Of a DNA stretch of 64,000 bases, positions 1 through 64,000 are shown piece by piece. The stretch is taken from NCBI RefSeq assembly GCF_002906575.1, contig NZ_CP026309.1, positions 496,001-560,000 on the forward strand, read 5' to 3'. Within the stretch, counting starts at the first letter, position 1, and every line of letters begins with the position of its first letter. The DNA is from Salinigranum rubrum (GTDB lineage Archaea; Halobacteriota; Halobacteria; Halobacteriales; Haloferacaceae). The notes under the pieces are model-generated. The model did not search any database. It worked only from the letters and a program-made list of their open reading frames with translations, and was not told where the DNA came from. The translations under genes were made by a program, and so were the position numbers.

Positions 1-589
1 GCAACGCCGACCTCCAGAACAGATCCCACATCGCGGATCGCGAGATCCCGCCGTCGACGCCCTTCGTCGAGCGGATCACTCCGCGTACCCACGACGAGAT
101 CTCGTCGTGTGACTGAAGCCCGCCCGGGTTCCCGTCCCGACCGAGCACCCGCTTCAGCGACCCTCGCTGTCGACGAACCAGATCGTCGAGCGCCGGGCGC
201 ATTGCGAGATACCGCTGGGGTCCGTCGATCGACTCGTCGTCGGGGTGCTCTTGTGCGAACTCCCCCAGCAGCTGCATCGCGTCACGACACGCCGTCAGCA
301 GCTGATCGTCCCCGATCATCTGTCTCTCGCGACGAGCGCGCTGATCGTCCGGGGCGTACTTCGTCGCCCGACCGCGCTCGCAATCGTCGTCGAGCAGCGC
401 CGCGACTCGATACCGATCCCCCAGCAGCTCCCGGGACCACGAGTCGGGGAGCTGACCCAGCGTCCGAACGTGAGCTTTGTGACACCACAGAACGACGTCG
501 ACGCGCGACGAGAACCCCGCTTCCAGATCCTCGTACAACACGCGCTGATCCGCCGCCAGCGTGTCGAGCGCCGGGACTGGATCAGTCAC
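1..589 (-). CDS. Hypothetical protein of the element, partial (runs off left edge)
   Basis: An open frame of about 196 codons reads leftward from a GTG at 589 and leaves the window with no stop. A second in-frame GTG lies at 598. The GTG overlaps the stop of the preceding 572-residue gene (GTGACTGA), so translation is probably coupled. The protein starts VTDPVPALDTLAADQ, is rich in Asp, Glu and Arg, and shows no membrane segment or signal peptide, so it looks soluble. I do not recognise the family. Frames on the opposite strand over the same stretch are Arg/Pro-rich and look like shadows. Asp codons here are usually GAT before C and GAC elsewhere, which contributes to many GATC sites. Confidence 0.6.
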   Translation of the reverse strand, partial: MTDPVPALDTLAADQRVLYEDLEAGFSSRVDVVLWCHKAHVRTLGQLPDSWSRELLGDRYRVAALLDDDCERGRATKYAPDDQRARRERQMIGDDQLLTACRDAMQLLGEFAQEHPDDESIDGPQRYLAMRPALDDLVRRQRGSLKRVLGRDGNPGGLQSHDEISSWVRGVIRSTKGVDGGISRSAMWDLFWRSAL

Positions 590-2300
590 CGCCGTCACCT
601 CGCAGCGCCTTCCAGTCGCTCTTCTGTCCGTCCTGAGATCCGATCGGTGACGGATCGTCCCCGCCCCCCGACAGCAGCCGGTCTATGCGCTCGCGCGATT
701 GGCTGATGTACGCTTCCGCGATATCCAGCCCCCGCTCCGCAGCGTCCGCTTCGAGATCCGCGATCGCTTCTTCCAGCTGTCCGAATGTCGTTGCTACCGT
801 GTGCTCGCGCGTCTCGGTGATTCTCGACGCCTTCGCGGGCGTCGTGTGAACCGCCGACGGGACGAACGTCGCGCTCCCGTCGTCGAGCTGCGCGAGCGAC
901 ACCAGCAGCGGGACCGTCCCGATCGCGATCCCCGTGATCAGATCACCAACGAGCGACGTCGCGACGAGCGACCCGACTCCGAAGAAGAGGATCGCCTTCG
1001 AGATCCGATCCCGATCCCACGTCTCGACTTCGACGACTTCCCCGCCGTCTGTCTCGACGCCGTCCGCCGTCGCGGGCGAGTGCTCGACCGTCTTCCGCAG
1101 CGACGACGTCGAGATCTCCAGCGCCGGCCACTCTATCGAGATCATCTCATCGACGTACAACTTCTCGTCTTCAGCGTCCCCACGGTACTCGACGCGCGTC
1201 TGTAGCTCGCTCGTCGGAATCGTCGGGGGCTTCGCACCCAGCAGCACGATCAACCAGTGACGAAGCGACCCCGACGGCAGGATCGCCGTCGTTCCGTCGT
1301 CACGCTCGACCATGTTGTACGTCCGACCCCGCTCGTACTCGATATCGTGAACCGTCTTCCCCAGCGCGTTCTCTACCTTCTCGGTCAGCAGCTGCTCGAC
1401 CCGCACCTTCCGCGACGGATCGAAGTACTCGACAGCCGCGAAGAACGCCAGCACGACAGGGATCAACCCCAGCACGATCGGGAGCGTCACGATTATCTCC
1501 GCCATCTTCCCGAGCGCGAAGTACCCCGCGAAGTACATCACGAGTCCCCCGACGATCACGTACCACATGGCACCCTTCCCGGGACCCCGCCCCGTCTTCT
1601 TCAGCGTCTTCACCGCCGCGCCGATCGCGACGGGAACACCGATCACGACGACGCCGAAAAACATCTTCAGGAACCACGGCAGGAACGATCCCCACGTGTT
1701 CCCGAAGGGCGTCTGTGACGCTGTCGCGACGGTGTGCTGCTCGAACACCCACCGAGCTTCAGGGTACTCCTCGATCCACATCGTCACCATGCGCGGATCT
1801 TCAGCCGTCGGCAGACCGACCTCAATTCGATCCGCCGCGCCCGTCAACTCGACTTCCTTCACCGTCTCAGTCACGTTCGCGGCGTACTGCTCGCGCGTCG
1901 TCGATCCGTTTTCAGTCTCGATCGTCCGCGTCTTCTGCTCCCAGGTGACGACGTGAACGTGAACCGTCTCGGACTCCGCGCCCTTCGTCCGCGTCGTGTG
2001 GAACGTGACTTCGTTCGTGTCGACGACTTCTCCCGGTGACACTACCTTGTCGACAGCCCACTCGGGTTCCGTCGGACCCAGCTCTTTGATAAAGTTCGTC
2101 TCGTCGTATGAAACGAAAACAGACCCTTCCGAACCGAGATACCGCGTCGACGGATCGGTTCCCTGGATCTGCTGACCGCGCTGTTTCAGCTCGTCGAGCG
2201 AGTAATCCCCGCCCGTCTCTTGCGCGCTCCCCACGATGGCGGGGAGCGCCGACGACAGCGCGAGAACGACGACGAGAACCGTCAGGAAGCGCCGACTCAT
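582..2300 (-). CDS. Large multi-pass membrane protein of the element, signal peptide
   Basis: This 572-residue protein starts with a signal peptide (about residues 1-26, cleavage likely near GSAQE). An exported domain follows to about residue 200. Hydrophobic segments lie at about 205-230, 244-263 and 266-293. A hydrophilic region spans about 296-433, then another hydrophobic stretch at 434-470 and a charged, partly coiled-coil C-terminal tail. It sits second to last in a leftward operon of membrane proteins, directly after the 59-residue ORF. I do not recognise a family. The topology suits a structural or assembly protein of a membrane-enveloped virus or plasmid vesicle, but that is inferred from context only. 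Confidence 0.75.
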   Translation of the reverse strand: MSRRFLTVLVVVLALSSALPAIVGSAQETGGDYSLDELKQRGQQIQGTDPSTRYLGSEGSVFVSYDETNFIKELGPTEPEWAVDKVVSPGEVVDTNEVTFHTTRTKGAESETVHVHVVTWEQKTRTIETENGSTTREQYAANVTETVKEVELTGAADRIEVGLPTAEDPRMVTMWIEEYPEARWVFEQHTVATASQTPFGNTWGSFLPWFLKMFFGVVVIGVPVAIGAAVKTLKKTGRGPGKGAMWYVIVGGLVMYFAGYFALGKMAEIIVTLPIVLGLIPVVLAFFAAVEYFDPSRKVRVEQLLTEKVENALGKTVHDIEYERGRTYNMVERDDGTTAILPSGSLRHWLIVLLGAKPPTIPTSELQTRVEYRGDAEDEKLYVDEMISIEWPALEISTSSLRKTVEHSPATADGVETDGGEVVEVETWDRDRISKAILFFGVGSLVATSLVGDLITGIAIGTVPLLVSLAQLDDGSATFVPSAVHTTPAKASRITETREHTVATTFGQLEEAIADLEADAAERGLDIAEAYISQSRERIDRLLSGGGDDPSPIGSQDGQKSDWKALRGDGGD

Positions 2301-2480
2301 CTATCCGCGAACCTCCTGACCGTCGATCAGTCCATCTTCGACGAGCGTGTGATCCACGAGCAGGATCACCGACGCGACACCCGCGACGAGCGATCCCGTC
2401 AGCGGGAACGTCACCGCCGTCGCTGCGGATCCCGACAGCAGCCACATACTCACGTCGACGACGAACGGATTCGCCGTCAT
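2301..2480 (-). CDS. Small membrane protein (59 aa) of the element
   Basis: The ATG at 2480 overlaps the stop of the upstream gene (ATGA), indicating translational coupling. The stop directly abuts the start of the 572-residue gene. The product begins MTANPFVVDVSMWLL and has two hydrophobic stretches (about residues 5-21 and 24-42), then an acidic tail. Longer upstream extension of this frame is Arg-rich and implausible, so I chose the coupled ATG. The function is unknown. Small two-helix proteins of this kind are common in envelope modules of haloarchaeal viruses. Confidence 0.6.
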   Translation of the reverse strand: MTANPFVVDVSMWLLSGSAATAVTFPLTGSLVAGVASVILLVDHTLVEDGLIDGQEVRG

Positions 2481-2992
2481 CGTCGCCTCCAGACGAGTCC
2501 CACCAGGAGCAGCGCGACACCACCGACGACGACGCCCGTCACCGACAGCTGACCCAGGGCGCCTAGCGCTCCGACGCCGATCGTCGCGAGCTGTCCCGCG
2601 ACGAGCGGTGACTGTCCCGCGAGATCCGCGAGTCCACCGAGCAAATCGATCGCCTGCCCCCCGATCGTCAGCACGATCGCGACGAGTCCCAGCACCAGCG
2701 CCGACATACCGTCGAGCAGACCGTCGGTCGCGTCGTCGAGTCGATCTGCTGTCTTCCCGACGACGTCGCCCGCGCTGTCGTCTTCCTCCGCCTCGCTGAT
2801 CGCGAAGAATCCCAAGATCGCGAGCACACCCAGCCCGATCGCCAGCTCGCCAGCACCACCGACGAGCGACATGATCGCGTCGAGCGCCCCGAGCTGGAAC
2901 CCGATCCACACGACCGCGAGTCCACCGACCGCTAAGGCCACCCGCATCCGGGGGTGGTATTCTCCAGGAGCGTCACCGGGACCGACCCCCAC
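2477..2992 (-). CDS. Membrane protein (171 aa) of the element
   Basis: The protein has hydrophobic segments at about residues 16-36, 41-65 and 96-118 and two more toward the C-terminus, ending in the basic tail VWRRR. A short acidic loop (about 66-92) separates the first and second halves. The stop overlaps the next gene's ATG. No known family was recognised. Position and topology place it with the other small membrane proteins of this operon. Confidence 0.65.
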   Translation of the reverse strand: MGVGPGDAPGEYHPRMRVALAVGGLAVVWIGFQLGALDAIMSLVGGAGELAIGLGVLAILGFFAISEAEEDDSAGDVVGKTADRLDDATDGLLDGMSALVLGLVAIVLTIGGQAIDLLGGLADLAGQSPLVAGQLATIGVGALGALGQLSVTGVVVGGVALLLVGLVWRRR

Positions 2993-3034
2993 GACGTCCG
3001 CTGTTCATCGATCTGTCCGCTGTCTTACTCTGTT

Positions 3035-3316
3035 TCATGTCTCGTCTCTCTCGAAAAACGTCGTCACGCGCCCCAGCAGCTGGAACGACAGGTACGCCGC
3101 GTACACCAGCGCCGCGCCGACGAAGAGCTTCGACGTCAGCGCCGCCGGGATCGACGGGACCGCTCCGCCGATCGAATCGATCACTCCGAGCAGCGGGAAC
3201 CAGATCCCCGCCGTCTGACCGACGAGCGTGAAGATCGGATCGATCATCCCCGCCGTGTACGCAAGCACCGCCCCCAGCGCCGTCAGTGGGTGCGTGACCG
3301 CTTCTTTCCAGTCCAT
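3035..3316 (-). CDS. Small membrane protein (93 aa) of the element
   Basis: The sequence starts MDWKEAVTHPLTALG and contains three hydrophobic stretches, followed by a short charged tail FFERDET. It starts only a few bases after the upstream gene's stop and is followed by a 42-base gap. The function is unknown. It belongs to the same leftward run of membrane proteins. Confidence 0.6.
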   Translation of the reverse strand: MDWKEAVTHPLTALGAVLAYTAGMIDPIFTLVGQTAGIWFPLLGVIDSIGGAVPSIPAALTSKLFVGAALVYAAYLSFQLLGRVTTFFERDET

Positions 3317-3319
3317 CGT

Positions 3320-3760
3320 CTACTCACCTCCAGGAATCACGAACGCCAGCAGCGCCGCCACACGGGGCGATATCGTCTCGACGACGAGCGGCCCCACCTG
3401 CCGGACGATCTCCGCGATCACCAGCACGACGAGCGCCAGCACGACCGGCGCGAACGGTCCCGTCGAGATGATTAGCGACGTCACGACGTCCGCGACAATC
3501 TCGATCATCCCGAGTACGGCGTCACCCGCAGCGCCGAACCCCGAGATCACGATCCCAGCGACGTCAAGCGGGATCCCCGTCACGAGTCCGAAGACCGTCT
3601 GGAGGTTCCCCAGCACGCCCGCCGCGAGATCGAGTACACCACCGACCAGCAGCTCGTACACGATCCCCACGACCCACGTCCTCGGATCCTTCAGGAACGC
3701 GACGATCTGATCCGAGTACGGGAGCGACATGATCCACATCGGCGGATCGAAGTCAGCCAT
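3320..3760 (-). CDS. Membrane protein (146 aa) of the element
   Basis: After a short amphipathic N-terminus (MADFDPPMWIMSLPYSDQ) come three to four hydrophobic segments, with a nearly continuous apolar region from about residue 35 to 145. Its start overlaps the last bases of the upstream 131-residue gene, so the two are likely co-translated. I do not recognise a family. The lack of charged loops suggests a structural membrane component rather than a transporter. Confidence 0.65.
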   Translation of the reverse strand: MADFDPPMWIMSLPYSDQIVAFLKDPRTWVVGIVYELLVGGVLDLAAGVLGNLQTVFGLVTGIPLDVAGIVISGFGAAGDAVLGMIEIVADVVTSLIISTGPFAPVVLALVVLVIAEIVRQVGPLVVETISPRVAALLAFVIPGGE

Positions 3761-4148
3761 ACAACGCCTCCATCAGCACGTACAGCGCGACGAGTCCGAT
3801 CAGAACACCCAACAGCGGGGATCCGACTCCGAAGCCGTACAGGAACGTCAGCGCCGCGTTCCAGGCAGCGTCAGCCGCTTGGATCGGAATCGCAGCGAGT
3901 GATTCGAGCACGTCCGACACGAACCCAGCGACACCGCCGAAGAGCGCGACGTACGCCGCGCTGACCGCGTTCACCAGCGCCGTCGCCCCGAGCGTCGCGA
4001 TCAGAAAGAACCCGCCCGTGATCGTCGTCGCGAGCGCGCCCCATCGAACCGACGTCCCACCGACAAAATCGCCCGCAGAGATCGATCCGCTCCAGCTCGA
4101 CGAGCTTCCCGATCCGCCGCTGAAGGCGCGGGTGTCGTCACCCGGCAT
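3753..4148 (-). CDS. Membrane protein (131 aa) with Ser/Gly-rich N-terminus
   Basis: The first 35 residues are Gly/Ser-rich (SGGSGSSSSWSGS) and probably disordered. Three hydrophobic segments follow at about residues 38-62, 65-80 and 106-128. The gene overlaps the next one by 8 bases. No family was recognised. A small protein with a flexible tail and several helices could be a matrix-like envelope protein, but this is only inference from position. Confidence 0.65.
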   Translation of the reverse strand: MPGDDTRAFSGGSGSSSSWSGSISAGDFVGGTSVRWGALATTITGGFFLIATLGATALVNAVSAAYVALFGGVAGFVSDVLESLAAIPIQAADAAWNAALTFLYGFGVGSPLLGVLIGLVALYVLMEALYG

Positions 4149-4187
4149 GAGTCACCCCCGCTGAAGCCGAGTCCCGACACATCACGA

Positions 4188-4652
4188 TCACTCGTCCTCG
4201 TCCGCGATCCCGCTGTCGTCGTTGTTCGCGATGATATCCGGGAGATCGATCACGAACCCGAGCACGTCGCTGTCGGTGATATCGAGGAAGTACAGTACTT
4301 CCCACAGCACCAGCAGCCCGACGCCGATCCCGAGCGGCGTCTGGAAGATACCCAGGAACTGAAGCCACCCTGTTCCGAACGACGCAGCTCCAGCACCGAA
4401 CGCCGCACCCAGGAACTCCGCGAGTCCCCCGAAGGTAGCGTCGTTGATATCGACGATCAGTCCCGCGATCGCCTGGAACGCAGTGATCGGAATCGAGAGA
4501 ACCGCGTTGAACAGATCGATCCCGCCGAAGATCACCGCCAGCGCCAGCGTTCCGATCGCTGACTGACCGAGTCCGGTCCAGCCCATGTCCTGGATGATCC
4601 CCTGGGTTCGCGAGAGGATCGCGAACGGATCTCTGCCGCTGATTCCAGCCAC
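4188..4652 (-). CDS. Membrane protein (154 aa) of the element
   Basis: The protein starts MAGISGRDPFAILSRTQG, has hydrophobic segments at about residues 33-50, 53-70, 73-95 and 100-125, and ends in a very acidic tail (NNDDSGIADEDE). It begins 6 bases after the corrected stop of the surface-protein gene, which supports an operon in which surface protein and small membrane proteins are made together. The function is unknown. Confidence 0.65.
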   Translation of the reverse strand: MAGISGRDPFAILSRTQGIIQDMGWTGLGQSAIGTLALAVIFGGIDLFNAVLSIPITAFQAIAGLIVDINDATFGGLAEFLGAAFGAGAASFGTGWLQFLGIFQTPLGIGVGLLVLWEVLYFLDITDSDVLGFVIDLPDIIANNDDSGIADEDE

Positions 4653-4658
4653 GCGAGA

Positions 4659-6124
4659 TCAGCTCCCGAGCTTCCGAAGGAATCCGAGCAGAACCACGAC
4701 GATCCCGCCGATGATTGGCAGGTTCGACAGGCCGCCGCTCTTCGCCCCCCGCCACCGAAGCCGCCGGTCGACTCGATCGCGTTGTACTGCTGCTCGTCGA
4801 GCTTCATCCGGAACTTCACGACGTCGTGAGATCCCGTCTGAAGCGTGTCGTCGACGGTGACGTTCGTTCCCTCGCTGGAGTACAGCGACGTCTTGTCCGT
4901 GAACGCCGAGTCTTCGATATCAGCGAAGTCGGTGTCGTCGCTGACACCCTCCGCGTACTCGACAGACAGGATCCGATCCGACGTCACCGACTGCTCGTCC
5001 GTCCGCACCGCGTTCGAGTATGACAGATCGTAGCTGTCCTGAAGACCCATGTCGACGTAGATCGTCGCGATCCCGTGGTAACCGGGGAACTTGTCGGTCT
5101 TCTCCAGCTCGATCATCACGTCGTCGTCGGGAAGGTGCTCGGGAGAACCGACCATGTCGATCTCCAGGTTGTGAAGCTCGGCAGAGTCGAACGCGCTCCC
5201 CAGCGTTTCGAGCGAGTACAGCATCATCGCCCCGCCCGTCTTCTTCTCGGCGTACTCGACAGTCTCCAGATCGTCTTCGTCGCTGTCGGTGTTCTTCTTC
5301 GCGGACCCGAGATCGTACGTCGACATCTTCTCGACGTTCAACCCGGCGATCTCCAGATCAGCGTCCCCGTCGTGAACCGCGATCTCGACAGACTCGATAT
5401 CGTTCCAGGAACCGTCCCCGTTCGTCGAGTCCGTCGCCATGTCCCCGAGCGCCCGCTGGTACACGACTCCGTCGCCCGAAGCGTTCGTCACGAAGTCTTC
5501 GCCCGAGCTGCGGGACGTGTTGATCTCGGCGGTCTTCACGTCGCCGTTCGAGTCGACGACGTTGAACTCGACGACAGTCCCCGCGTCGATCGACTTCACG
5601 TCGAGCGCGACGAACAGGTGTCGCTTCGACTCGTCCGACGTCACCGAGAAGTTCGAGAACGTCGCTGTCGCCGTGTCACCCGACGTCTGACCGCTCGTCG
5701 AGATCTTCACCGCGTCGACACCCGGCGCTGTCTCGACGTCGCTCGTCGAGATCGAACCCGCCGATCCGCTCGCGTCGGTCGTCCACCCGCTCGAATCGAG
5801 CGCGCTGACGTTGTCCTTCGCGTGGGGGAACGCGCTCCAGTCCGTCACGTTCCAGTCCGTCGGGACAGTCGAGAACGGGTTGTCAGCGGACTCGTTCACG
5901 CCCGCCTCGATCGTCTCGATCTCCCCGTCGTTCGCTTCGAACTTCCGCGCGTCTTCCATCGACGCGCCCCAGCTCATGTCGTGAACCGCCTTCGTCACCG
6001 TGTACGAGTTTTCGATGTTCGGCGCGGGATCACTCCCCCACGCGACACCGCCGCCAGCCGCAGCGCCGACGCCGCTCGCGACGACGAGCAGCGCGAGAAG
6101 CGACGCGATCAGTCGCGCCCGCAT
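4659..6124 (-). CDS. Putative surface/spike protein with signal peptide and C-terminal anchor, frameshifted
   Basis: The ATG at 6124 starts an obvious signal peptide (MRARLIASLLALLVVASG). A long acidic, Thr/Ser/Asp-rich ectodomain and a Gly-rich linker follow. The frame then loses its membrane anchor. One extra G in the G6 run (C6 at 4745-4750 on the + strand) restores a frame coding LPIIGGIVVVLLGF, a basic RKLGS end and a stop at 4659-4661. The restored product is about 488 residues. This topology fits spike proteins of haloarchaeal pleomorphic viruses or S-layer-like proteins. I chose 6124 over an ATG 33 bases upstream because the signal peptide begins here and the upstream 39-residue ORF overlaps it. 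The frameshift may be a sequencing error, -1 slippage or a real mutation. Confidence 0.65.
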
Positions 6125-6228
6125 CGTCCCTCCCGAGTCTCGCTGTAGTCTTGCCATCTGATTGCTGTCTGTACCTCAGAACCGCCGTTTGGCTCGTCTG
6201 AGCCCTCTGTTTCCTGTTCGCCAGGCAT
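6109..6228 (-). CDS. Small hydrophilic ORF (39 aa) leading the membrane operon
   Basis: The ATG at 6228 is preceded by a strong Shine-Dalgarno-like GGGAGGAG (6235-6242 on the + strand). The 39-residue product (MPGEQETEGSDEPNGGSEV...) is acidic and then Arg/Tyr-rich, with no membrane segment. It ends 16 bases inside the following surface-protein gene, a typical coupling arrangement. It may be a real small protein or a leader whose translation opens the next start site. No family was recognised. Confidence 0.5.
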   Translation of the reverse strand: MPGEQETEGSDEPNGGSEVQTAIRWQDYSETREGRCGRD

Positions 6229-6402
6229 AGCGATCTCCTCCCGACCCGGATGCGGGTAGGGGGGTTGTCCGGGGAATCCCGGATACGACGGTCGTTCACA
6301 GCCGCCTCGAAGTAGCTGTGGAACGGCTTGGGTCGAAGCGTCCGGGCGTATTGACGGGAGTAATCTTTTTGCACTACGGGGTGGCCAGCACATTCAGCAA
6401 AT

Positions 6403-6618
6403 ATGGCTGAATTGTTGAAACTCAGAAAATTAGGACAGAACTCCGCGGGAGATAACGGCGGAATCAGCCTCCCGAAAGACACGCTTCGCCTCGAGGGACT
6501 GATCGGCGAAGAGGGAGAGTTGGTTCAGCAGCCGTATCTTCGGGTTGAGTACGAAGGAGATGGCGAGTGGCATATCTCACGAATCGACGAACGGCGGTTT
6601 CCCGACCTCACTGACTGA
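6403..6618 (+). CDS. Small AbrB-like/DUF8053-type haloarchaeal protein
   Basis: The 71-residue protein begins MAELLKLRKLGQNSAGDNGG and resembles small haloarchaeal proteins often found beside integrated elements. These have a SpoVT/AbrB-like swapped-hairpin look (a LRKLGQ..ISLPKD strand pattern). A DNA-binding, possibly dimeric antitoxin-like or regulatory role is likely by family, but no partner toxin is adjacent. It is divergent from the membrane operon and shares the AT-richer spacer 6229-6402 with it, so it could regulate that promoter. The family call comes from memory of similar sequences. Confidence 0.6.
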   Translation: MAELLKLRKLGQNSAGDNGGISLPKDTLRLEGLIGEEGELVQQPYLRVEYEGDGEWHISRIDERRFPDLTD

Positions 6619-6678
6619 GATGACTGGTGAATCGTGGAGAGAGCGGACTTTCGGTCTGACCCGGTGGGGTGCGACTCA

Positions 6679-6706
6679 GATGTATGCAGCATCCTCGATG
6701 TATGCA
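6679..6706 (+). repeat. Direct repeat GATGTATGCA x2
   Basis: Two identical 10-base copies occupy 6679-6688 and 6697-6706. Inverted partial copies occur at 6735-6740 and 6851-6857, the last one just before the start of the next gene. The 18-base period places the copies on nearly the same DNA face, as in multi-site operators or iterons. Confidence 0.55.
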
Positions 6707-6766
6707 CCCTCTCGGTTCCAGTCGAGCGGTCGGGTGCATAGAATCGGGGCCAGAGTCCAGGGTGAC

Positions 6767-6782
6767 CGGCACGGCCGTGCCG
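6767..6782. repeat. Perfect 16-base palindrome
   Basis: CGGCACGGCCGTGCCG reads identically on both strands. It has no T-tract after it, so it is more likely a protein-binding or origin-associated site than a terminator. Confidence 0.5.
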
Positions 6783-6867
6783 TGGGTATGGGCCGAGTAT
6801 ATGAAGAATCGACGTTCAGTCAGCTCAGAACGACGCATTCACACCCCCGGTGCATACCTTCATTCAC

Positions 6868-7128
6868 ATGACTAAGCGAACAAGCCTCAAACTCACCGAC
6901 AATCGGCAGCTGCTATTGGATCGTGCGACCGAGATTGTAGCCAACGGACCTGACGACGATCCACCGATGTCGGTTGTGCTCGACGCCGCGCTCACGCACC
7001 TGGTGGAGTCCCATGAGAATCTGGTGGAGGTTCGAGATCGTTACCCGCCGCAGGAGGTGAAGAACTGTTGTAATACGTCCGTTCTCGGGCTTCGGTATCG
7101 GACGAGTATTGAGAGCCGGTGGCGATGA
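6868..7128 (+). CDS. Small RHH-like haloarchaeal plasmid/element protein (DUF7386-like)
   Basis: The 86-residue protein starts MTKRTSLKLTDNRQLLLDRA, and its N-terminal pattern resembles ribbon-helix-helix proteins. Its end, SVLGLRYRTSIESRWR, is a tail I recall from many haloarchaeal plasmid and element proteins. I chose this ATG because the 6 upstream codons add nothing like the family N-terminus. A TGCATAC repeat lies just upstream (6851-6857), consistent with autoregulation. Its exact role is unknown; DNA binding is inferred. Confidence 0.6.
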   Translation: MTKRTSLKLTDNRQLLLDRATEIVANGPDDDPPMSVVLDAALTHLVESHENLVEVRDRYPPQEVKNCCNTSVLGLRYRTSIESRWR

Positions 7129-7208
7129 TTACGACTGATTCAGGTATTCAACCGCTGGTTTCGCAAGTTGCATGACTACACCATCTTATTCAATCGAATG
7201 TGTCTGTG

Positions 7209-8452
7209 TTAACTCCAGGGCATGGAGGATGTCCTTTCAGATTCGGGATTTCCCTTTTTTAATATCAGTATTCGATCGAGTAGTTCTTCACCATCTTCAC
7301 TTTCTTTAGTAACCTCGTAACGGAGGTCATTAAACCGAGAGTAAGAGCGTTTATCTATATTATAAGCGTCATCAATTACACGCTCAAGCTCGAAGCCACG
7401 CTTTTCTGCTTCTGCGGCGATCATGAACGACGGGTACACGATTTGTGACCCTTCAGACCGATGTCTTCGAACGTCACCAATCACGATAATGGCCCAGCTG
7501 TCATCTGATAGCACGTGGTCTACTTCATTAAGCGTATCTTGTATAAATGACCGATAATTATCAAGTGCGGAGGTGAGATTCATATCATCACGTTCGGCTT
7601 TTCTATCCGCATCCAGCCACCAGAGACGCAACCAGTTATTCCAAGAGTAATCAAGCATATGCATGTAGGGTGGGGATGTAAGAAGCAGGTCCGCCTCACC
7701 TTCTGCAAATGGGAGATCTGTTGAGTCCCCTTGTTCTACCTTCACTTTCTGCTTTGGATACCGAGAACTATCTAATGTATTGAACTTAGTGTTCCATGAT
7801 TTTTCGATGTTCCTATATTCTGGATGTATATCGTTTTTATCAATATATTTGCGGACATAGTTTGCACTTCCAGAGAATGTGTCCTTTGTCTGGAGAGATA
7901 AGAACATCTCAGAAGGACCATGGAGAACACCACAGGTTAAAGCATTAAGAAAATTAGCCTCGGTACCTCCACGTTTTTTTAGAATCTCTCGCACAGGTAA
8001 TATCTCTTGAAGCGTTTTTTTGTGAAAGAAAAGAGCCACATCGTCATCAACATCTTGAATATCGATTTGGGTTAAAGCCTCGGCTTCAGTGAGCACATCG
8101 TCAACAGCAACTTCAAACTCTTCCTCGGATAGTGGATTACACTTGGCTGCTGTGAGGGTCTTTGCGTAAACAAAAGAGTCGCTAGCTAATGCTCGGCGAT
8201 TCATCAAACTCGCTTCAAGCGGCGTTGTGCCCCCCCACAGAAGGGATCAAGAACGGTGTCGCCGGGCTCAGAGTATCGATCAATAAAATAGTGTGCTAAT
8301 GCAGGTGGGAATCCTCCAACATACGGTGCGAGTTTATGAAGTGGGTTTCCCCATGTCCGAGGGGCTTCTCTCCAGGTTCCTGGTAAACTCTCTGTATCGA
8401 TTGACTCGAAATCACCTACCGCTTCACGGTCAGCAGCGTAATTCTGGGTCAT
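7209..8452 (-). CDS. DNA methyltransferase (N4-cytosine/N6-adenine type), frameshifted in motif I
   Basis: Two overlapping frames together make one SAM-dependent DNA methylase. The first (8452 back to about 8204) ends VLDPFCGGAQRR. The second carries the catalytic motif TSPPY and a typical C-terminus. Adding one G to the G7 tract (C7 at 8230-8236 on the + strand) gives VLDPFCGGGTTPLEA, the classic SAM-binding motif I, joined in frame to MNRRALASD. The corrected enzyme is about 414 residues. An ATG at 8509 is also open, but the TATA box at 8512-8518 would place transcription downstream of it. The gene is divergent from the HerA operon and has the same lower-GC composition, so a modification partner of that module is likely. 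As written, the protein is inactive. Confidence 0.75.
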
Positions 8453-8511
8453 GTTCTTATCCAGTCGCGATGGATTGAAAAGGATACCGTAGAGGTAGTT
8501 CCAACACAATA

Positions 8512-8518
8512 CTTTAAG
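8512..8518 (+). promoter_or_regulatory. TATA box, CTTTAAG, between methyltransferase and HerA operon
   Basis: The near-palindromic CTTTAAG lies 25 bases upstream of the HerA ATG at 8543, the spacing expected for a leaderless archaeal transcript. Being nearly symmetric, it may also drive the methyltransferase leftward, which would coordinate the two genes. Confidence 0.5.
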
Positions 8519-8542
8519 TTGGGTGATTTACTTGACTCCGGT

Positions 8543-10684
8543 ATGACAGGCGTCCCCGCAAGTTTAATCTCGCTGGAAAATATGTCCGTTGAAAATCTTC
8601 TTGCGGATGGATTAAAAGTGGGTGGTGTCTTCTCGACTGGCTACGATGAGTGTGACGTTCTAACCAACGATTGGTGGACACAAGAAGCAGGCGGGCTGCC
8701 TAAACATTCATTACTAGTTGCTAAGCCGCTGTTGGAAGGGAGTAGGCTAGTTGATGATGACGAAGTGCACACTGGGCACCGACTTCCCTCGAAATCTACC
8801 GATTCTGAAGACGAGTCTCGGTCGAGTAACGAAGCTTCTCATGCACTCTTACTACGTGTGAAAGGCCCTGCGGACCTTCCTGATGAGGGACGGTTGACCT
8901 CGAACCGTCATGATGCTATTCGTCAAGCGATTACCGCAGAAAAAGATGGAGAGCCGACAGACGATGATTTCGTAGATGTACTAACTCGCCGTGAACTGCA
9001 GTATTCCGGTATCAGAGCGAACGTTCTAGGTACATTCTACTACACGGAGAACGAGGACGGGAATCGAGAACTAACGTTTGGTAGTGACGTTCAGACCTTT
9101 TTTTCAGCGGGACATTATGTAGTTCACAAGCCTGCTCCAGAAGCACTGGCTTGGATTGCTAGCTATCCGACTTCGGATAGCGACTCCCCGATAAAACTGG
9201 GCGAAGTCAAATACACCAGTACTCGGATTTATGATGACAGGACGCCCTCTCCGGTCTATATTGATATAGAGGATTTCATTGGATCAAAGACAGCAGTCTT
9301 TGGGATGACTCGAAAGGGGAAGTCTAACACGATGAAAATCCTTGCGGCGGCGATCGCAGCCGGAGAGGCATCCGTTGGACAACTTGTTTTCGACCCAAGT
9401 GGCGAGTACGCGTACGAGAATGACCAAGACGAGTGTGCACTTGGTGAATTGTACGACGGTGGTGTGTCGATATCTACCGTTTATAAGTTCAATCCTGCTG
9501 AAGGAGAAGACGATTACAAACCCCTTCGAAGCAATCTTTTAGACCGAAACAATCAGCAGATTGTACAGTCCTACGTGAGGAGTCTTCTGGTGGGTGAGAC
9601 TGCAGACTATGTTGGCAAGTTCCTTAGTACAAAAATACCAACCGAAAACGAGATTGACGATCTCGAAGGGGGGGAGAGAAATCGAGCCAAGTGGCTGCAG
9701 AGTGCGTACTACGCTGTTCTGTCCAAAGCGATCGGCGAAGATCGTCTCCCAGATAACTTCGAGCCTTTCTGGATCAAGGTCAATGATAATATCATCTCTC
9801 TAGTTAATGAGGCTGCGGATCTTGAGCATACAAAAATCAAAGGGAGTCTTCCACTGGGAAAATGGAACGGGGAGAACCAGATTGTTGACTTTTGGGAGGC
9901 TGTCGAAAAACGCCAAGACGATATAAACAAGGCATATAGAGATGAAGGAAATAATAAAGATTGGGTAGACGACGACTTAGCCAATGTGTTGGAGATGTTC
10001 AATACAGATGGCTCACAGTCTGGTTATGGCAAACTGACTGAACTTAGGCACTTCCATAATCCGGACTCAGAAGAAGATGTTGCTGCAGAGATATACGAGA
10101 AACTTGATCAGGGGGAGATGGTCGTCGTTGACATCTCCAACGGCCGTGAAGATCTTGTGGAAAGGGAGACGACTAGAATTGTCAATCACGTACGGTCTAA
10201 ATCGCGTGAACGATTTAGAAGCACTGAAAAAGAAGACCGAACACTTCCAGAAATTCAGATATATCTTGAAGAAGCCCACCGCCACTTCGAGAAGGAAGAA
10301 TATCGCGACGGTGAGTCAATGAGCCCGTACGTTGAGCTTGCGAAAGAGGGTGCAAAGTTCAATATTGGTATGACTTACGCAACTCAAGAAGTCTCCAGTA
10401 TTGATCGACGAGTGCTCTCAAATACATCCAACTGGATTGTGACCCATCTCAACAGCGATCGGGAAATCAAACGACTTGCAGAATATTATAACTTTGAAGA
10501 TTTCAAATCATCGCTGAAAAATGTAGAAGAAAAAGGGTTTGTTCGGCTCAAGACCTCCTCTGGTGAGTATATTGTCCCATTGCAGGTTGACTTATTTGAC
10601 CGTGAGTGGATCACAACAAACACAGCTTACAGCATTCAAAAGAGAGAGGAAGGTGATGACGATGTGGAGTCCGGGAGCGAATAA
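8543..10684 (+). CDS. HerA-like hexameric DNA translocase ATPase
   Basis: The protein (about 713 residues) has the HerA/FtsK-superfamily layout. A variable N-terminal barrel-like region comes first. A Walker A variant GMTRKGKSNT lies at about 254-263. A Walker B IYLEEAH lies at about 573-579. The C-terminal half includes SSIDRRVLSNTSNWIVTHL, typical of HerA. HerA ring motors pump DNA and load the NurA nuclease. Here NurA follows with a TAATG overlap, while Mre11-Rad50 is absent. The ATG at 8543 fits a leaderless start behind the TATA box; a TTG 24 bases upstream is unlikely. Lower-GC codon use than the flanking chromosome points to transfer. Confidence 0.85.
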   Translation: MTGVPASLISLENMSVENLLADGLKVGGVFSTGYDECDVLTNDWWTQEAGGLPKHSLLVAKPLLEGSRLVDDDEVHTGHRLPSKSTDSEDESRSSNEASHALLLRVKGPADLPDEGRLTSNRHDAIRQAITAEKDGEPTDDDFVDVLTRRELQYSGIRANVLGTFYYTENEDGNRELTFGSDVQTFFSAGHYVVHKPAPEALAWIASYPTSDSDSPIKLGEVKYTSTRIYDDRTPSPVYIDIEDFIGSKTAVFGMTRKGKSNTMKILAAAIAAGEASVGQLVFDPSGEYAYENDQDECALGELYDGGVSISTVYKFNPAEGEDDYKPLRSNLLDRNNQQIVQSYVRSLLVGETADYVGKFLSTKIPTENEIDDLEGGERNRAKWLQSAYYAVLSKAIGEDRLPDNFEPFWIKVNDNIISLVNEAADLEHTKIKGSLPLGKWNGENQIVDFWEAVEKRQDDINKAYRDEGNNKDWVDDDLANVLEMFNTDGSQSGYGKLTELRHFHNPDSEEDVAAEIYEKLDQGEMVVVDISNGREDLVERETTRIVNHVRSKSRERFRSTEKEDRTLPEIQIYLEEAHRHFEKEEYRDGESMSPYVELAKEGAKFNIGMTYATQEVSSIDRRVLSNTSNWIVTHLNSDREIKRLAEYYNFEDFKSSLKNVEEKGFVRLKTSSGEYIVPLQVDLFDREWITTNTAYSIQKREEGDDDVESGSE

Positions 10685-12057
10685 TGGCATACGATGATGA
10701 ACCACCTAACAGTATTGGGCAGGTTGACGTAGCGAAGGACTCAGATATAGCTCAGCAACTAAGCGAACTTAGGTTTAATCCCCCATCAGACGAAGAACTG
10801 TTATCTTGGGAAACACTTTCAATGGGGAATCTTCCAGGGGCATCTGATTTAGGCCCTCCGTTTGAGACGGTTTTCAGTGTAGATGGTTCTCGTGTTGAGG
10901 TCCTTGTTGGTGACAGAAGACGGAACAAGCGAGTCGGATTCATCAATATTGCTCTGAGCGAGTTAGACATGACTGCTCTACAGGGACAAGAAAAACGCGC
11001 CTATGTGAACCCTGTAGAGGTAGAACATCTAGGAAAGAATCGCCATATCCGGATGGTACTTCCGAGCAGTAATACGCTATTTGAGTGTGGAACGACTCAC
11101 GAAAGTTGGAGGCGAATGACCTATCGAAACTTCCGCCAGACCGCTCTACTTGGTCAATCATTGTTCGATATGTACTACACACTTTTGGAGCGTTCCGGTC
11201 GTCTCAGTAGGAACAACCGACTTAGATTAGAAATCTGTCCGGCTCAAGATTGCACCCATGAGCAGTTGTTCGTCAATTCAACACGTCCAGATAGCTGTCC
11301 TGAATGTGGCACGGTTACATACCCTACGGATGCTCTTCGCGTGCACGAACGCGTTACTGGTTCGCAGTCGAATGTTGCCGCGCTCAATGTCCTCATGGGA
11401 ATCATTGAACACATGGTACTTCTTCGGGCTTGTCAGTACCTCTATGAGACTGAACCTGAGCGCCTCGAGACAACCGCATTCATCAAAGACGGTCCTCTAG
11501 CCCAGTTCGACACCGCTGCTTGGATTCACGAACCCATTCTTCACGTCATCAATGATGTTCAAACGTTTCTGTCACAGGCTGAAAGAGCACCTCTCGTATA
11601 TGCTGGAATCCACAAAACAGGAGAGTTCGTCGCATTCGGACAAGGGATACGCGATGATCTTGGTGGACCTTGCGTGCTTCCCTTCAATAATGAGTCAATA
11701 TACGAATACGTGATGCCGGGGGATAGAAGCAAGGACTACGGATACAAGACGTACTACGGCAAGAATTTTCTCTTCAAATCAGCAAAGGGGACTGATAGTG
11801 GGCACTGCATCCCGTTCCTGATACCCCGCCGATATGAGGCCGGTGTCAAAAATGGAGACATTGTTCAGAACCCTGAAGCATATCCCGAGTTAGCTCGAAC
11901 AGTAACGATAATCGAACAGTTAAGAACAATCCAGTACCCTGACGCACTTATTCCGCTCGTCTTAGCACATAGTGCAGCGTCTCTGCCCGAAGATCTCAGT
12001 CGCAAAGTCTTAGGTAAACTAACTGAACTGGTGGCCGGAGAGAGCGAGGAAGAGTAA
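10684..12057 (+). CDS. NurA-domain nuclease with zinc-knuckle insert
   Basis: The 457-residue protein shows NurA motifs: FSVDGSR near residues 65-70 (metal-binding Asp67), IKDGPL in the middle, and HCIPFLIPRR near the C-terminus. It carries a cysteine cluster at about C185, C190, C205 and C208 that could bind zinc and is unusual for housekeeping NurA. NurA is a 5'-3' resection nuclease that works with HerA. The start overlaps the HerA stop (TAATG), so the pair is translated together. The gene shares the low-GC composition of the module. Confidence 0.75.
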   Translation: MAYDDEPPNSIGQVDVAKDSDIAQQLSELRFNPPSDEELLSWETLSMGNLPGASDLGPPFETVFSVDGSRVEVLVGDRRRNKRVGFINIALSELDMTALQGQEKRAYVNPVEVEHLGKNRHIRMVLPSSNTLFECGTTHESWRRMTYRNFRQTALLGQSLFDMYYTLLERSGRLSRNNRLRLEICPAQDCTHEQLFVNSTRPDSCPECGTVTYPTDALRVHERVTGSQSNVAALNVLMGIIEHMVLLRACQYLYETEPERLETTAFIKDGPLAQFDTAAWIHEPILHVINDVQTFLSQAERAPLVYAGIHKTGEFVAFGQGIRDDLGGPCVLPFNNESIYEYVMPGDRSKDYGYKTYYGKNFLFKSAKGTDSGHCIPFLIPRRYEAGVKNGDIVQNPEAYPELARTVTIIEQLRTIQYPDALIPLVLAHSAASLPEDLSRKVLGKLTELVAGESEEE

Positions 12058-12114
12058 TAGTTACAATGTATGAGCGTTTACAAATGAATAGGAGTAGTCC
12101 ATTGAGGATTGACT

Positions 12115-13254
12115 ATGTCTGAAGAACAGCGCCTACTTCAGCGCATTGATGAGGCGCTTGAGGACGCTGTAAAGTCACTCAATCTAAATTGGAGTAAGGC
12201 AACACGTATCAAGCGACAAAAGTACACTGAGCAGGCTATAGAGCACTTTTCATCTGACGACGATACCTACGAAGCACCAGTTACTCGGAGTTGGTTCAAA
12301 TACGGGGGAACACAATCTCAAGCACCATCTGGTTCGGACCGCCTTGACTTTCCCGAGCCCGAAACACCTGAATCACTCTCTGGTCCGACTCTCGATGATT
12401 ATGATGATGGTGAAGAAGCTCACCCAGAAACAAAACCTGATCGATCAGAAGTATCTAGTCAAGGATCTCCACGAAAGGACCCGATCTTTGAAGTCTCCGA
12501 AAATGACTTCATGATGTTCTTTATTGACCGAGCAGATGCACCTCCACTAGACCGGGTACACTGGGAAATGAAGGACTTGGAGTTCTTGAAAGAGTATTAC
12601 GAAGAGAATGCTCCTCCGGGACTGAAAGAACTTTATCTTGCAAATGTAGAACTACGGCAAGTTCTCCGAGATGCTCGAGATGATCTCAAAGAGATACATG
12701 AAAACAGAGCGACGCTCTATACTGAGGGACATCACGCTGTACCGAACCTAAAAGAAAAACAGTACTATGAGCGGGCTGGTCAAGCAGCTGTTCAGCTTCG
12801 ACTCGCCATGCGTAAACACGAGGAACTCTTTGACGCCTCAATTGGTCCAGTGTCGGAGTGTACTGATTTGATCGAAAATGTACTGATGCAACTACAGATG
12901 CTTCCTCCGACGGAAATAGTGCCTCCACATTCACGCATCGTACAAGAACTGAGCGACTTCTATGACTCTACTGTATGGCTACTTCCTGCTTATGAAATGT
13001 CCGAGCATACCGCAGAAGGGCCGCACAAAGAGGTTTTAAAACAAATTGCCGATGCTAATTACAACACGATTCTCAGCGGGCGCAATGACGATGACCCCGG
13101 TAAGTTTGAGGAAGAGATTGATCAAATTCGACGAGAATGTGCATCGTACAATTTGCTCCCACGACCTAGTGACTTCCCATCAGAAAGTCATGAGAACTCT
13201 CAAGATATAGATGAAATGATGAATATCATCGACTCCCCTGACACTGATGAGTGA
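12115..13254 (+). CDS. Uncharacterised protein of the HerA-NurA module
   Basis: The 379-residue, acidic, apparently soluble protein has a helical N-terminal 40 residues, a Pro/Ser/Asp-rich linker (about 60-125) and a long helical C-terminal domain with coiled-coil potential (about 135-270). I recognise no catalytic motif or family. It lies 57 bases after NurA and overlaps the following PIN gene (ATGAGTGA), so it is part of the operon. It may be a sensor, adaptor or regulator of the nucleases, but that is inference. I chose the ATG at 12115 over the in-frame TTG two codons earlier. Confidence 0.7.
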   Translation: MSEEQRLLQRIDEALEDAVKSLNLNWSKATRIKRQKYTEQAIEHFSSDDDTYEAPVTRSWFKYGGTQSQAPSGSDRLDFPEPETPESLSGPTLDDYDDGEEAHPETKPDRSEVSSQGSPRKDPIFEVSENDFMMFFIDRADAPPLDRVHWEMKDLEFLKEYYEENAPPGLKELYLANVELRQVLRDARDDLKEIHENRATLYTEGHHAVPNLKEKQYYERAGQAAVQLRLAMRKHEELFDASIGPVSECTDLIENVLMQLQMLPPTEIVPPHSRIVQELSDFYDSTVWLLPAYEMSEHTAEGPHKEVLKQIADANYNTILSGRNDDDPGKFEEEIDQIRRECASYNLLPRPSDFPSESHENSQDIDEMMNIIDSPDTDE

Positions 13255-14014
13255 AGCAGCATCACCGATAAACGTGAGTGCGACCTTCACGGACACTTCT
13301 GTACTCTACGATTATTCGAAAGATGAAACAGAAGAGGCAGCGATTTTCTTTGACGAGTACACTAACCTCAAGAAATACACAAGTGATTTTGGATATCGTG
13401 AATACAAGCGAGTCGCTCAGCGGAGAGCAAAAGCATATGCTGCATGGGAAGAAAGTGTTTCTGACGGAAACAGTTCTATCGGTGACTACCAGTTCGATAC
13501 TCCCTCAAATCTCACCTCTAACGACAGAAGATCGTTGAATGACTTTCAAAGACAACTTGTTCAAGAACATGGTGATATCGAGGCTCTCCGGCTAGTTCGT
13601 GAGCGTTTACGCCAGTACGAGAGCGGGGTCGACCGGTTGTTTGGAAACGCTAACAGTGAGCCACTGGTTGAGAGACTGAATATTAACTATGACGTTAACC
13701 TCTACCGAGCACTTCAGATGGATATTAGTAACACATCTGATTGCAAGTTGCTTGCACAAGCCGCGAAATGGTATGCAACTGGGGGCGATGACGCTTTTGT
13801 AACTTCTGACAAAAATGATTTCGGGGACGAGGCTGAACCTACTGACGAGGATACTACCTCAACTGGTGGCCTTCCAGCTACTCTTGAAGAATTAACATCT
13901 GATCCGATATCGTTACAACAGAATATCAACCAGCACGTCAGTAGGGAATACTCAAATATTAATGGGCTATCTATTTATCAATTGAATAACTTTGTCGAGA
14001 GATACTCTCCGTAA
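13247..14014 (+). CDS. PIN-like nuclease domain protein of the HerA-NurA module
   Basis: Near the N-terminus ATFTDTSVLYDYSKD matches the first PIN motif (DTSVL). DAFVTSDKNDF in the last third matches the distal PIN motif (T-S/D-D near the metal site). The middle is helical and includes many acidic residues. PIN domains are metal-dependent RNases or DNases. Its ATG overlaps the stop of the unknown gene, making it the last gene of the operon. The PIN assignment rests on these two motifs only; a fold prediction would settle it. Confidence 0.6.
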   Translation: MSEAASPINVSATFTDTSVLYDYSKDETEEAAIFFDEYTNLKKYTSDFGYREYKRVAQRRAKAYAAWEESVSDGNSSIGDYQFDTPSNLTSNDRRSLNDFQRQLVQEHGDIEALRLVRERLRQYESGVDRLFGNANSEPLVERLNINYDVNLYRALQMDISNTSDCKLLAQAAKWYATGGDDAFVTSDKNDFGDEAEPTDEDTTSTGGLPATLEELTSDPISLQQNINQHVSREYSNINGLSIYQLNNFVERYSP

Positions 14015-14117
14015 TCAGTAGGGTACTCACTTCTACCCGTATTTACTTAAAGTCATAAAATCCAGATTGGATTGGTCGCGAGCAGAGCCACAACCTCAAT
14101 ACAAATCTATTGAGTTC

Positions 14118-14456
14118 CTATATTCCAAAGCCCACCCACCAACCCGGCCTCACCTTATCGGGTGGCCGCGTTCCCGGCGTTGGCCTGTCGAGATTGGCGT
14201 CAACCTCTCCTTCTAAATACAGCATTCCCCACACCGAGATCTCGAACATCTCCACGCCGGGTTCGTCGAGGAACGGCTCAATCAGCCCAGCTTCACACAA
14301 TACCCGACACCGCTCGTGAATCCGAGCCTCCGAGCCACCCACACGAAGATCCCGAGCCATCTGTGACGGCCACGAGAGACCCTCCCGAGCGAGCTTCTCA
14401 AGAATTCGGTCGTCGAGCAGTTGCATCCACTGGCCTGTCCGTCGTATCTTTCCCAT
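14118..14456 (-). CDS. phiH1-repressor-like winged-helix regulator
   Basis: The 112-residue protein begins with MGKIRRTGQWMQLLDDRILE and has a winged-helix DNA-binding domain (about residues 10-85). This is the pattern of the haloarchaeal phiH1 repressor-like family common on proviruses. A Pro/Gly/Arg-rich tail follows. It sits only 5 bases after the second winged-helix gene, so the two are probably one operon controlling element genes such as the integrase. Confidence 0.75.
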   Translation of the reverse strand: MGKIRRTGQWMQLLDDRILEKLAREGLSWPSQMARDLRVGGSEARIHERCRVLCEAGLIEPFLDEPGVEMFEISVWGMLYLEGEVDANLDRPTPGTRPPDKVRPGWWVGFGI

Positions 14457-14461
14457 CTATA

Positions 14462-14749
14462 TTACGCTGAAGCAGCCCCGTTTTCTTCTTCCGTGTCGGA
14501 CAACTCTTCTGCGTTCAAATCACCTGTGAGATATTCCTCGCCGGTTGGGGTAATGACGTAGACTCCGTTTCCAAGGTGCTGTAGCATTCCTTTCTCTTTC
14601 AGCCGCCTTAGGCGTCGAGAAATTTGGGATCGAGATATCTGAAAGAACCCTGACTTTTCCAATTCACCTGGGCTCCCTGACCCGTTCTCCTCGATAAATT
14701 CGAGGATTCGGTCATCCCAAATCGTCATCCAGGACCCGGATCTCCTCAT
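14462..14749 (-). CDS. phiH1-repressor-like winged-helix regulator
   Basis: The 95-residue protein (SWMTIWDDRILEFIEENG...) has the same winged-helix domain as its neighbour and an acidic tail ending EEENGAASA. Two copies in tandem suggest a dedicated repressor pair for lysogeny-like or excision control. The spacer upstream (14750-14963) contains ATGCA-type half sites (near 14755-14770 and 14803-14810) and separates it from the divergent zinc-ribbon/integrase operon. Confidence 0.75.
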   Translation of the reverse strand: MRRSGSWMTIWDDRILEFIEENGSGSPGELEKSGFFQISRSQISRRLRRLKEKGMLQHLGNGVYVITPTGEEYLTGDLNAEELSDTEEENGAASA

Positions 14750-14913
14750 CGTTATTGCATCTGTGCATCACCATCTCCTATTTGTACTGGTTGTTGTGTC
14801 CATGCACCATTCACAACTTATTTAGCTTGACCACAGCATTTATGCAAAGACAGTGTATCGGTGTGATTACGGGACCGAGTGAGATACCGTCGGCTACTGT
14901 TGATATCGTAGGT

Positions 14914-14946
14914 CCCGCGGGCGTCGCTGGTACCGACGTCCGCGGG
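14914..14946. repeat. Long inverted repeat upstream of the integrase operon
   Basis: Arms CCCGCGGGCGTCG (14914-14926) and CGACGTCCGCGGG (14934-14946) pair over 13 positions with a single T/C difference and a 7-base loop. A GGTCCCGC repeat occurs at 14911-14918 and 14948-14955. The site lies just before the zinc-ribbon gene and could be an operator, a recombination-accessory site or an RNA hairpin. Confidence 0.5.
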
Positions 14947-14963
14947 TGGTCCCGCCCAGAACG

Positions 14964-15383
14964 ATGAGCGAAACTACTAGCACGGGGCTTGGGCCCCGCA
15001 CAGAGTCGGACGTAGCGCTCTCTCAAAAGAACCCCGGACCAGCCTCTTGTGAAGCCTGTAGTGACCGCAACGCCGTCGGCTTCAACGCACAAACACGAAA
15101 GCACGTCTGTCGACAATGCGCGCGACTCCGCGCGGACGGTGGGCTCGACTTCGAAGGACTCGCCGCCCTCGAACGGCAGGCAGACGCGCTAGAGCGACTC
15201 ACTGACGAGATGGAGCACCAGAACGCGGTGCTCGCTGAACTCGCGCACGCGGTACACCAGGTGGCCGTGAACGCCGACGAGCACGCACACCCAGACGAGA
15301 AACGTAGTCGCGTTCCGTCGTACCGTGGGCTCCACGGTCGAATCGACGATCAGCGGTTCACTCGCGAAGAGGGCTACAGATGA
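14964..15383 (+). CDS. Zinc-ribbon protein coupled to the integrase
   Basis: The 139-residue protein has a C29-x2-C32...C49-x2-C52 zinc ribbon followed by a coiled-coil segment (about 62-105). Its stop overlaps the integrase ATG (ATGA), so it is made together with the recombinase. SNJ2-type pleolipovirus integrases are known to be accompanied by small helper genes; a similar accessory role here is plausible. I chose ATG 14964 over one 18 bases upstream. Confidence 0.65.
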   Translation: MSETTSTGLGPRTESDVALSQKNPGPASCEACSDRNAVGFNAQTRKHVCRQCARLRADGGLDFEGLAALERQADALERLTDEMEHQNAVLAELAHAVHQVAVNADEHAHPDEKRSRVPSYRGLHGRIDDQRFTREEGYR

Positions 15384-16423
15384 GCGGCGATCTCGTTCCA
15401 CTGGCACCCGCAGAGGGACGTCGGATGTATCTTGACGCGAAGCAGGACGAGCTAGCTGCCGAGACGATCGAGGGCCAGAGCTACCGACTCGCTGCGTTCG
15501 TCGCGTGGTGTGAGGAAAACGAAATAGAGAATCTTGGTGAACTCCGTGGACGGGATCTCTACGCGTATCGAATCTGGCGACGCGAAGGAAATTACGCGGC
15601 AGATGAAGACGAAGACCCGGAGCCCCTAGCGCCTTCGACGCTGAGAGGGCAGTTGGCCACGCTTCGGGCATTCCTCCGATTTTGCGCGACTATCGACGCG
15701 GTTCCGGCTGGACTCGCTGATGACGTTCCACTCCCGACCGTTTCAGATGGTGACGACGTGAGTGACTCGACGCTCCATCCAGCACGTGCCGAACCGATTC
15801 TGGACTACCTGGGTCGGTATCACTACGCGAGTCGTCGACATGCGGAAATCCTATTGGCGTGGCACACCGGGTGTCGCATCTCGGGGCTTCGCGCGCTCGA
15901 TCTCCGTGACCTCTCCCTCGAGGGTGAGACACCGACTATCGAGTTCGTCCACCGACCGGACACCGGGACGTCGCTGAAGAACGGGACTAGTGGCGAGCGC
16001 GTGAACGTGATTTCTCGACGTATGGCGTCGGTCTTGTCCGATTGGATCGATGGGCCGAGACCTCGAGTAAAAGACGAGTACGACCGTCACCCGCTCTTCA
16101 CGACCAAACACGGCCGTGTCCACAAGGGCACTCTTCGCACCGACGCGTACGTGGTCACTCGCCCGTGCTGGTACGGCGAGGAGTGCCCACACGACCGCGA
16201 CCCCGAGACGTGTGAGGCGACGACTGTCCGAAAGGCGAGTGAGTGTCCGTCGAGTCGATCTCCCCACGATTTCCGGTCGGGTCGTGTGACGGCCTATCGG
16301 AGCGACAACGTTCCCCGCCGCGTCGTTGGTGACCGTCTCGACGCGAGTGAGGACGTCTTGGACAAGCATTACGACCGGAGAAACGCTCGACAGAGAGCTA
16401 TTCAGCGCCAGCAGTTCCTATGA
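15380..16423 (+). CDS. Tyrosine recombinase/integrase of the element
   Basis: The 347-residue protein has an N-terminal SAM-like core-binding domain (about 15-110) and the catalytic domain. Catalytic residues visible are R166 (TGCRISGL), probable K200, H296 and R299 (SPHDFR), and the nucleophile Y331 (KHYDRR). A cysteine-rich insert (C263, C269, C278, C289) resembles zinc-binding inserts in other haloarchaeal integrases. It would integrate or excise the element; SNJ2-type relatives use tRNA genes, but no tRNA is visible here. It is the last large gene before chromosomal genes, so the right attachment site is probably nearby. Confidence 0.85.
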   Translation: MSGDLVPLAPAEGRRMYLDAKQDELAAETIEGQSYRLAAFVAWCEENEIENLGELRGRDLYAYRIWRREGNYAADEDEDPEPLAPSTLRGQLATLRAFLRFCATIDAVPAGLADDVPLPTVSDGDDVSDSTLHPARAEPILDYLGRYHYASRRHAEILLAWHTGCRISGLRALDLRDLSLEGETPTIEFVHRPDTGTSLKNGTSGERVNVISRRMASVLSDWIDGPRPRVKDEYDRHPLFTTKHGRVHKGTLRTDAYVVTRPCWYGEECPHDRDPETCEATTVRKASECPSSRSPHDFRSGRVTAYRSDNVPRRVVGDRLDASEDVLDKHYDRRNARQRAIQRQQFL

Positions 16424-16512
16424 CACCGATGACGGACTACCGTACGGAGAGAGAATCGTATCGGCCTGTCCCCATAGGGCCCATGATTCCTGCGAACGTC
16501 AGCGAGCGGTGA
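16420..16512 (+). CDS. Tiny ORF (30 aa) overlapping the integrase stop
   Basis: An ATG at 16420 overlaps the integrase stop (ATGA) and encodes MTPMTDYRTERESYRPVPIG... before a TGA. The same frame stays open after that TGA to about 16692 and reads like coding sequence (for example SIQPEAERAKADDTKTLAHE). The unit may therefore be a roughly 90-codon gene with an in-frame stop. It could be a third small gene of the integrase operon or a decayed remnant. Confidence 0.35.
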   Translation: MTPMTDYRTERESYRPVPIGPMIPANVSER

Positions 16513-16821
16513 AATCTGTACCGCGGCGCGGTTCGAAGGTCCATACAGCCGGAAGCGGAACGGGCAAAGGCCGACGACACCAAGACCCTCGCGCATGAGC
16601 GGCGTTCCCGCGGGAGTGCTGACCGCTTCGGCGACGACTGCGACCTCGCTGACCACGACTGCCGGCGGTTCTCGGGCAGTCGCCCCGTTCGGTGACTCCC
16701 CGCCCCGGACCTCGCCTCGCACGTTCGTGAGGCGAGTCGCCAGTCCCCTCTCGACGGACCGAGCGGAACGCTCGATGACGAGACCGGCCGTGTCGCCGTC
16801 GACGGGGACGCCAGCCAACGC
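16513..16821. other. Element/chromosome junction region, no intact gene
   Basis: The stretch keeps long open frames because of high GC, with a coding-like continuation of the preceding small ORF up to a TGA near 16690. No intact gene, tRNA or clear attachment repeat is visible. The right end of the element probably lies between here and 16822. Confidence 0.4.
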
Positions 16822-17364
16822 ATGAACACGAAAACACTCGTCCTCGGAGCCGTAGCGCTCGTGCTCGTCGGATGCGTCGGTCTCCTCCTGGGCGGGTTCG
16901 GCCCGGCACCTGCCGCCGACAGCGACGACACCGGGTCGTTCCCGACGGAGACGCCGGACCGAACGCCCAGCGGCGAGCAGGGCGGATCAGCGTCGGACGC
17001 GACGGCCACGGCGACACCGCTGCCACCGTTCGCCTTCACCGTCGACGGGACCGAAGAGTGCGGCCGCACCTGTCGCGACGTGACGTCGACGGTGACGAAC
17101 CAGCAGGAGACGACCGCCGAGGACGTCACCGTCTACACGCGTGTCTACGCCGGCAGAGGAACCGATGGGGGCGTGATCTGGGAGGGGCGAGAGCGCGTCG
17201 GGACGCTCGACGCCGGTGCGTCCTACACCGCGACCAGGCGCGTCGAACTCTCCTTCACCGACGCCATCGCGATCCAGCAGAACGGCGGGTGGGTGACGGT
17301 CCAGACGACCGTCCGGACCGCCGACCGGACGCTGACGCTCACCGACCAACGACAGGTGGGCTGA
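16822..17364 (+). CDS. Exported membrane-anchored/lipoprotein-like protein
   Basis: The 180-residue protein has an N-terminal hydrophobic segment (residues 4-26) with LVGC resembling a lipobox. A Thr/Ser/Asp-rich linker (about 33-66) follows, then a compact beta-rich domain with two cysteines (C78, C82). The domain pattern resembles small haloarchaeal FxLYD/CARDB-type extracellular domains. It is the first gene with chromosomal composition after the element. The exact function is unknown. Confidence 0.65.
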   Translation: MNTKTLVLGAVALVLVGCVGLLLGGFGPAPAADSDDTGSFPTETPDRTPSGEQGGSASDATATATPLPPFAFTVDGTEECGRTCRDVTSTVTNQQETTAEDVTVYTRVYAGRGTDGGVIWEGRERVGTLDAGASYTATRRVELSFTDAIAIQQNGGWVTVQTTVRTADRTLTLTDQRQVG

Positions 17365-17665
17365 TTCCCCCCGTGACAGCGGTACGCAGTTCGTTCGAGA
17401 CGGCGAGGACGCCCCCGCCAAGCGGCGGACCGCGTAGCGTCTCCTCCGTGGATGGGACGGCCCACTACTCGACGACGCTCGGGCCGCCCTGGTGCTCCGA
17501 ATCGCGCTTCCCGTCGTCGGCCCCGGAACCCGCCGCTGGACGTCCCGACGAGTCCGGTTGCGAGCGCCATCGCGCCGGTCGCCACCAGGTCGCGTCTGCT
17601 CGGGTGCCTCGGTTCGAAGCCGGTCTAACAATTAACGAGTCCACCGGTGTTTCGGTGGCCTACAC
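17365..17665. other. Intergenic region between convergent genes
   Basis: No gene can be supported. The leftward frame around 17500-17585 reads VATGAMALATGLVGTS and then becomes Arg-rich, so it could be a degraded membrane-protein fragment. A hairpin near 17641 probably ends the leftward operon. Confidence 0.4.
17641..17658 (-). terminator. Possible hairpin terminator of the first iron operon
   Basis: CCACCG and CGGTGG form a 6-bp stem with a 6-base loop, 8 bases after the stop of the leftward small gene. In the leftward direction an AT-rich stretch (TTAATTGTT) follows. Confidence 0.35.
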
Positions 17666-17932
17666 TCAGCGACGTACTCGCACCGGCGACTCGGCGCTGA
17701 TGAACGGTTCGGTCCCCTCGCTTTCGGCGAAGGCCACCCCGGTGTCCGTCCGGCGCACCGTCCACTCGGGGACCGTTGGGATGCCGTACTCCTCGGGGTC
17801 GTGATAGAGCGAGGCGATGGCCCACCTCCGAGCCCCCATCCGGGACGCCGTGTCGCGCTTCGAGCGACGATTCGACCGCGTCGGTTGCTCTCGACCGCCG
17901 CGCGTTCGGGATGTGGGGTCCTCGTCGCGCAT
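17666..17932 (-). CDS. Small haloarchaeal protein, unknown function, in iron operon
   Basis: The 88-residue protein starts two bases after the stop of the binding-protein gene and so is probably coupled to it. After an Arg-rich N-terminus comes the convincing stretch MGARRWAIASLYHDPEEYG and an end GTEPFISAESPVRVRR, in a style I recall from conserved haloarchaeal small proteins. A role linked to iron uptake or its control is suggested only by operon position. Confidence 0.5.
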   Translation of the reverse strand: MRDEDPTSRTRGGREQPTRSNRRSKRDTASRMGARRWAIASLYHDPEEYGIPTVPEWTVRRTDTGVAFAESEGTEPFISAESPVRVRR

Positions 17933-17934
17933 CG

Positions 17935-19158
17935 TCAGAACTCCCCCGTGACGATGTCCGCAACCCGTCGACGGTCGAACAACCGCTCGTCACTCGTTAC
18001 CTCTCCGAACACCTCGGGGTACAGTTGCTGTGCGCCACGCTCGGTCAAGAACAGGTTCTGAATCGGTCCCTGAAAGAGGTAGCCACCGCGGTAGACCCGG
18101 CCGTTCTCCACGGCCGTCAGTTCGCTCGCGACCGGGTGTTCTCGCATGTACCGAAGCACCGTCTCGCGGAACTCGGTCGCGGACTTGCGCTCGTGCGCCC
18201 GGAGCATGATCACGTCGGGGTCGACTTCCAGCATCGTCTCGTAGTCGATTCGACCCCTGTCGGTGGTGCTCAAGCCTTCGACGCCGGTTCCCGCGAGCGC
18301 GTCGCTCACGCCGAGGTCGCGCCACTGCTTCTTGCTCGTCCCCTGGTCGTTGAGACGGTACGGCGAGAACTCCTCCGGTTCGTCGCTCCCCTCGTAGACC
18401 AAGAGGACGTTCGGGCGTTCGTCCGCGGGCGGCAACCGTGTCTGGACCGAGGCGATGAACTCGTCGTGGAGCGATTCGAACGCCCGGTAGCGTTCGGTTT
18501 CGTCGAACACCGCCGCGACCTTCTCGAACGCCTCGTACAGCGTGTAGTAGCGGTAGTCGTGCCACGCGTCCTCGCGGCGGAAGATGAGGTTCCCGAAGAA
18601 CGGGCCGACGTTCGTCGCGATCTCCGCGACGTCCTCCTCGCTCCAGTCGAACCAGTTGACGAGCATCCGGGGGTCCATGACGTGGACGTCGTTGTCGAGT
18701 TCGTAGAACACCTCCTTCGACATGTCCGCGTTCCCCAGGTCGTTCGATTCGAGGATGTCACGGTCGACGTCTACGCCCGGCAACTCGTCGTAGACGGAGG
18801 TGTAGTAGCGACCGGCGCTGCCGATACCCGTCATGCCGTCGCCCTTGCCGAGCGCGACGCCCATGTCGGCGTAGCCGCCGTCGTAGGCGACCCACCGCTC
18901 GGGCACCGCGTCGAACTCGACTGCTCCCATCGGCGCCATCGACACCGAGTAGGAGGTGTTTTGGGTCTCCGTCTCGGTCGCCGACGCTGTCGGTTCCGGC
19001 GTCGTCTCCGTCGGCGCTCGCGTCGTCGTGGCTTCCCCGGCCGACTCTGCGTCGCCGCTCCCCACACATCCGGCGAGGAGGCCGCCTCCGACCACGGCAC
19101 CGTACCGGAGGTAGTCCCGTCGCGTCGAGGCTGTGGTGTCGTCCGTTTCGTCTCTCAT
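17935..19158 (-). CDS. Tat lipoprotein, iron-complex substrate-binding protein (copy 1)
   Basis: The 407-residue protein has a Tat motif (R13 R14), hydrophobic stretch and lipobox LLAGC (C31), then a Thr/Glu-rich linker. The FepB/BtuF-like class III binding fold follows, with SMAPMG at the domain start and EHPVASELTAVENGRVY near the end. It probably presents an iron siderophore to the FecCD-type transporter encoded upstream. It has its own promoter with two iron boxes and a TATA-like CTATAA (about 19182-19187), a leaderless arrangement. It is one of four paralogues here. Confidence 0.8.
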   Translation of the reverse strand: MRDETDDTTASTRRDYLRYGAVVGGGLLAGCVGSGDAESAGEATTTRAPTETTPEPTASATETETQNTSYSVSMAPMGAVEFDAVPERWVAYDGGYADMGVALGKGDGMTGIGSAGRYYTSVYDELPGVDVDRDILESNDLGNADMSKEVFYELDNDVHVMDPRMLVNWFDWSEEDVAEIATNVGPFFGNLIFRREDAWHDYRYYTLYEAFEKVAAVFDETERYRAFESLHDEFIASVQTRLPPADERPNVLLVYEGSDEPEEFSPYRLNDQGTSKKQWRDLGVSDALAGTGVEGLSTTDRGRIDYETMLEVDPDVIMLRAHERKSATEFRETVLRYMREHPVASELTAVENGRVYRGGYLFQGPIQNLFLTERGAQQLYPEVFGEVTSDERLFDRRRVADIVTGEF

Positions 19159-19162
19159 ACGA

Positions 19163-19178
19163 TTTAGGCTCGCCTAAA
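19163..19178. promoter_or_regulatory. Iron box (DtxR/IdeR-type operator), proximal, copy 1 promoter
   Basis: TTTAGGCTCGCCTAAA is an imperfect palindrome matching the haloarchaeal DtxR-family operator pattern (TTAGG...CCTAA). It lies between the TATA and ATG 19158, so iron-loaded repressor would block transcription start. Confidence 0.75.
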
Positions 19179-19198
19179 CCGTTATAGCTGCTTCGAAT

Positions 19199-19214
19199 TT
19201 TAGGCGGGCCTAAA
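19199..19214. promoter_or_regulatory. Iron box, distal, copy 1 promoter
   Basis: TTTAGGCGGGCCTAAA lies 36 bases (about three and a half turns) from the proximal box, upstream of the TATA. The paired arrangement repeats at the other iron promoters. Confidence 0.75.
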
Positions 19215-19247
19215 TAGACGGACAGGGAGGGGCCTCTCCTGGGAGGG

Positions 19248-20480
19248 TCAGACCATCCCGTTGATGACATCCGCGACCCGTTCGCGCTCGAACAGCCGTT
19301 CGTCCTCGGGTAGCTCCGGATACGGTCCCCCCTCGTAGGTCGGCCACTCGCCGAACCGCTCGGGGTAGAGCTGTTTGGCCGTCATCTCCAACTGGAACAG
19401 GTTGAGGATCGGTCCCTGGTAGCGCGCTCCCTGCGCGTACACCCGGCCGTTCCGGACCGCCGACAGTCGGCTCCCGACGGAGTGGTCTTCGAGGGTCTCT
19501 CTGACTGCCGTCACGTCCATCGACGGCGACATGCCACCCAGCACGAAAATCACGTCCGGGTCCGCCTCCAGCATCGCCTCCATGTCGATCTTGACACCCG
19601 AGTCGACGTCGGAGCCGAGCGCCTCTCTGGCCCCCAGTGGCCTGATGTGCGCGTTCAGGAACCCGGGACTCTCGGTCTTGTACACCCAGGGGTTCGTGAT
19701 ATCGCTCGCGCCCGCCATCAGGGCGGTGGGGCGTTCCCCCGCGTCGGGTAGGTCGGCTTCGATGGTCGCGAGGACGTCCGCGCGAACCGCCGCGAGCGCC
19801 TCGTAGCGGGCTTCCTCCCGGAACACGCTGGCCACCCGCTCGAACATCTCCCAGAGGTCGTAGTACTCGTACGCCTCCGCCCACTCTGCGGGTGGTTCCT
19901 GGTGCGTGTCGCTGTAGCAGTTCCCGAACCAGGGGCCGAGGTTCTCGTCCACCTCTCGAACGTCGCCCATGTCCCACTTGTCGAGCGCGAATATCCCCGC
20001 CGGGTCGGCGAGGTGGACGTCGCTGTCTAGCTCGTAGAGCTTCTCCTTGCTCGGCGTCCACGAGGAGTACAGCCCCTTCCAGTCCACCGAGACGCCGTCG
20101 AGGCGGGGCGTGAACTGGTTCCAGAGCGCGTGGTAGTAGTCGGGGGCGTGCATCGCGTTGACGTCGTCGCCGCGCCCGAGGGCGAACGCCATCCCGGCCA
20201 GATGGGTCAATCGGGTGAAGATTCGCTCGGGGACCGTCTCGAACTCGACTGTCCCCATCGGAGCCATCCGTACCGAGTAGGACTCGTCCGCCGGCGTCGC
20301 AGTCCCGTCTCTCACCTCCGTCTCGGTCGTCGTCGTGGTCGTTTCCGTCGGTTCGGGGGAGGTGCCGGACCCGGTATCGCCCGCGCACCCGGCCAGCAGT
20401 CCGCCGCCGAGGACCGCGCCACCGTACTTGACGTACTCGCGTCGTGTCGGTGTCTCGGTCGTGCTGGTGTCGTCGCTCAT
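19248..20480 (-). CDS. Tat lipoprotein, iron-complex substrate-binding protein (copy 2)
   Basis: The 410-residue paralogue has R13 R14, lipobox GLLAGC (C32), a Glu/Thr linker and a binding fold starting VRMAPMGTVEFETVPE. The C-terminal half contains DPDVIFVLGG and QGPILNLFQLEMTAKQLYP. It starts 2 bases after copy 3 stops and so is co-transcribed with it. Differences in the ligand-side region from the other copies suggest distinct siderophore specificities feeding the same permease. Confidence 0.8.
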   Translation of the reverse strand: MSDDTSTTETPTRREYVKYGGAVLGGGLLAGCAGDTGSGTSPEPTETTTTTTETEVRDGTATPADESYSVRMAPMGTVEFETVPERIFTRLTHLAGMAFALGRGDDVNAMHAPDYYHALWNQFTPRLDGVSVDWKGLYSSWTPSKEKLYELDSDVHLADPAGIFALDKWDMGDVREVDENLGPWFGNCYSDTHQEPPAEWAEAYEYYDLWEMFERVASVFREEARYEALAAVRADVLATIEADLPDAGERPTALMAGASDITNPWVYKTESPGFLNAHIRPLGAREALGSDVDSGVKIDMEAMLEADPDVIFVLGGMSPSMDVTAVRETLEDHSVGSRLSAVRNGRVYAQGARYQGPILNLFQLEMTAKQLYPERFGEWPTYEGGPYPELPEDERLFERERVADVINGMV

Positions 20481-20482
20481 GG

Positions 20483-21727
20483 TCAGATGTCCCCGTTGAT
20501 GATGTCCGCGACCCGCTCGCGGTCGAACAGCCGTTCGCCTTCGGGCACTGACTCTCCGGGCTCTGGCGGCTGGCCGAACAGTTCGGGGTAGATCTGTTTC
20601 GCCGAGAGTTCGAGCTGGAAGAGGTTCATCAGCGGGCCTTGCAGCGCCGACCCGGTCGCGTAGAGGCGACCGTTCTCGACCGCAGTCAGTTCACTCGCAA
20701 CCGGATGCTCGTCGAGCGCGAAGAACGCCTCCGTTCGCTCCCTGGGGTTGGTCCAGTCGAAGTTGTGGAGGATGACGTCGGGGTCGAATCCGAGCATCGC
20801 CTCCATGTCGTAGTCGCCCGCATCGTTGGCGTAGGTCCTGTCCCCCTGCGCGAGCGCGTCGTTCGCCCGGAGCGGACGGGTGTGGGCCTTCCCGAAACCG
20901 GGTCCGTTCAGCTGGTACGGCCCGAACGCCTCCGTATCGGGGACGTACACGACCAGGGCGACGGAAGGGCGGTCTTCCTGCGGCGGCAGTTCGGCGTAAA
21001 CCGACTCGAGCATCTCGTCGCGCACTCGTTTGAGCGCCTGACTCCGGCTCTGAACCCGGTACACCTGCGCGAACTTGTCGAGGAGTTCCCACAGCGTGTA
21101 GTACTCGTACGACTCACGACACTCTTCTGGTGGCTCGCTGTGGGCCCGACTGAACCGATTGGCGAAGAACGGTCCGACGTTCTTCTCTAACTCGTCGAAG
21201 TCCGCCCGGTCCATCCCGGAGTCGAACGAGGTGAACCGACACGGGTCGATGTGGTGAACGTCGGCGTCCAGTTCGTAGAACTGTTCCTTGTCGAGCCCGC
21301 CGTCCCACATCCCCGGGAGAGCGCCTGTGTCGAACGAGACACCCGAGAGTTCGTCGTAGTAACCCGTGTAGTAGTTGTCCGGCCAGCCGAGCGAGACGAT
21401 TCGCTCTTGCTGTCCGAGCGCGACCAGATGGTCCGCCCACTGCGCGTCGTAGATGACCACGTCCTCGGGGACGGACTCGAACTCGACTGTCCCCATCGGC
21501 GCCATCGTCACCGAGTACGTCTCGTCTCCGTCGGTGGTCGTGGTACCGTCCTCCGGGGTGCGAGTCGGTGTCCTCTCCTCGGAGGCGCTGGTCGGACTGT
21601 TCGTACCCTCGCCGGAGTCGCTGCCGCCGGTGCATCCGGCCAGCAGTCCGCCGCCGATGACCGCGCCTCCGTACTTGACGCAGTCGCGCCGCGTCGACGC
21701 GTCGCGCGCCGAGTCGTCTTTCGACAT
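20483..21727 (-). CDS. Tat lipoprotein, iron-complex substrate-binding protein (copy 3)
   Basis: The 414-residue paralogue has R13 R14, lipobox LLAGC (C32), and VTMAPMGTVEFESVPED at the mature start. The fold is FepB-like, with DPDVILHNF in the second lobe. It is the first gene of a two-gene operon with copy 2. The promoter carries a TATA-like TTTATATTG (about 21747-21755) between two iron boxes, so repression under iron sufficiency is expected. Confidence 0.8.
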   Translation of the reverse strand: MSKDDSARDASTRRDCVKYGGAVIGGGLLAGCTGGSDSGEGTNSPTSASEERTPTRTPEDGTTTTDGDETYSVTMAPMGTVEFESVPEDVVIYDAQWADHLVALGQQERIVSLGWPDNYYTGYYDELSGVSFDTGALPGMWDGGLDKEQFYELDADVHHIDPCRFTSFDSGMDRADFDELEKNVGPFFANRFSRAHSEPPEECRESYEYYTLWELLDKFAQVYRVQSRSQALKRVRDEMLESVYAELPPQEDRPSVALVVYVPDTEAFGPYQLNGPGFGKAHTRPLRANDALAQGDRTYANDAGDYDMEAMLGFDPDVILHNFDWTNPRERTEAFFALDEHPVASELTAVENGRLYATGSALQGPLMNLFQLELSAKQIYPELFGQPPEPGESVPEGERLFDRERVADIINGDI

Positions 21728-21729
21728 GG

Positions 21730-21747
21730 TTTTAGGCTCACCTAAAA
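21730..21747. promoter_or_regulatory. Iron box, proximal, copy 3 promoter
   Basis: TTTTAGGCTCACCTAAAA lies directly before ATG 21727, overlapping the expected transcription start of a leaderless mRNA. Confidence 0.75.
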
Positions 21748-21767
21748 CAATATAAACGCTCCGATTA

Positions 21768-21781
21768 TTAGGCCGGCCTAA
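21768..21781. promoter_or_regulatory. Iron box, distal, perfect palindrome
   Basis: TTAGGCCGGCCTAA is fully symmetric. It overlaps the stop codon of the exporter-type ABC gene that ends at 21778, so the operator is embedded in the end of the upstream gene. Confidence 0.7.
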
Positions 21782-23685
21782 AAATCTCTCGTCGGTCGAT
21801 GGGACGCGCGCTCGACGAACTCGTCCGGGAGGTCGTCGACTTCGCCCGCTTGCACGCCCCAGAGGTTCGCGTACAGTCCGTCAGCCGCGAGCAGTTCGTC
21901 GTGCGTCCCGCGCTCGACGATCCGTCCACCTTCCAAGACGAGGATGGTGTCGGCGTCCCTGATCGTCGACAGCCGATGAGCGATGGCGATCGTCGTTCGC
22001 TCGGCTGTCAGCCGGTCGAGCGAGCGCTGGATGAGGTATTCGGTTTCGGTGTCGACGCTCGCGGTCGCCTCGTCCAACAGGACGATCGACGGGTCACGGA
22101 GGATCACCCTGGCGAGTGCGACCCGTTGACGCTGGCCGCCGGAGAGTTTGACGCCGCGCTCGCCGACTCGCGTCCCGTAGCCGTCCGAGAGGCGTTCGAT
22201 GAACTCGTGAGCCTCGGCCGCTTCGGCGGCCTCGCGCACCGCCTCATCGTTCGCGTCGAACCGACCGTAGCGGATGTTCTCCGCGACGGTCCCGTCGAAC
22301 AGGAACGTGTCCTGGCTCACGTAGCCGACGGACCCTCTGAGGGCCGACAGTCGGACCTCGCGCACGTCGTGGCCGTCGACTCGAACCGCACCGTCGGTCA
22401 CGTCGTACAGGCGGAGGAGGAGCTTCGCCACGGTGGACTTCCCCGCGCCCGTGGGGCCGACCAGGGCGACTGTCTCGCCCGCGTCGACGGCGAAGTCGAC
22501 GCCGTCGAGGACCGTCGCCCCGCCATCGTATCCGAACGTCACGTCGTCGTACTCGACCCGGCCGTCGATGTCGTCGAGCGCGACCGGGTTGGGGGCGTCC
22601 TCGATTCGGACGGGCACGTCCATCAGCCCGCAGATGCGCTTGCCGGAGGCCCGCGCGTTTTGGTACCAGTCGACGATGTTCGCCAACTGCGCCATCGGTC
22701 CGGTCAGTTGCTGGGTCAACAGCATGAAGACGACGAAGTCCCCGGTGGTGAGTTCGCCCGAGAAGAACAGCGGCGGTCCCGATAACACCCAGAGCCCTCC
22801 GAGAACGAACGTCGCTACCAGCGCCGCACCGGTGACGAGTTCCATCCCGGGCCGGTAGAAGTAGCTCAGCTTCAACACGTCCATCTGGGCGTCGAAGACG
22901 TCCCGAGAGACGCCGCGAACGCGCTCGTTCTCGTACTCCTCGGTGCCGGTCGTCTTGACCAGTTCGATGCCGCTCAGCCCGTTCTCGATCCGGGTGTTCA
23001 GGTCGCCGACCGTCTCGCGCTGATGCGTGTAGCGGGGTTCGATCACCCGCATGAACCACCACGTGAACCCGACCAACAGTGGCACTGCCCCGAGCGTCAC
23101 CAGCGCGAGTTGCCGGTTCGTGTACAACAGCGCACCCGTGACACCGAAGAGGATGACGCCGATACGGACGCTGTCGCCCAGCGCGTTGTCGAAGAGGACT
23201 TCGAGATTTCCCGTGTCGTTGTTCAGGATGGAGATGATCTCGCCCGTCTCCTTGTTGTCGAAGAAGGTCATGTCCAGACGCTGCATCTTCTCGTAGGCGT
23301 CGACCCGGATCGTGTACATCACGCCGTGAGCGAAGAAGTTCATCGACACCCCACGGATCCACTGCAGGAGTGCCCCGCCGAGGAGTGCCCCACCGACGAC
23401 CGCTGCCGAGAACCAGAACTGTGCGGTCGGTCCGGTCGGCAGCCACGCGGTCGGAACGAGCGGCAGCGCGTACGCACCTTCACCCGTGAACAGGGCGTCG
23501 ATGGTCGTTCCGAGCACGATTGGCGTCACGAGAACCGTCCCGTACGCGAGCACGCTCGTCACGAGACCGACGACGAGCCACTTCCACTCACCGCGACCGT
23601 ACGCGCGAAAAAGCCGGAACAGCGGGTGTGAGACGCGGTCGCGGTAGACGTCCAGCGCCGTCTCGAACTCGTCGGTGTCGGTCAC
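21778..23685 (-). CDS. Exporter-type ABC transporter (fused TMD-NBD) in iron operon
   Basis: The protein has about 635 residues. An N-terminal six-helix type IV ABC membrane domain (about 1-330) is followed by an ATPase domain. The ATPase shows Walker A GPTGAGKST, signature LSGGQRQR, Walker B IVLLDEATAS and a switch His in IAHRLSTI. The GTG start at 23685 overlaps the stop of the FecCD ATPase gene (GTGA), whereas upstream extension is Arg-rich nonsense. Such exporters move lipids, drugs or siderophores. The mycobacterial IrtAB pair shows that this fold can also import siderophores, so its place as last gene of the iron operon is notable. Confidence 0.8.
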   Translation of the reverse strand: MTDTDEFETALDVYRDRVSHPLFRLFRAYGRGEWKWLVVGLVTSVLAYGTVLVTPIVLGTTIDALFTGEGAYALPLVPTAWLPTGPTAQFWFSAAVVGGALLGGALLQWIRGVSMNFFAHGVMYTIRVDAYEKMQRLDMTFFDNKETGEIISILNNDTGNLEVLFDNALGDSVRIGVILFGVTGALLYTNRQLALVTLGAVPLLVGFTWWFMRVIEPRYTHQRETVGDLNTRIENGLSGIELVKTTGTEEYENERVRGVSRDVFDAQMDVLKLSYFYRPGMELVTGAALVATFVLGGLWVLSGPPLFFSGELTTGDFVVFMLLTQQLTGPMAQLANIVDWYQNARASGKRICGLMDVPVRIEDAPNPVALDDIDGRVEYDDVTFGYDGGATVLDGVDFAVDAGETVALVGPTGAGKSTVAKLLLRLYDVTDGAVRVDGHDVREVRLSALRGSVGYVSQDTFLFDGTVAENIRYGRFDANDEAVREAAEAAEAHEFIERLSDGYGTRVGERGVKLSGGQRQRVALARVILRDPSIVLLDEATASVDTETEYLIQRSLDRLTAERTTIAIAHRLSTIRDADTILVLEGGRIVERGTHDELLAADGLYANLWGVQAGEVDDLPDEFVERASHRPTRDF

Positions 23686-24608
23686 TCCTCGTCTCCGGCT
23701 CCCCTGGAATCGTCGTCGTGTCGGGCGCGGAGCGGTTCGATCCGCGGCCCCCGGTCGGTGTGTTCCACCTCGGCGTCGATCTCGAACACCTCCGCGAGCA
23801 ACTCCTGGGTCACGACCTCCTCCGGCGCCCCCCGGGCGTGAATCGTCCCGTCCTTGAGTGCGACCATGTGGTCGGCGTACCGTGCGGCCTGGTCGATGTC
23901 GTGCAGGACGAGGACGACCGTGATGTCGCTCTCGTCGCGCAGCGTCTCGACGATGTCCATCACTTCGAGCTGGTGATGGAGGTCGAGGAACGTCGTCGGT
24001 TCGTCGAGCAGCAGAACGTCGGTCTCCTGTGCCAGTGCCATCGCGATCCACACCAGCTGTTTCTGTCCCCCGCTGAGACTCCCGACTTCGCGGTCACGGA
24101 GGTGCTCGACGCCCGCGAGCGATATCGCCCGGTCGATGGCCTCGCGGTCGGTCTCGGAGAGCCCGTCGAAGAACCCGCGGTGGGGGTAGCGGCCGTGTTC
24201 GACCAGTTTCTCGACGGAGATACTCCCGGGGGAGGTGTTCTCCTGGGAGAGGAGCCCGAGCTTTCGGGCGATTTTCTTCGCTCCGAGCGTACTGATGTCC
24301 GTGCCGTCGAGGCGGACCGTCCCCGCGTCGAGTCCGAGCTGGTCGGCGAGTCCCTTCAACAGCGTGCTCTTCCCGCTCCCGTTGGGCCCGACGAGCGCGG
24401 TCACCGCCCCCGGCGGCACCCGGAGCGACTCGCCGTCGATCACCGGCGCGGACGTCGACGGGTAGCTGATGACGAGCTCCTCGCCCACGAACTCGCTCGC
24501 GGAGCTGTCGGTGTCCTCGGTCGGCCGACGGTCGTCTCGGGCCGCCCGCTCCCGTTCGACCGCCGACCCGGCTCCGCCGTCCGGTCGTGTCGTCCGCTCG
24601 TCGGTCAT
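23682..24608 (-). CDS. FecE/BtuD-type iron-siderophore ABC ATPase
   Basis: The 308-residue protein has Walker A GPNGSGKST, signature LSGGQKQ, Walker B DVLLLDEPTTFLDL and switch VLVLHDIDQAA, typical for the FecE/FhuC family. A disordered acidic/Arg-rich extension of about 45 residues precedes the domain. It overlaps the permease gene by ATGA and the exporter gene by GTGA. It should power uptake of ferric siderophores bound by one or more of the four binding lipoproteins. Confidence 0.85.
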   Translation of the reverse strand: MTDERTTRPDGGAGSAVERERAARDDRRPTEDTDSSASEFVGEELVISYPSTSAPVIDGESLRVPPGAVTALVGPNGSGKSTLLKGLADQLGLDAGTVRLDGTDISTLGAKKIARKLGLLSQENTSPGSISVEKLVEHGRYPHRGFFDGLSETDREAIDRAISLAGVEHLRDREVGSLSGGQKQLVWIAMALAQETDVLLLDEPTTFLDLHHQLEVMDIVETLRDESDITVVLVLHDIDQAARYADHMVALKDGTIHARGAPEEVVTQELLAEVFEIDAEVEHTDRGPRIEPLRARHDDDSRGAGDEE

Positions 24609-25723
24609 CAGATCTCACCCATCTTGTCCTGCTTGCGCATCAGGTAGAGGAAGTACGGCCCCCCCACGAGCCCGGTGACGATGCCGACCGGAATCTGGAC
24701 GGGACTCAACGCGAGGCGGGCGCCGACGTCGGCGGCGACCATGAGCGCCGGCCCGGCGAACACGCAGCCGACGACGAGCTTTCTGTAGTCGCTGCCGACG
24801 ATGTTGCGGACCATGTGCGGGACGATGAGGCCGACGAAACCGACGATGCCCGCGACGGCGATACTCGCGGCCGCGGCGAGGACCGCCACGCCCGAGAGGG
24901 CGAACCGGACCTTCTCGACGCTCATCCCGAGCGACTTCGCCGTGTTCTCACCGAGCAGAAGCACGTTCAACTGCCGCGAACTGACGAGCGCGAGCAGCAT
25001 CGCGACGGCCGTCCACGGGAGCGCCATCCGGACCTGCTCCCAGTCGGTCCCCGTCAGCGATCCGGTCGTCCACGCGATGGCGCTCTGGACGACGCCGATG
25101 TCGTCGGCGAAGAAGAACAGCGCCGTCTGGAGGCTGCCGAAGACGGTCCCGACGATCACGCCGGCGAGGACGAGTCTGACGGGCGAGGTGCCGTTCTTCC
25201 AGGCGATGGCGTAGACGACCAGGAAGGCGATGGCCCCACCGATGGAGGCGATCAGCGGGAGGAACGCCGACAGCCCCGAGAACACCACGAGCGTGAGGAG
25301 AATCATCAACCCGGCACCCGACGAGACGCCGAGGATGAACGGGCTGGCGAGTTCGTTCCGCGTGACGGCTTGGAAGATCGCTCCCGAAACAGCGAGGTTC
25401 ATCCCCACGAGCACGGCGACGAGCACGCGCGGGAGGCGGATGTTCCAGACGATGAGGCTCCGTCTGTTCATTTCCGGAACTCCCCCGCCGAACAGGAACG
25501 CCTCCCACGCCTGCGGGTTCAGGACGACCTCCGGGTTCACCACCGCCTGCCACGCCTCGACGACCGTCATGGAGAACGCGCCGAAGCTCACCTGTACGAG
25601 TCCGCCGAGAACGACGACGGCGAGGCTCCCGACGCACAGCGTGAGAAGCGAGCCGTCGAGCCAGCCGAACCAGCCTTCGCGAGACGACCCCGTCGCCGTC
25701 CCCGTCGTGGGCTCGCCGGCCAT
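24608..25723 (-). CDS. FecCD-type iron-siderophore permease
   Basis: The 371-residue protein has about ten hydrophobic helices. It carries family signatures NIRLPRVLVAVLVGMNLAVSG near the middle, SSGAG, and GFVGLIVPHMVRNIVG toward the C-terminus, the region contacting the ATPase. It likely works as a homodimer. It is the only such permease in this region and lies between the FAD oxidoreductase and the ATPase in one operon. Confidence 0.85.
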   Translation of the reverse strand: MAGEPTTGTATGSSREGWFGWLDGSLLTLCVGSLAVVVLGGLVQVSFGAFSMTVVEAWQAVVNPEVVLNPQAWEAFLFGGGVPEMNRRSLIVWNIRLPRVLVAVLVGMNLAVSGAIFQAVTRNELASPFILGVSSGAGLMILLTLVVFSGLSAFLPLIASIGGAIAFLVVYAIAWKNGTSPVRLVLAGVIVGTVFGSLQTALFFFADDIGVVQSAIAWTTGSLTGTDWEQVRMALPWTAVAMLLALVSSRQLNVLLLGENTAKSLGMSVEKVRFALSGVAVLAAAASIAVAGIVGFVGLIVPHMVRNIVGSDYRKLVVGCVFAGPALMVAADVGARLALSPVQIPVGIVTGLVGGPYFLYLMRKQDKMGEI

Positions 25724-25724
25724 G

Positions 25725-26705
25725 TCAGCGGCTCGCTCCCGTGTGTCCGTCCGCGTGTTCGCTCGTCCCGTTGGCCGGTACGCCGCTTTCGACCCCGCCG
25801 CTCGCGTTCTCGTCTCCGCCGCCGGACTCGATTTCCCGTGCCCGCTGAACGACGAGGTCGTCGTCGACGTGGTCGAGCAGTCGGCGCTGACCGCGCTCTC
25901 GTCGTCGGTCGATCCGGGCGCTCGAGAGGTACATCCCGCGTCGTCGGTCGATGTCGCGCTCGCGGACCGCCTCCCACCGGTCGTCGTCGACGCCGTCCGG
26001 TCGCTTGGCGTCGTACCACTCGCGCCACCGGTCGCGGTCGTCCCACTCGCTGTCGAGCGTGGCCTCCCGACGCAGCCAGTCGTAGTGGGGCGCGACGGCG
26101 TCGGGGACGCCCCGTGTGCGACGGACGTCGCGGACGACGGCGAGGCCGACGCGCGCCCCGCGGCCGGCGGCCACGATGGCCTGTCGGTCGGTCTCCTCGG
26201 ACGGAGAGGCGACGTACAGCCCCTCGAACGGCGTCGTCCCGTCTGACTCGGGATAGGTGCGGTCGAACCGTTCGTTCGTCCCGCCGCCGCTCGTCTCGAA
26301 CATCTCCTCGTCGCCGAGCGGTCGGAGGTACTCGCCGTCGTACCGGGTCGCCGCGACGACGCGGCGGGTCGTGACGCGCCTCCCTTCCTCGGTTTCGACG
26401 ACGAACCCCCTGTCCGAGCGCGACACCGCGTCGACGAGGTCTGAAACGAGTTCGCCGCCGGCTTCCCGGACGTGGTCGTGCATCAGGCCGTACAGCGTCT
26501 CGACGTCGATGCCGGCGGGGAACCCGAGGTAGTTCTCCAGGTGGGCACACCGCTGGATGGACGAGCGTCCCCGGTCGAAGACGACGGTGTCGAGTCCGTA
26601 CCGGGCGGTGAAGACGGCGGTAGAACAGCCCGCCGGGCCACCACCGACGACGACCACGTCGTACTCGGTTTCGGTCCGGACGTCGGACGTGGCCCCGTCT
26701 CTCAT
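25725..26705 (-). CDS. FAD-dependent oxidoreductase of iron operon
   Basis: The 326-residue protein begins with a Rossmann FAD-binding motif VVVVGGGPAGCSTA and continues in the style of the thioredoxin-reductase/FixC superfamily, but shows no CxxC redox pair. An AATRYDGEYLRP stretch and an acidic tail follow. It starts 2 bases after the stop of the copy 4 binding protein and ends next to the permease. A ferri-siderophore reductase or siderophore-modifying role is plausible from context; the actual substrate is unknown. Confidence 0.7.
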   Translation of the reverse strand: MRDGATSDVRTETEYDVVVVGGGPAGCSTAVFTARYGLDTVVFDRGRSSIQRCAHLENYLGFPAGIDVETLYGLMHDHVREAGGELVSDLVDAVSRSDRGFVVETEEGRRVTTRRVVAATRYDGEYLRPLGDEEMFETSGGGTNERFDRTYPESDGTTPFEGLYVASPSEETDRQAIVAAGRGARVGLAVVRDVRRTRGVPDAVAPHYDWLRREATLDSEWDDRDRWREWYDAKRPDGVDDDRWEAVRERDIDRRRGMYLSSARIDRRRERGQRRLLDHVDDDLVVQRAREIESGGGDENASGGVESGVPANGTSEHADGHTGASR

Positions 26706-26707
26706 CC

Positions 26708-27892
26708 TCAGACCTCCCCGGCGACGACGGCCGCGACGCGTTCGCGGTCGAACAGGTCCTCCTCGACGTCGTACAGTTCTCGGGCGAGTCGCTCCGTGCC
26801 GACGAGGTTCGTGATCGGACCCTGGTACAGCGGGCCGGCGCGGTAGACGTCCCCGTTCTGGACGGCGGTGAGTTCGCTCGCGACGCCGTGGTCCTCCATG
26901 TACGCGACGACCGTTTCCTCGAACTCGGCCCGCGTCTTCGCCTCCTGGCCGCGGATGAGCAGCGTCTCGGGGTCGACCTCCAGGAGCGTCTCGTAGTCGA
27001 TGGCGCCGCGGTTGCTGTAGAAGTCCTTGACGTCGGTCGCCGCGAGCGCGTCGTTCACCTTCAGGTCCCGGAGGTGCTTGAAGCTCGTTCCCTCGTCGAT
27101 GACGTACGGGTAGAACTCCTCGGGCTCGTCGCCGCCGGCCCAGACGACCGCCGCCGACGGGCGCTCGCCCTCGGCGGGAACGGCGGACGCGAGGCTGGTC
27201 TGGAACTCCTCGTGGAGCGACGCGAACGCCTCGTATCTGTCCTCCCGCTGGAACACCTGTGCGAGCTTCCCGAACGCCTCGTACAGCGTGTAGTACTCGT
27301 AGTCGTGCCAGGCGTAGCCGCGCGAGAAGATGCTGTTCCCGAAGAACGGCCCGACCTGCTCGGCGATCTCGTCGATGTCCGACTCCGCCCACTGTCCTCG
27401 GTTCAGGAGGAAGTTCGGGTCCGCCACGTGGACGTCGGCGTCGAGTTCGTAGAACTGTTCCTTGCCGACGCCACCCTCACCCCACAGCTCGCGAATCCCG
27501 CTCGCGTCGACGCTCACGCCCGGTATCTCGTCGTAGTACCGCGTGTGGTACCGGCTCGGGAGCCAGACGCCCTTCGGCGGTTCGAGACCCAGCGCGACAC
27601 CCATGTCCGCCCAGCTCCCGTTGTTCGCGACCCACGTCTCGGGAACGGCCTCGAACTCGACGCGGCCGACGGGCGCCATCTCCACCGCGTACGTGGTGTT
27701 CTCGGTCGTGGACTGAGCGGTCGTCGTTGCCGTCGACGTCGCGGTCGCGGTCGCGGTCGACTGCGCGTCCGTCGACGACGTGTTCGTTCCGGTGTCCCCG
27801 CTACAGCCGGCGAGCGCGCCGGTGACGAGCGCCGCACCGGTCGTGAGAAGCGTTCGGCGTGTCGGACGTGGAGGGTTCGAACCGTTCGTCAT
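26708..27892 (-). CDS. Tat lipoprotein, iron-complex substrate-binding protein (copy 4)
   Basis: The 394-residue paralogue has R12 R13, lipobox ALAGC (C30), VEMAPVGRVEFEAVPE at the mature start and DPETLLIRGQEAKT in the second lobe. It heads the operon that continues with FAD oxidoreductase, permease, ATPase and exporter, so it is probably the cognate binding protein of the permease. Copies 1-3 would be accessory receptors. The promoter has a pair of iron boxes. Confidence 0.8.
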   Translation of the reverse strand: MTNGSNPPRPTRRTLLTTGAALVTGALAGCSGDTGTNTSSTDAQSTATATATSTATTTAQSTTENTTYAVEMAPVGRVEFEAVPETWVANNGSWADMGVALGLEPPKGVWLPSRYHTRYYDEIPGVSVDASGIRELWGEGGVGKEQFYELDADVHVADPNFLLNRGQWAESDIDEIAEQVGPFFGNSIFSRGYAWHDYEYYTLYEAFGKLAQVFQREDRYEAFASLHEEFQTSLASAVPAEGERPSAAVVWAGGDEPEEFYPYVIDEGTSFKHLRDLKVNDALAATDVKDFYSNRGAIDYETLLEVDPETLLIRGQEAKTRAEFEETVVAYMEDHGVASELTAVQNGDVYRAGPLYQGPITNLVGTERLARELYDVEEDLFDRERVAAVVAGEV

Positions 27893-27896
27893 GCCT

Positions 27897-27912
27897 TTTT
27901 GGCTCGCCTAAA
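27897..27912. promoter_or_regulatory. Iron box, proximal, copy 4 promoter (degenerate)
   Basis: TTTTGGCTCGCCTAAA differs from the copy 1 box at one position (T for A) and lies directly before ATG 27892. Confidence 0.65.
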
Positions 27913-27932
27913 CGTTGAAACCCCTTTCGGTT

Positions 27933-27948
27933 TTTCGGTGAGCCTAAA
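27933..27948. promoter_or_regulatory. Iron box, distal, copy 4 promoter (degenerate)
   Basis: TTTCGGTGAGCCTAAA keeps the right half site intact and a weak left half. It is again 36 bases from the proximal box, the spacing seen at the copy 1 promoter. Confidence 0.6.
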
Positions 27949-27996
27949 AACCGTGACGTTCGTCCGACGGGTCGGTGTGTCCCGACGCCGTATCGG

Positions 27997-28368
27997 TTAG
28001 CCGTGGGTGGCCTCGACGCGCTCGACGAGCGTCGTCAGCCGGTCGTCGTCTTCGAGCGTCTCACACAGCGCGTCGCCCCCCATCGGGAGGACGTACGCGG
28101 GGCGGCCCTTCCCGACCGCGGAGGTGTCGCCGACGTCGCCCCGTTCGACGAGGCCGGCGTCCTCGAGTTCGTTGAGCGCGCGGGCGACGTCGGCCTCCGA
28201 GAGACTCCCGACGACGTCGCCGTCGACGTCCGCGAGGTTGTCGATACAGACGCTCACGATCTCGCCCGCGTGTGCGGGCACCTCGTCGCGGCCACCCAGT
28301 TCGGCGACCCCGAGCAGGACCACGCGGTGTGTGAGCGTCGTTGCCTCCACGTCGGTGAGTTCGCTCAT
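27997..28368 (-). CDS. Haloarchaeal winged-helix regulator-like protein
   Basis: The 123-residue protein starts MSELTDVEATTLTHRVVLLG, has a winged-helix-like arrangement with the recognition region SEADVARALNELEDAGLVERGD, and ends with a short helix. It points in the same direction as the iron operon but lies upstream of the iron boxes. I chose ATG 28368 over one 27 bases earlier because it fits the domain start. A regulatory role for the iron cluster is possible; it is not of the DtxR type. Confidence 0.6.
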   Translation of the reverse strand: MSELTDVEATTLTHRVVLLGVAELGGRDEVPAHAGEIVSVCIDNLADVDGDVVGSLSEADVARALNELEDAGLVERGDVGDTSAVGKGRPAYVLPMGGDALCETLEDDDRLTTLVERVEATHG

Positions 28369-28737
28369 AGCCCCTACGTTACCCAGACGTGACAAAACGG
28401 TTGTGGGTTCTCCGTTTCGCGTTCGACGCGTGGCCGTACCGAGCGATGGGATGTGTGTAAAGGGGCGGCCATCGAGTGAGAATCAGACCGCGACCGCGTC
28501 GCGTCTCGCGCGGCCGTGGAATCCGGCCGTCTCGCGGATGAGGACGCACCGAACTGCCGCTCCGTACACACACTCTCATAGCTCGGTCTCGGGCGAACGC
28601 TCAAATACGAACAGGATGCCACTCCGCGGCGTGACCTGACCGCCAGCACACGGTGGGACGCGGCCGTCCGGCACGACGCCGTGTGGCGCGAGCGTGCCGG
28701 CTGTTCGCCCCTTTCGGTCCTTCCCGGGTTTCTGCTG
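28369..28737. other. Intergenic region, no gene seen
   Basis: About 370 bases of high-GC sequence without a credible gene on either strand. It must contain the promoter of the winged-helix gene. Confidence 0.5.
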
Positions 28738-30234
28738 TCAGCGGTTCGCGTCGCGTGTCGCCTCGGCCAGCCAGCCGGCGGCAGCGTCGGTCAACTGCTC
28801 CTCCCGGACGCGCCACGCCCAGTTGCCCGCCGTCGTCCCGGGAACGTTGAACCGCGCCTCGTTCCCGCGTCCGAGCACGTCCTGTATCTGCGCCAGCGCG
28901 AGGTTCGCCTCCGAACCCCACACCGCCTCGATACACGTCTCGTGGACCGTCTCGGCAGCGACGGGCCCATCGAAGTACGCCTCGAAGCACGCCCGCTGCT
29001 CGTCGGACAGCGACTCGTACGCTCCACGGGCGGTCTCGGAGTCGTGCGTCGAGGTGTAGGCGACGGTGTCCGCCGTGTACCGGTGCGGCTTGTGCGGGTG
29101 GTCCTCCTCGCACCAGTCGACGAACGGGAGGAGCTTCAGCGACGCCAGTCCGTACCGGGTTCGAAGGTCGTCGACCGCGTCGGTCGGGTGGCCGATGTCC
29201 TCGGCGAACGCGCGCGCCGAGAGGTCGCCGAACTCGCGGCTGAGCGCATCGAAGAACGCCTCGCTCGGCACGTCGCGCCACTCGCCCACGTTCGGGTCCG
29301 ACTCGTCGGCGGGAATCGCCCAGTACCGCTCTAATCCCCGGAAGTGGTCGATTCGGACGATGTCACACTGCGCGAACAGCCGTTCGAGTCGCGAGCGCCA
29401 CCACGCGAACCCCGTCCGCTCTAGCGCTTCCCAGTCGAACAACGGCATCCCCCACCGCTGAGCCGAGAACACCTCGTCGGGCGCGTCGGGGACCCCGGCG
29501 ACCGCCGTCGGCTGTCCCTCCTCGTCGAGTTGGAACACGTCCCGGTTGGCCCACACGTCCGCGCTGTCTCCCGCGACGTAGATGGGAACGTCGCCGACGA
29601 GAGACACGTCGTGCTGGGTTGCGTAGGATCGGAGCGCCGACCACTGCTGGTCGAAACAGAACTGACAGAACTCGCGGAAGGCGATTTCGCCGGACAGTCG
29701 TCCGCGGGCCGCCCCGAGCGCGTCCGGATCGCGGTCCCGCTCGCCCCGTGGCCACTCGGTCCATGCAGCGCTGTCGTGGTCGCGTTTGAGCGCCCGGAAC
29801 AGTGCGTAGTCGTCCAGCCAGTCGTTCGACTCGCGGAAGGTCGTGAACGCCTTCCGTTCCACGGCCGTCGCCCGCTCCTCGAAGCCGTCGTGGGCACGAC
29901 GGAGGTGCGTCTCGACGTGGTCCGTGACCCGTTCGTACTCGACGCATTCGTCGTCGAACGGTTCTCCTTCTACCCTCTCGAGCCACCCCCGCTCGCGGAG
30001 GTCAGCGAGGTCGACGAACAGCGGGTTACCCGCGACGGCCGACAGCGCCGAGTACGGCGAGTTGCCGTAGTCGACGGTCGTGGGCCCGATGGGACAGAAC
30101 TGCCACAGCGACTGGTCGGCGCGAGCGAGGAAGTCGACGAACCGTCTCGCGGGCGCCCCGAGGCTCCCGATGCCCTGCGGTCCCGGAAGCGAGGCGACGT
30201 GACAGAAGACGCCGCTCTGACGGTCGAGTGTCAT
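28738..30234 (-). CDS. malQ: 4-alpha-glucanotransferase (amylomaltase), GH77
   Basis: The 498-residue protein begins MTLDRQSGVFCHVASLPGPQG and has the GH77 landmarks GNSPYSALSAVAGNP, VGDVPIYVAGDSADVW, VRIDHFRGLERYW (nucleophile Asp) and YTSTHDSETARG. It disproportionates maltodextrins in the cytoplasm. Length matches the family. A second ATG 27 bases upstream adds only weak sequence. It is a single gene, followed leftward by a spacer. Confidence 0.9.
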   Translation of the reverse strand: MTLDRQSGVFCHVASLPGPQGIGSLGAPARRFVDFLARADQSLWQFCPIGPTTVDYGNSPYSALSAVAGNPLFVDLADLRERGWLERVEGEPFDDECVEYERVTDHVETHLRRAHDGFEERATAVERKAFTTFRESNDWLDDYALFRALKRDHDSAAWTEWPRGERDRDPDALGAARGRLSGEIAFREFCQFCFDQQWSALRSYATQHDVSLVGDVPIYVAGDSADVWANRDVFQLDEEGQPTAVAGVPDAPDEVFSAQRWGMPLFDWEALERTGFAWWRSRLERLFAQCDIVRIDHFRGLERYWAIPADESDPNVGEWRDVPSEAFFDALSREFGDLSARAFAEDIGHPTDAVDDLRTRYGLASLKLLPFVDWCEEDHPHKPHRYTADTVAYTSTHDSETARGAYESLSDEQRACFEAYFDGPVAAETVHETCIEAVWGSEANLALAQIQDVLGRGNEARFNVPGTTAGNWAWRVREEQLTDAAAGWLAEATRDANR

Positions 30235-30290
30235 GACCGATGTGAGTGCGGCGGGGACCAAGAACTCGTGGGTCGGAACCCCTCGTCCGT

Positions 30291-30992
30291 TCAGGCCTCG
30301 CCGTACACCGGCACCGCCGCCCCGCTCGTTACCCCCGAGGCGTCGCTACAGAGGAAGCAGATGACTTCGGCGATTTCCTGTGGCGTCGGCCACGAGTCGT
30401 GGTCGGCGTCGGGCATCATCTCGCGGTTCGCCGGCGTGTCGATGACGCTCGGCATGATCGCGTTCGCACGGACCTCACCACGATTCTCCTCGGCGATGCT
30501 CTCGGTGATGAGGCGGACGCCCGCCTTCGACGCGCGGTAGACGCTGTCGCCCTCTCCTCCTTCGAGCGACGACCGCGCGGAGACGGAGACGACCGCGCCC
30601 GCTGCCGACTCTCGCAGGTGCGGGAGCGCGTGCTTCGACGCGAGGAACATCGTCTTGAGGTTGACGTCGAAGAGGAAGTCGAACGTCTCGACGTCGGTCT
30701 CGTCGACCGGCGTCCCGCCCTGCCAGGTCCCGGCGATGTTGACGAGCGCGTCGACGCCGCCGTGGGTTTCGACGACCGCCTCGACCGTTTCGGCGACGTC
30801 GTCCTCGTCGGTGAAGTCCCCCTGGTAGTACGTCACCCCGTCGGGCAGGTCGACGTCGTCGGGGTCTACGATGTCCGCGGCGGCGACGGTCGCTCCGCCG
30901 TCGACGAACGCCTCGACGACGCCGCCACCGAGCGCCCCGCCCGCGCCGGTCACCAGTACTGCCTGCCCCTCGAAGTCATACGTGACTGACAT
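30291..30992 (-). CDS. Short-chain dehydrogenase/reductase (3-oxoacyl-ACP-reductase-like)
   Basis: The 233-residue protein has the classical SDR motifs TGAGGALG (cofactor, residues about 16-23), NIAG, catalytic Ser in SVSARSS, and YRASK. Asp in AAADIVD after the second strand suggests NAD preference. It ends with VTSGAAVPVYGEA, typical for the family. The specific substrate is unknown. The neighbouring MaoC fusion protein suggests acyl-CoA or hydroxyacyl chemistry. Confidence 0.85.
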   Translation of the reverse strand: MSVTYDFEGQAVLVTGAGGALGGGVVEAFVDGGATVAAADIVDPDDVDLPDGVTYYQGDFTDEDDVAETVEAVVETHGGVDALVNIAGTWQGGTPVDETDVETFDFLFDVNLKTMFLASKHALPHLRESAAGAVVSVSARSSLEGGEGDSVYRASKAGVRLITESIAEENRGEVRANAIMPSVIDTPANREMMPDADHDSWPTPQEIAEVICFLCSDASGVTSGAAVPVYGEA

Positions 30993-31050
30993 ACATCCAG
31001 GAGAGGGAGGGGACGGGATAAATGGTTGGGCCGTGTGCGACCGGACCCTG

Positions 31051-31947
31051 TCACTCCCGCTCGGTCTCGTCGCTCCCGTCGACCAGCACGACGGCTTCGC
31101 CCTCGACGACGGGTTCGCCGTCGTCCCCGTTCACGACCGTCCGGAGGCGGAACCGGCCGCCGCCGAGCGCGTCGACGACTTCACAGACGGCAGTCACGCG
31201 CTCGCCGACCTCCACGGGACCGACGAACCGGACGCTCTGTGAGAGATAGATGACGAGGCCGGGGAGACGAGCGAGCGCCGCGCTCACGACGCCGAGCGTG
31301 AGGACGCCGTGGGCGATACGGGTGCCGAACCGCGTCGTTCCCGCGTAGTCGTCGTCGAGGTGCAGCGGGTTCTCGTCGCCCGATGCGCGGGCGAAGGCCC
31401 GGACGTCACCGTCGTCGAGTCGCTTCGAGAACCGAACGACGTCGCCGACGTCGATGCCGGGCGTGGCGCGGTCCTCGTACGCGTACTCCCCGCTGCTCCG
31501 CGTCGTCACGTCCGACAGCGACAGCCCCGGCAGGTAGTACGACAGTTCGCGCACGGAGACGACGCCGACCAGCGCGCCGTCGTCGAGGACGGGTGCCTGG
31601 TCGATGCCCTGTTCGCGGAGCGCTTTCGCGGCCGTCTCGATGCCGTCATCGGCGTCCACAGTGACGACCGGCGCGGACAGGCAGTCGGCAACCGTCGTCC
31701 CCTCCAGCGATCGGCCGGCGACGACCAGCGCGAGGACGTCCGAGTCCGTGACGATACCGACCGGCGTCCCCGCCTCGTCGACGACGAGAACCGAGCCGAC
31801 GTCGGCCTCGTGGAGACGGCGGACCACCGTCCGCGCCGACGCCGACGGTGTGACGGTTTCGACGTCCCGCCGCATCACTTCGCGCACGGTGACGTCGAAC
31901 AGGGTCGGCCGTCCGGTCCCCGCGGGGTCGTCAGCGTCTGACGGCAT
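31051..31947 (-). CDS. CBS-pair/MaoC-like hydratase fusion protein
   Basis: The protein (about 298 residues) joins two CBS domains (about 20-140; EVMRRDVETVTPSAS and GIDQAPVLDDGALVG) to a MaoC-like hot-dog domain. The hot-dog domain contains ASGDENPLHLDDDYA and IAHGVLTLG, the R-specific enoyl-CoA hydratase signature. CBS pairs bind adenosine nucleotides, so the hydratase may be allosterically controlled. The fusion is unusual. It lies 58 bases before an SDR in the same direction, a pair that could act on (R)-3-hydroxyacyl-CoA in polyhydroxyalkanoate or lipid metabolism. Confidence 0.8.
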   Translation of the reverse strand: MPSDADDPAGTGRPTLFDVTVREVMRRDVETVTPSASARTVVRRLHEADVGSVLVVDEAGTPVGIVTDSDVLALVVAGRSLEGTTVADCLSAPVVTVDADDGIETAAKALREQGIDQAPVLDDGALVGVVSVRELSYYLPGLSLSDVTTRSSGEYAYEDRATPGIDVGDVVRFSKRLDDGDVRAFARASGDENPLHLDDDYAGTTRFGTRIAHGVLTLGVVSAALARLPGLVIYLSQSVRFVGPVEVGERVTAVCEVVDALGGGRFRLRTVVNGDDGEPVVEGEAVVLVDGSDETERE

Positions 31948-32134
31948 GACTCTCTCTTCCACACGGGCTCACTTAATCCGTTTCGCCGTGCGGGCGCTGC
32001 CTCCCTGCCTCCCTCGACCCCCGTCGCGCCCGTGTGCGCTGGTACTCCGTCACGTGCTCCCGTCCGGGATTCGGTCCGTCGATAGAAAAGTACATCAACG
32101 ACCATGAGTAACATCCGACCCGAGGAATCTACAC

Positions 32135-32386
32135 ATGACTGACACGAACGACTGCGACACCGACGCCGTGGGGAAAGGTCGGGACGCAGCCCCGTTCGGT
32201 CTCGATCTCGGGCCCGAACCCGACGCGGACGCCGAGACACACGTCTGTGGGCACCTCGAAGAGTACGACGACGCCCCGGACGAGTACACTATCTTCCCGC
32301 GGGTCGCCTCCGAGGAACTCCCGCGGACGACGGCATGGCTGACCGCACAGGAAGGGTCGTACCTCTCACTCGACGAGTACCGGTGA
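32135..32386 (+). CDS. Small acidic haloarchaeal protein (DUF7511-like)
   Basis: The 83-residue protein has an acidic N-terminus and a conserved end DAPDEYTIFPRVASEELPRTT...WLTAQEGSYLSLDEYR that I recall from many haloarchaeal genomes. No catalytic motif is seen. It is convergent with nikR, with 7 bases between the stops. Confidence 0.65.
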   Translation: MTDTNDCDTDAVGKGRDAAPFGLDLGPEPDADAETHVCGHLEEYDDAPDEYTIFPRVASEELPRTTAWLTAQEGSYLSLDEYR

Positions 32387-32393
32387 GCCGCGC

Positions 32394-32831
32394 TCAGTGG
32401 TCGTGGTCAGGGTCGGGAACCGAGACGAACTCGTCGACGGGCATCACCGAGTAGTCGACGCTTAGGGTGTCCTTCGTCGCCCGGATACGGCCGACGAACG
32501 TCGAGATCTCGTCCAACCGCCCTTCGAGGACGAACAGTTCCATACAGAAGTGGCCACCGACGTGGCTGTGGATGTTCGAGGCGACCAGTCCCTCGTACTC
32601 GTGGCGGATGTGCATCATCCGCTCTTCGACGCTCGTCGTCTCGTAGTCGAAGATGACCGTCACGACGGCCATCAGTTCGCGGTCCTCGAGTCGTCGGTCC
32701 TCGAACTCGCCGAGCAGGTTCCGTGACGCCTCGCGGATGACCTCGCTCCGCCCGGTGTAGCCGTGTTCGTCGGCGAAGCTGTCGATTCGTTCGAGTAGCT
32801 CCTCGGGCATCGAGACGCTGACAACGGTCAT
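32394..32831 (-). CDS. nikR: NikR-type nickel-responsive regulator
   Basis: The 145-residue protein has an N-terminal ribbon-helix-helix domain ([18 protein letters not shown]) and a C-terminal ACT-like domain. Nickel ligands H77, H88, H90 and C96 match the E. coli NikR set (H76, H87, H89, C95). It represses nickel uptake genes when nickel is bound. No nickel transporter lies nearby, so its targets are elsewhere or include autoregulation. Confidence 0.9.
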
Positions 32832-33059
32832 GTATTAAACCAGTCCCTTGTGAATATTAAGGATTAGCATTCTATCGACCGTTCCCCGCCCGTCGTGCCG
32901 CGGTTCGACCGTCTCCATCCACAGGAACTAACCGCTCGTCCGACCATCCACGGCTATGACTCTCCTCGGACCACACGACCGCTCGTCGGAGTTCACTCGG
33001 CCCCCCGCGACGCTCCGGCGCCACCGACCGCTCCGACCACCTGATCGGGTGATCTGCCG

Positions 33060-34618
33060 ATGACGGGCGTCGTCCCCGCGGCGATGGCCGGTCTGTTGAC
33101 GATGACCTCGCTGACACGGGCGGCGAGCCTGATCACACGAGCGGCGTTCCCCGCACAGACGGCGAACGACAGCGTCATCACCCCTCTCACGGTCGTCCTC
33201 GGTGCCGTCGTCATCGTCGTCCTGCTCGGCGTGAGCGCCTTCTTCTCCGGGAGCGAAATCGCCATCTTCTCGCTGGAGCGCCACCAGCTCTCGGCTCTCT
33301 TAGAGACCGACGAGGACGTCGACCCGCGCGCCGTGGTGCTCCAGCGCCTCCGCGAGGACCCCCACCGCCTTCTCGTCACTATCCTCGTCGGGAACAACAT
33401 GGTGAACATCGCGATGGCGAGCATCGCCTCCGTCCTCCTGGCGGCGACGCTCTCACCCGAGTTAGCCATCGTCGCGACGACGCTCGGCATGAGCGCGCTC
33501 GTCCTCCTCTTCGGCGAGATAACGCCCAAATCGTACGGTGTCGCCAACGCCGAACGCCTCGCGCTGCGGGTGGCTGGTCCCATCCGAATCGTCGAGCGCG
33601 TGCTCTTCCCGCTCGTCTTCTGCTTCGAGGTCGCCTCCCGCGGTCTCAATCGACTCACCGGAGGGGGAAACGACATCGAACGCCCCTACGTCACCCGCGA
33701 GGAGATCGAGGCGCTCCTCAAGACCGGCGAACGCGTCGGCGCCATCGACGAGGCCGAACACGAGATGGTCGAGGGCGTCTTCGAACTCAGTTCGACCACG
33801 GCACGGGAGGTGATGGTCCCGCGCGTCAACCTCATCGCGGTCGACGTCGAGACCCCCTCGACGAGGTCATCGAAGTGTGTGCGACGAACCGGCTCACCCG
33901 CGTCCCCGTCTACCAGGGCACGCTCGACCACGTCGTCGGCATCGCCGACATCCGCGACGTCGAACGCGCCATCCGCGAGGGGAAGACGCTCGACGACGTC
34001 CTCCTCCCCAGCCTTCAGGTCCCCGAGGGGAGAGAGATCGACGACCTCCTCGCCGAGATGCAAGCCGAGCGCGTCACGATGGTCATCGTCCGCGACGAGT
34101 TCGGCGAGACCGAGGGCATCCTCACCGTCGAGGACATCCTCGAAGAGATCGTCGGCGAGATATTCGAGGTCGGCGAGGAACGGTTCATCCGTCCCACGAC
34201 CGACGGCCTCGTGGTCAAAGGCGAGGTGACTGTGGGGGAGGTGAACGACGCGCTCGGCGTCGACCTCACCACCGAAGGGGAGTTCGAGACCGTCGCCGGC
34301 CTCATCAACGCCGAACTCGGTCGCATCGGCGACGTGGGCGACCGCGTCGTCGTCGCCGACGTCGCCCTCGACGTCGAGCGCGTCGACGGCCACCGCATCC
34401 GACGGGTTCGCGTCCGTCCGATGGTCGGGGAGTCGTCCGAGGGCGAAGCGGAGGCGATGGCTGTCGACGAGGACGCACCCGGAGAGCCCGACCACGGCTC
34501 GGGCTCGGGAGCCGACGACGACCACAGTTCGAGAGCTGACGACGACGGTGACGACGCTCACGTGGACTCCACCACGGACGTGGACGCGGAGACGGACCCC
34601 GAGTCCGACGAGCGCTAA
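33060..34618 (+). CDS. CNNM/CorC-type DUF21-CBS membrane protein, frameshifted
   Basis: The N-terminal half has the DUF21 membrane domain (SAFFSGSEIAIFSLERHQL, VGNNMVNIAMASI, FGEITPKSYG). The frame breaks after VDVETP. Adding one C to the C5 run at 33853-33857 continues into LDEVIEVCATNRLTRVPVY and a CBS pair, then the CorC_HlyC domain (TTDGLVVKGEVTVGEVND) and a long acidic tail. The corrected protein is about 519 residues. Family members are implicated in magnesium or cobalt homeostasis. The break is most likely a sequencing error because both halves are intact. Confidence 0.85.
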
Positions 34619-34682
34619 CGACACGCGGGTCGGGGCCCGGGCTGCCACAACCCGTTTGACGGTTCGGTCCTTCGCTCACCTC

Positions 34683-35135
34683 GTGTCGCTCGAAATCGAG
34701 TCGCTCGCCGCCCACTCGGAGCGCGTGATGCGGTGGCTGGAGATGGGTGCCGCGTACTTCCTCGTGGCGCTCTTCGCCATCGGCGTCTTCGACCTGGGAC
34801 TGTCGCTGTACGAACTGCTCGTCTCGGGACGATTCACCGACCCCAACGCCGTCATCGACCTCATCGACACCGTCCTCCTCTTGCTCATCATCGTCGAGGT
34901 GTTCCAGACGGTCGTCGCGTTCAGCCGGAACGAACCGGTGATTCGGATCGTCATCAACGCCGCGCTCATCGCCATCGCGCGGAAGGTCATCAGCTACCGC
35001 CCCGACGAGTACGCCTCCGTCGACGACGCGTTCGTCGCGGCGGGGTCGTTCGCGCTCCTGCTCGCCGTCCTCATCGCGGCGTTCCTCGTCGTCCGCCGCG
35101 TCGACCTCGACCCCCTCGAACCCGAGGTCGATTGA
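34683..35135 (+). CDS. PsiE-like small membrane protein
   Basis: The 150-residue protein has four hydrophobic segments and the PsiE-family pattern (LIDTVLLLLIIVEVFQTVVAF, NAALIAIARKVI). The chosen GTG at 34683 begins with VSLEIESLAAHSERVMRW; upstream codons are Arg/Thr-rich and unlikely. PsiE proteins are linked to phosphate starvation in bacteria, but the function is unclear. It follows the CNNM-type gene after 64 bases. Confidence 0.7.
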   Translation: MSLEIESLAAHSERVMRWLEMGAAYFLVALFAIGVFDLGLSLYELLVSGRFTDPNAVIDLIDTVLLLLIIVEVFQTVVAFSRNEPVIRIVINAALIAIARKVISYRPDEYASVDDAFVAAGSFALLLAVLIAAFLVVRRVDLDPLEPEVD

Positions 35136-35423
35136 GCCCGGATTGCGCGTTCGGTGTGCGGACGGCTCGAACGAGGGGGACGTGACTGGACTGACGTCGA
35201 GACACGCGGAAAGAGCGAGCGAGTGAACGCACGAGGTCTTCATCGAGGGGACCAAGTGCAGGCTCGAAGCGACGAAGTCGCTTCGGTGGGTGAGGCTGGG
35301 CTCCACCGCGTCCGTGTGCCATACCGCCTTCCAGAACTCATCGACCGTCTGGGCGACGACTCCTCACGCGTTCGCCGCTGCACACACTTGGCCTCGACGC
35401 TCACGCCCCGACGAGTCGACCCA
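35136..35423. other. Intergenic region between convergent genes
   Basis: About 290 bases without a credible gene. A long rightward open frame passes through but has Arg/Val/Asp repeats typical of the antisense of GC-rich genes. Confidence 0.5.
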
Positions 35424-36830
35424 TCACGACTCTCGCAGTTCAGCCTTCGCCTGCCGAAACAGCCCGTCCAGAATCTCCGGCGTCGTCGGGTGGTACGCCC
35501 GGTCGGGTATCTCGTGGACGTCCAGTTCCATCTCCACCGCCATCTGCATCGTCTTCGCCATCACGTCCGCGTGGTAGTGCAGCCCCTGATACCCCAGGAC
35601 GGTCCCGTCCGTCCCCACGACGAGCGTCGCCAGCCCTCTCGGAGTCGCCTTCGTCTTGAACACCCCGTCGTCGCTGGCGCGCCGGGTGACCGCGACGTGG
35701 TCGAGTCCCGCCTCGACGGCCGACGCCACCGAGTGGCCCACCCGGGCGTAGGGGTAGACGCCCCCCGCCGAGAAGACGACGTGGTGGTGGACGTTCTCGT
35801 ACTCCACCAGCTTCTCGCCCGCCGCGTGCGCGAGGATGTTGTCGGCGGCGACGAACCCCTGTTCCTTTGCGACGTGGAGGATTGGCTCCTTCCCGTTGAC
35901 GTCGCCGACGACGAACGTGTGTGCGAGGTCGCGGGCCTGCATCGTGTCGTGGACCCACTCGCCATCGGTGTCGAGGGCGGTGTTCTCTATGCCGAGCCCC
36001 GCGAGGTCCGGCCGTCGGCCCGTGAACAGAAAGAGCGCCTCGGCCTCTCTCGTCACCGCCTCCCCGTCGTGGTCGAGGTGCATTCGGACACCCTCCCCTG
36101 CCGGTTCCACCCGCTTCTCGTACGTGTTGGTGAGAATCTCGACGCCGAACTCCTCGCGGTAGATGTCCAGGAGTTCGTCGCCGAAGTCCGGGTCGGCCTC
36201 GTCCAGCGGGCGCGCGTCGTGTTCGACCACCGTGAGGTCGACGCCGGCCTCCGCGAGATACGGCACGAGTTCGAGTCCGACGTAGCCGAACCCCATCACG
36301 ATGCCCGACTCGGGGAGGTCCGTCGCGTCGAGGACGTCCGCGCTCGTGACCGGTTCGACCGCGTCGATTCCTGGAAGGTCGGGAACGTTCACCACCGAAC
36401 CGGTGGCGACGACGACGTAGTCGGCCGTGAGTTCGTCGCCGCTCGGGTGGAGTCGCAGGGTGTGGTCGTCGACGAACGTCGCCCGCTCGTGGCGGAACTC
36501 CGCCCCCTCGCGCTCGGCCATGTCGTGGACCGCCGCTCGGCGGTGGCGCGCGAAGTTCTCGATGTGACCGTCCTTCGTTTCGACCACTCGGTCGAGGTCC
36601 ATCTCGGGCGTGCCGATCAGTCGGTCGTCGTGACGGGTCTGGTAGCGGTGGCCCGCCGCCGAGATGACCTCTTTCGACGGCATACACCCTCTGAGGATGC
36701 AGAGCCCCCCGCCGGGCTCGCCGTCGTCGATGAGCGTCAACTGCGTGAGTTCCTCGCCGAGGTGCTCGACGAGGCGACCGGCGACGGCGGTTCCGGCACT
36801 CCCGTACGCACCGATGAGCGCGACGTGCAT
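35424..36830 (-). CDS. Pyridine nucleotide-disulfide oxidoreductase (class I)
   Basis: The 468-residue protein starts MHVALIGAYGSAGTAVAG, a Rossmann FAD site. It has the redox-active pair C44-x4-C49 (GGLCILRGCMPSKE), an NAD(P) motif MGFGYVGLELVPYL and the C-terminal dimer motif YHPTTPEIL. Family members include dihydrolipoamide dehydrogenase, mercuric reductase and soluble transhydrogenase. No 2-oxoacid dehydrogenase genes are nearby, so the substrate remains open. The in-frame ATG 57 bases upstream leads only Arg-rich sequence. Confidence 0.85.
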   Translation of the reverse strand: MHVALIGAYGSAGTAVAGRLVEHLGEELTQLTLIDDGEPGGGLCILRGCMPSKEVISAAGHRYQTRHDDRLIGTPEMDLDRVVETKDGHIENFARHRRAAVHDMAEREGAEFRHERATFVDDHTLRLHPSGDELTADYVVVATGSVVNVPDLPGIDAVEPVTSADVLDATDLPESGIVMGFGYVGLELVPYLAEAGVDLTVVEHDARPLDEADPDFGDELLDIYREEFGVEILTNTYEKRVEPAGEGVRMHLDHDGEAVTREAEALFLFTGRRPDLAGLGIENTALDTDGEWVHDTMQARDLAHTFVVGDVNGKEPILHVAKEQGFVAADNILAHAAGEKLVEYENVHHHVVFSAGGVYPYARVGHSVASAVEAGLDHVAVTRRASDDGVFKTKATPRGLATLVVGTDGTVLGYQGLHYHADVMAKTMQMAVEMELDVHEIPDRAYHPTTPEILDGLFRQAKAELRES

Positions 36831-36935
36831 ACCCGGCCTCCTCCGGGGAACACGAAAGCGGTTACGGCGGTCGTGCGCTTCGGTCACACGTGCCGCCCCG
36901 CGACCGCTCGCCGCGTCTCCCGATGCGAGCCGTCG

Positions 36936-37895
36936 TCACCGCGAAATCTCGCCGCTCTCTTCGGCGATGACGGCTTCGACCTCCGCGGGCGTCACCACGG
37001 CGAGGTCGCCGTCGATGGTCCGCTTGAGCGAGGCCGTCGCCGCCCCGTAGGTGAGACACCGCTCGATGTCGCCGCCGTCGGCGCGGGCGGTGAGGAAGCC
37101 GCCGACGAACGCGTCGCCCGTCCCGATGGCGTCGAAGGTGTCGGCCTCGAACACCGGCCGCTCGAACACCTCGCCCTCGCGGATGCCCACTGCTCCCTTG
37201 TCCCCGCGGGTGAGGACCACGGTGTCGGAGTCGAAGTCGGTCGCCAACCCGTGAGCGAGTTGGACCGCGTCGCCGTCGCGGTCGAGCACCTCGCGGACGT
37301 CGCGCTCGGCGGCGAACAGCAGGTCGACGTGGGGCAAGAGCGCCTCGTACGTCTCTCTCGCCTCGGCGGGCGACCAGAGCTTCGACCGGTAGTTCAGGTC
37401 GAACGTCGTCGTCGTCCCGCTTTGTTTCGCTACCTCGAACAGCGTGCCCGTCGTCTTCCGGACGGTCTCCGAGAGCGCCGGGGTGATGCCGCTCGTGTAG
37501 AACGTGTCGGCGTCCGCGACGACCCCCGTCGCCAGTTCCTCGGGCGTGACGGTCGTCACGGACGAGTCGGCCCGGTCGTAGACGACCTCGACCCCACGCG
37601 GGGCACCGCCGTGTTCGAGGTAGTACGTGCCGAGACGCTTCTCGTCGGACGTGTCCCACGCGACGCCCGTCCGGACGCCGTGTCCGCGGAGTTCGCGGAC
37701 GATTCGCCGTCCGAGCGGGGAGTCGGGGAGCTTCGAGAGCCACACGGCGTCGAGGCCGAGGAGGGAGGCCGCGACGGCGACGTTGCTCTCGGCCCCGCCC
37801 GCCTGCACGTCGAACGAACGGGTCCGTTCGAGTCGGTCGCCGCGCGGGGGCGAGAGCCGCAACATCGTCTCGCCGAAGGTCACGAGGTCTGTCAT
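36936..37895 (-). CDS. kdgK: PfkB-family sugar kinase, KDG kinase-like
   Basis: The 319-residue ribokinase-family protein begins [20 protein letters not shown]. It has [16 protein letters not shown] near the N-terminus and [14 protein letters not shown] with catalytic Asp261. Similarity in style to haloarchaeal 2-keto-3-deoxygluconate kinases suggests a place in the semi-phosphorylated Entner-Doudoroff pathway. Ribokinase or another sugar kinase cannot be excluded. An ATG 27 bases upstream is less likely. Confidence 0.75.
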
Positions 37896-37966
37896 ACCCC
37901 CGGATTCGACGCTCCCGTACAAAAATTCGGGCGATTACGGTCCGGTTCGCTCCGGTTCGCCCCCGT

Positions 37967-38707
37967 TCAGTCGTTCGCCTGCGGCCCGTCGAACTGCCGC
38001 GGCGGGAGCCGAAGTTCGTCGAGGCCGGGCAGGTGCTTGACGTTGAAGACGACCTTTGCCTCGTCGGTGGTCGGCGCGCTGATACACGACAGGCGGATAC
38101 CCTGGTCGATGAATTCGGGCGTGAGAATCTGTCCCGCCGGCATCTCCATCTCGCCTTCGACGACCGCGACGGCGCAGTTCGCGCAGGCCCCGCCGCGACA
38201 CGAGTACGGCCACGTGAAGCCGCGTTCCTCTGCGGCTTCGAGCAGCGATTCCCGGGGCTTGACCAGGACGCGCCCGTAGTCCTCGGGCGCGAGGTCGGCC
38301 TCCGACGCCTTCTCGAAGAGGTCGTCGTCGTCGAGCGACCAGCCGTGGTCCGACAGCACGTCGTAGTTGAGGAACTCGACCCGCTTGCCGTCCACTCCCG
38401 CTTCGGGCTCGTCGCGCTCGTCATCGCCGTTGTCCTCGTCGCCGTCGTCCGTGTCGGCGCTCTCCGTCTTCGCCTCGCCGTTCGTGGCCGCCTCCGGGTC
38501 GGGCGTCGGCGACTCCCACCCCTCTTCGAGCATCGCGCGCTTCTCGCCCGACTTGATCCGTTCGTACGCCCGCCTGACGCGTTGAAACTCCTCCGCGGAC
38601 CCGCCCTGGTCGGGATGCGTCTCCAGCACTCGTCGCCGATACGCCCTGTCGATCACCTCGTCGCTCGCGTCCGGATCGACCTGGAGAACGTCGAAGGGGG
38701 TGTCCAC
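37967..38707 (-). CDS. J-domain/[2Fe-2S] ferredoxin fusion protein
   Basis: The 246-residue protein combines an N-terminal J domain (HPD motif at 31-33, THPDQGG), a long acidic linker (about 64-106) and a plant-type [2Fe-2S] ferredoxin domain with C170, C175, C178 and C208. A J domain could recruit DnaK to an iron-sulfur carrier, or simply help folding at high salt. The arrangement occurs in haloarchaea, but its partner redox enzyme is not evident here. Confidence 0.85.
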   Translation of the reverse strand: MDTPFDVLQVDPDASDEVIDRAYRRRVLETHPDQGGSAEEFQRVRRAYERIKSGEKRAMLEEGWESPTPDPEAATNGEAKTESADTDDGDEDNGDDERDEPEAGVDGKRVEFLNYDVLSDHGWSLDDDDLFEKASEADLAPEDYGRVLVKPRESLLEAAEERGFTWPYSCRGGACANCAVAVVEGEMEMPAGQILTPEFIDQGIRLSCISAPTTDEAKVVFNVKHLPGLDELRLPPRQFDGPQAND

Positions 38708-38817
38708 ACGCGCTCTAGCGAACTCGGGGGCTTAACTGTTCAGATGCCAGACGCGCTTACCCGCCGCGTCTCACGCCGACACCGCGCCCCGCTGATACTG
38801 GCTCCCGTGCGCCGTCG

Positions 38818-41136
38818 CTACTCCTCGCGCCGCCGTCCCGCGTGTCCCGGGTAGTCCCGCTCGAACCGGTCTTCGATCTCGTCGCGGTCGACTCTGATGA
38901 TCGTCGGCCGGCCGTGCGGGCAGGCGTAGGGGTTGTCGCAGGCGTCGAGCGCCTCCAGGAGGTCGACGACGCTCCCCTCGGTGAGCGAGGTGTTGCCGGT
39001 GACGGAGGGATAGCACGCGAGGTCGGCGATGAGTTCCTCGGCGGCCGCGTCGACCGTCTCTCGCCCCCCGCCGTCCTCGTCGGTCACGAACCCGGTGAGG
39101 GCGTCTCGAAGCCGGTCGGGGTCCAGCGTCGCGTCGAAGACCGCCGGCACCGTCCGCACCTCCACGACCCGCTCGTCGACGCGTCCGGCGTGGAAGCCGA
39201 CCCGCGCGAGCGCCTCCTGGTACCGGTCGAACAGCGCCGCCTCCCGCGCGGTGAGTTCGAGTTCGACCGGCGTCGCCAGCGCCTGCGTCGGCGTCTCGCC
39301 TTCCAACTCGGCTTTCAGCCGCTCGTAGTTCACCCGCTCGTCCGCCGCGTGCTGGTCGACGAGCACGAGTCCCTCCTCGCTCGCGGCGACGATGTACGTC
39401 TCGTGTAGCTGACCGAGGACCCGAAGGCGCGGCAGTCGGTCGAACGTCCGGTCGAGGTCGACCGCGCTTCCCGCGAGCGTCCGCTGTGTCGCGGGCCCGA
39501 CGACGGGCCCCGCCTGTGCGTCTGCCGACGGCGACGCTGCTTGCGCCGTTGCCTCGTCGTCGCTGTCGCTGTCACGGTCGCTGTCGACGCCGTCCGCTGC
39601 GTCCCTCGCGTCCCCCGCCGGCGTCCCCGCCGAGTGGGCCGACGCGGACAGAGCCGTCTGTTCCCTCTCGTCGGTTGCGTCGGCTGTTTCCTCCGCGTCG
39701 TCCGGCGCGTGGGGGTCTGTCACCGGTTCCCGGCGGTGCCACGCTCCCGTCCCCGACTGCTCGTCGGCGTCGCCGCCGTCGTCGGCCGGTTCGACCTCCC
39801 GTTCGCCGTCGGCGCCAGCGGCTTCCGCTTCGGGTTCCGGTGGCGTCGCGTCGGTTGCGGTCGACGATGTCGACTCCTCCTCGTCGGCTGTCGACGACGT
39901 CCCCTCCGACGTCGACTCCTCGCGTTCAGTTCCCGTCGACGCCGGTCGCGAATCGGCCCGTGACGCCCGTTCCGGGCGGCGGCCGTCCGTCCGTCCGCCG
40001 CGGCGTTCCGGTTCCCCGACGGCTTCCGAATCCGGTGGCTCGGGTCTGATCTCGGTCTCTGCGGCCTTCGACCGACCGCGCGGCGCCGCCGAACGGATCA
40101 ACCCCGATTCGATGAGCGCGGACTCGACGCCCTCGCGAACGGCGCGCCGTACGCCCTGTTCGTCGTCGAACCGCACCTCCATCTTCCGGGGGTGGACGTT
40201 CACGTCGACCGTTTCGGGTGGAACCTCGACGAAGAGCACCGCGAAGGGGTAGCGGTCCGGGGCCAACTGCCCGCCGTAGGCGTCCAACACCGCTTCTCTG
40301 AGGACCGGGCTCGTCACGTACCGCCCGTTGACGAACGTCGAGAGGTACTCCCGCGTGCTTCGTGTGGTCTCGGGGTCGGAGACGAGGCCCTCGACGCTCA
40401 CCCCGTCGGTCCCGCCGTCGACGCGCGTCATCGACTCGGCGACTTCCCTCCCGTACACCGAGAGCACCGCCGCCTCGCGGCTCCCCCGACCCTCGGTGGC
40501 GAACACCTCGCGGTCGTCGTGTTCGAGCGACACCGCGACGTCGGGGTTGGCGAGCGCGTACTGCGTGACGACGGTGTTTATGTGGTCGAACTCGGTCGCC
40601 TCGGTCTTCAGGAACTTGCGCCGGGCGGGCGTGTTGAAGAAGAGGTCGCGCACCTCGACGACGGTGCCCTCCGGACAACCGGCGGGGCTCACCGACTCGA
40701 CCGCGCCGCCCTCGTAGACGAGTTCGGTTCCCCGAGCGCCGCCGCGCGGCTTCGAACGGATGGTCATCCGCGAGACGGCGCCGATGGTGTGGAGCGCCTC
40801 GCCGCGGAACCCCAGCGTGCCGACGCCGGCCTCCAGGTCGTCGATGTCTCGTATCTTGGAGGTGGTGTGCTCCTCGACCGCGGTTCGAAGCGCCGACTCC
40901 GTCATCCCGACGCCGTCGTCTCTGACCCGCAACTCGCGCGTCCCGTCGCCCTCGACGGCGACCGAGACGCGCGAGGCGTCGGCGTCGAGGCTGTTCTCGA
41001 CGAGTTCTTTCACGACCGAGGCGGGTCGCTCGACCACCTCACCGGCGGCGATGCGCTGGACCGTCCCCGCGTCGAGCGCGCGGATGTCGTGGTCGGGCGC
41101 TTGCTCATCCCCGCCAGCGTCTCCCCCGTCGCTCAT
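38818..41136 (-). CDS. mutL: DNA mismatch repair protein MutL
   Basis: The protein (about 772 residues) starts after a coupled ATGA overlap with the Nudix gene. The N-terminal GHKL ATPase has ELVENSLDADA, DDGVGM and GFRGEAL. A long acidic linker (about 360-560) is followed by the C-terminal domain with the endonuclease motif DQHAADERVNYE and CPHGRPT. It is thus a nicking-type MutL as in most bacteria lacking MutH. mutS lies about 4 kb further along in the same orientation. Confidence 0.95.
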   Translation of the reverse strand: MSDGGDAGGDEQAPDHDIRALDAGTVQRIAAGEVVERPASVVKELVENSLDADASRVSVAVEGDGTRELRVRDDGVGMTESALRTAVEEHTTSKIRDIDDLEAGVGTLGFRGEALHTIGAVSRMTIRSKPRGGARGTELVYEGGAVESVSPAGCPEGTVVEVRDLFFNTPARRKFLKTEATEFDHINTVVTQYALANPDVAVSLEHDDREVFATEGRGSREAAVLSVYGREVAESMTRVDGGTDGVSVEGLVSDPETTRSTREYLSTFVNGRYVTSPVLREAVLDAYGGQLAPDRYPFAVLFVEVPPETVDVNVHPRKMEVRFDDEQGVRRAVREGVESALIESGLIRSAAPRGRSKAAETEIRPEPPDSEAVGEPERRGGRTDGRRPERASRADSRPASTGTEREESTSEGTSSTADEEESTSSTATDATPPEPEAEAAGADGEREVEPADDGGDADEQSGTGAWHRREPVTDPHAPDDAEETADATDEREQTALSASAHSAGTPAGDARDAADGVDSDRDSDSDDEATAQAASPSADAQAGPVVGPATQRTLAGSAVDLDRTFDRLPRLRVLGQLHETYIVAASEEGLVLVDQHAADERVNYERLKAELEGETPTQALATPVELELTAREAALFDRYQEALARVGFHAGRVDERVVEVRTVPAVFDATLDPDRLRDALTGFVTDEDGGGRETVDAAAEELIADLACYPSVTGNTSLTEGSVVDLLEALDACDNPYACPHGRPTIIRVDRDEIEDRFERDYPGHAGRRREE

Positions 41137-41669
41137 CGCTCGTCGTCCCCGTCTCCGCCTCTCGCGCCCTCTCCGTTCGTCAGCGACTCGCTGCTCCTGT
41201 CGGTTCCAGTCGCGTGAACGGCCGTCCGCTCCCACCGGGGTTCGTCGACCGACTCCGCGAGCACCCGGCGGAGGCTCCGGTACTCGTCGACCTGTTTGAG
41301 GGTGGTCGCCCCGACTTCAGAGAAGTCCCGCCACGCGAACGCGACGTGTTCGTCGCTGAGTTCGACTCCGTCGCCCTCGAACGCACACCGGTAGACGACG
41401 GCGAACTTGCCGCGTTTCTTCTTCGGCTTCAGCTTCCGAACCGCGGTTTCGACCGGATCGGCCGTCGTAATCGAGAGCCCCGTCTCTTCGAGAACCTCCC
41501 GTTCGAGGCTCTCGAACGCCGTCTCGCTGTACTCGACCTTCCCCCCGGGGAGTTCCCACGTCCCGTCGGGGTTGCGGAGGACGAGCGCCTCCCGGTGTTC
41601 CTCCCCGTCCCGCGCCCGCGTGAGGATGCCGCGCTGGACGACCCGCGCCCACATGTTCTTGCCCATCAT
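41133..41669 (-). CDS. Nudix hydrolase, coupled to MutL
   Basis: The protein begins MMGKNMWARVVQRG and carries a full Nudix box (GGKVEYSETAFESLEREVLEETGL region, ending REVLEETG). Its C-terminus is Arg/Gly/Asp-rich and disordered. The stop overlaps the MutL start by 4 bases, so the two are coupled. A nucleotide-pool sanitising role alongside mismatch repair is attractive, but the substrate is unknown. I chose the Met pair at 41669/41666 because the upstream 64 codons lack family character. Confidence 0.75.
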   Translation of the reverse strand: MMGKNMWARVVQRGILTRARDGEEHREALVLRNPDGTWELPGGKVEYSETAFESLEREVLEETGLSITTADPVETAVRKLKPKKKRGKFAVVYRCAFEGDGVELSDEHVAFAWRDFSEVGATTLKQVDEYRSLRRVLAESVDEPRWERTAVHATGTDRSSESLTNGEGARGGDGDDER

Positions 41670-41857
41670 CGACCCTCCCGGGGCCGTGGGGACTGCGCCG
41701 CCGACCGGGACCGAGGCGGAAACTGGAGCCGGGATGAGGACCGAGTCGCGTTCATTGCCCGATGGGACGGGCGAGTCACGTATCAATCCCGTGGCTCTCT
41801 CACCCCGACCGAAGGCCCTACCCCACCCGTCCGCGTGAACTCTCGTCCTCGAACAGT

Positions 41858-42973
41858 TCAACTTGCCGAACAGTTGTTCGGGCCGAGTTCCAGTTCCGCG
41901 GCCTCGTCGGTGAGCGGTTCCTCGCCCCAGTTGATCGCCTTGATCTCCTCGTAGTTCGAGGGGGTCGAGCCGAGGCTGTCGACGATGGCGTCGACGAAGT
42001 CGCTCTCGTCGTCGATGGCGACGACGTCGGTGTTCCGCACGAGGCCGTAGAGGGTCGTCGCGAGCGGTCGGAGTTCCTCGTCGCTCATGTGTCCGGGCAG
42101 GACGAGCGTGTCGTCGGGGAGTTCGCGGAGTCGCTGGACGCTCTCGTAGAGTTCACGCGCGGCGTCGCGGACGGCGTCCTCGTCGTCTCCTTCGAGGTCC
42201 GGTCGACCGACGCTGCGGTGGAAGAGCGTGTCACCCGACAGCAGCGCGGTGCCCACGTGGAGCGCGACGCTCCCCGGCGTGTGACCGGGCGTGTGGAGCA
42301 CCTCGACCTCGCGGCCGCCGACGGACACCGTCTCGCCGTCGGACAGCGGGGTGTACTCGGTCAGTTCACCGCTGTCGGCCTCGTGAAGGTAGTAGGGGAC
42401 GTCGAGTCGGTCGGCGAGGACCGGCGCGCCGCTCACGTGGTCCGCGTGGGCGTGCGTATCGATGGCCCCGACGATTTCGACGCCCAGGTCGTCGGCCAGG
42501 TCGACGTACTCGTCGGCGTAGAGGCTGGGGTCGACCGCGACCGCCTCACCTCGGTCGTGGACCAGGTAGGAGACACACCCCGTCCCCGGTCGGATCACCT
42601 GTGTGACGCCGTCGGCACCGTCGACGTCGAACCGGCGGTGAACCGATCCCCACCCCTCCATTCCGTCCGTCACCGTCCGCGCCTCGTAGCCACGGTCGCG
42701 GAGGAACTGCGCCGCCCGGGCCGACGTGATACCGGCGACACAGACGACGGCGAACTCCTCGTCCATCGGCAGTTCGTCCGTCGCGTCGTCCAGTTCCGCG
42801 AACTCATGATCCAGGAGTTCGTCGTAGATGGGCACGTTGTGACTGCCCTCTATCGACCACTCCTCGTACTCGTCCTCGTTCCGAACGTCGAGGACGAACA
42901 GGTCCTCCCGACGCTCCGCGACGGTCTCCGGACTGATCTTGGCCGGCGCGTCGACAGCACTGTTGTTTGACAT
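41858..42973 (-). CDS. Rhodanese/metallo-beta-lactamase sulfur enzyme (persulfide dioxygenase-like)
   Basis: The 371-residue protein has an N-terminal rhodanese domain with active-site C78 (VVCVAGITS). The metallo-beta-lactamase domain has H174, H176, D178 and H179 (THAHADHVSG), LHTPGHTPGSV and SGDTLFHRSVGRPDL. This resembles ETHE1-type persulfide dioxygenases fused to a sulfurtransferase, which oxidise glutathione-type persulfides. The haloarchaeal thiol would be gamma-glutamylcysteine. The ATG at 42973 fits the domain start. Confidence 0.85.
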   Translation of the reverse strand: MSNNSAVDAPAKISPETVAERREDLFVLDVRNEDEYEEWSIEGSHNVPIYDELLDHEFAELDDATDELPMDEEFAVVCVAGITSARAAQFLRDRGYEARTVTDGMEGWGSVHRRFDVDGADGVTQVIRPGTGCVSYLVHDRGEAVAVDPSLYADEYVDLADDLGVEIVGAIDTHAHADHVSGAPVLADRLDVPYYLHEADSGELTEYTPLSDGETVSVGGREVEVLHTPGHTPGSVALHVGTALLSGDTLFHRSVGRPDLEGDDEDAVRDAARELYESVQRLRELPDDTLVLPGHMSDEELRPLATTLYGLVRNTDVVAIDDESDFVDAIVDSLGSTPSNYEEIKAINWGEEPLTDEAAELELGPNNCSAS

Positions 42974-43211
42974 ACACAATTCTACGAACACCCTTCAAAA
43001 AGACGTTGGGCCTGCAATCGCCACGCGTCGGTCGTCCGGCGTCGAGCGACCCGTCCCAGCAACCTCGTCGCGCCGAGGAGACGGGTTCCTCTGGAACAAG
43101 ACGAGCACGACGGCGAGGGGACTCGACGGGCACCCGGGCCGTGCCGACTGTCGACGTGACGACCCAGCGAGGGACGCGGCCTTCGAGAGCCGACGTCTCC
43201 CGCCGTCGCAG

Positions 43212-43685
43212 CTACGCTCCGTCGGCACGCTCGAATCGAGCGTACGGTCGGCGGTGTGTGTTCCGAATCAGGTCCTCGTCCGAGACGCGAAGCCCCAGGT
43301 CGTCCAACTCTTCACCGATTCTGCTCAGGTCGTCGCCGTCGGCCCCGACCGCCTGAACCAGGACGTTCCCTTCCCCGGTCATCACCTCCAGTACTTCCAC
43401 GACACCGGGGACGTCTGCGGCCGCCTCGGCGAGGTTCTCACGCTCGGGGATCGGGGCCGTACAGACGATGAGCGTGAACAGCTGATACCCCGCCGCTTCG
43501 TAGTCGACGTCCGCGTGGTAGCCACGTAGTATCCCGTTCGCCTCCAGCCGCCGGGTTCGGTTCCGAACGGTGCTCGCCGACACGTCGAGCGTCTCCGAGA
43601 TGTCGTTCGACGACGTGCGGCGCGCGTCCTGCTGCAGTCTGTACAGTATCTGTTTGTCGAGATGGTCCAGTTCCAGAGTCGGCAC
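43212..43685 (-). CDS. Lrp/AsnC-family transcription regulator
   Basis: The 157-residue protein has the typical start LELDHLDKQILYRLQQDARR, a helix-turn-helix (SETLDVSASTVRNRTRRLEANGILRG) and an RAM ligand-binding domain. It acts as an oligomeric regulator of amino-acid or central metabolism. Targets are not evident; the divergent gene at 43847 shares the AT-richer upstream region. Confidence 0.85.
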   Translation of the reverse strand: MPTLELDHLDKQILYRLQQDARRTSSNDISETLDVSASTVRNRTRRLEANGILRGYHADVDYEAAGYQLFTLIVCTAPIPERENLAEAAADVPGVVEVLEVMTGEGNVLVQAVGADGDDLSRIGEELDDLGLRVSDEDLIRNTHRRPYARFERADGA

Positions 43686-43846
43686 ACCTCATACCGTGCC
43701 GTGCCCACGGTTAACTTTGGGTGTGATATTGTCGGTTTCTCAGCTGAGGCGGGTTTCGTAATCAGATTCGCAACAGGGTATATACTTGCAAAAACAACCA
43801 CAGCATTATAACGCGTCGAGCGGGAACGCATGGGTACCGATAATCG

Positions 43847-44944
43847 ATGAACCCAGTAGAGATTAGTCTGCGTCTCGTCGCCGGCCTCGCGCTCATTCTG
43901 ACGAACGGCTTCTTCGTCGCCATCGAGTTCGCGTTGACGCGCGCCCGGCAGTTCACCGAGGACGAGTTCGTGGACGGCAACCCCAAACTCGAACGCGCGT
44001 GGAAGATGACACAGGAGCTAGAGCTCTACCTCACGACCTGTCAGGTCGGTATCACCGCGTCGAGTATCGCGGTGGGTATCGTCGCCGAACCGGCGCTGGC
44101 GGCGCTCTTCGAGCCTTTCTTCGCCGGAACGACGCTCGCGACGGTCGGTGCCGGTGCCCTCATCGCGTATCTGATCATCAATCTCGTCCACCTCACCCAC
44201 GGCGAGCAGACCCCGACCTATCTGGGCGTCGAGCGTTCGCGGATGGTGTGTCGGTACGGCGCGGCACCGCTTCACTGGTTCTACGTCGTCATCTCGCCGC
44301 TGATCACGCTCGGTGACTGGGTGGCGAAGTGGACGCTCCGACTGTTCGGCGTCGAGATGACCGGGGCGTGGCTCGAAGCCGAGGAGGACGCCATCGAGTC
44401 CCGAGCGCAACTCCGCAATCGACTGAGCTCTCTGCTGGAGCGGGGGGAGATATCCGACGAACGGCACGACGAGGTGGTGGGCGCGCTCGAAGCCGGCACC
44501 ACCGAAGTCAGAGAGGTGATGGTCGACGAGCGGGACATCGTCTTCCTCTCGACCGAGTCGTCGGTCGAAGAGAACCTCCGACGGATCTCACAGACGCCGC
44601 ACACTCGCTACCCGCTCATCGGTTCGAGCGTCGAGGAGGTCGAAGGAATCGTCTACATCCCGAGCGTCGTCGACCGGACCGAGGACCTGAAAGCCGGGAC
44701 GGTGACGTTCGAAGAACTCGCGGCGCCGCCGATGACGGTTTCGGCGGACACGACGATCAGCGACGCTATCGACCGGTTCCAGGCCGAACGGCAGGAACTG
44801 GCGGTGGTTCTCTCGGAGGGGGAGGTCGTCGGACTCCTCACGGCGACCGACGCCTTCGAGGCGGTGATGGGAGAACTGGAGGACCCGCTCGACGGACGGG
44901 GGGACCCCGACCGGTCCGACCGGGGGCAACCGTCACCCACGTAG
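43847..44944 (+). CDS. DUF21/CBS membrane protein (CNNM-like), second copy
   Basis: The 365-residue protein has DUF21 helices (LALILTNGFFVAIEFALTRARQF, TCQVGITASSIAVGI) and one CBS pair, but lacks the C-terminal CorC_HlyC domain present in the copy at 33060. A TATA-like GCATTATAACG sits about 43 bases upstream of the start. It probably functions in divalent cation homeostasis. Unlike the first copy, this gene has no frameshift. Confidence 0.8.
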   Translation: MNPVEISLRLVAGLALILTNGFFVAIEFALTRARQFTEDEFVDGNPKLERAWKMTQELELYLTTCQVGITASSIAVGIVAEPALAALFEPFFAGTTLATVGAGALIAYLIINLVHLTHGEQTPTYLGVERSRMVCRYGAAPLHWFYVVISPLITLGDWVAKWTLRLFGVEMTGAWLEAEEDAIESRAQLRNRLSSLLERGEISDERHDEVVGALEAGTTEVREVMVDERDIVFLSTESSVEENLRRISQTPHTRYPLIGSSVEEVEGIVYIPSVVDRTEDLKAGTVTFEELAAPPMTVSADTTISDAIDRFQAERQELAVVLSEGEVVGLLTATDAFEAVMGELEDPLDGRGDPDRSDRGQPSPT

Positions 44945-45001
44945 GGACGACGACCCGGACGTCGCAGCCACCGGGTATCGAGTGGCGGCAGGCGTCGGAC
45001 C

Positions 45002-47695
45002 TCACTCGGTGTCGAGCCGCCGCTGCCACTCCTGTACTCTCCCCATGAGTTCCAGCGGTGACGTGTCGTTCACGTCCGTTCCGCGCAACTCGTCGAGCAC
45101 GGCCTCGAGTTCGGGGTCGAGCCCCCCGCCGTCGCTGGCGGCTTCCTCCGTCGCCGTCGCCTCTGTCGTCTCCGTCGTCCTCCCCGACCCGCCTTCGGCG
45201 GCGAACTGGCCGCTCCCGAGGTCGAACACCGCCTGGACCGGCGCTCCACTCGACCCGCCCTTCGCCTCGATGGCTTTCTCCTCGCGGAGACGGTCGAGTA
45301 CCTCCGACGCTCTGGCGACCACTGGCTGCGGGACACCGGCGAGGTCGGCGACGTGAATCCCGTACGAGCGGTCGGTCGCACCCTCCTCGACGGTTCGGAG
45401 GAACGTCACGTCGCCGTCGCGCTCCTCGGCGGCGACGTGGACGTTCGCCACCCGCGGGAGGTGCTCAGCTAGAGAAGTGAGTTCGTGGTAGTGGGTCGCG
45501 AACAGCGTTTTACACCTGATCTCGTTGTGGAGGTACTCGGTGGCGGCCCAGGCGATGGAGATACCGTCGTACGTCGCCGTCCCCCTCCCCACCTCGTCGA
45601 GGATGACGAGCGACTCGTCGGTCGCGGAGTGTAGGATGTTCGAGAGCTCCTGCATCTCCACCATGAACGTCGACCGGCCCTGCGCGAGTTCGTCGAGCGC
45701 GCCCACTCTGGTGAAGATGCCGTCGACGACGCCGACCCGTGCCGACCGGGCCGGAACGAAACTCCCGACCTGTGCGAGCAGCGTGATGAGCGCCGCCTGC
45801 CGCATGTACGTCGACTTGCCCGACATGTTCGGGCCGGTGACGATGAGGAAGTCCCGTTCCTCGTTCGCGTGCCCGCCCGCCCGCTCTCGGCTGGCGGCGA
45901 CCCCTCCGCCCATGTAGAGGTCGTTCGGGACGAACTCCGTCGTCTGCTCGACGACCGGGTGTCGTCCCGCCTCGATTTCGATGGGCCCAGGCTCGGTGAG
46001 GGTCGGTCGCGTCCAGTCCTGTCCGGCGGCGTGAGTCGCCAGCGAGACGAGCGCGTCCACCTCCGCCAGCACGCGCCCGACGTCCTGCAGCAACTCGGCG
46101 CGCTCCCCGATGCGGGTTCGAAGCTCGCAGAACAGTTCGTACTCCAGGTCGGCGCGAGCCTCCTCGATTCGGAGGACCTCCCGCTCTCTCTCCTCTAGCT
46201 CGTCGGTGACGAACCGCTTCGAGTTCTTCAGCGTCTTGATCTCCCGGTAGTGCTCCGGCACCTGGTCGGCCACCGACTTCCCGACCTGGATGTAGTACCC
46301 GTCGGTGCGGTTCCGGTCGACGGTGACGTGACTGAGGCCGTGTTCGCGTTTCTCCCGGGCGGCGAGCGAGTCGAGCCACTCTCGGATCTCGGCGTGCCGC
46401 TCGATGAGTTCGTCCAGTTCGTCGTCGTACCCCTTCCGGAGGAGTTCACCCTGCGTCACCGTCTTCGGCGGGTCGTCGGCGAGCGCCGCGTCCAACTCGC
46501 CGTGGAGGTCGCGGGCGGCCTCGCGGTCGGGACGCCCGACGACCTCGGCGAGCGGGGAGTTCGCGAGCGCCGACTCCTCGATGGCCTCCGCGAGCGAGGG
46601 GAGCAACGCGAGCGTGTCGCGGATCGAGAGGAGGTCCGACGCGTCGGCTCGCCCGCCCGCGGCACGGGAGGCCAGCCGTTCGAGGTCGTAGGCGCCGTCG
46701 AGCGTGTCTCTGAGACGCTCGCGGGCCAGCGCGTGGGTGGCGAGCGCCTCGACGCAGTCCAGCCGTCGCTCGATTTCGTCTCTGTCCCGCCGCGGGCGCG
46801 TCACCCACTCTCGCAGGAGGCGACCCCCGGCGCTCGTCACGGTGTGGTCGATGGCGTCGACGAGCGACCCCGAGCGGTCGCCGTGCATCGTCTCCGTGAG
46901 TTCGAGGTTCCGCTGCGTCGTCGCGTCGAGCGTCAGGTGGTCGGTCGGTTCGTAGGTTCGAAGGCGCGTCATCGACGCCGTCACGCCCGCGTTCGTCTCG
47001 GTGACGTACGCGAGCACGGCCCCGGCGGCCCTCACGGTCACCCCCTCGCCGAGACCGACGCTCTCGGCGGCGTCGCCGAACTGTTCGCGGAGGGCGTGTC
47101 GCGCCCGCCCGGGGGCGAACGCCTCCGTCTCGAACGTGGTGAGCTTCACTCCCTGGTCGCGGACGCGCCGGAGGAACGCGTCGTCGCTTCTGACCTCGGG
47201 TCCGGGGAGGAGTTCGACGGGGTCGAAGCGGTACAGCTCCGACCCCGCCGCGTCGGCACCCTCGACGCTCGTCACGAGGAACTGGCCGGTCGTGACGTCC
47301 GCGAACGCCAGCCCGTAGCGGTCGCCCTCGCGGACGACGCTCGCGAGGTACTGGGCGTCCTCCCGAGAGGTTTCCAGCAGGGTCCCGGGCGTGACGACGC
47401 GCGTCACCTCGCGGGCGTGACCGCCGTCGGTCTCGTACTGCTCCGCGACGGCGACCCGGTACCCGCGCTCGACGAGCGCCTTCAGGTAGGGCGTGAGGTC
47501 GTCGAGCGGGACGCCGGCCATCGGATACGACGACCCGTGAGAGGACTTCTGTGAGACCTTCAGATCCAGTTCCCGACCCACGGTCTCGGCGTCGTCGGCG
47601 AAGAACTCGTAGAAGTCGCCGCACTGCATCGCCAACAGGTCCGCGTCCGTCTCCTCCTTCAGCGAGAGAAACTCGCCGACGATCCCTTGCGGCAT
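45002..47695 (-). CDS. mutS: DNA mismatch repair protein MutS
   Basis: The 897-residue protein has the mismatch-contact motif GDFYEFF (Phe-x-Glu type) in domain I, connector and lever domains, Walker A GPNMSGKST (621-629), Walker B LVILDEVGRGT (Asp701 area) and TLFATHYHEL. An acidic, Thr-rich linker lies near the C-terminus, followed by a helical dimerisation tail. It recognises mismatches and recruits MutL. Length is normal for MutS1. Confidence 0.95.
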   Translation of the reverse strand: MPQGIVGEFLSLKEETDADLLAMQCGDFYEFFADDAETVGRELDLKVSQKSSHGSSYPMAGVPLDDLTPYLKALVERGYRVAVAEQYETDGGHAREVTRVVTPGTLLETSREDAQYLASVVREGDRYGLAFADVTTGQFLVTSVEGADAAGSELYRFDPVELLPGPEVRSDDAFLRRVRDQGVKLTTFETEAFAPGRARHALREQFGDAAESVGLGEGVTVRAAGAVLAYVTETNAGVTASMTRLRTYEPTDHLTLDATTQRNLELTETMHGDRSGSLVDAIDHTVTSAGGRLLREWVTRPRRDRDEIERRLDCVEALATHALARERLRDTLDGAYDLERLASRAAGGRADASDLLSIRDTLALLPSLAEAIEESALANSPLAEVVGRPDREAARDLHGELDAALADDPPKTVTQGELLRKGYDDELDELIERHAEIREWLDSLAAREKREHGLSHVTVDRNRTDGYYIQVGKSVADQVPEHYREIKTLKNSKRFVTDELEEREREVLRIEEARADLEYELFCELRTRIGERAELLQDVGRVLAEVDALVSLATHAAGQDWTRPTLTEPGPIEIEAGRHPVVEQTTEFVPNDLYMGGGVAASRERAGGHANEERDFLIVTGPNMSGKSTYMRQAALITLLAQVGSFVPARSARVGVVDGIFTRVGALDELAQGRSTFMVEMQELSNILHSATDESLVILDEVGRGTATYDGISIAWAATEYLHNEIRCKTLFATHYHELTSLAEHLPRVANVHVAAEERDGDVTFLRTVEEGATDRSYGIHVADLAGVPQPVVARASEVLDRLREEKAIEAKGGSSGAPVQAVFDLGSGQFAAEGGSGRTTETTEATATEEAASDGGGLDPELEAVLDELRGTDVNDTSPLELMGRVQEWQRRLDTE

Positions 47696-47785
47696 TGTGG
47701 ATACCTCCGGCGCTCGGCTGGTAAAACACTGTGGGTCGACCGCTGCTCTCGTCCACGGTCCGCGTCGGTGTGACCGCGGACGCGT

Positions 47786-49207
47786 TCAGCCGCGTCGGTA
47801 CGTCCGGACGTAGTCGAGCGCCAGCGCCCGGAGGGTCGGCACGGCGAGGATGCCCGCGACGAACGTCACCACCCCGACGAGAACGACGCCGACGAGGCCC
47901 GGAACGTCGGAAACGGTGACGACCGACTGGACGCCGACGAGGACGCCGCCCATGACGGCGGAGACGGCAGTCACGCGCAGGACGTTCCCGACGGGGAGTC
48001 GGTAGGCAATCTCGGTCCGGAGGTACCACGCCCGCTGGACCATCCCGACGGTGAAGGCGAACGTCGTCGCCACCGCGGCCCCGATGAGACCGTAGCGAGG
48101 GATGAGTGCCACGTTGAGCACGATGTTGAGGACCGTCGAGACGACCGTCGCGCGGGCGACGAGGTCCGGGCGGTCGATGCCGAGGAGGACGCGCCCGACG
48201 ACGGTCTGGACTGCCTCGGGGACCTTCCCCGCGATGAGAACGACCAGAACGAGGCTCGCCGCGGCGTACTCCGGACCGAACAGGAGACCGAGAATCTCCC
48301 TTGCGAAGACGAGCGTCCCGAACACGGCCGGGATGACGAGCGCGACCGACGGCAGGAGGGCGTTGCTGATGAGCCGACCGACGCGCTCGCGGTTCCCGCT
48401 GGTGCTGAACGCGCTCGCCTGTGGGAGGAGCGAGACGCCGAGCGCGTTCGGAAACAGGAGGGTGATGGCCGCGACCCGCCAGGCGACCTCGTAGGCGCCG
48501 ACGTCGGCCTGTGTGAGGATGAGCCCGATGATGAGGACGTCCGTCCAGCTGTGTACCTGAACGCCGAGCGCCGGGATGATGTTGTACTTCGTGTACGACA
48601 GCAGCGAGCGAACCGACGCCATCGACGGCCGCGCCGGTCGGGTGTCGAGTTTGGCGATTCCCCAGAGGAACGAGACGACACTCCCGACGATGACGCCGTA
48701 GATGAGGCCGATCGGTCCCATCCCGAAGCCGAGGACGAAGACCGCGCCGAGCAGGGCGTAGACGACCTGGTTCGCGAGGAACAACACGGCCGTCTCGCCG
48801 ACGCGAAGCTCCCCGCGCAGGGTGGTCGTCGCGATGGTCGCCAGCTGTGAGGCCCCGACGGTGAGTATCAACAGGCCCGCGACGGGTTCGCCCACGTAGC
48901 TGTTCACGGGCCCGCGGAACGCGAGGAGGAGCGCCACGACGCCCAGGAAGCCGGCGAACTTCAGGACGATACCGCTGCCGAGTATCGTCTCCCGGGACGC
49001 TCCCTCGCTGAGCCGTTTCTCGATGGCGGTGTTCAGTCCGAGGTCGATGCCGGACTCGAGCACGCGAAAGAGCGCCTGGAAGAGGAAGAACGCGCCGATG
49101 CCCGCCGGGCCGAGTTCGCGGGCGAACACGGTGACGGCGAGGAAGCCGATACCCGCGTTCGCCACGTTGACGACGAACAGTTTTGAACTCGACCGGGTGA
49201 CGCTCAT
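47786..49207 (-). CDS. Polysaccharide-type flippase (MOP superfamily)
   Basis: The 473-residue protein has about 12-14 hydrophobic segments and the typical start LFVVNVANAGIGFLAVTVFARELGPAGIG. Midway it reads GRLISNALLPSVALVIPAVFG. Such flippases move lipid-linked oligosaccharides for glycan or S-layer glycosylation. No glycosyltransferases are adjacent. I chose ATG 49207, since upstream codons are unlike the family. Confidence 0.8.
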   Translation of the reverse strand: MSVTRSSSKLFVVNVANAGIGFLAVTVFARELGPAGIGAFFLFQALFRVLESGIDLGLNTAIEKRLSEGASRETILGSGIVLKFAGFLGVVALLLAFRGPVNSYVGEPVAGLLILTVGASQLATIATTTLRGELRVGETAVLFLANQVVYALLGAVFVLGFGMGPIGLIYGVIVGSVVSFLWGIAKLDTRPARPSMASVRSLLSYTKYNIIPALGVQVHSWTDVLIIGLILTQADVGAYEVAWRVAAITLLFPNALGVSLLPQASAFSTSGNRERVGRLISNALLPSVALVIPAVFGTLVFAREILGLLFGPEYAAASLVLVVLIAGKVPEAVQTVVGRVLLGIDRPDLVARATVVSTVLNIVLNVALIPRYGLIGAAVATTFAFTVGMVQRAWYLRTEIAYRLPVGNVLRVTAVSAVMGGVLVGVQSVVTVSDVPGLVGVVLVGVVTFVAGILAVPTLRALALDYVRTYRRG

Positions 49208-49380
49208 CGGGGACGTGTGCCCGATTCTTGGCGGATGGAATAAACACACCGCCTCGCGCATTTCCCCTCAACCGACTGTAGTCTCTCGGTTCTGGTCGGA
49301 ACGGCCCGTGGCTCGGGGCTGCTGTGCGCCCGCCGTCCGAACGGACAACGCTCTTGCGGGTGCGTCCCTCACAGCCGTGT

Positions 49381-50034
49381 ATGAGCACTGACGTCGACGC
49401 CGACGCGGACGCCGAGACGCCGACCATCACCGTCTACTCGGACTACGTCTGTCCGTTTTGCTATCTCGGTCGCGAATCCCTCAGTCGGTACCAGGATACG
49501 CGCGAGGACGAGTTGGAAATCGACTGGCACCCGTTCGACCTCCGGAGTGGGAAGCGCAACCCTGACGGCAGCATCGACCACTCGGTCGACGACGGGAAGG
49601 ACGACGCGTACTACGAACAGGCGAAACAGAACGTTCGTCGACTGCAGGAGAAGTACGACGTCGAGATGAACCTCGAACTGGCGACCGATATCGATTCACT
49701 CCCGGCACAGGTCGCCTCGTACTACGTGAAAGAACACTACCCGTACGAGACGTGGCTCGACTTCGACGAGTCGGTCTTCGCGGCGCTGTGGCGAGAGGGA
49801 AGAGACATCGGCGACACCGAGGTGCTCGTCGAACTCGCCGAGGAGGCGGGAGTCGACGGCGACGAGGTCCGGTCGGCGCTCGCGGACGACGCGTTGAGAG
49901 CGGAGGTCCGCGAGCGGTTCACCGAGGCCCAGCAGGTGGGCGTCACCGGCGTCCCGACGTTCGCGTACGACGGCTACGCCGCCCGCGGTGCCGTCCCGCC
50001 CGAGCACCTCGAACGACTGGTCGAAGGCGTCTGA
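49381..50034 (+). CDS. DsbA/FrnE-family thioredoxin-fold oxidoreductase
   Basis: The 217-residue protein has a CPFC redox motif (C24, C27) in VYSDYVCPFCYLG and the FrnE-like helical insertion, with GVTGVPTFAYDGYAARGAV carrying the cis-Pro loop. No signal peptide is seen, so it is cytoplasmic. It may act in disulfide isomerisation or polyketide-like modification; the substrate is unknown. Confidence 0.85.
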   Translation: MSTDVDADADAETPTITVYSDYVCPFCYLGRESLSRYQDTREDELEIDWHPFDLRSGKRNPDGSIDHSVDDGKDDAYYEQAKQNVRRLQEKYDVEMNLELATDIDSLPAQVASYYVKEHYPYETWLDFDESVFAALWREGRDIGDTEVLVELAEEAGVDGDEVRSALADDALRAEVRERFTEAQQVGVTGVPTFAYDGYAARGAVPPEHLERLVEGV

Positions 50035-50101
50035 GCCTACTTGCGACACGGGGTGGAGCGCGAACTCGCCGGCCTGCCTCTCTTCGGTCGCCATCGACTC
50101 G

Positions 50102-50119
50102 ATGAATAACTATATTCAT
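50102..50119. promoter_or_regulatory. AT-rich inverted repeat upstream of methyltransferase gene
   Basis: ATGAATA (50102-50108) and TATTCAT (50113-50119) are separated by 4 bases. A third half site ATGAATAT occurs at 50142-50149, just before ATG 50152. The stretch is strikingly AT-rich in a GC-rich chromosome, suggesting a promoter with an operator. Confidence 0.55.
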
Positions 50120-50151
50120 TGATGCACCGTTTTGGTTATTAATGAATATAA

Positions 50152-50838
50152 ATGGTCTCTGATTCTTCCTACGAAATCGAGGACTTCGCGTTCATCGGGC
50201 GGACGCTCCCCGAGTACCGGCGGATGCTGAATCTGGATCCGAAGTCGCTCCGCGGGCAGACCGTTCTGGACTGTCCGTCGGGCACGTGTTCGTTCGTCGC
50301 CGAGGCGTGTGCGCGTGGGGTGGACGTCACCGGCGTCGACCGACTGTACGACCGCACTCCCGCGTCGTTAGCCCGGACGGCCGCTCGGGACATCGCGCGG
50401 ACGAGTGCGGCGTTCGCCGGCGTCGAAGACCGGTTCGTCTGGGAATTTTACGACGACGTGTCGGACCTCCGGACGTACCGCGAGGCGGCCGCCTCGGCGT
50501 TCCTGCACGACTACGCCCACCACGGTGAGCGATACGTCGAGGCGTCGCTTCCGCACCTCCCGTTCGCCGACGACGCGTTCGACGTGGTCCTCTCCGCGCA
50601 CTTCCTGTTCCTGTACGACGACCGGCTGTCGACGACGTTTCACGTCGATTCGGTTCGGGAACTGCTCCGCGTCGGCCGCGAACTCCGCGTCTTTCCCCTC
50701 CACAACCTCGACGGCTCGCGCTCGTCGGTCGTCGAGACGGTGGCCGAGACGTTCCGAGACGAGGGGCGCTCCGTAACCATCGAGCCTACTTCGTTCGAGT
50801 TCCAGAGGGGGGCGAACGAGCTTCTGAGGCTCCGCTGA
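50152..50838 (+). CDS. Class I SAM-dependent methyltransferase
   Basis: The 228-residue protein has a SAM-binding motif VLDCPSGTCSFVAEACARG (about 38-56), an acidic second strand VTGVDRLYD and the later segment LPHLPFADDAFDVVLSAHFLFLY. These are typical of small-molecule or protein methyltransferases. Substrate unknown. The AT-rich promoter with an inverted repeat suggests tight control. Confidence 0.8.
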   Translation: MVSDSSYEIEDFAFIGRTLPEYRRMLNLDPKSLRGQTVLDCPSGTCSFVAEACARGVDVTGVDRLYDRTPASLARTAARDIARTSAAFAGVEDRFVWEFYDDVSDLRTYREAAASAFLHDYAHHGERYVEASLPHLPFADDAFDVVLSAHFLFLYDDRLSTTFHVDSVRELLRVGRELRVFPLHNLDGSRSSVVETVAETFRDEGRSVTIEPTSFEFQRGANELLRLR

Positions 50839-50886
50839 GCGGCCTGATCTCCCGACCGACGGAGTGGCAGTCGCGACGACACGGGC

Positions 50887-52131
50887 TTATCGCGGCGTCT
50901 CCGTCCCCCACTTCTCCATCGCGACGGCGAGTTCAGGGTAGTCCGTCGCATACTCTTCGAGCGACACCCCGGCGACCGTCGCGTCCGTCGCCTGCCGGAG
51001 CGCCTTCGCGCCGTCGTGAGTCCCGCCGGGGTGGCCGTGGATGCCGCCGCCGGCCTGGATACAGACGTTCGTCCCCACCCGGGAGACGAGTTCGGGGACG
51101 AGCCCCGGATGCAACCCGCCGGAGGCCACGGGGAGCACGTCGCGTAGCCCGTACAGGTCGGAGTACAGCCACTCGTTGATGCCGACGGTGTCCTCGTTCG
51201 CCAGTTTGCCTAAGTCGGCGGTACCGGTGTGGATCTGGTCGACACCGCACAACCGTGCTAGCTGGGCGATGACGCGCATCGACACCCCGTGAGTCTCGAT
51301 TCGGTCGAACGCGGCGTGCATCGCGCGGTGGGCGTGGATGGCGACCCCGTGGCTCTCGCAGGCGTCCCGAACCGTCTGGACCGCGCCCCACCCCGTCGTC
51401 ACCACGTCGACCATCACGTACTCACAGCCCTCCTCGGCCGCCCTGTCGACCCGTTCGAGCATGTCGTGGGTCGGTCCCGTGACGTTGACCAGATAGGACT
51501 TCGACTCGCCCGTCGCTTCTTCTGCCTCGTCGCGCGCCGCCAGCGACTCCGTCAGGCGGTCTTCGTAGGGGTTGAACGACTGGTCGGTGAGGTTCTCGTC
51601 GTCCTTCAGCAGGTCGATACCGCCCAGCCACGCCTCGCGGCCGACGCGGACGTGTTCCTTCGTGGGCAGGCCGACCTTCGGCTTCGGCACCGTCGCGAGG
51701 ATGGGCCGGTCGCCCGCGTCGAAGATTTCGTCCCGCACGCGCGACCCGAACTGCGGCCCCGGGAACGAGGTGGCGAGCCCTTCGGGCCACCGACAGTCGA
51801 GCAACCGGATTCGCTCGACTGCCTTCATCCCCATGATGTTCCCCGCGATGCAAGAGAGCACCTGCGGCATGTTCCCCGGCTCGAACAGCGCGTCGGGGTA
51901 GGCGACGGTCACCCGGGAGCCGTCGATGTCGCAGGCCGTCGCGCTCAGGTCGACGCATTCCTCGACCTGGAGTTCGGCCCACGTCCCGTTCGAACTCTCG
52001 GACGCGACTCGGGAGGCGGCGGCCTCTATCTCCATGTCGGCCGCCGGCTCGACGTGGAACTCACAGACGAGGTCGGCGTCCGACGGCTCGTACGAGAGGT
52101 CGAGGAAGTCCTCGTAGGTGATCCCTGTCAT
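50887..52131 (-). CDS. rbcL: RuBisCO large subunit, type III (archaeal)
   Basis: The 414-residue protein has the catalytic Lys in VPKPKVGL (K150/K152), the carbamylated Lys in GIDLLKDDEN (K176), the HAHRAMHAAF motif and AGGGIHGHPGG. Type III enzymes act with ribose-1,5-bisphosphate isomerase and AMP phosphorylase in nucleotide salvage, not in a Calvin cycle. The partner genes are not in this window. Confidence 0.95.
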   Translation of the reverse strand: MTGITYEDFLDLSYEPSDADLVCEFHVEPAADMEIEAAASRVASESSNGTWAELQVEECVDLSATACDIDGSRVTVAYPDALFEPGNMPQVLSCIAGNIMGMKAVERIRLLDCRWPEGLATSFPGPQFGSRVRDEIFDAGDRPILATVPKPKVGLPTKEHVRVGREAWLGGIDLLKDDENLTDQSFNPYEDRLTESLAARDEAEEATGESKSYLVNVTGPTHDMLERVDRAAEEGCEYVMVDVVTTGWGAVQTVRDACESHGVAIHAHRAMHAAFDRIETHGVSMRVIAQLARLCGVDQIHTGTADLGKLANEDTVGINEWLYSDLYGLRDVLPVASGGLHPGLVPELVSRVGTNVCIQAGGGIHGHPGGTHDGAKALRQATDATVAGVSLEEYATDYPELAVAMEKWGTETPR

Positions 52132-52206
52132 GTGTTCTCGTCCAGCACGTTCGAGTAAATACCCACCGATGGTCGGGTCGCTCGCGCGCCCGTCCGCGCG
52201 CCCGAC

Positions 52207-53004
52207 TCACCCGCTCGCGTCGTCGAGTACCCGTTCGATGTCGGCGATGGAGTCGAGGACGTAGTCCGGATCGACCTCCGACCCGGAGAGCGCCGCGTCG
52301 TCCGTCACGCCGGTTCGGACGAGGACGGTCGTCATCCCCGTCTTCGAACCCATCTCGATGTCCGTGTCGAGGCGGTCGCCGACGAGGAGACACCGCTCGC
52401 TCGGGACGCCGAGTCGGTCGAGCGCGAACCGGGCGGCCACCTCGCTCGGTTTGCCCGCGACGACGTCGGGTCCGCGGCCGGTCATCCCCTCGACGGCCCC
52501 GATGACGACCCCCGCGCTGGGGAGGATGCCGTCCGTGCCGGGCTTGGTCCGGTCGGGGTTCGTCGCGACGATGGGTGTCCCGGGCGTGACGGCGCGGAGC
52601 ACCCGGGTGAAGAGGTCGTGGTCGAGGCCGGTGTCGAGCGAGAGGACGACCACGTCCGTCGCCGCGGGGTCGTCGGTGAGAGAGAGCCCCGCCTCCGAGA
52701 GCACCTGCTTCAGGTCGGGTTCGCCGACGACGAACAGGTTCTCCTCTCGGTGTTCGCGTCGAAGGTAGTCGGCGGTGACGACGCCCGCGGTGACGATGTC
52801 CGCGGGGGAGGCGTCGATGCCCATCCCGGCCAACTTCTTCACGTAGTTCTCGGGCGACTTCGTCGGGTTGTTGGTGAGAAACTGGACGGCGACGCCGGCC
52901 TCACGGAGCGTGTCGATGGCTTCTCTGGCTCCCTCGATGGGTGTGTCACCACGGTACAGCGTACCGTCCATGTCGACGAGCGCGCCCGCGAATCTCGACT
53001 GCAT
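52207..53004 (-). CDS. HAD-superfamily phosphatase (NagD-like)
   Basis: The 265-residue protein has the nucleophile motif [20 protein letters not shown], the Lys motif VAGKPSE and [14 protein letters not shown], which place it with NagD-type sugar or nucleotide phosphatases. It lies 76 bases from rbcL in the same direction. A phosphatase for nucleotide-derived or sugar phosphates is likely but the substrate is unknown. Confidence 0.85.
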
Positions 53005-53089
53005 GCGCCGGGCTATGGGTGCAGAGACATTACGTGTGGGGGCTCCGTCCCGGTCTCCGAACGGACGCCGCTGGCCGCGCCGGTTTCGG

Positions 53090-54240
53090 CTACTGGGGGG
53101 GTGTCTGCCGGCCGTTGGTCCGTCCGGCGGTGTCGTCGTCAGCGCCGACCGGCGCGTTCTCCGCCGACCCGTGACCCCCGTCGTGTTCGCGGCCTCGGTT
53201 CGCGGCCCCGGACGTCAGGCGGACGCCGTGTGCTCCCTCGCGTTCGGCGGCACTGGGGGAGACGCGGACGAACTCGGCGTTCGCGCGCGCCTCCGCCAGC
53301 GTGTGACCGCCGCAGTACGACACCCCCGAACGGACCCCCAGAGGAACTCGGTCGTCTTCGGTTCGAGCGCCCCCGCGTACGGCGTCAGTCCCTCGACGCC
53401 CTCGTCGACGCCCGGGCCGTTGTCCGTCTTGTCGCTGCGGGCCTCGTTCGCGGCGGTCGTCGACATGCCGCGCGTCCGTTTGAACCGCTGGCCGTCGGCC
53501 GTGACGACCTCGCCGGGTGCCTCGTCGGTGCCGGCGAAGAAGCTCCCCAGCATCACGGCGTCGGCCCCGGCCACGAGCGCCTTCACCGCGTCGCCCGAGG
53601 TGCGGATGCCGCCGTCGGCGACGATACCGACGTCGAGGTCGGCCGCGGCCTCGGCGCAGTCGTCGACCGCTGTCAACTGGGGCATCCCCGCGCCCGTCAC
53701 CTGTCGCGTGGTGCAGTGTGACCCCGGGCCGACGCCGACCTTCACGGCGTCCGCGCCCGCGGCGGCGAGGTCCTCGACGCCCGCGGCCGTGACGACGTTA
53801 CCGGCGACGAGGTCGACGTCGAACGCCTCGTCGAGTTCGGCGACGGCGTCGAGACAGCGCTCCATGTGTCCGTGGGCGACGTCGACGACGACCACGTCGA
53901 CACCGGCGTCGACCACCGCTGCCGCTCGGGCGCGGTAGTTCTCGTCGATGCCGACCGCCGCGCCGACCTGTGCGCCCGCGTCGCTCGCCCGACGCACCGC
54001 GTCGGCCTGCTCGTCGACGGTCAAAAAGCGGTGGACGACGCCGAGTCCACCGACGGCGTCGAGGGCGACTGCCGTTTCCGTCTCGGTGACCGTGTCCATC
54101 GGCGCCGACAGCACCGGCGCGGTCAGTTCGACGTTCGGGGTGAGGCTCGTCGTCAGGTCGACGTCGCTCCGGCTGTCGACCGGCGACCGCTTCGGTACGA
54201 CCAGTACGTCGCCGTACGAGAGTCCCTCTCTGACATCCAT
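53090..54240 (-). CDS. IMP dehydrogenase/GMP reductase-family protein, frameshifted
   Basis: The protein begins [20 protein letters not shown] and has the catalytic loop [25 protein letters not shown] and [16 protein letters not shown]. The frame breaks at TEFLWG. One extra G in the G5 run (C5 at 53335-53339 on the + strand) restores [24 protein letters not shown]. The corrected protein is about 383 residues and has no CBS domains, unlike canonical IMPDH. It could be a GMP reductase or a GuaB paralogue. The acidic/His-rich tail follows. Confidence 0.8.
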
Positions 54241-54427
54241 CTGTGACCTCGACAACACAAGCGGCTCTCCGGTATATGTCTGTTGGAACGGAAGCCAGCG
54301 TCGCTCTCGATAATCGCACTCGCGTGCTCGCGCTCGTCTCCTCGGCGAACCGTTCTCACGGGATTCGAATCTCAATTTTGAAAACCAGTGGCGAGGACTT
54401 ATCAGACTCTCGACGGTGAGCCACTGT

Positions 54428-56047
54428 ATGTTCGACGCATTGCGAGGCTGGCTCGCGTCTCTGGGGGAACGCCAGCCCGACGCCGAGGCGGACGGCGGCA
54501 TACGACTGAACGAGACGGGGACGCTCGCCGCGAGCGCACGCGAGTTCGAACTCGACCAGCTACTCGACGGGGTGGGGGCCCCCCTGTTCGCACTCGACGC
54601 GGAGGGGCGCGTCGTCATCTGGAACTCGGGAATCGAGGATCTCACCGGCGTTCCCGCCGAGGACGCCCTCGGCATCAGCCACGTGAGTGAGGCGTTCTAC
54701 CCCGACGGTCGCCGCGCGCAGACGCTCGCCGACAAGGTCCTCGAACACCCCGAGGACGCCGACCGCGAGTTCGGTCTCGACCGGATGGAGGCGGACACGC
54801 GCCTGTACACCGACTCCAGCGTCATGACCGACCGCCACGGCGTCGACCGCCACATCAGCTTCAACGCGATGCCGATCTACGACGGGGACGAACTGACCGG
54901 CGTGGTCGAGGTGGTCCACGACCGGACCGACGAGGTCGAAAAGAGCCAGCAGACGCAGGCGCTCGTCGACGAACTCGGCCGGACTATCCGCTCGGTCGGC
55001 GACGGAAACCTCGACGCCCGTGCGTCGTTCGTCGACGACAAGGGCGTCCTCTCCGACGACCTGCTCGTCGTGCTCGACGAGTTCAACGAGATGGCCGAGC
55101 GGTTCGAGACGCTCACCGCCGAGGTCGACGGGACGACACACACACTGAGCGACGCGATTCACCGCGCGGCCGACGCCGCGAGCGAAATCGAGTCGCAGGT
55201 CCACGACCAGAACGAACTCCTCGAGAAGGGTGCCGACGAGATGCAGGACCTCTCGGCGTCGATGGAGGAGATCGCCGCCACCTCCGACGAGGTCGCCTCG
55301 GCGGCCGAGCAGGTTCAGACGGCGGCAGAGGACGGACAGCACGCCGGCGAGAGCGTCCGGGCGGCCACCGACAACGTCATCGGCATCTCCGACGAACTCC
55401 TCGCGAGCGTCACCGAACTGCAAAAGCGGATGGGCGCCATCGAGGAGGTCGTCGAGGTCATCGCCGAGGTCGCGGACCGGACCAACCTCCTCGCGCTGAA
55501 CGCCAACATCGAGGCCGCGCGGGCGGGCGAGGCCGGTGACGGCTTCTCCGTCGTCGCCGACGAGGTCAAACAGTTGGCGAATCAGACGCACGAACACACC
55601 GAGGAGATCGCGACGAGCATCGAGAAGCTCCAGTCGCAGGCCGACAAGACGGTCGAGGCGAGCGAGGCCTCCCACGAACAGGTCGAGGTCGCCTCCGGGG
55701 AGATCGAGGACGTTCTCGACTCGCTCGAGGACATCGCCGAGGCCGCCGACGCCGCGGCGAACGGCGTTCAGGAGGTCGCCCGCGCGACCGACGGCCAGGC
55801 GACGAACATCGAGGAGGTGACGACGACCATCCAGACGATCCGCGAGCGCGCCCACGAGACGGAGGACGCCAGCAACGACATCACCGACGCGACGAGCCAC
55901 CAGTCCGTCGCTATCGACGACCTCCAGGCGCAGGTCGACGAACTCTGCGGCCGAACCGACTCGACGATGGACGTCTCCGAGGACGCCCAAATGGCGCGCT
56001 CCGACGGTGGTCGCCCCGAGCAGTCCGGGTTCGACTTCGACCGCTGA
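54428..56047 (+). CDS. Soluble PAS-domain transducer (Htr-type chemoreceptor)
   Basis: The 539-residue protein has a PAS domain (about 43-165), a HAMP-like helical stretch (about 180-235) and a long MCP signalling hairpin. The conserved tip is DRTNLLALNANIEAARAGE. There is no transmembrane segment, so it senses an internal or diffusible signal and would couple to CheA/CheW. Gln/Glu pairs in the adaptation helices suggest methylation sites. I chose ATG 54428 as the start because the upstream four codons are unlikely. Confidence 0.9.
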   Translation: MFDALRGWLASLGERQPDAEADGGIRLNETGTLAASAREFELDQLLDGVGAPLFALDAEGRVVIWNSGIEDLTGVPAEDALGISHVSEAFYPDGRRAQTLADKVLEHPEDADREFGLDRMEADTRLYTDSSVMTDRHGVDRHISFNAMPIYDGDELTGVVEVVHDRTDEVEKSQQTQALVDELGRTIRSVGDGNLDARASFVDDKGVLSDDLLVVLDEFNEMAERFETLTAEVDGTTHTLSDAIHRAADAASEIESQVHDQNELLEKGADEMQDLSASMEEIAATSDEVASAAEQVQTAAEDGQHAGESVRAATDNVIGISDELLASVTELQKRMGAIEEVVEVIAEVADRTNLLALNANIEAARAGEAGDGFSVVADEVKQLANQTHEHTEEIATSIEKLQSQADKTVEASEASHEQVEVASGEIEDVLDSLEDIAEAADAAANGVQEVARATDGQATNIEEVTTTIQTIRERAHETEDASNDITDATSHQSVAIDDLQAQVDELCGRTDSTMDVSEDAQMARSDGGRPEQSGFDFDR

Positions 56048-56287
56048 CACGGCTTCTTCTGGGTTCGTCCGCTGCTCCGTTCCGACCGGTTCGTCGACGT
56101 TCTCGACTCCTCTCCTCGGGGCAGACAGCGGACGTGGCCTCACCGCGCCCGTGTCTCGCGGGACCGCTGTCGCCTCCGCCACTCCCACGGCGCTGCACGA
56201 CTCACACCCGCTCGCTCAGTCGTTCACCCGCTCTCGGCGTCCGATTCTGTCCCGTCCACGGGGACTCGCCGGGGCTGCTCGCGCGTA

Positions 56288-57094
56288 TCAGTGACTCACC
56301 GTACAGCCGCCGCTGTACTCGACGTTCGCCACGCTCTCGATCGGGTCGTCGCCGCAGACGGGACAGTCGGGGTTCTGCCGGTAGGGGACGGTCTCGAACG
56401 TCATGTCCATCGCGTCGTAGAAGAGGAGCCTCCCCGCCAGCGTCTCACCGGCGTCCAAAAGGAGCTTCACCGCCTCGGTCGCCTGGATACACCCGACCGT
56501 GCCGGGGAGTACCCCCAGCACTCCGGTCGTCGCGCAGTCGGGGACCGTTCCCGGTTCGGGCGCTTCGGGGAACAGACACCGGTAGCACGGGCCACCGGGG
56601 TGGATGGTCGTCACCTGTCCCTCGAACTTGTAGATGGCGCCGTGTGCCAGCGGCGTGTCTGTGAGCTGGCAGTAGTCGTTCAGGAGGTAGCGCGTCGGGA
56701 AGTTGTCCGAGGCGTCGACGACGACCGCGTAGTCGTCGACGACGTCCACCCCGGACCGGTCGAGCCGGGTCTCGTACGTCTCCACCTCGACGTCGGGGTT
56801 GAGCCGCTCGACGAACGACCGCGCGCTCTCGGTCTTCGGGACGCCGACGTCGGCGTCGGCGTGGATGACCTGCCGCTGGAGGTTCGACCGCTCGACCACG
56901 TCGTCGTCGACGACGCCGAGGCGGCCGACGCCGGCCGCGGCGAGGTACTGGATGACCGGCGAGCCCAGCCCACCGGCACCGACGACGAGGGCGCTCCCGT
57001 CGAGCAGGCGCTTCTGTCCCTCCGGTCCGACCTCGTCCATGATGATGTGCCGCGAGTATCTGTCCAGCTGTGTCGCGTCCAGAGAGAGGCTCAT
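56288..57094 (-). CDS. ubaA: SAMP-activating E1-like protein UbaA
   Basis: The 268-residue MoeB/ThiF-family protein has GAGGLGSPVIQYLAAAG, the catalytic Cys in PDCATTGVLG (C187) and two zinc pairs (C170/C173 and C244/C247). It adenylates ubiquitin-like SAMPs for protein sampylation, tRNA thiolation and molybdopterin sulfur transfer, as established in Haloferax volcanii. Confidence 0.9.
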   Translation of the reverse strand: MSLSLDATQLDRYSRHIIMDEVGPEGQKRLLDGSALVVGAGGLGSPVIQYLAAAGVGRLGVVDDDVVERSNLQRQVIHADADVGVPKTESARSFVERLNPDVEVETYETRLDRSGVDVVDDYAVVVDASDNFPTRYLLNDYCQLTDTPLAHGAIYKFEGQVTTIHPGGPCYRCLFPEAPEPGTVPDCATTGVLGVLPGTVGCIQATEAVKLLLDAGETLAGRLLFYDAMDMTFETVPYRQNPDCPVCGDDPIESVANVEYSGGCTVSH

Positions 57095-57172
57095 ACCCCC
57101 GGATTCGAGACGCGCGCGTATAAGCTCCGTCCCCCCTCTCGTTCCTTCGCCAGTCCCCGCTGCTCACTGGCC

Positions 57173-57916
57173 TCAGAACAACGCCGCGGCCAGGAGTGCC
57201 CGGACCAGACTCGCGACGGCGTGGGCCACGACGGCCGCGGCGAGGTCGTACCGCCAGTAGAGGGAGCCGAACACGACGCCGCCGACGAACGGGCCGACGG
57301 CAGCGGCCCCGATTGCGAGGAGGTCGACACCGCCGACTGCCGCGGCAGGAACCGCCGCGGCGCCGCCCAGTGTCGCCGCCGCGAGGATGCCCGCCCACAC
57401 GCTCGTCCGCGTCACCCCGCCGTCGGTGGCCGGGCGCGTCGTCCACGCGACCCAGACGACGAACGTCATGACGCCGAACCGGAGGACGAGTTCGGTGACG
57501 ACGCCGCCCGCGACGCTCGCGAGGACGGCGAGCGCCCCGCCGTCGACCCACCGGTCGAGGAGGGCCGGGTCACCACCCGCCGCGGCCACGACACCGTGGA
57601 GGCCGAGCGTGAGGAGCGTCACCCCCACGCCGACCAGCGCCGGGAGCCGGTAGGCGCGGACGCCGTCGCCGGGGAGACGGTCGGGAGCGAGGGTCCGCAG
57701 CCCCACGTCCGGGGCGAGCGCGGCACCGACGAACGCCGCGAGGCCGACGCCCCCGACGCCGCTGACGATGATGACGACCAGCGCCAGCCACCGCGGGACG
57801 TCCGCCAGCGGCTCCAGCGCCGTGACGAACGGGATGGTTCCGAGCACGGCTAACACCCCGACCGCGAACGGCGGGCCGACCCGCCGTGGGCTCACGAGCC
57901 GTGTCTCCAGTGCCAT
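57173..57916 (-). CDS. Multi-pass membrane protein, possible degenerate CPBP/CAAX-like
   Basis: The 247-residue protein has about six to eight hydrophobic segments. TELVLRFG and VAHAVASLV near the C-terminal half weakly match the CPBP motifs (E-x3-R and H), but the usual EE pair is reduced to one Glu. It may be an inactive or diverged CPBP membrane protein. No operon partner is evident. Confidence 0.55.
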   Translation of the reverse strand: MALETRLVSPRRVGPPFAVGVLAVLGTIPFVTALEPLADVPRWLALVVIIVSGVGGVGLAAFVGAALAPDVGLRTLAPDRLPGDGVRAYRLPALVGVGVTLLTLGLHGVVAAAGGDPALLDRWVDGGALAVLASVAGGVVTELVLRFGVMTFVVWVAWTTRPATDGGVTRTSVWAGILAAATLGGAAAVPAAAVGGVDLLAIGAAAVGPFVGGVVFGSLYWRYDLAAAVVAHAVASLVRALLAAALF

Positions 57917-58047
57917 ATCGGTGTGCAAGTCGTCGTCGGTTAAGAAGGCACGTACACGCGGCCGTCGTCGGAGCCGTGTCTCGGTTCGAGACGCGACGGA
58001 GCCACGACTCCGCGTGACGAGCGAACGGCGTGAGAACGGAGGGGGTT

Positions 58048-58638
58048 CTACTTGCCGCGGCGGCGGCTCGAACCCTGGCTCGGGCGGATGTGTTCCGTCC
58101 CCTTGCCACGGTTGTTGAGACCGCGGTTCGCCTTGCCGGCGTTGGTCAGTCCGCGGAACGCGCGCCCGGTGTGGTTGTCGTCACAGATCCAGTTGAGCTC
58201 CGAGTCGCTCTGGATGGCGGGATGGACGGGGTCCACGAGGATGACCTCGTGCCACTTCTGGGAGCCGTCCTCGCCGACCCAGTAGGAGTTGAGCACGCGC
58301 ATGTTCGGGTGCTTCCGTGCGGCGCGCTCCTCGGCGATGCGCTGGATGTTCTTGCGACGACCGATGCGGTTGACGCCCTGACGCTTCGAGCGGCGACCGG
58401 CCTTGTGCCGCTGCTTGCGGGCGTTCCCCTTGCGGACGGAGACGCGAACGACCGTAATGCCCTGCTTGGCCTTGTAGCCGAGTTCGCGCGCCTTGTCCAG
58501 CCGCGTGGGTCGGTCGATGCGGACGATAGCGCCCTGGTCGCGCCACTCCTGCTTTCGTTGCCACTGCAGCTCGGCGAGTTTCCCCTCCTTGGGGTTTCGC
58601 CAGGCTTCCTTGATGTGTGAGTAGAAGCTTCGTGCCAT
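58048..58638 (-). CDS. rpl15e: 50S ribosomal protein L15e
   Basis: The 196-residue basic protein starts MARSFYSHIKEAWRNPKEGK and ends SQGSSRRRGK, matching archaeal/eukaryotic L15e in length and pattern. It is a large-subunit protein. Alone in its orientation block here, it probably has its own promoter. Confidence 0.95.
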   Translation of the reverse strand: MARSFYSHIKEAWRNPKEGKLAELQWQRKQEWRDQGAIVRIDRPTRLDKARELGYKAKQGITVVRVSVRKGNARKQRHKAGRRSKRQGVNRIGRRKNIQRIAEERAARKHPNMRVLNSYWVGEDGSQKWHEVILVDPVHPAIQSDSELNWICDDNHTGRAFRGLTNAGKANRGLNNRGKGTEHIRPSQGSSRRRGK

Positions 58639-58897
58639 GATTTACACCGCGGGCGCTTGCGATTCAACGTCGGCTCTCGCCTCCCGGAGACGTCGTGTCT
58701 CCCGTGTCACATTTCGTCCCGTATCCCCGGAGGGGCTCACGGGTGCCCACTGGCGTGCCCGCGGGCCAGCGAGTTACCCGAACTTTCCCCGTCGCGCTGT
58801 TAAGGACTTCGAATCGGCACGGCTCCGGGTCACGTTCCGTTCGCGGGAACCGAGGACGCCAGCGGGGACGCCAGCGACGGGGCGACAGAAGAGCGCG

Positions 58898-59233
58898 TCA
58901 GCAGGTCGCGACGAGTTCGAGCCACGCCGCGACGGACGTGCCGCTGTCCGTGAGGACGACTGCGTCGCCGTCGCGGTCGACGAGGTCGGTTCGTTCGAGT
59001 TCCGGGAGGACGAGGTGGTGTAGCGTGACGGACGGTGTGCTCCACTGGTTCGTGTCGTCGTCTTCGAGCATCGCCGAGAGCGAGTCGAACGGCACGCTCC
59101 CGCCGTGACGACGAAGGACGGAGAGCACGTGTCGCCGCCGCTCTGTGGTGATCACACCGAACAGTTCGTCAGCGGTGAGTCCGGTCTCTGCCGTGGGTAG
59201 ATGGGCGTCTACTGTCGTGGGTGGGGAGGGCAT
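58898..59233 (-). CDS. DUF7344-like HTH protein
   Basis: The 111-residue protein has the pattern ELFGVITTERRRHVLSVLRRHGG and TPSVTLHHLVLPELERTDLVDRDGD of haloarchaeal winged-helix DUF7344 proteins. It follows the Bat-like gene by about 55 bases and could regulate or be regulated with it. ATG 59233 fits the domain better than one 36 bases upstream. Confidence 0.7.
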   Translation of the reverse strand: MPSPPTTVDAHLPTAETGLTADELFGVITTERRRHVLSVLRRHGGSVPFDSLSAMLEDDDTNQWSTPSVTLHHLVLPELERTDLVDRDGDAVVLTDSGTSVAAWLELVATC

Positions 59234-59287
59234 GTCGGTACGATCACCTCGTCTACGTTCTCTCCTCAACCGGTATGAGAAATTGGG

Positions 59288-61822
59288 CTAACTGATTAGG
59301 TTCTTCGACTCGTAGAGCGCTTCGAACACGCGACGCTGTGCGAGTCGGAGGTGCTTGTGGAACGTCGGCGGGGTGATGTCCATCGTCTCCGCGAGCGCCG
59401 CGCCGTCGGTCGTTCGAGGCCAGTCGAAGTAGCCGCTGAAACACGCGAGTTCGAGTGCGGTCGACTGCCGCTCCGTGAGTCGGTCGTTCACGACCGATCG
59501 GAACGCCGCGGGCGTCCGCGCCGACCGGGTCGTCGTCCGCTGCGCTTGCAGATCGAGGTCGGGGTACGTCTCGGTGATCACGTCGACCGCCTCGCGGACG
59601 TTCGTGGCGGGTACCTCGACCGTCAGCGACAACTCACCCCCCTCGACGCGCGCCGAACGCATCCGGCTGTCGAACCGCCTGAACTGCGAGACGAGCGCCG
59701 CACCCGTGGTCCGGAGTTGGACGCGCGGTCCCGTCCCGTCGGTGTCGATAACCCTCGTCCCCCTGACGGTCTCGAACGCCTCGCAGGCGGCGGCGAACTG
59801 TGTCGGTTCGACACCGCTGACGCTGTAGTGCGCGACGTAGGTGTCGTCGCCGACCGGGACGATTCGGTCGACGACGAACTCGAACGAGGCTTCGGGGCCG
59901 AGCCGTTCGGTGAACGGCGTCGCGAGGGCGTTCGAGGTGAACTCGAGGCTGGCGACGCTGTCGTTGACCAGGACGTTCTTCCGTTCGAGCGCGCTGACCG
60001 CGAGCCCGACCGCCGTGCCGAGTTCGGCGAGCAACGCGCGCTCGTTCGGGTCGAACCCCTCCCGGCCGGACCGGAGGGCGAGCACGCCGAACGTCCGGTC
60101 GTCGTACCGAAGCGAGAGCGCGGCGGCGTCGCCGTCGGTCACCACGCGCCCGGCCGCGTCCGTCGCCTCGGCGACCAGCGACGGAACCGCCGCCCGCCAT
60201 CCCGTCTCGTGCCACGGTTCGCCGCTGCCCGTCGTGATCGGGTCGCCCGTCCAGCGCTGGGTGCCGATGGCCGCTTCTTGGTACGTGTCGTCGTCGACGA
60301 GCCGCTCGCAGACCAGTCGGTAGATGCCGTCGCGTGTCTCCGCGCGCATCGCGCCGTGGATGGCGTCGAAGACGCGGAGCGCGAGACGGTTGAGCCGTTC
60401 GACCCGCTCGCGGTGCTCTCTGAGGGCGTTCTCACGCCGCTTGCGGGCCGAGATGTCCCGGACGACGCCGATTCGCTCGTATCCGTCGCTCGTTTCGAGC
60501 AGCGAGAACGTCGCTTCCGCCGGAAACGACTCGCCCGCTCTGGTTTCGAGCCTCGCCTCCAGCGTGGCCTGCTGGCGTCGTCCCTCGACGAGTGCGCTCT
60601 CCAGTTCCTTCGCCGTCGTGCGGACGTCGTCGTCGACGACTGTGGACGCGTGCGACCCGAGCAGCTCCGCGCGTGGCCACCCCGTCATCTCGACGTACGC
60701 CTCGTTCACGAGCGTGAACCGTCCCTCCGGGTCGACGGTGTACACGCCGTCGCTCAGCGTCTCGAACACCGTCTCGTACCGTTCGAGTTCGCGCTCGCGC
60801 TCGTGGCGGTCGACCGCGCTCGCGAGCAGGGCGGCGACGCTCCTGACGAAGTCGGCGTCCTGTCCGGAGAACGACCGGCTCGTGGTGTCGTGCGCTCCCA
60901 GTATCCCCCACGGCTCCTCCAGCGAGCCGATGACGGCGCTGATCCCGCTCTCGACGCCGTGGTCGGCGAGGAGCGGCGGATCGGTGAACCGGGTCTCGGT
61001 CGACAGTTCCTCGACGCGAACCGGTTCGCGCTGCTGGAGCGTGTAGCCGGCCTGCGAGTTCGTGTCCGCCGGGACGGTCGCCGTGCCGACGACACCGGGG
61101 TCCCACCCGACGCCCGACCGGAGGTGCAGTTCGCTCTCCTCGTCGTGCAGGTCGAGCACCTTGCAGCAGGCGACGTCGAGCGTGTCCACGACCGTCTCAC
61201 AGACGTGGTGCATGAACTCGTCGATGTCGGTGGCGGCCAGCGCACGCTGTCCGAGTCGCGCGACGACGTGCTGTTGACGGACGTGCGCGCGGACCTCCCG
61301 CTCGCGGCGGACGCGTTCGGTGACGTCCCGGAAGTAGACCGACAGCCCCGTCTCCGAGGGGTACGCCTCGACGGCGAAGGTGGTGTCCAACGGCGGGTAG
61401 TGCTCTTCGAAGGACACCGACTCCTGCGTCTCCATCGCTCGACGGTACTCTCTCTCGAAGGTGGACCCGACCGCCTCGGGGAACGTCTCCCAGATGGGTC
61501 GCCCGCGGAGTTCGTCCGCCGTCCGGCCGAGGAGACGCTCCGCCTGGTCGTTGAGGTGGGTGAACCGCCAGTCGGTGTCGACGGCGAAGAACGCGTCCGT
61601 GATTCGCTCGTACACCTCGGCGTCCGGTGGCGACAGCCACCAGACGCGGGCGCGCGACCCGACCTTCTTGGTCTCGACGTCGGCCTCGTCGGCCAACCGG
61701 GAGAGGTGTTTGTGTGCCGTTCGGCGCACACAGCCGACGGTCGTCGCCACCTCGGTCGCCGTCATCGGCTCTCCCGGGTGTCGCTGGAGGCACCGATACA
61801 CCCCCGCTCCCACATCACTCAT
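59288..61822 (-). CDS. Bat-like sensor regulator (wHTH-PAS-GAF-PAS-GAF-HTH_10)
   Basis: The 844-residue protein has an N-terminal winged helix (about 15-60), PAS (about 68-165), GAF (about 190-330), PAS (about 345-460), a second GAF (about 480-610) and the bacterio-opsin-activator-type domain. It ends in HTH_10 (TERQSTALELACFSGYFDWPR...). Such proteins respond to oxygen, light or redox and activate target genes. The additional N-terminal wHTH gives it two DNA-binding ends, which is uncommon. Confidence 0.85.
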   Translation of the reverse strand: MSDVGAGVYRCLQRHPGEPMTATEVATTVGCVRRTAHKHLSRLADEADVETKKVGSRARVWWLSPPDAEVYERITDAFFAVDTDWRFTHLNDQAERLLGRTADELRGRPIWETFPEAVGSTFEREYRRAMETQESVSFEEHYPPLDTTFAVEAYPSETGLSVYFRDVTERVRREREVRAHVRQQHVVARLGQRALAATDIDEFMHHVCETVVDTLDVACCKVLDLHDEESELHLRSGVGWDPGVVGTATVPADTNSQAGYTLQQREPVRVEELSTETRFTDPPLLADHGVESGISAVIGSLEEPWGILGAHDTTSRSFSGQDADFVRSVAALLASAVDRHERERELERYETVFETLSDGVYTVDPEGRFTLVNEAYVEMTGWPRAELLGSHASTVVDDDVRTTAKELESALVEGRRQQATLEARLETRAGESFPAEATFSLLETSDGYERIGVVRDISARKRRENALREHRERVERLNRLALRVFDAIHGAMRAETRDGIYRLVCERLVDDDTYQEAAIGTQRWTGDPITTGSGEPWHETGWRAAVPSLVAEATDAAGRVVTDGDAAALSLRYDDRTFGVLALRSGREGFDPNERALLAELGTAVGLAVSALERKNVLVNDSVASLEFTSNALATPFTERLGPEASFEFVVDRIVPVGDDTYVAHYSVSGVEPTQFAAACEAFETVRGTRVIDTDGTGPRVQLRTTGAALVSQFRRFDSRMRSARVEGGELSLTVEVPATNVREAVDVITETYPDLDLQAQRTTTRSARTPAAFRSVVNDRLTERQSTALELACFSGYFDWPRTTDGAALAETMDITPPTFHKHLRLAQRRVFEALYESKNLIS

Positions 61823-61913
61823 ACCTCCCGTTCCGAGTCGGAGACGGTAAGTGTTCCTTCGAAGGAACGGCCCGCCCGTGGTGCTTAATCCCCCTCACGT
61901 CGTAGGCTAGCGA

Positions 61914-62819
61914 ATGACGGACGACCCGGCCGAGCGGGACGACCTGAAGCCACACCAGCGGGTCGTCGACGGCCGCGGCGTCTACGACGAGCGCAACCGC
62001 CTCAACGACCTCACCGGCCGCGAGTGGAAGTTCGCCACCAAGTCGGTCATCACCGAGTCGTACCCTCCGGACTTCCAGCACGACTTGCGTTCCGAACACG
62101 GGGGACAGAAGCCGCCTCGGCTCTGCCTGGACCTCGTCGAACGGTTCAGCAAGGCCGGCGACCTGGTGTTCGACCCCTTCGCCGGCGTCGGCGGCACGCT
62201 CTTCGGGGCGAGCCTCGCCGAGTACGAGGGCACCGGCCGTCGGGAGGCGGTCGGGTTCGAGCGGGTACAGCGGTGGGTCGACCTCTATCACACGGTCCTC
62301 GACCGGGAGAACGCCGACCGCGCGGCGCGCGGGGAGGGACCGTTAGCGGCGGGGGAGATGCGCCACGGCGACTGCTCGCGACTCGTCCGTGACCTCTCCT
62401 CCGAGAGCGTCGACCTCCTCCTCACCGACGTCCCGTACTGGTCGATGGACGCCGTCTCACAGACGCGCAACCCCGACCGAACGAGAGCGAGTAAACTCGG
62501 TCGGTTCGACCTCGACGGCGACGACGCCCCACAGTCGAAAGCGGAGTGGCTCTCCGAGATGGCCGCGTCGTTCGACTCGTTCTCGCGGGTGCTCCGTGCG
62601 GGGGCGTACGTCCTCGTGTTCATCGGCGACATGTACCGCGAGTCGTCGTTTCACTTCCTCTCGGCGGACCTCGCCCGGGCGCTCCAGTCGACGGGGCTCA
62701 CCCTGAAGGCCGACCTCATCTGGTACGACCCGACGAAGTCGTTGCACGTCTACGGCTACCCCTTCGCGTTCGTCCCCTCGATGGTCCACCAGCACGTCCT
62801 CGTCCTCCGCGCGGAGTGA
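61914..62819 (+). CDS. DNA methyltransferase, chromosomal orphan
   Basis: The 301-residue protein has SAM motif FDPFAGVGGTLFGAS and the catalytic motif TDVPYWSMD. It is an amino-methyltransferase of the N4-cytosine or N6-adenine type, with DVPY in place of the usual DPPY/SPPY. No restriction partner is adjacent. Haloarchaea widely carry an orphan CTAG methylase, so a housekeeping modification role is possible but unproven. Confidence 0.75.
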   Translation: MTDDPAERDDLKPHQRVVDGRGVYDERNRLNDLTGREWKFATKSVITESYPPDFQHDLRSEHGGQKPPRLCLDLVERFSKAGDLVFDPFAGVGGTLFGASLAEYEGTGRREAVGFERVQRWVDLYHTVLDRENADRAARGEGPLAAGEMRHGDCSRLVRDLSSESVDLLLTDVPYWSMDAVSQTRNPDRTRASKLGRFDLDGDDAPQSKAEWLSEMAASFDSFSRVLRAGAYVLVFIGDMYRESSFHFLSADLARALQSTGLTLKADLIWYDPTKSLHVYGYPFAFVPSMVHQHVLVLRAE

Positions 62820-62840
62820 GTCTCTGAACGGGAGTCGATC

Positions 62841-63800
62841 TCAGCGGTAGTCGAGGTCAGCGAGGCTCTCGGCGAGGACGCCCGCGGAGTCTTCGAGCGC
62901 CTCCCGTTCCTCCGCAGGGAGGTCGTGTTCGACGACGTTCCGGACCCCGTCGCGGTTGACCACGCACGGGACGCTCGCGTACACGTCGTCGATGCCGTAC
63001 TCCCCTCCGAGGAGGGTGGAGACGGTGAGGATGGAGTTCTCGTCGCGGAGGACGGCCTCGACGATTTCGGTGGTGGCCAGCGCGATGGCGTAGTTCGTCG
63101 CGCCCTTCCGCTCGATAATCTCGTAGGCGGCCTCGCGGACCTCGCGTTCGACCTCTTCTTTCGCCTCCTCGGAGACTCCCCCACAGTGTCTGGCGGCGTA
63201 GGTCTCGTAGGGGACGCCGGCGACGTTCGTCGAACTCCACAGCATCACCTCGCTGTCGCCGTGTTCGCCGACGACGTAGCCGTGGACGTTCTTCGGGTCG
63301 ACGTCGCACTCCCTGCTCAGGACGTGTCTGAACCGCGACGTGTCGAGGACGGTTCCCGACCCGATGACCCGCTCTTCGGGCAGGTCAGACACCTCCCAGG
63401 AGACGTACGAGAGGACGTCCACCGGGTTGGTGACGACGAGGAGGACGCTGTCGTCCGCGAGTCCCTCCGTTATCTGGGGAATCATCTCCTCGAAGATGCC
63501 CGCGTTCCGCTCCAGCAGGTCGAGTCGGGACTCGCCGGGGCGCTGGTTCGTCCCCGCCGTGACGACGACGACGTCGGCGTCCCAGCAGTCCTCGTACCCG
63601 CCGGTCGAGATGTCGACGGGCGGCGTGAAGTACGCCCCGTGGCTGAGGTCCATCCGCTCGCCCTCCGCCTTCTCCTCGTCGATGTCGACGAGGACGAGTT
63701 CGCTCGCAACCCCGCTGCTCATCAACGAGAACGCCGTCGCGGCCCCGACGCTTCCGACGCCGACGACGGCGACCTTTCCGCGGGTTCGAGTGGTGGCCAT
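62841..63800 (-). CDS. ldh: L-lactate dehydrogenase (NAD-dependent)
   Basis: The 319-residue protein has GVGSVGAATAFSL (NAD site), the specificity loop TAGTNQRPGESR with Q86 at the position that is Arg in malate dehydrogenases, DTSRFR (D153/R156) and catalytic H180 (GEHGDSE). Gln at the specificity position indicates lactate rather than malate. A TATA-like CTATATCTTTAC (about 63823-63834) lies about 25 bases before ATG 63800, so the mRNA is probably leaderless. Confidence 0.8.
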   Translation of the reverse strand: MATTRTRGKVAVVGVGSVGAATAFSLMSSGVASELVLVDIDEEKAEGERMDLSHGAYFTPPVDISTGGYEDCWDADVVVVTAGTNQRPGESRLDLLERNAGIFEEMIPQITEGLADDSVLLVVTNPVDVLSYVSWEVSDLPEERVIGSGTVLDTSRFRHVLSRECDVDPKNVHGYVVGEHGDSEVMLWSSTNVAGVPYETYAARHCGGVSEEAKEEVEREVREAAYEIIERKGATNYAIALATTEIVEAVLRDENSILTVSTLLGGEYGIDDVYASVPCVVNRDGVRNVVEHDLPAEEREALEDSAGVLAESLADLDYR

Positions 63801-63917
63801 GCTATTCACTCGAACGAGAGTAAAGATATAGGTTGGGGCCGTCGACCCGGTCAGGGGTCGACGACGGTCGGGAGAACGGAAAGGTCCGTCGCGCGTCGCT
63901 CTCTCGCGGAGCGAGCC

Positions 63918-64000
63918 TCAGTCGTCGGTGACCACCGCCGTGTTCGTCCCCGAGACGAACCCGTCGTCGGTCGCCCGTTCGGCGATGTGTGGCTGGAACA
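63918..64000 (-). CDS. C-terminal end of an unidentified gene (partial)
   Basis: Reading leftward from the right edge, an open frame ends FQPHIAERATDDGF...VVTDD before a TGA at 63920-63918. It looks coding, but only about 26 residues are visible. I cannot name it. Confidence 0.5.
   Translation of the reverse strand, partial: FQPHIAERATDDGFVSGTNTAVVTDD

Follow-up and report, generated by a model that had tools for sequence, protein, structure and literature searches.

We propose that the operon described here, found in a window of 64,000 nucleotides (the whole stretch of DNA that was analysed), probably encodes a restriction-modification-like defence in which methylation serves as the mark of self. 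Its core is a recurring unit of three genes, for a DNA methylase, a HerA-like translocase and a NurA-like nuclease, and these occur together with two further genes, g3 and g4, in five other haloarchaeal genomes. In the window the methylase lies on the minus strand, opposite four genes (HerA, NurA-like, g3 and g4) that run in one direction and, by their ORF coordinates, nearly touch. A sequence-only reading of this DNA had described a tightly coupled four-gene operon divergent from a methylase, and had raised the question of whether the five genes recur as a set. The operon and its recurrence stand, but the methylase (7209-8509) is not a single open gene, its frame being broken at a run of seven Gs. 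The features are as follows.

7129..14124, no strand: low-GC cargo segment (46% GC), with other genes in its place in a same-genus element
7209..8207, minus strand: 3' part of the methylase, a 332-aa stretch with the TSPPY motif, in the other frame from the 5' part (PADLOC MTase_II, 1.5e-13)
8204..8509, minus strand: 5' part of the methylase, a 101-aa frame with motif I, DPFCGG (Pfam N6_N4_Mtase, E 6.7e-7)
8230..8236 in plus-strand numbering, minus strand: run of seven Gs on the coding strand, within motif I, at the site of the frame break
8519..10684, plus strand: HerA-like DNA translocase with Walker A GMTRKGKSN and EEAH (Pfam DUF87, the HerA central domain, 2.4e-15)
10684..12057, plus strand: NurA/TdpB-like nuclease with a four-cysteine insert (predicted model and Pfam matches in its family)
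11236..11307, plus strand: CPx3-4C...CPxC cluster of the nuclease (C185, C190, C205, C208; from alignments)
12109..13254, plus strand: g3, first gene of the module, a putative helical protein of unrecognised family
13247..14014, plus strand: g4, second gene of the module, a putative PIN-domain nuclease overlapping g3 by 8 bases (PIN models match homologues)
15380..16423, plus strand: tyrosine integrase of the carrying element (PHROG integrase, 2.5e-21)

Mobility of the operon

The operon travels as exchangeable cargo; the sequence-only reading had already placed it inside a mobile element and a lower-GC island. GC content is 46.0% at 7129-14124, as against 63.4% at 1-7000 and 67.4% at 14125-64000, and one of its relatives (L017) likewise has an integrase homologue within a few kb of the operon. 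In a same-genus genome (G349) the flanks are the same, with other low-GC genes in between, so the operon is not needed by the element. The methylase-HerA-NurA set is also present in plasmid and phage records; a search of viral contigs with the HerA profile gave six loci, all six with NurA beside HerA and four with a D12 methylase just upstream, whilst searches of these contigs with the profile of NurA and with the first one for g3 gave pattern matches but no relatives.

Such mobility could also belong to a module with which the element repairs or replicates its DNA, serving end processing and recombination rather than defence. In many archaea HerA and NurA process DNA ends as a pair, the housekeeping pairs sitting alongside Mre11-Rad50, and the set is indeed carried by plasmids, phage records and an integrase-bearing element. 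We nonetheless regard this explanation as quite improbable, given the replacement of the operon between the same flanks, the link to a methylase, the position of g3-g4 elsewhere beside defence systems, and a NurA of the host's own; the last is a separate Pfam-NurA gene at C1:3369731, away from the operon, so that the operon's NurA is not the host's repair copy. Among the operon genes and four other ORFs at 4532-17129 there is no Pfam match to Mre11 or Rad50 (the largest ORF in 1-20000 besides HerA is at most 572 aa), in agreement with the view that this is not the Mre11-Rad50-linked housekeeping pair. The operon thus shares with the latter its HerA pump and NurA fold, but differs in its methylase partner, its mobile location and the second NurA in the host genome. 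Repair-type roles of HerA-NurA are possible.

Translocase, nuclease and their relatives

The best solved relatives of both proteins are TdpA and TdpB, ahead of repair HerA-NurA. These are mark-regulated proteins, with phosphorothioates stalling or inhibiting TdpAB, for which TdpC is the DNA-marking partner gene; to our knowledge, the mark-sensing HerA-NurA principle is known from this one phosphorothioate system. The operon's HerA, whose conserved part starts at about residue 22 (near 8582), matches TdpA with E 4.7e-32 as a profile (A7, 18 sequences), the next best relative following at 6.1e-19, and with E 1.6e-15 as a single sequence. It scores 61 bits against NCBIfam HerA_antiphage, for which the cut-off is 800. 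The HerA motor named from sequence is borne out by its DUF87 match.

For the nuclease, the relation to TdpB is one of predicted fold; by sequence profile, a search of PDB sequences gave chance-level matches, with TdpB last at E 0.94. With the window's protein modelled by AF2 (mean pLDDT 89.7), the structures ranking highest are those of TdpB and NurA (Foldseek E 3.1e-10 for TdpB), with a Z of 20.9 for TdpB (rmsd 4.4, 319 aligned) and of 15.3 for S. solfataricus NurA. In Pfam this protein finds no NurA at E<=1, and its sole listed match is Zn_Tnp_IS91 (E 0.11) over the cysteine cluster; Pfam NurA is, however, matched at E<=0.01 by 17 of 48 family members, and D67, E242 and D269 are invariant in the alignment of all 48. 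The operon's nuclease has, as modelled, a NurA fold, and the acidic residues are conserved. The four cysteines are invariant in 12 aligned members (among the 48, C205 is invariant and C185 nearly so) and probably bind zinc, and the earlier description of a NurA with an added cysteine cluster holds.

TdpABC (PDB 8wet, 8wfd, 8y1k) likewise combines a HerA-like ATPase with a NurA-like nuclease, but pairs them with a phosphorothioation gene, where the operon has a methylase of one of three families; no sulfur-transfer family, as would be expected of TdpC, is among the Pfam matches of the methylase, g3 and the PIN protein. The operon's NurA is also about 100 residues longer than TdpB (457 vs 358), has the cysteine cluster and, unlike TdpAB, is joined by g3-g4 in six haloarchaeal loci. 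The sequence-only reading could match the set to no described system, and PADLOC indeed gives no match for the window's NurA, g3 or g4 (with weak, isolated matches in two of 48 NurA homologues), but TdpABC comes close, already joining HerA-NurA to a different DNA mark, and the set therefore stands less alone than had been thought.

A HerA ATPase with an effector is likewise found in the HerA-SIR2 and HerA-DUF4297 anti-phage complexes, although here the effector is NurA-like, a methylase is added, and no operon protein has a Pfam match to SIR2 or DUF4297 at E<=1. In HerA/FtsK capture systems and BRC, as presented in the available text of PMC10853773 and PMC12839542, a HerA pump is similarly proposed to deliver invader DNA to a nuclease; its partners there are parts of Orc/CDC6, REase or PglZ type, and neither main text contains the word NurA. 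Our literature search, in which subscription journals were sparsely covered, found no description of the methylase-HerA-NurA system or of g3-g4, and an earlier one is possible; the available text of PMC10910872, PMC10855626, PMC7251087 and PMC11291478 describes neither.

We infer from these relationships a scheme in which the methylase, of m4C or m6A type and with a TSPPY motif, would mark host DNA, whilst the TdpA-like HerA would form a ring on double-stranded DNA, pumping along it and feeding the NurA/TdpB-like nuclease, which would degrade unmarked DNA. By analogy with phosphorothioates and TdpAB, the pump may be stalled or inhibited at methylated sites.

Methylase coupling, exchange and the frame break

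The link between methylase and HerA-NurA, drawn earlier from a single locus, extends well beyond the haloarchaea: a methylase of one of three families is present in 72 of 88 non-redundant NurA loci, which span bacteria, archaea, plasmids and a phage record across many phyla. The underlying 92 loci comprise 11 plasmid, phage and haloarchaeal loci, 80 from a scan for relatives, and the window, with NurA recognised in 91 and HerA in 88; duplicates (L020, L022, L092) were left out of the counts, as was L043, the NurA frame of which was missed by a simple ORF caller. Since the scan kept the best 80 of 131 relatives, these counts describe the nearest ones. Coupling is tight: no more than 300 bp separate 69 of 74 methylase genes (the window's two pieces entered as two) from the HerA-NurA block, and of those 69, 60 are co-directional and many overlap it by a few bases. 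As a control, 78 methylase and 40 NurA queries gave 0 matches in 19 kb surrounding the NurA gene of the host.

Along the NurA tree (which leaves out L009, L013, L020 and NurA rows shorter than 400 aa, and in which the methylase labels of L024 and L029 come from genes 1.1 and 2.7 kb away) the methylase type changes repeatedly, the three families having been exchanged; for the D12 type, well-supported branches force at least seven changes. Exchange of this kind is expected under a restriction-modification reading, because any sequence-marking methylase would do.

A methylase of these three families is missing from 16 of the 88 loci. In eight of these, HerA or NurA lies within 300 bp of a contig end, so that an upstream gene could not be seen; the other eight are not cut in this way, and four of them are cyanobacterial HTH-HerA-NurA loci. 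The uncut loci count against the defence reading, as do the frameshifted methylase of the window, the dependence of the TdpB relation on fold and the fact that no specificity subunit was recognised; for it speak the methylase link and exchange, the kinship with TdpA/TdpB, mobility, and the presence of g3-g4 beside other modification-based systems. In its favour, too, T. kodakarensis HerA-NurA cuts both strands of dsDNA, and its authors propose a role against viral DNA, according to the available text of PMC12977600.

It could instead be that HerA-NurA degrades DNA without sensing any mark, chewing linear DNA from its ends in the manner of RecBCD, the methylase next to it then acting independently or as a regulator and shielding the element from other restriction systems. 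An unrelated neighbour would not be expected to show such tight coupling, with three interchangeable methylase families, in many phyla, and the nearest relatives, TdpA/TdpB, are mark-regulated; we therefore consider this fairly unlikely. It would, however, suit the four cyanobacterial loci, which keep HerA-NurA without a methylase of the three families, and the window's own HerA and NurA, which are open despite the broken methylase. T. kodakarensis HerA-NurA, moreover, cuts linear dsDNA (PMC12977600).

Turning to the break itself, the 5' part of the methylase resembles the N-terminal part of the relatives' single methylase gene, with homology suggesting a start at the ATG near 8452, and the 3' part also matches Pfam N6_N4_Mtase (E 3.8e-5), under the curated cut-off. 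In seven haloarchaeal relatives (L009, L014-L019) the frame is open through the break point, and none has the seven-G run there. Phase variation at the run was considered and rejected, since its lack in these relatives means that there is no conserved switch. Other seven-base runs of G or C lie at 9668 (in HerA, with the frame unbroken), 24659 and 53095. No second stop follows in the remainder of the methylase frame, so that the break must either be recent or come from sequencing error; the frameshift may be either real or erroneous, and the marking half in this strain may accordingly be off, lost or mis-sequenced. Were the break real, a restriction half that is strictly lethal would turn against its own cell. 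Set against Type II restriction-modification, the locus has the methylase, though frameshifted, and its nuclease is NurA-like.

A frame break within motif I is what prompts the thought of a decaying operon, with a real frameshift, a lost marking half, and other genes that persist as restriction is weak, silent or conditional. This we judge unlikely, as the remaining four genes have open frames collinear with those of relatives, and the methylase frame has no second stop. Decay in this strain is compatible with the defence reading for the family as a whole.

The g3-g4 module

g3 and g4 are a separate two-gene module, commoner than the core and mostly found without methylase-HerA-NurA, with profile matches to g3 in 62, and to g4 in 36, of 391 haloarchaeal-class genomes. 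PIN domains, for their part, are mostly RNases. The earlier suggestion that HerA feeds DNA to two nucleases is for these reasons unlikely.

The g3 protein (381 aa) is predicted to be helical, at low confidence (mean pLDDT 57.2), and with such a model the empty result of its fold search (nothing at E<=0.001) was to be expected; 37 homologues gave just isolated weak matches, in single members, against Pfam and PADLOC. It is thus still unrecognised, as first described, with its helical nature a low-confidence prediction. The PIN-like nuclease, likewise, survives at the level of the family: g4 of the window has no Pfam match at E<=1, but PF01850 (PIN) is matched at E<=0.1 by 12 of 33 homologues (best 1.4e-5) and other PIN models match some, with E52 invariant and D16, D165 and D188 nearly so, from which g4 is classed as a PIN nuclease. 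Against this, its profile finds a designed helical repeat first in the PDB (E 0.001) and VapC26 second (E 0.016). In comparison with VapBC, where a PIN toxin is inhibited by a small antitoxin that binds DNA, the PIN domain is present, but g3 has 381 aa and just an insignificant RHH_3 match (E 0.075).

On the defence reading, this module would have been added to the core in six haloarchaea, with g4, probably an RNase, restrained or guided by g3, and the two stepping in, by arresting growth or cleaving transcripts, if the first line is blocked. We also offer a broader, joint proposal, which we hold to be possible but on the whole doubtful: that HerA-NurA is a mark-agnostic restriction engine with a plug-in marking enzyme (an m4C-/m6A-type methylase, or phosphorothioation in Tdp), reading DNA as modified or not rather than one chemistry, and that g3-g4, in haloarchaea generally, stands guard over defences that modify DNA, whether by methylation or of DISARM, Dpd-like or type IIG-like kind, with g3 noticing when marking fails or is inhibited and then releasing the PIN nuclease. 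The defence reading itself, if correct, would carry the mark-sensing principle over to ordinary DNA methylation in many phyla of bacteria and archaea, and might help account for HerA-NurA pairs that lie away from repair loci. With methylases that can be exchanged, what the pump senses could be probed directly, and g3-g4, with g3 lacking an annotated family, would give new access to the way in which archaea may back up immunity based on modification.

Forty g3-g4 neighbourhoods were taken from 56 genomes with a g3 match, the six full-set genomes being set aside, and PADLOC was run on one representative of each of nine neighbour clusters, two of the nine giving no match. At some of these loci g3-g4 are adjacent to, or near, DISARM, DpdJ-like and type IIG-like genes. 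The haloarchaeal systems in question (DISARM, Dpd and type IIG restriction) are modification-based too, but have cores unrelated to the operon, namely DrmA/B/C, a DpdJ-like helicase and a fused REase-MTase.

Locus layout and the methylase gene

The open reading frames of the window bear out an operon of four near-touching, co-directional genes, encoding HerA, a NurA-like nuclease, the protein g3 and the nuclease g4, in a host genome of 4.97 Mb (6 contigs). The claim that these sit in a low-GC island also holds, with a GC content of 46.0% for the block at 7.1-14.1 kb against 63.4% to its left and 67.4% to its right. The methylase gene is indeed divergent from the operon, but it is not the one open gene that the sequence-only reading had assumed, being split between two reading frames:

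8204-8509, minus strand: methylase part with motif I (one frame of the split gene)
7209-8207, minus strand: methylase part with TSPPY (other frame of the split gene)

The switch between the frames falls at seven consecutive Gs (coding strand), whilst in related haloarchaeal loci (L009, L014-L019) the methylase is one open gene through this point, reading DPF[SA]GGGT, without the seven-G run at the corresponding site. As the 3' part (7209-8207) is free of further stops, the sequence indicates that the break is either young or a sequencing error.

The methylase-HerA-NurA core

HerA matches Pfam DUF87 (E 2.4e-15) and the HerA models of PADLOC (best 3.5e-17), and scores 61 bits with NCBIfam HerA_antiphage, for which the cut-off is 800. 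Its closest solved relative is TdpA (E 4.7e-32 with an 18-member profile; runner-up, 6.1e-19), also found by a single-sequence search with the window's HerA (E 1.6e-15). The window's NurA-like protein was unmatched by Pfam NurA when searched by itself; the domain is found in 17 of 48 members of its family, for which PADLOC gave only two weak matches, each from one member. An AF2 model built from 53 sequences (mean pLDDT 89.7, pTM 0.90) has TdpB, as seen in TdpAB, as its top fold (Foldseek 3.1e-10; Z 20.9 over 319 residues), followed by the NurA proteins of S. solfataricus (Z 15.3), T. kodakarensis (Z 13.3), entry 3taz (Z 13.0) and D. radiodurans (Z 12.5). Residues D67 (DGS), E242 and D269 (KDGP) are invariant across the 48 members. 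The host has a separate Pfam-NurA gene away from the operon; as a control, the 19 kb around it gave no match to 78 methylase and 40 NurA queries.

All five genes recur together in five other haloarchaeal genomes (L014-L018); L019 and L009 (a Halorarius halobius plasmid) have HerA, NurA and methylase, with g3-g4 unmatched in the stretches fetched. Placement of the methylase varies between genomes (divergent, upstream and co-directional, or downstream), such that linkage has been maintained despite rearranged order. Counting the window's own, a protein search with NurA found matches in 7 of 292 class genomes and 7 of 78 genera. A wider NurA scan, with one genome per species, retained the best 80 of 131 relatives; 11 plasmid, phage or haloarchaeal loci and the window itself bring the set to 92 loci, NurA being recognised in 91 and HerA in 88. 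For this same set, still limited to the best 80 of 131, a methylase of one of three families (MTa, MTb or the D12-type MTd) accompanies 72 of 88 non-redundant NurA loci, and 8 of the 16 without one have HerA or NurA at a contig end; 69 of 74 methylase genes are no more than 300 bp away from the HerA-NurA block, including 50 that are upstream and co-directional, with frequent overlaps of a few bases. Pfam assigned N6_N4_Mtase to 21 and a D12-class methylase to 6 of 26 sampled methylases (16 MTa, 5 MTb, 5 MTd). HerA-NurA is also carried by prophage-like Vibrio records and by cyanobacterial and Deferribacter plasmids, with a methylase in the two Vibrio and Deferribacter records examined, and a D12 methylase sits directly upstream in 4 of the 6 viral contigs that have HerA-NurA. 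By these sequence comparisons, the core is widespread.

A NurA tree of 86 rows from these loci (again drawing on the best 80 of 131 relatives; several rows are long-branched) was labelled MTa, MTb, MTd, none, or MTa with g3-g4, some 'none' labels reflecting contig ends only. It needs 16 label changes, where the possible minimum is 4 and the shuffled mean 48.9, and its well-supported branches require no fewer than 7 changes for MTd, 5 for MTa and 4 for MTb. On these counts the methylase families persist along stretches of the tree, yet have been repeatedly replaced. The g3-g4 variety forms a single clade (100/100) on a long stem. Named relatives that stand next to the window on this tree mark the host as haloarchaeal.

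Four cyanobacterial loci (L010, L013, L042, L044) have an HTH-HerA-NurA arrangement without a methylase of these families. In six Bacteroidota loci (L069, L071, L073, L075, L076, L086), recurrent additional genes downstream of NurA, one with an AbiEii-like AAA domain, form another accessory set on the core; L076 also has an HNH endonuclease gene there. On a Deferribacter megaplasmid (L011:7530-9309), HerA is split in two by a TnpB gene together with a tnpA of the IS200/IS605 type.

The g3-g4 module and a proposed mechanism

Family-level matches identify g4 as a PIN protein. Across 37 homologues g3 gave isolated weak family matches only, and a fold search with its weak model found no match; it is putatively helical. 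Profiles place g4 in 36 and g3 in 62 of 391 class genomes, figures to be read beside the NurA count knowing that the latter came from a less sensitive single-sequence search of a different genome draw. In 35 of 40 fetched neighbourhoods without the core (L166-L205, haloarchaeal), g4 immediately follows g3, with gaps of -125 to +18 bases (-4 in 12 loci, -8 in 5); g3-g4 is a module of its own. Naming each neighbour cluster from one scanned protein, we find DISARM genes nearby in 8 loci by DrmB- or DrmC-type clusters and in 7 by DrmA; a DpdJ-like helicase is near the module in 9, a type IIG-like restriction-methylase in 4 and Argonaute in 3. The others of the 40 have no recognised partner system. 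Some DpdJ-like loci also have what we take, by eye, to be queD- and queE-like genes. Tight pairing and contact with several modification systems make a function shared with these systems likely, although adjacency by itself is no proof, since islands bring defence genes of many kinds together.

Among described systems, the phosphorothioate system TdpABC comes nearest; in its restriction half, TdpAB, a HerA-type ring pumps dsDNA into a NurA-type nuclease whilst a DNA mark protects self. As the phosphorothioation gene, one of the defining features of TdpABC, is missing here, we do not class the set as a member; by analogy, it probably works in a similar manner. HerA would surround dsDNA and drive it into NurA, and the partner enzyme's mark would block this action on self DNA. 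That methylases of different classes have replaced one another suggests that what HerA-NurA (or its access to DNA) reacts to is modification at methylase-defined sites, not any single chemistry. Recognition of such sites by the restriction half is the weakest step, because no specificity gene was recognised with methylase-HerA-NurA. We speculate that g4 is probably a second-line RNase, and g3 probably its regulator or sensor. In T. kodakarensis, HerA-NurA is reported to cleave both dsDNA strands, and the authors of that study suggest that it acts against viral DNA (PMC12977600). The literature covered, which takes in little of that under subscription, describes neither a methylase-HerA-NurA system nor g3-g4, and this absence is weak evidence of novelty; g3-g4 is possibly a new accessory module.

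The carrying element

In a same-genus genome (G349), homologues of window 6655-7128 (85%) and 14125-15516 (78%) bracket different cargo, and an ORF similar in DNA to the window's integrase lies at the matching position after it. Because the same flanks hold other genes there, the operon appears, from sequence, to be exchangeable cargo carried by an integrative element. The G349 cargo comprises three low-GC genes (L210, 7456-10424), encoding a 431-aa protein with helix-hairpin-helix motifs and proteins of 325 and 232 aa unmatched in Pfam, and is possibly another uncharacterised defence set.

Two tandem regulator-like genes (window 14118-14749), one matching a PHROG transcriptional regulator (1.7e-32), separate cargo from integrase, and the same two occur in the G349 element. 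Adjoining the island is a minus-strand run of genes (582-6157) for what appear by eye to be membrane-like proteins, six of them unmatched in PHROG; the run could be part of a provirus or of the carrying element.
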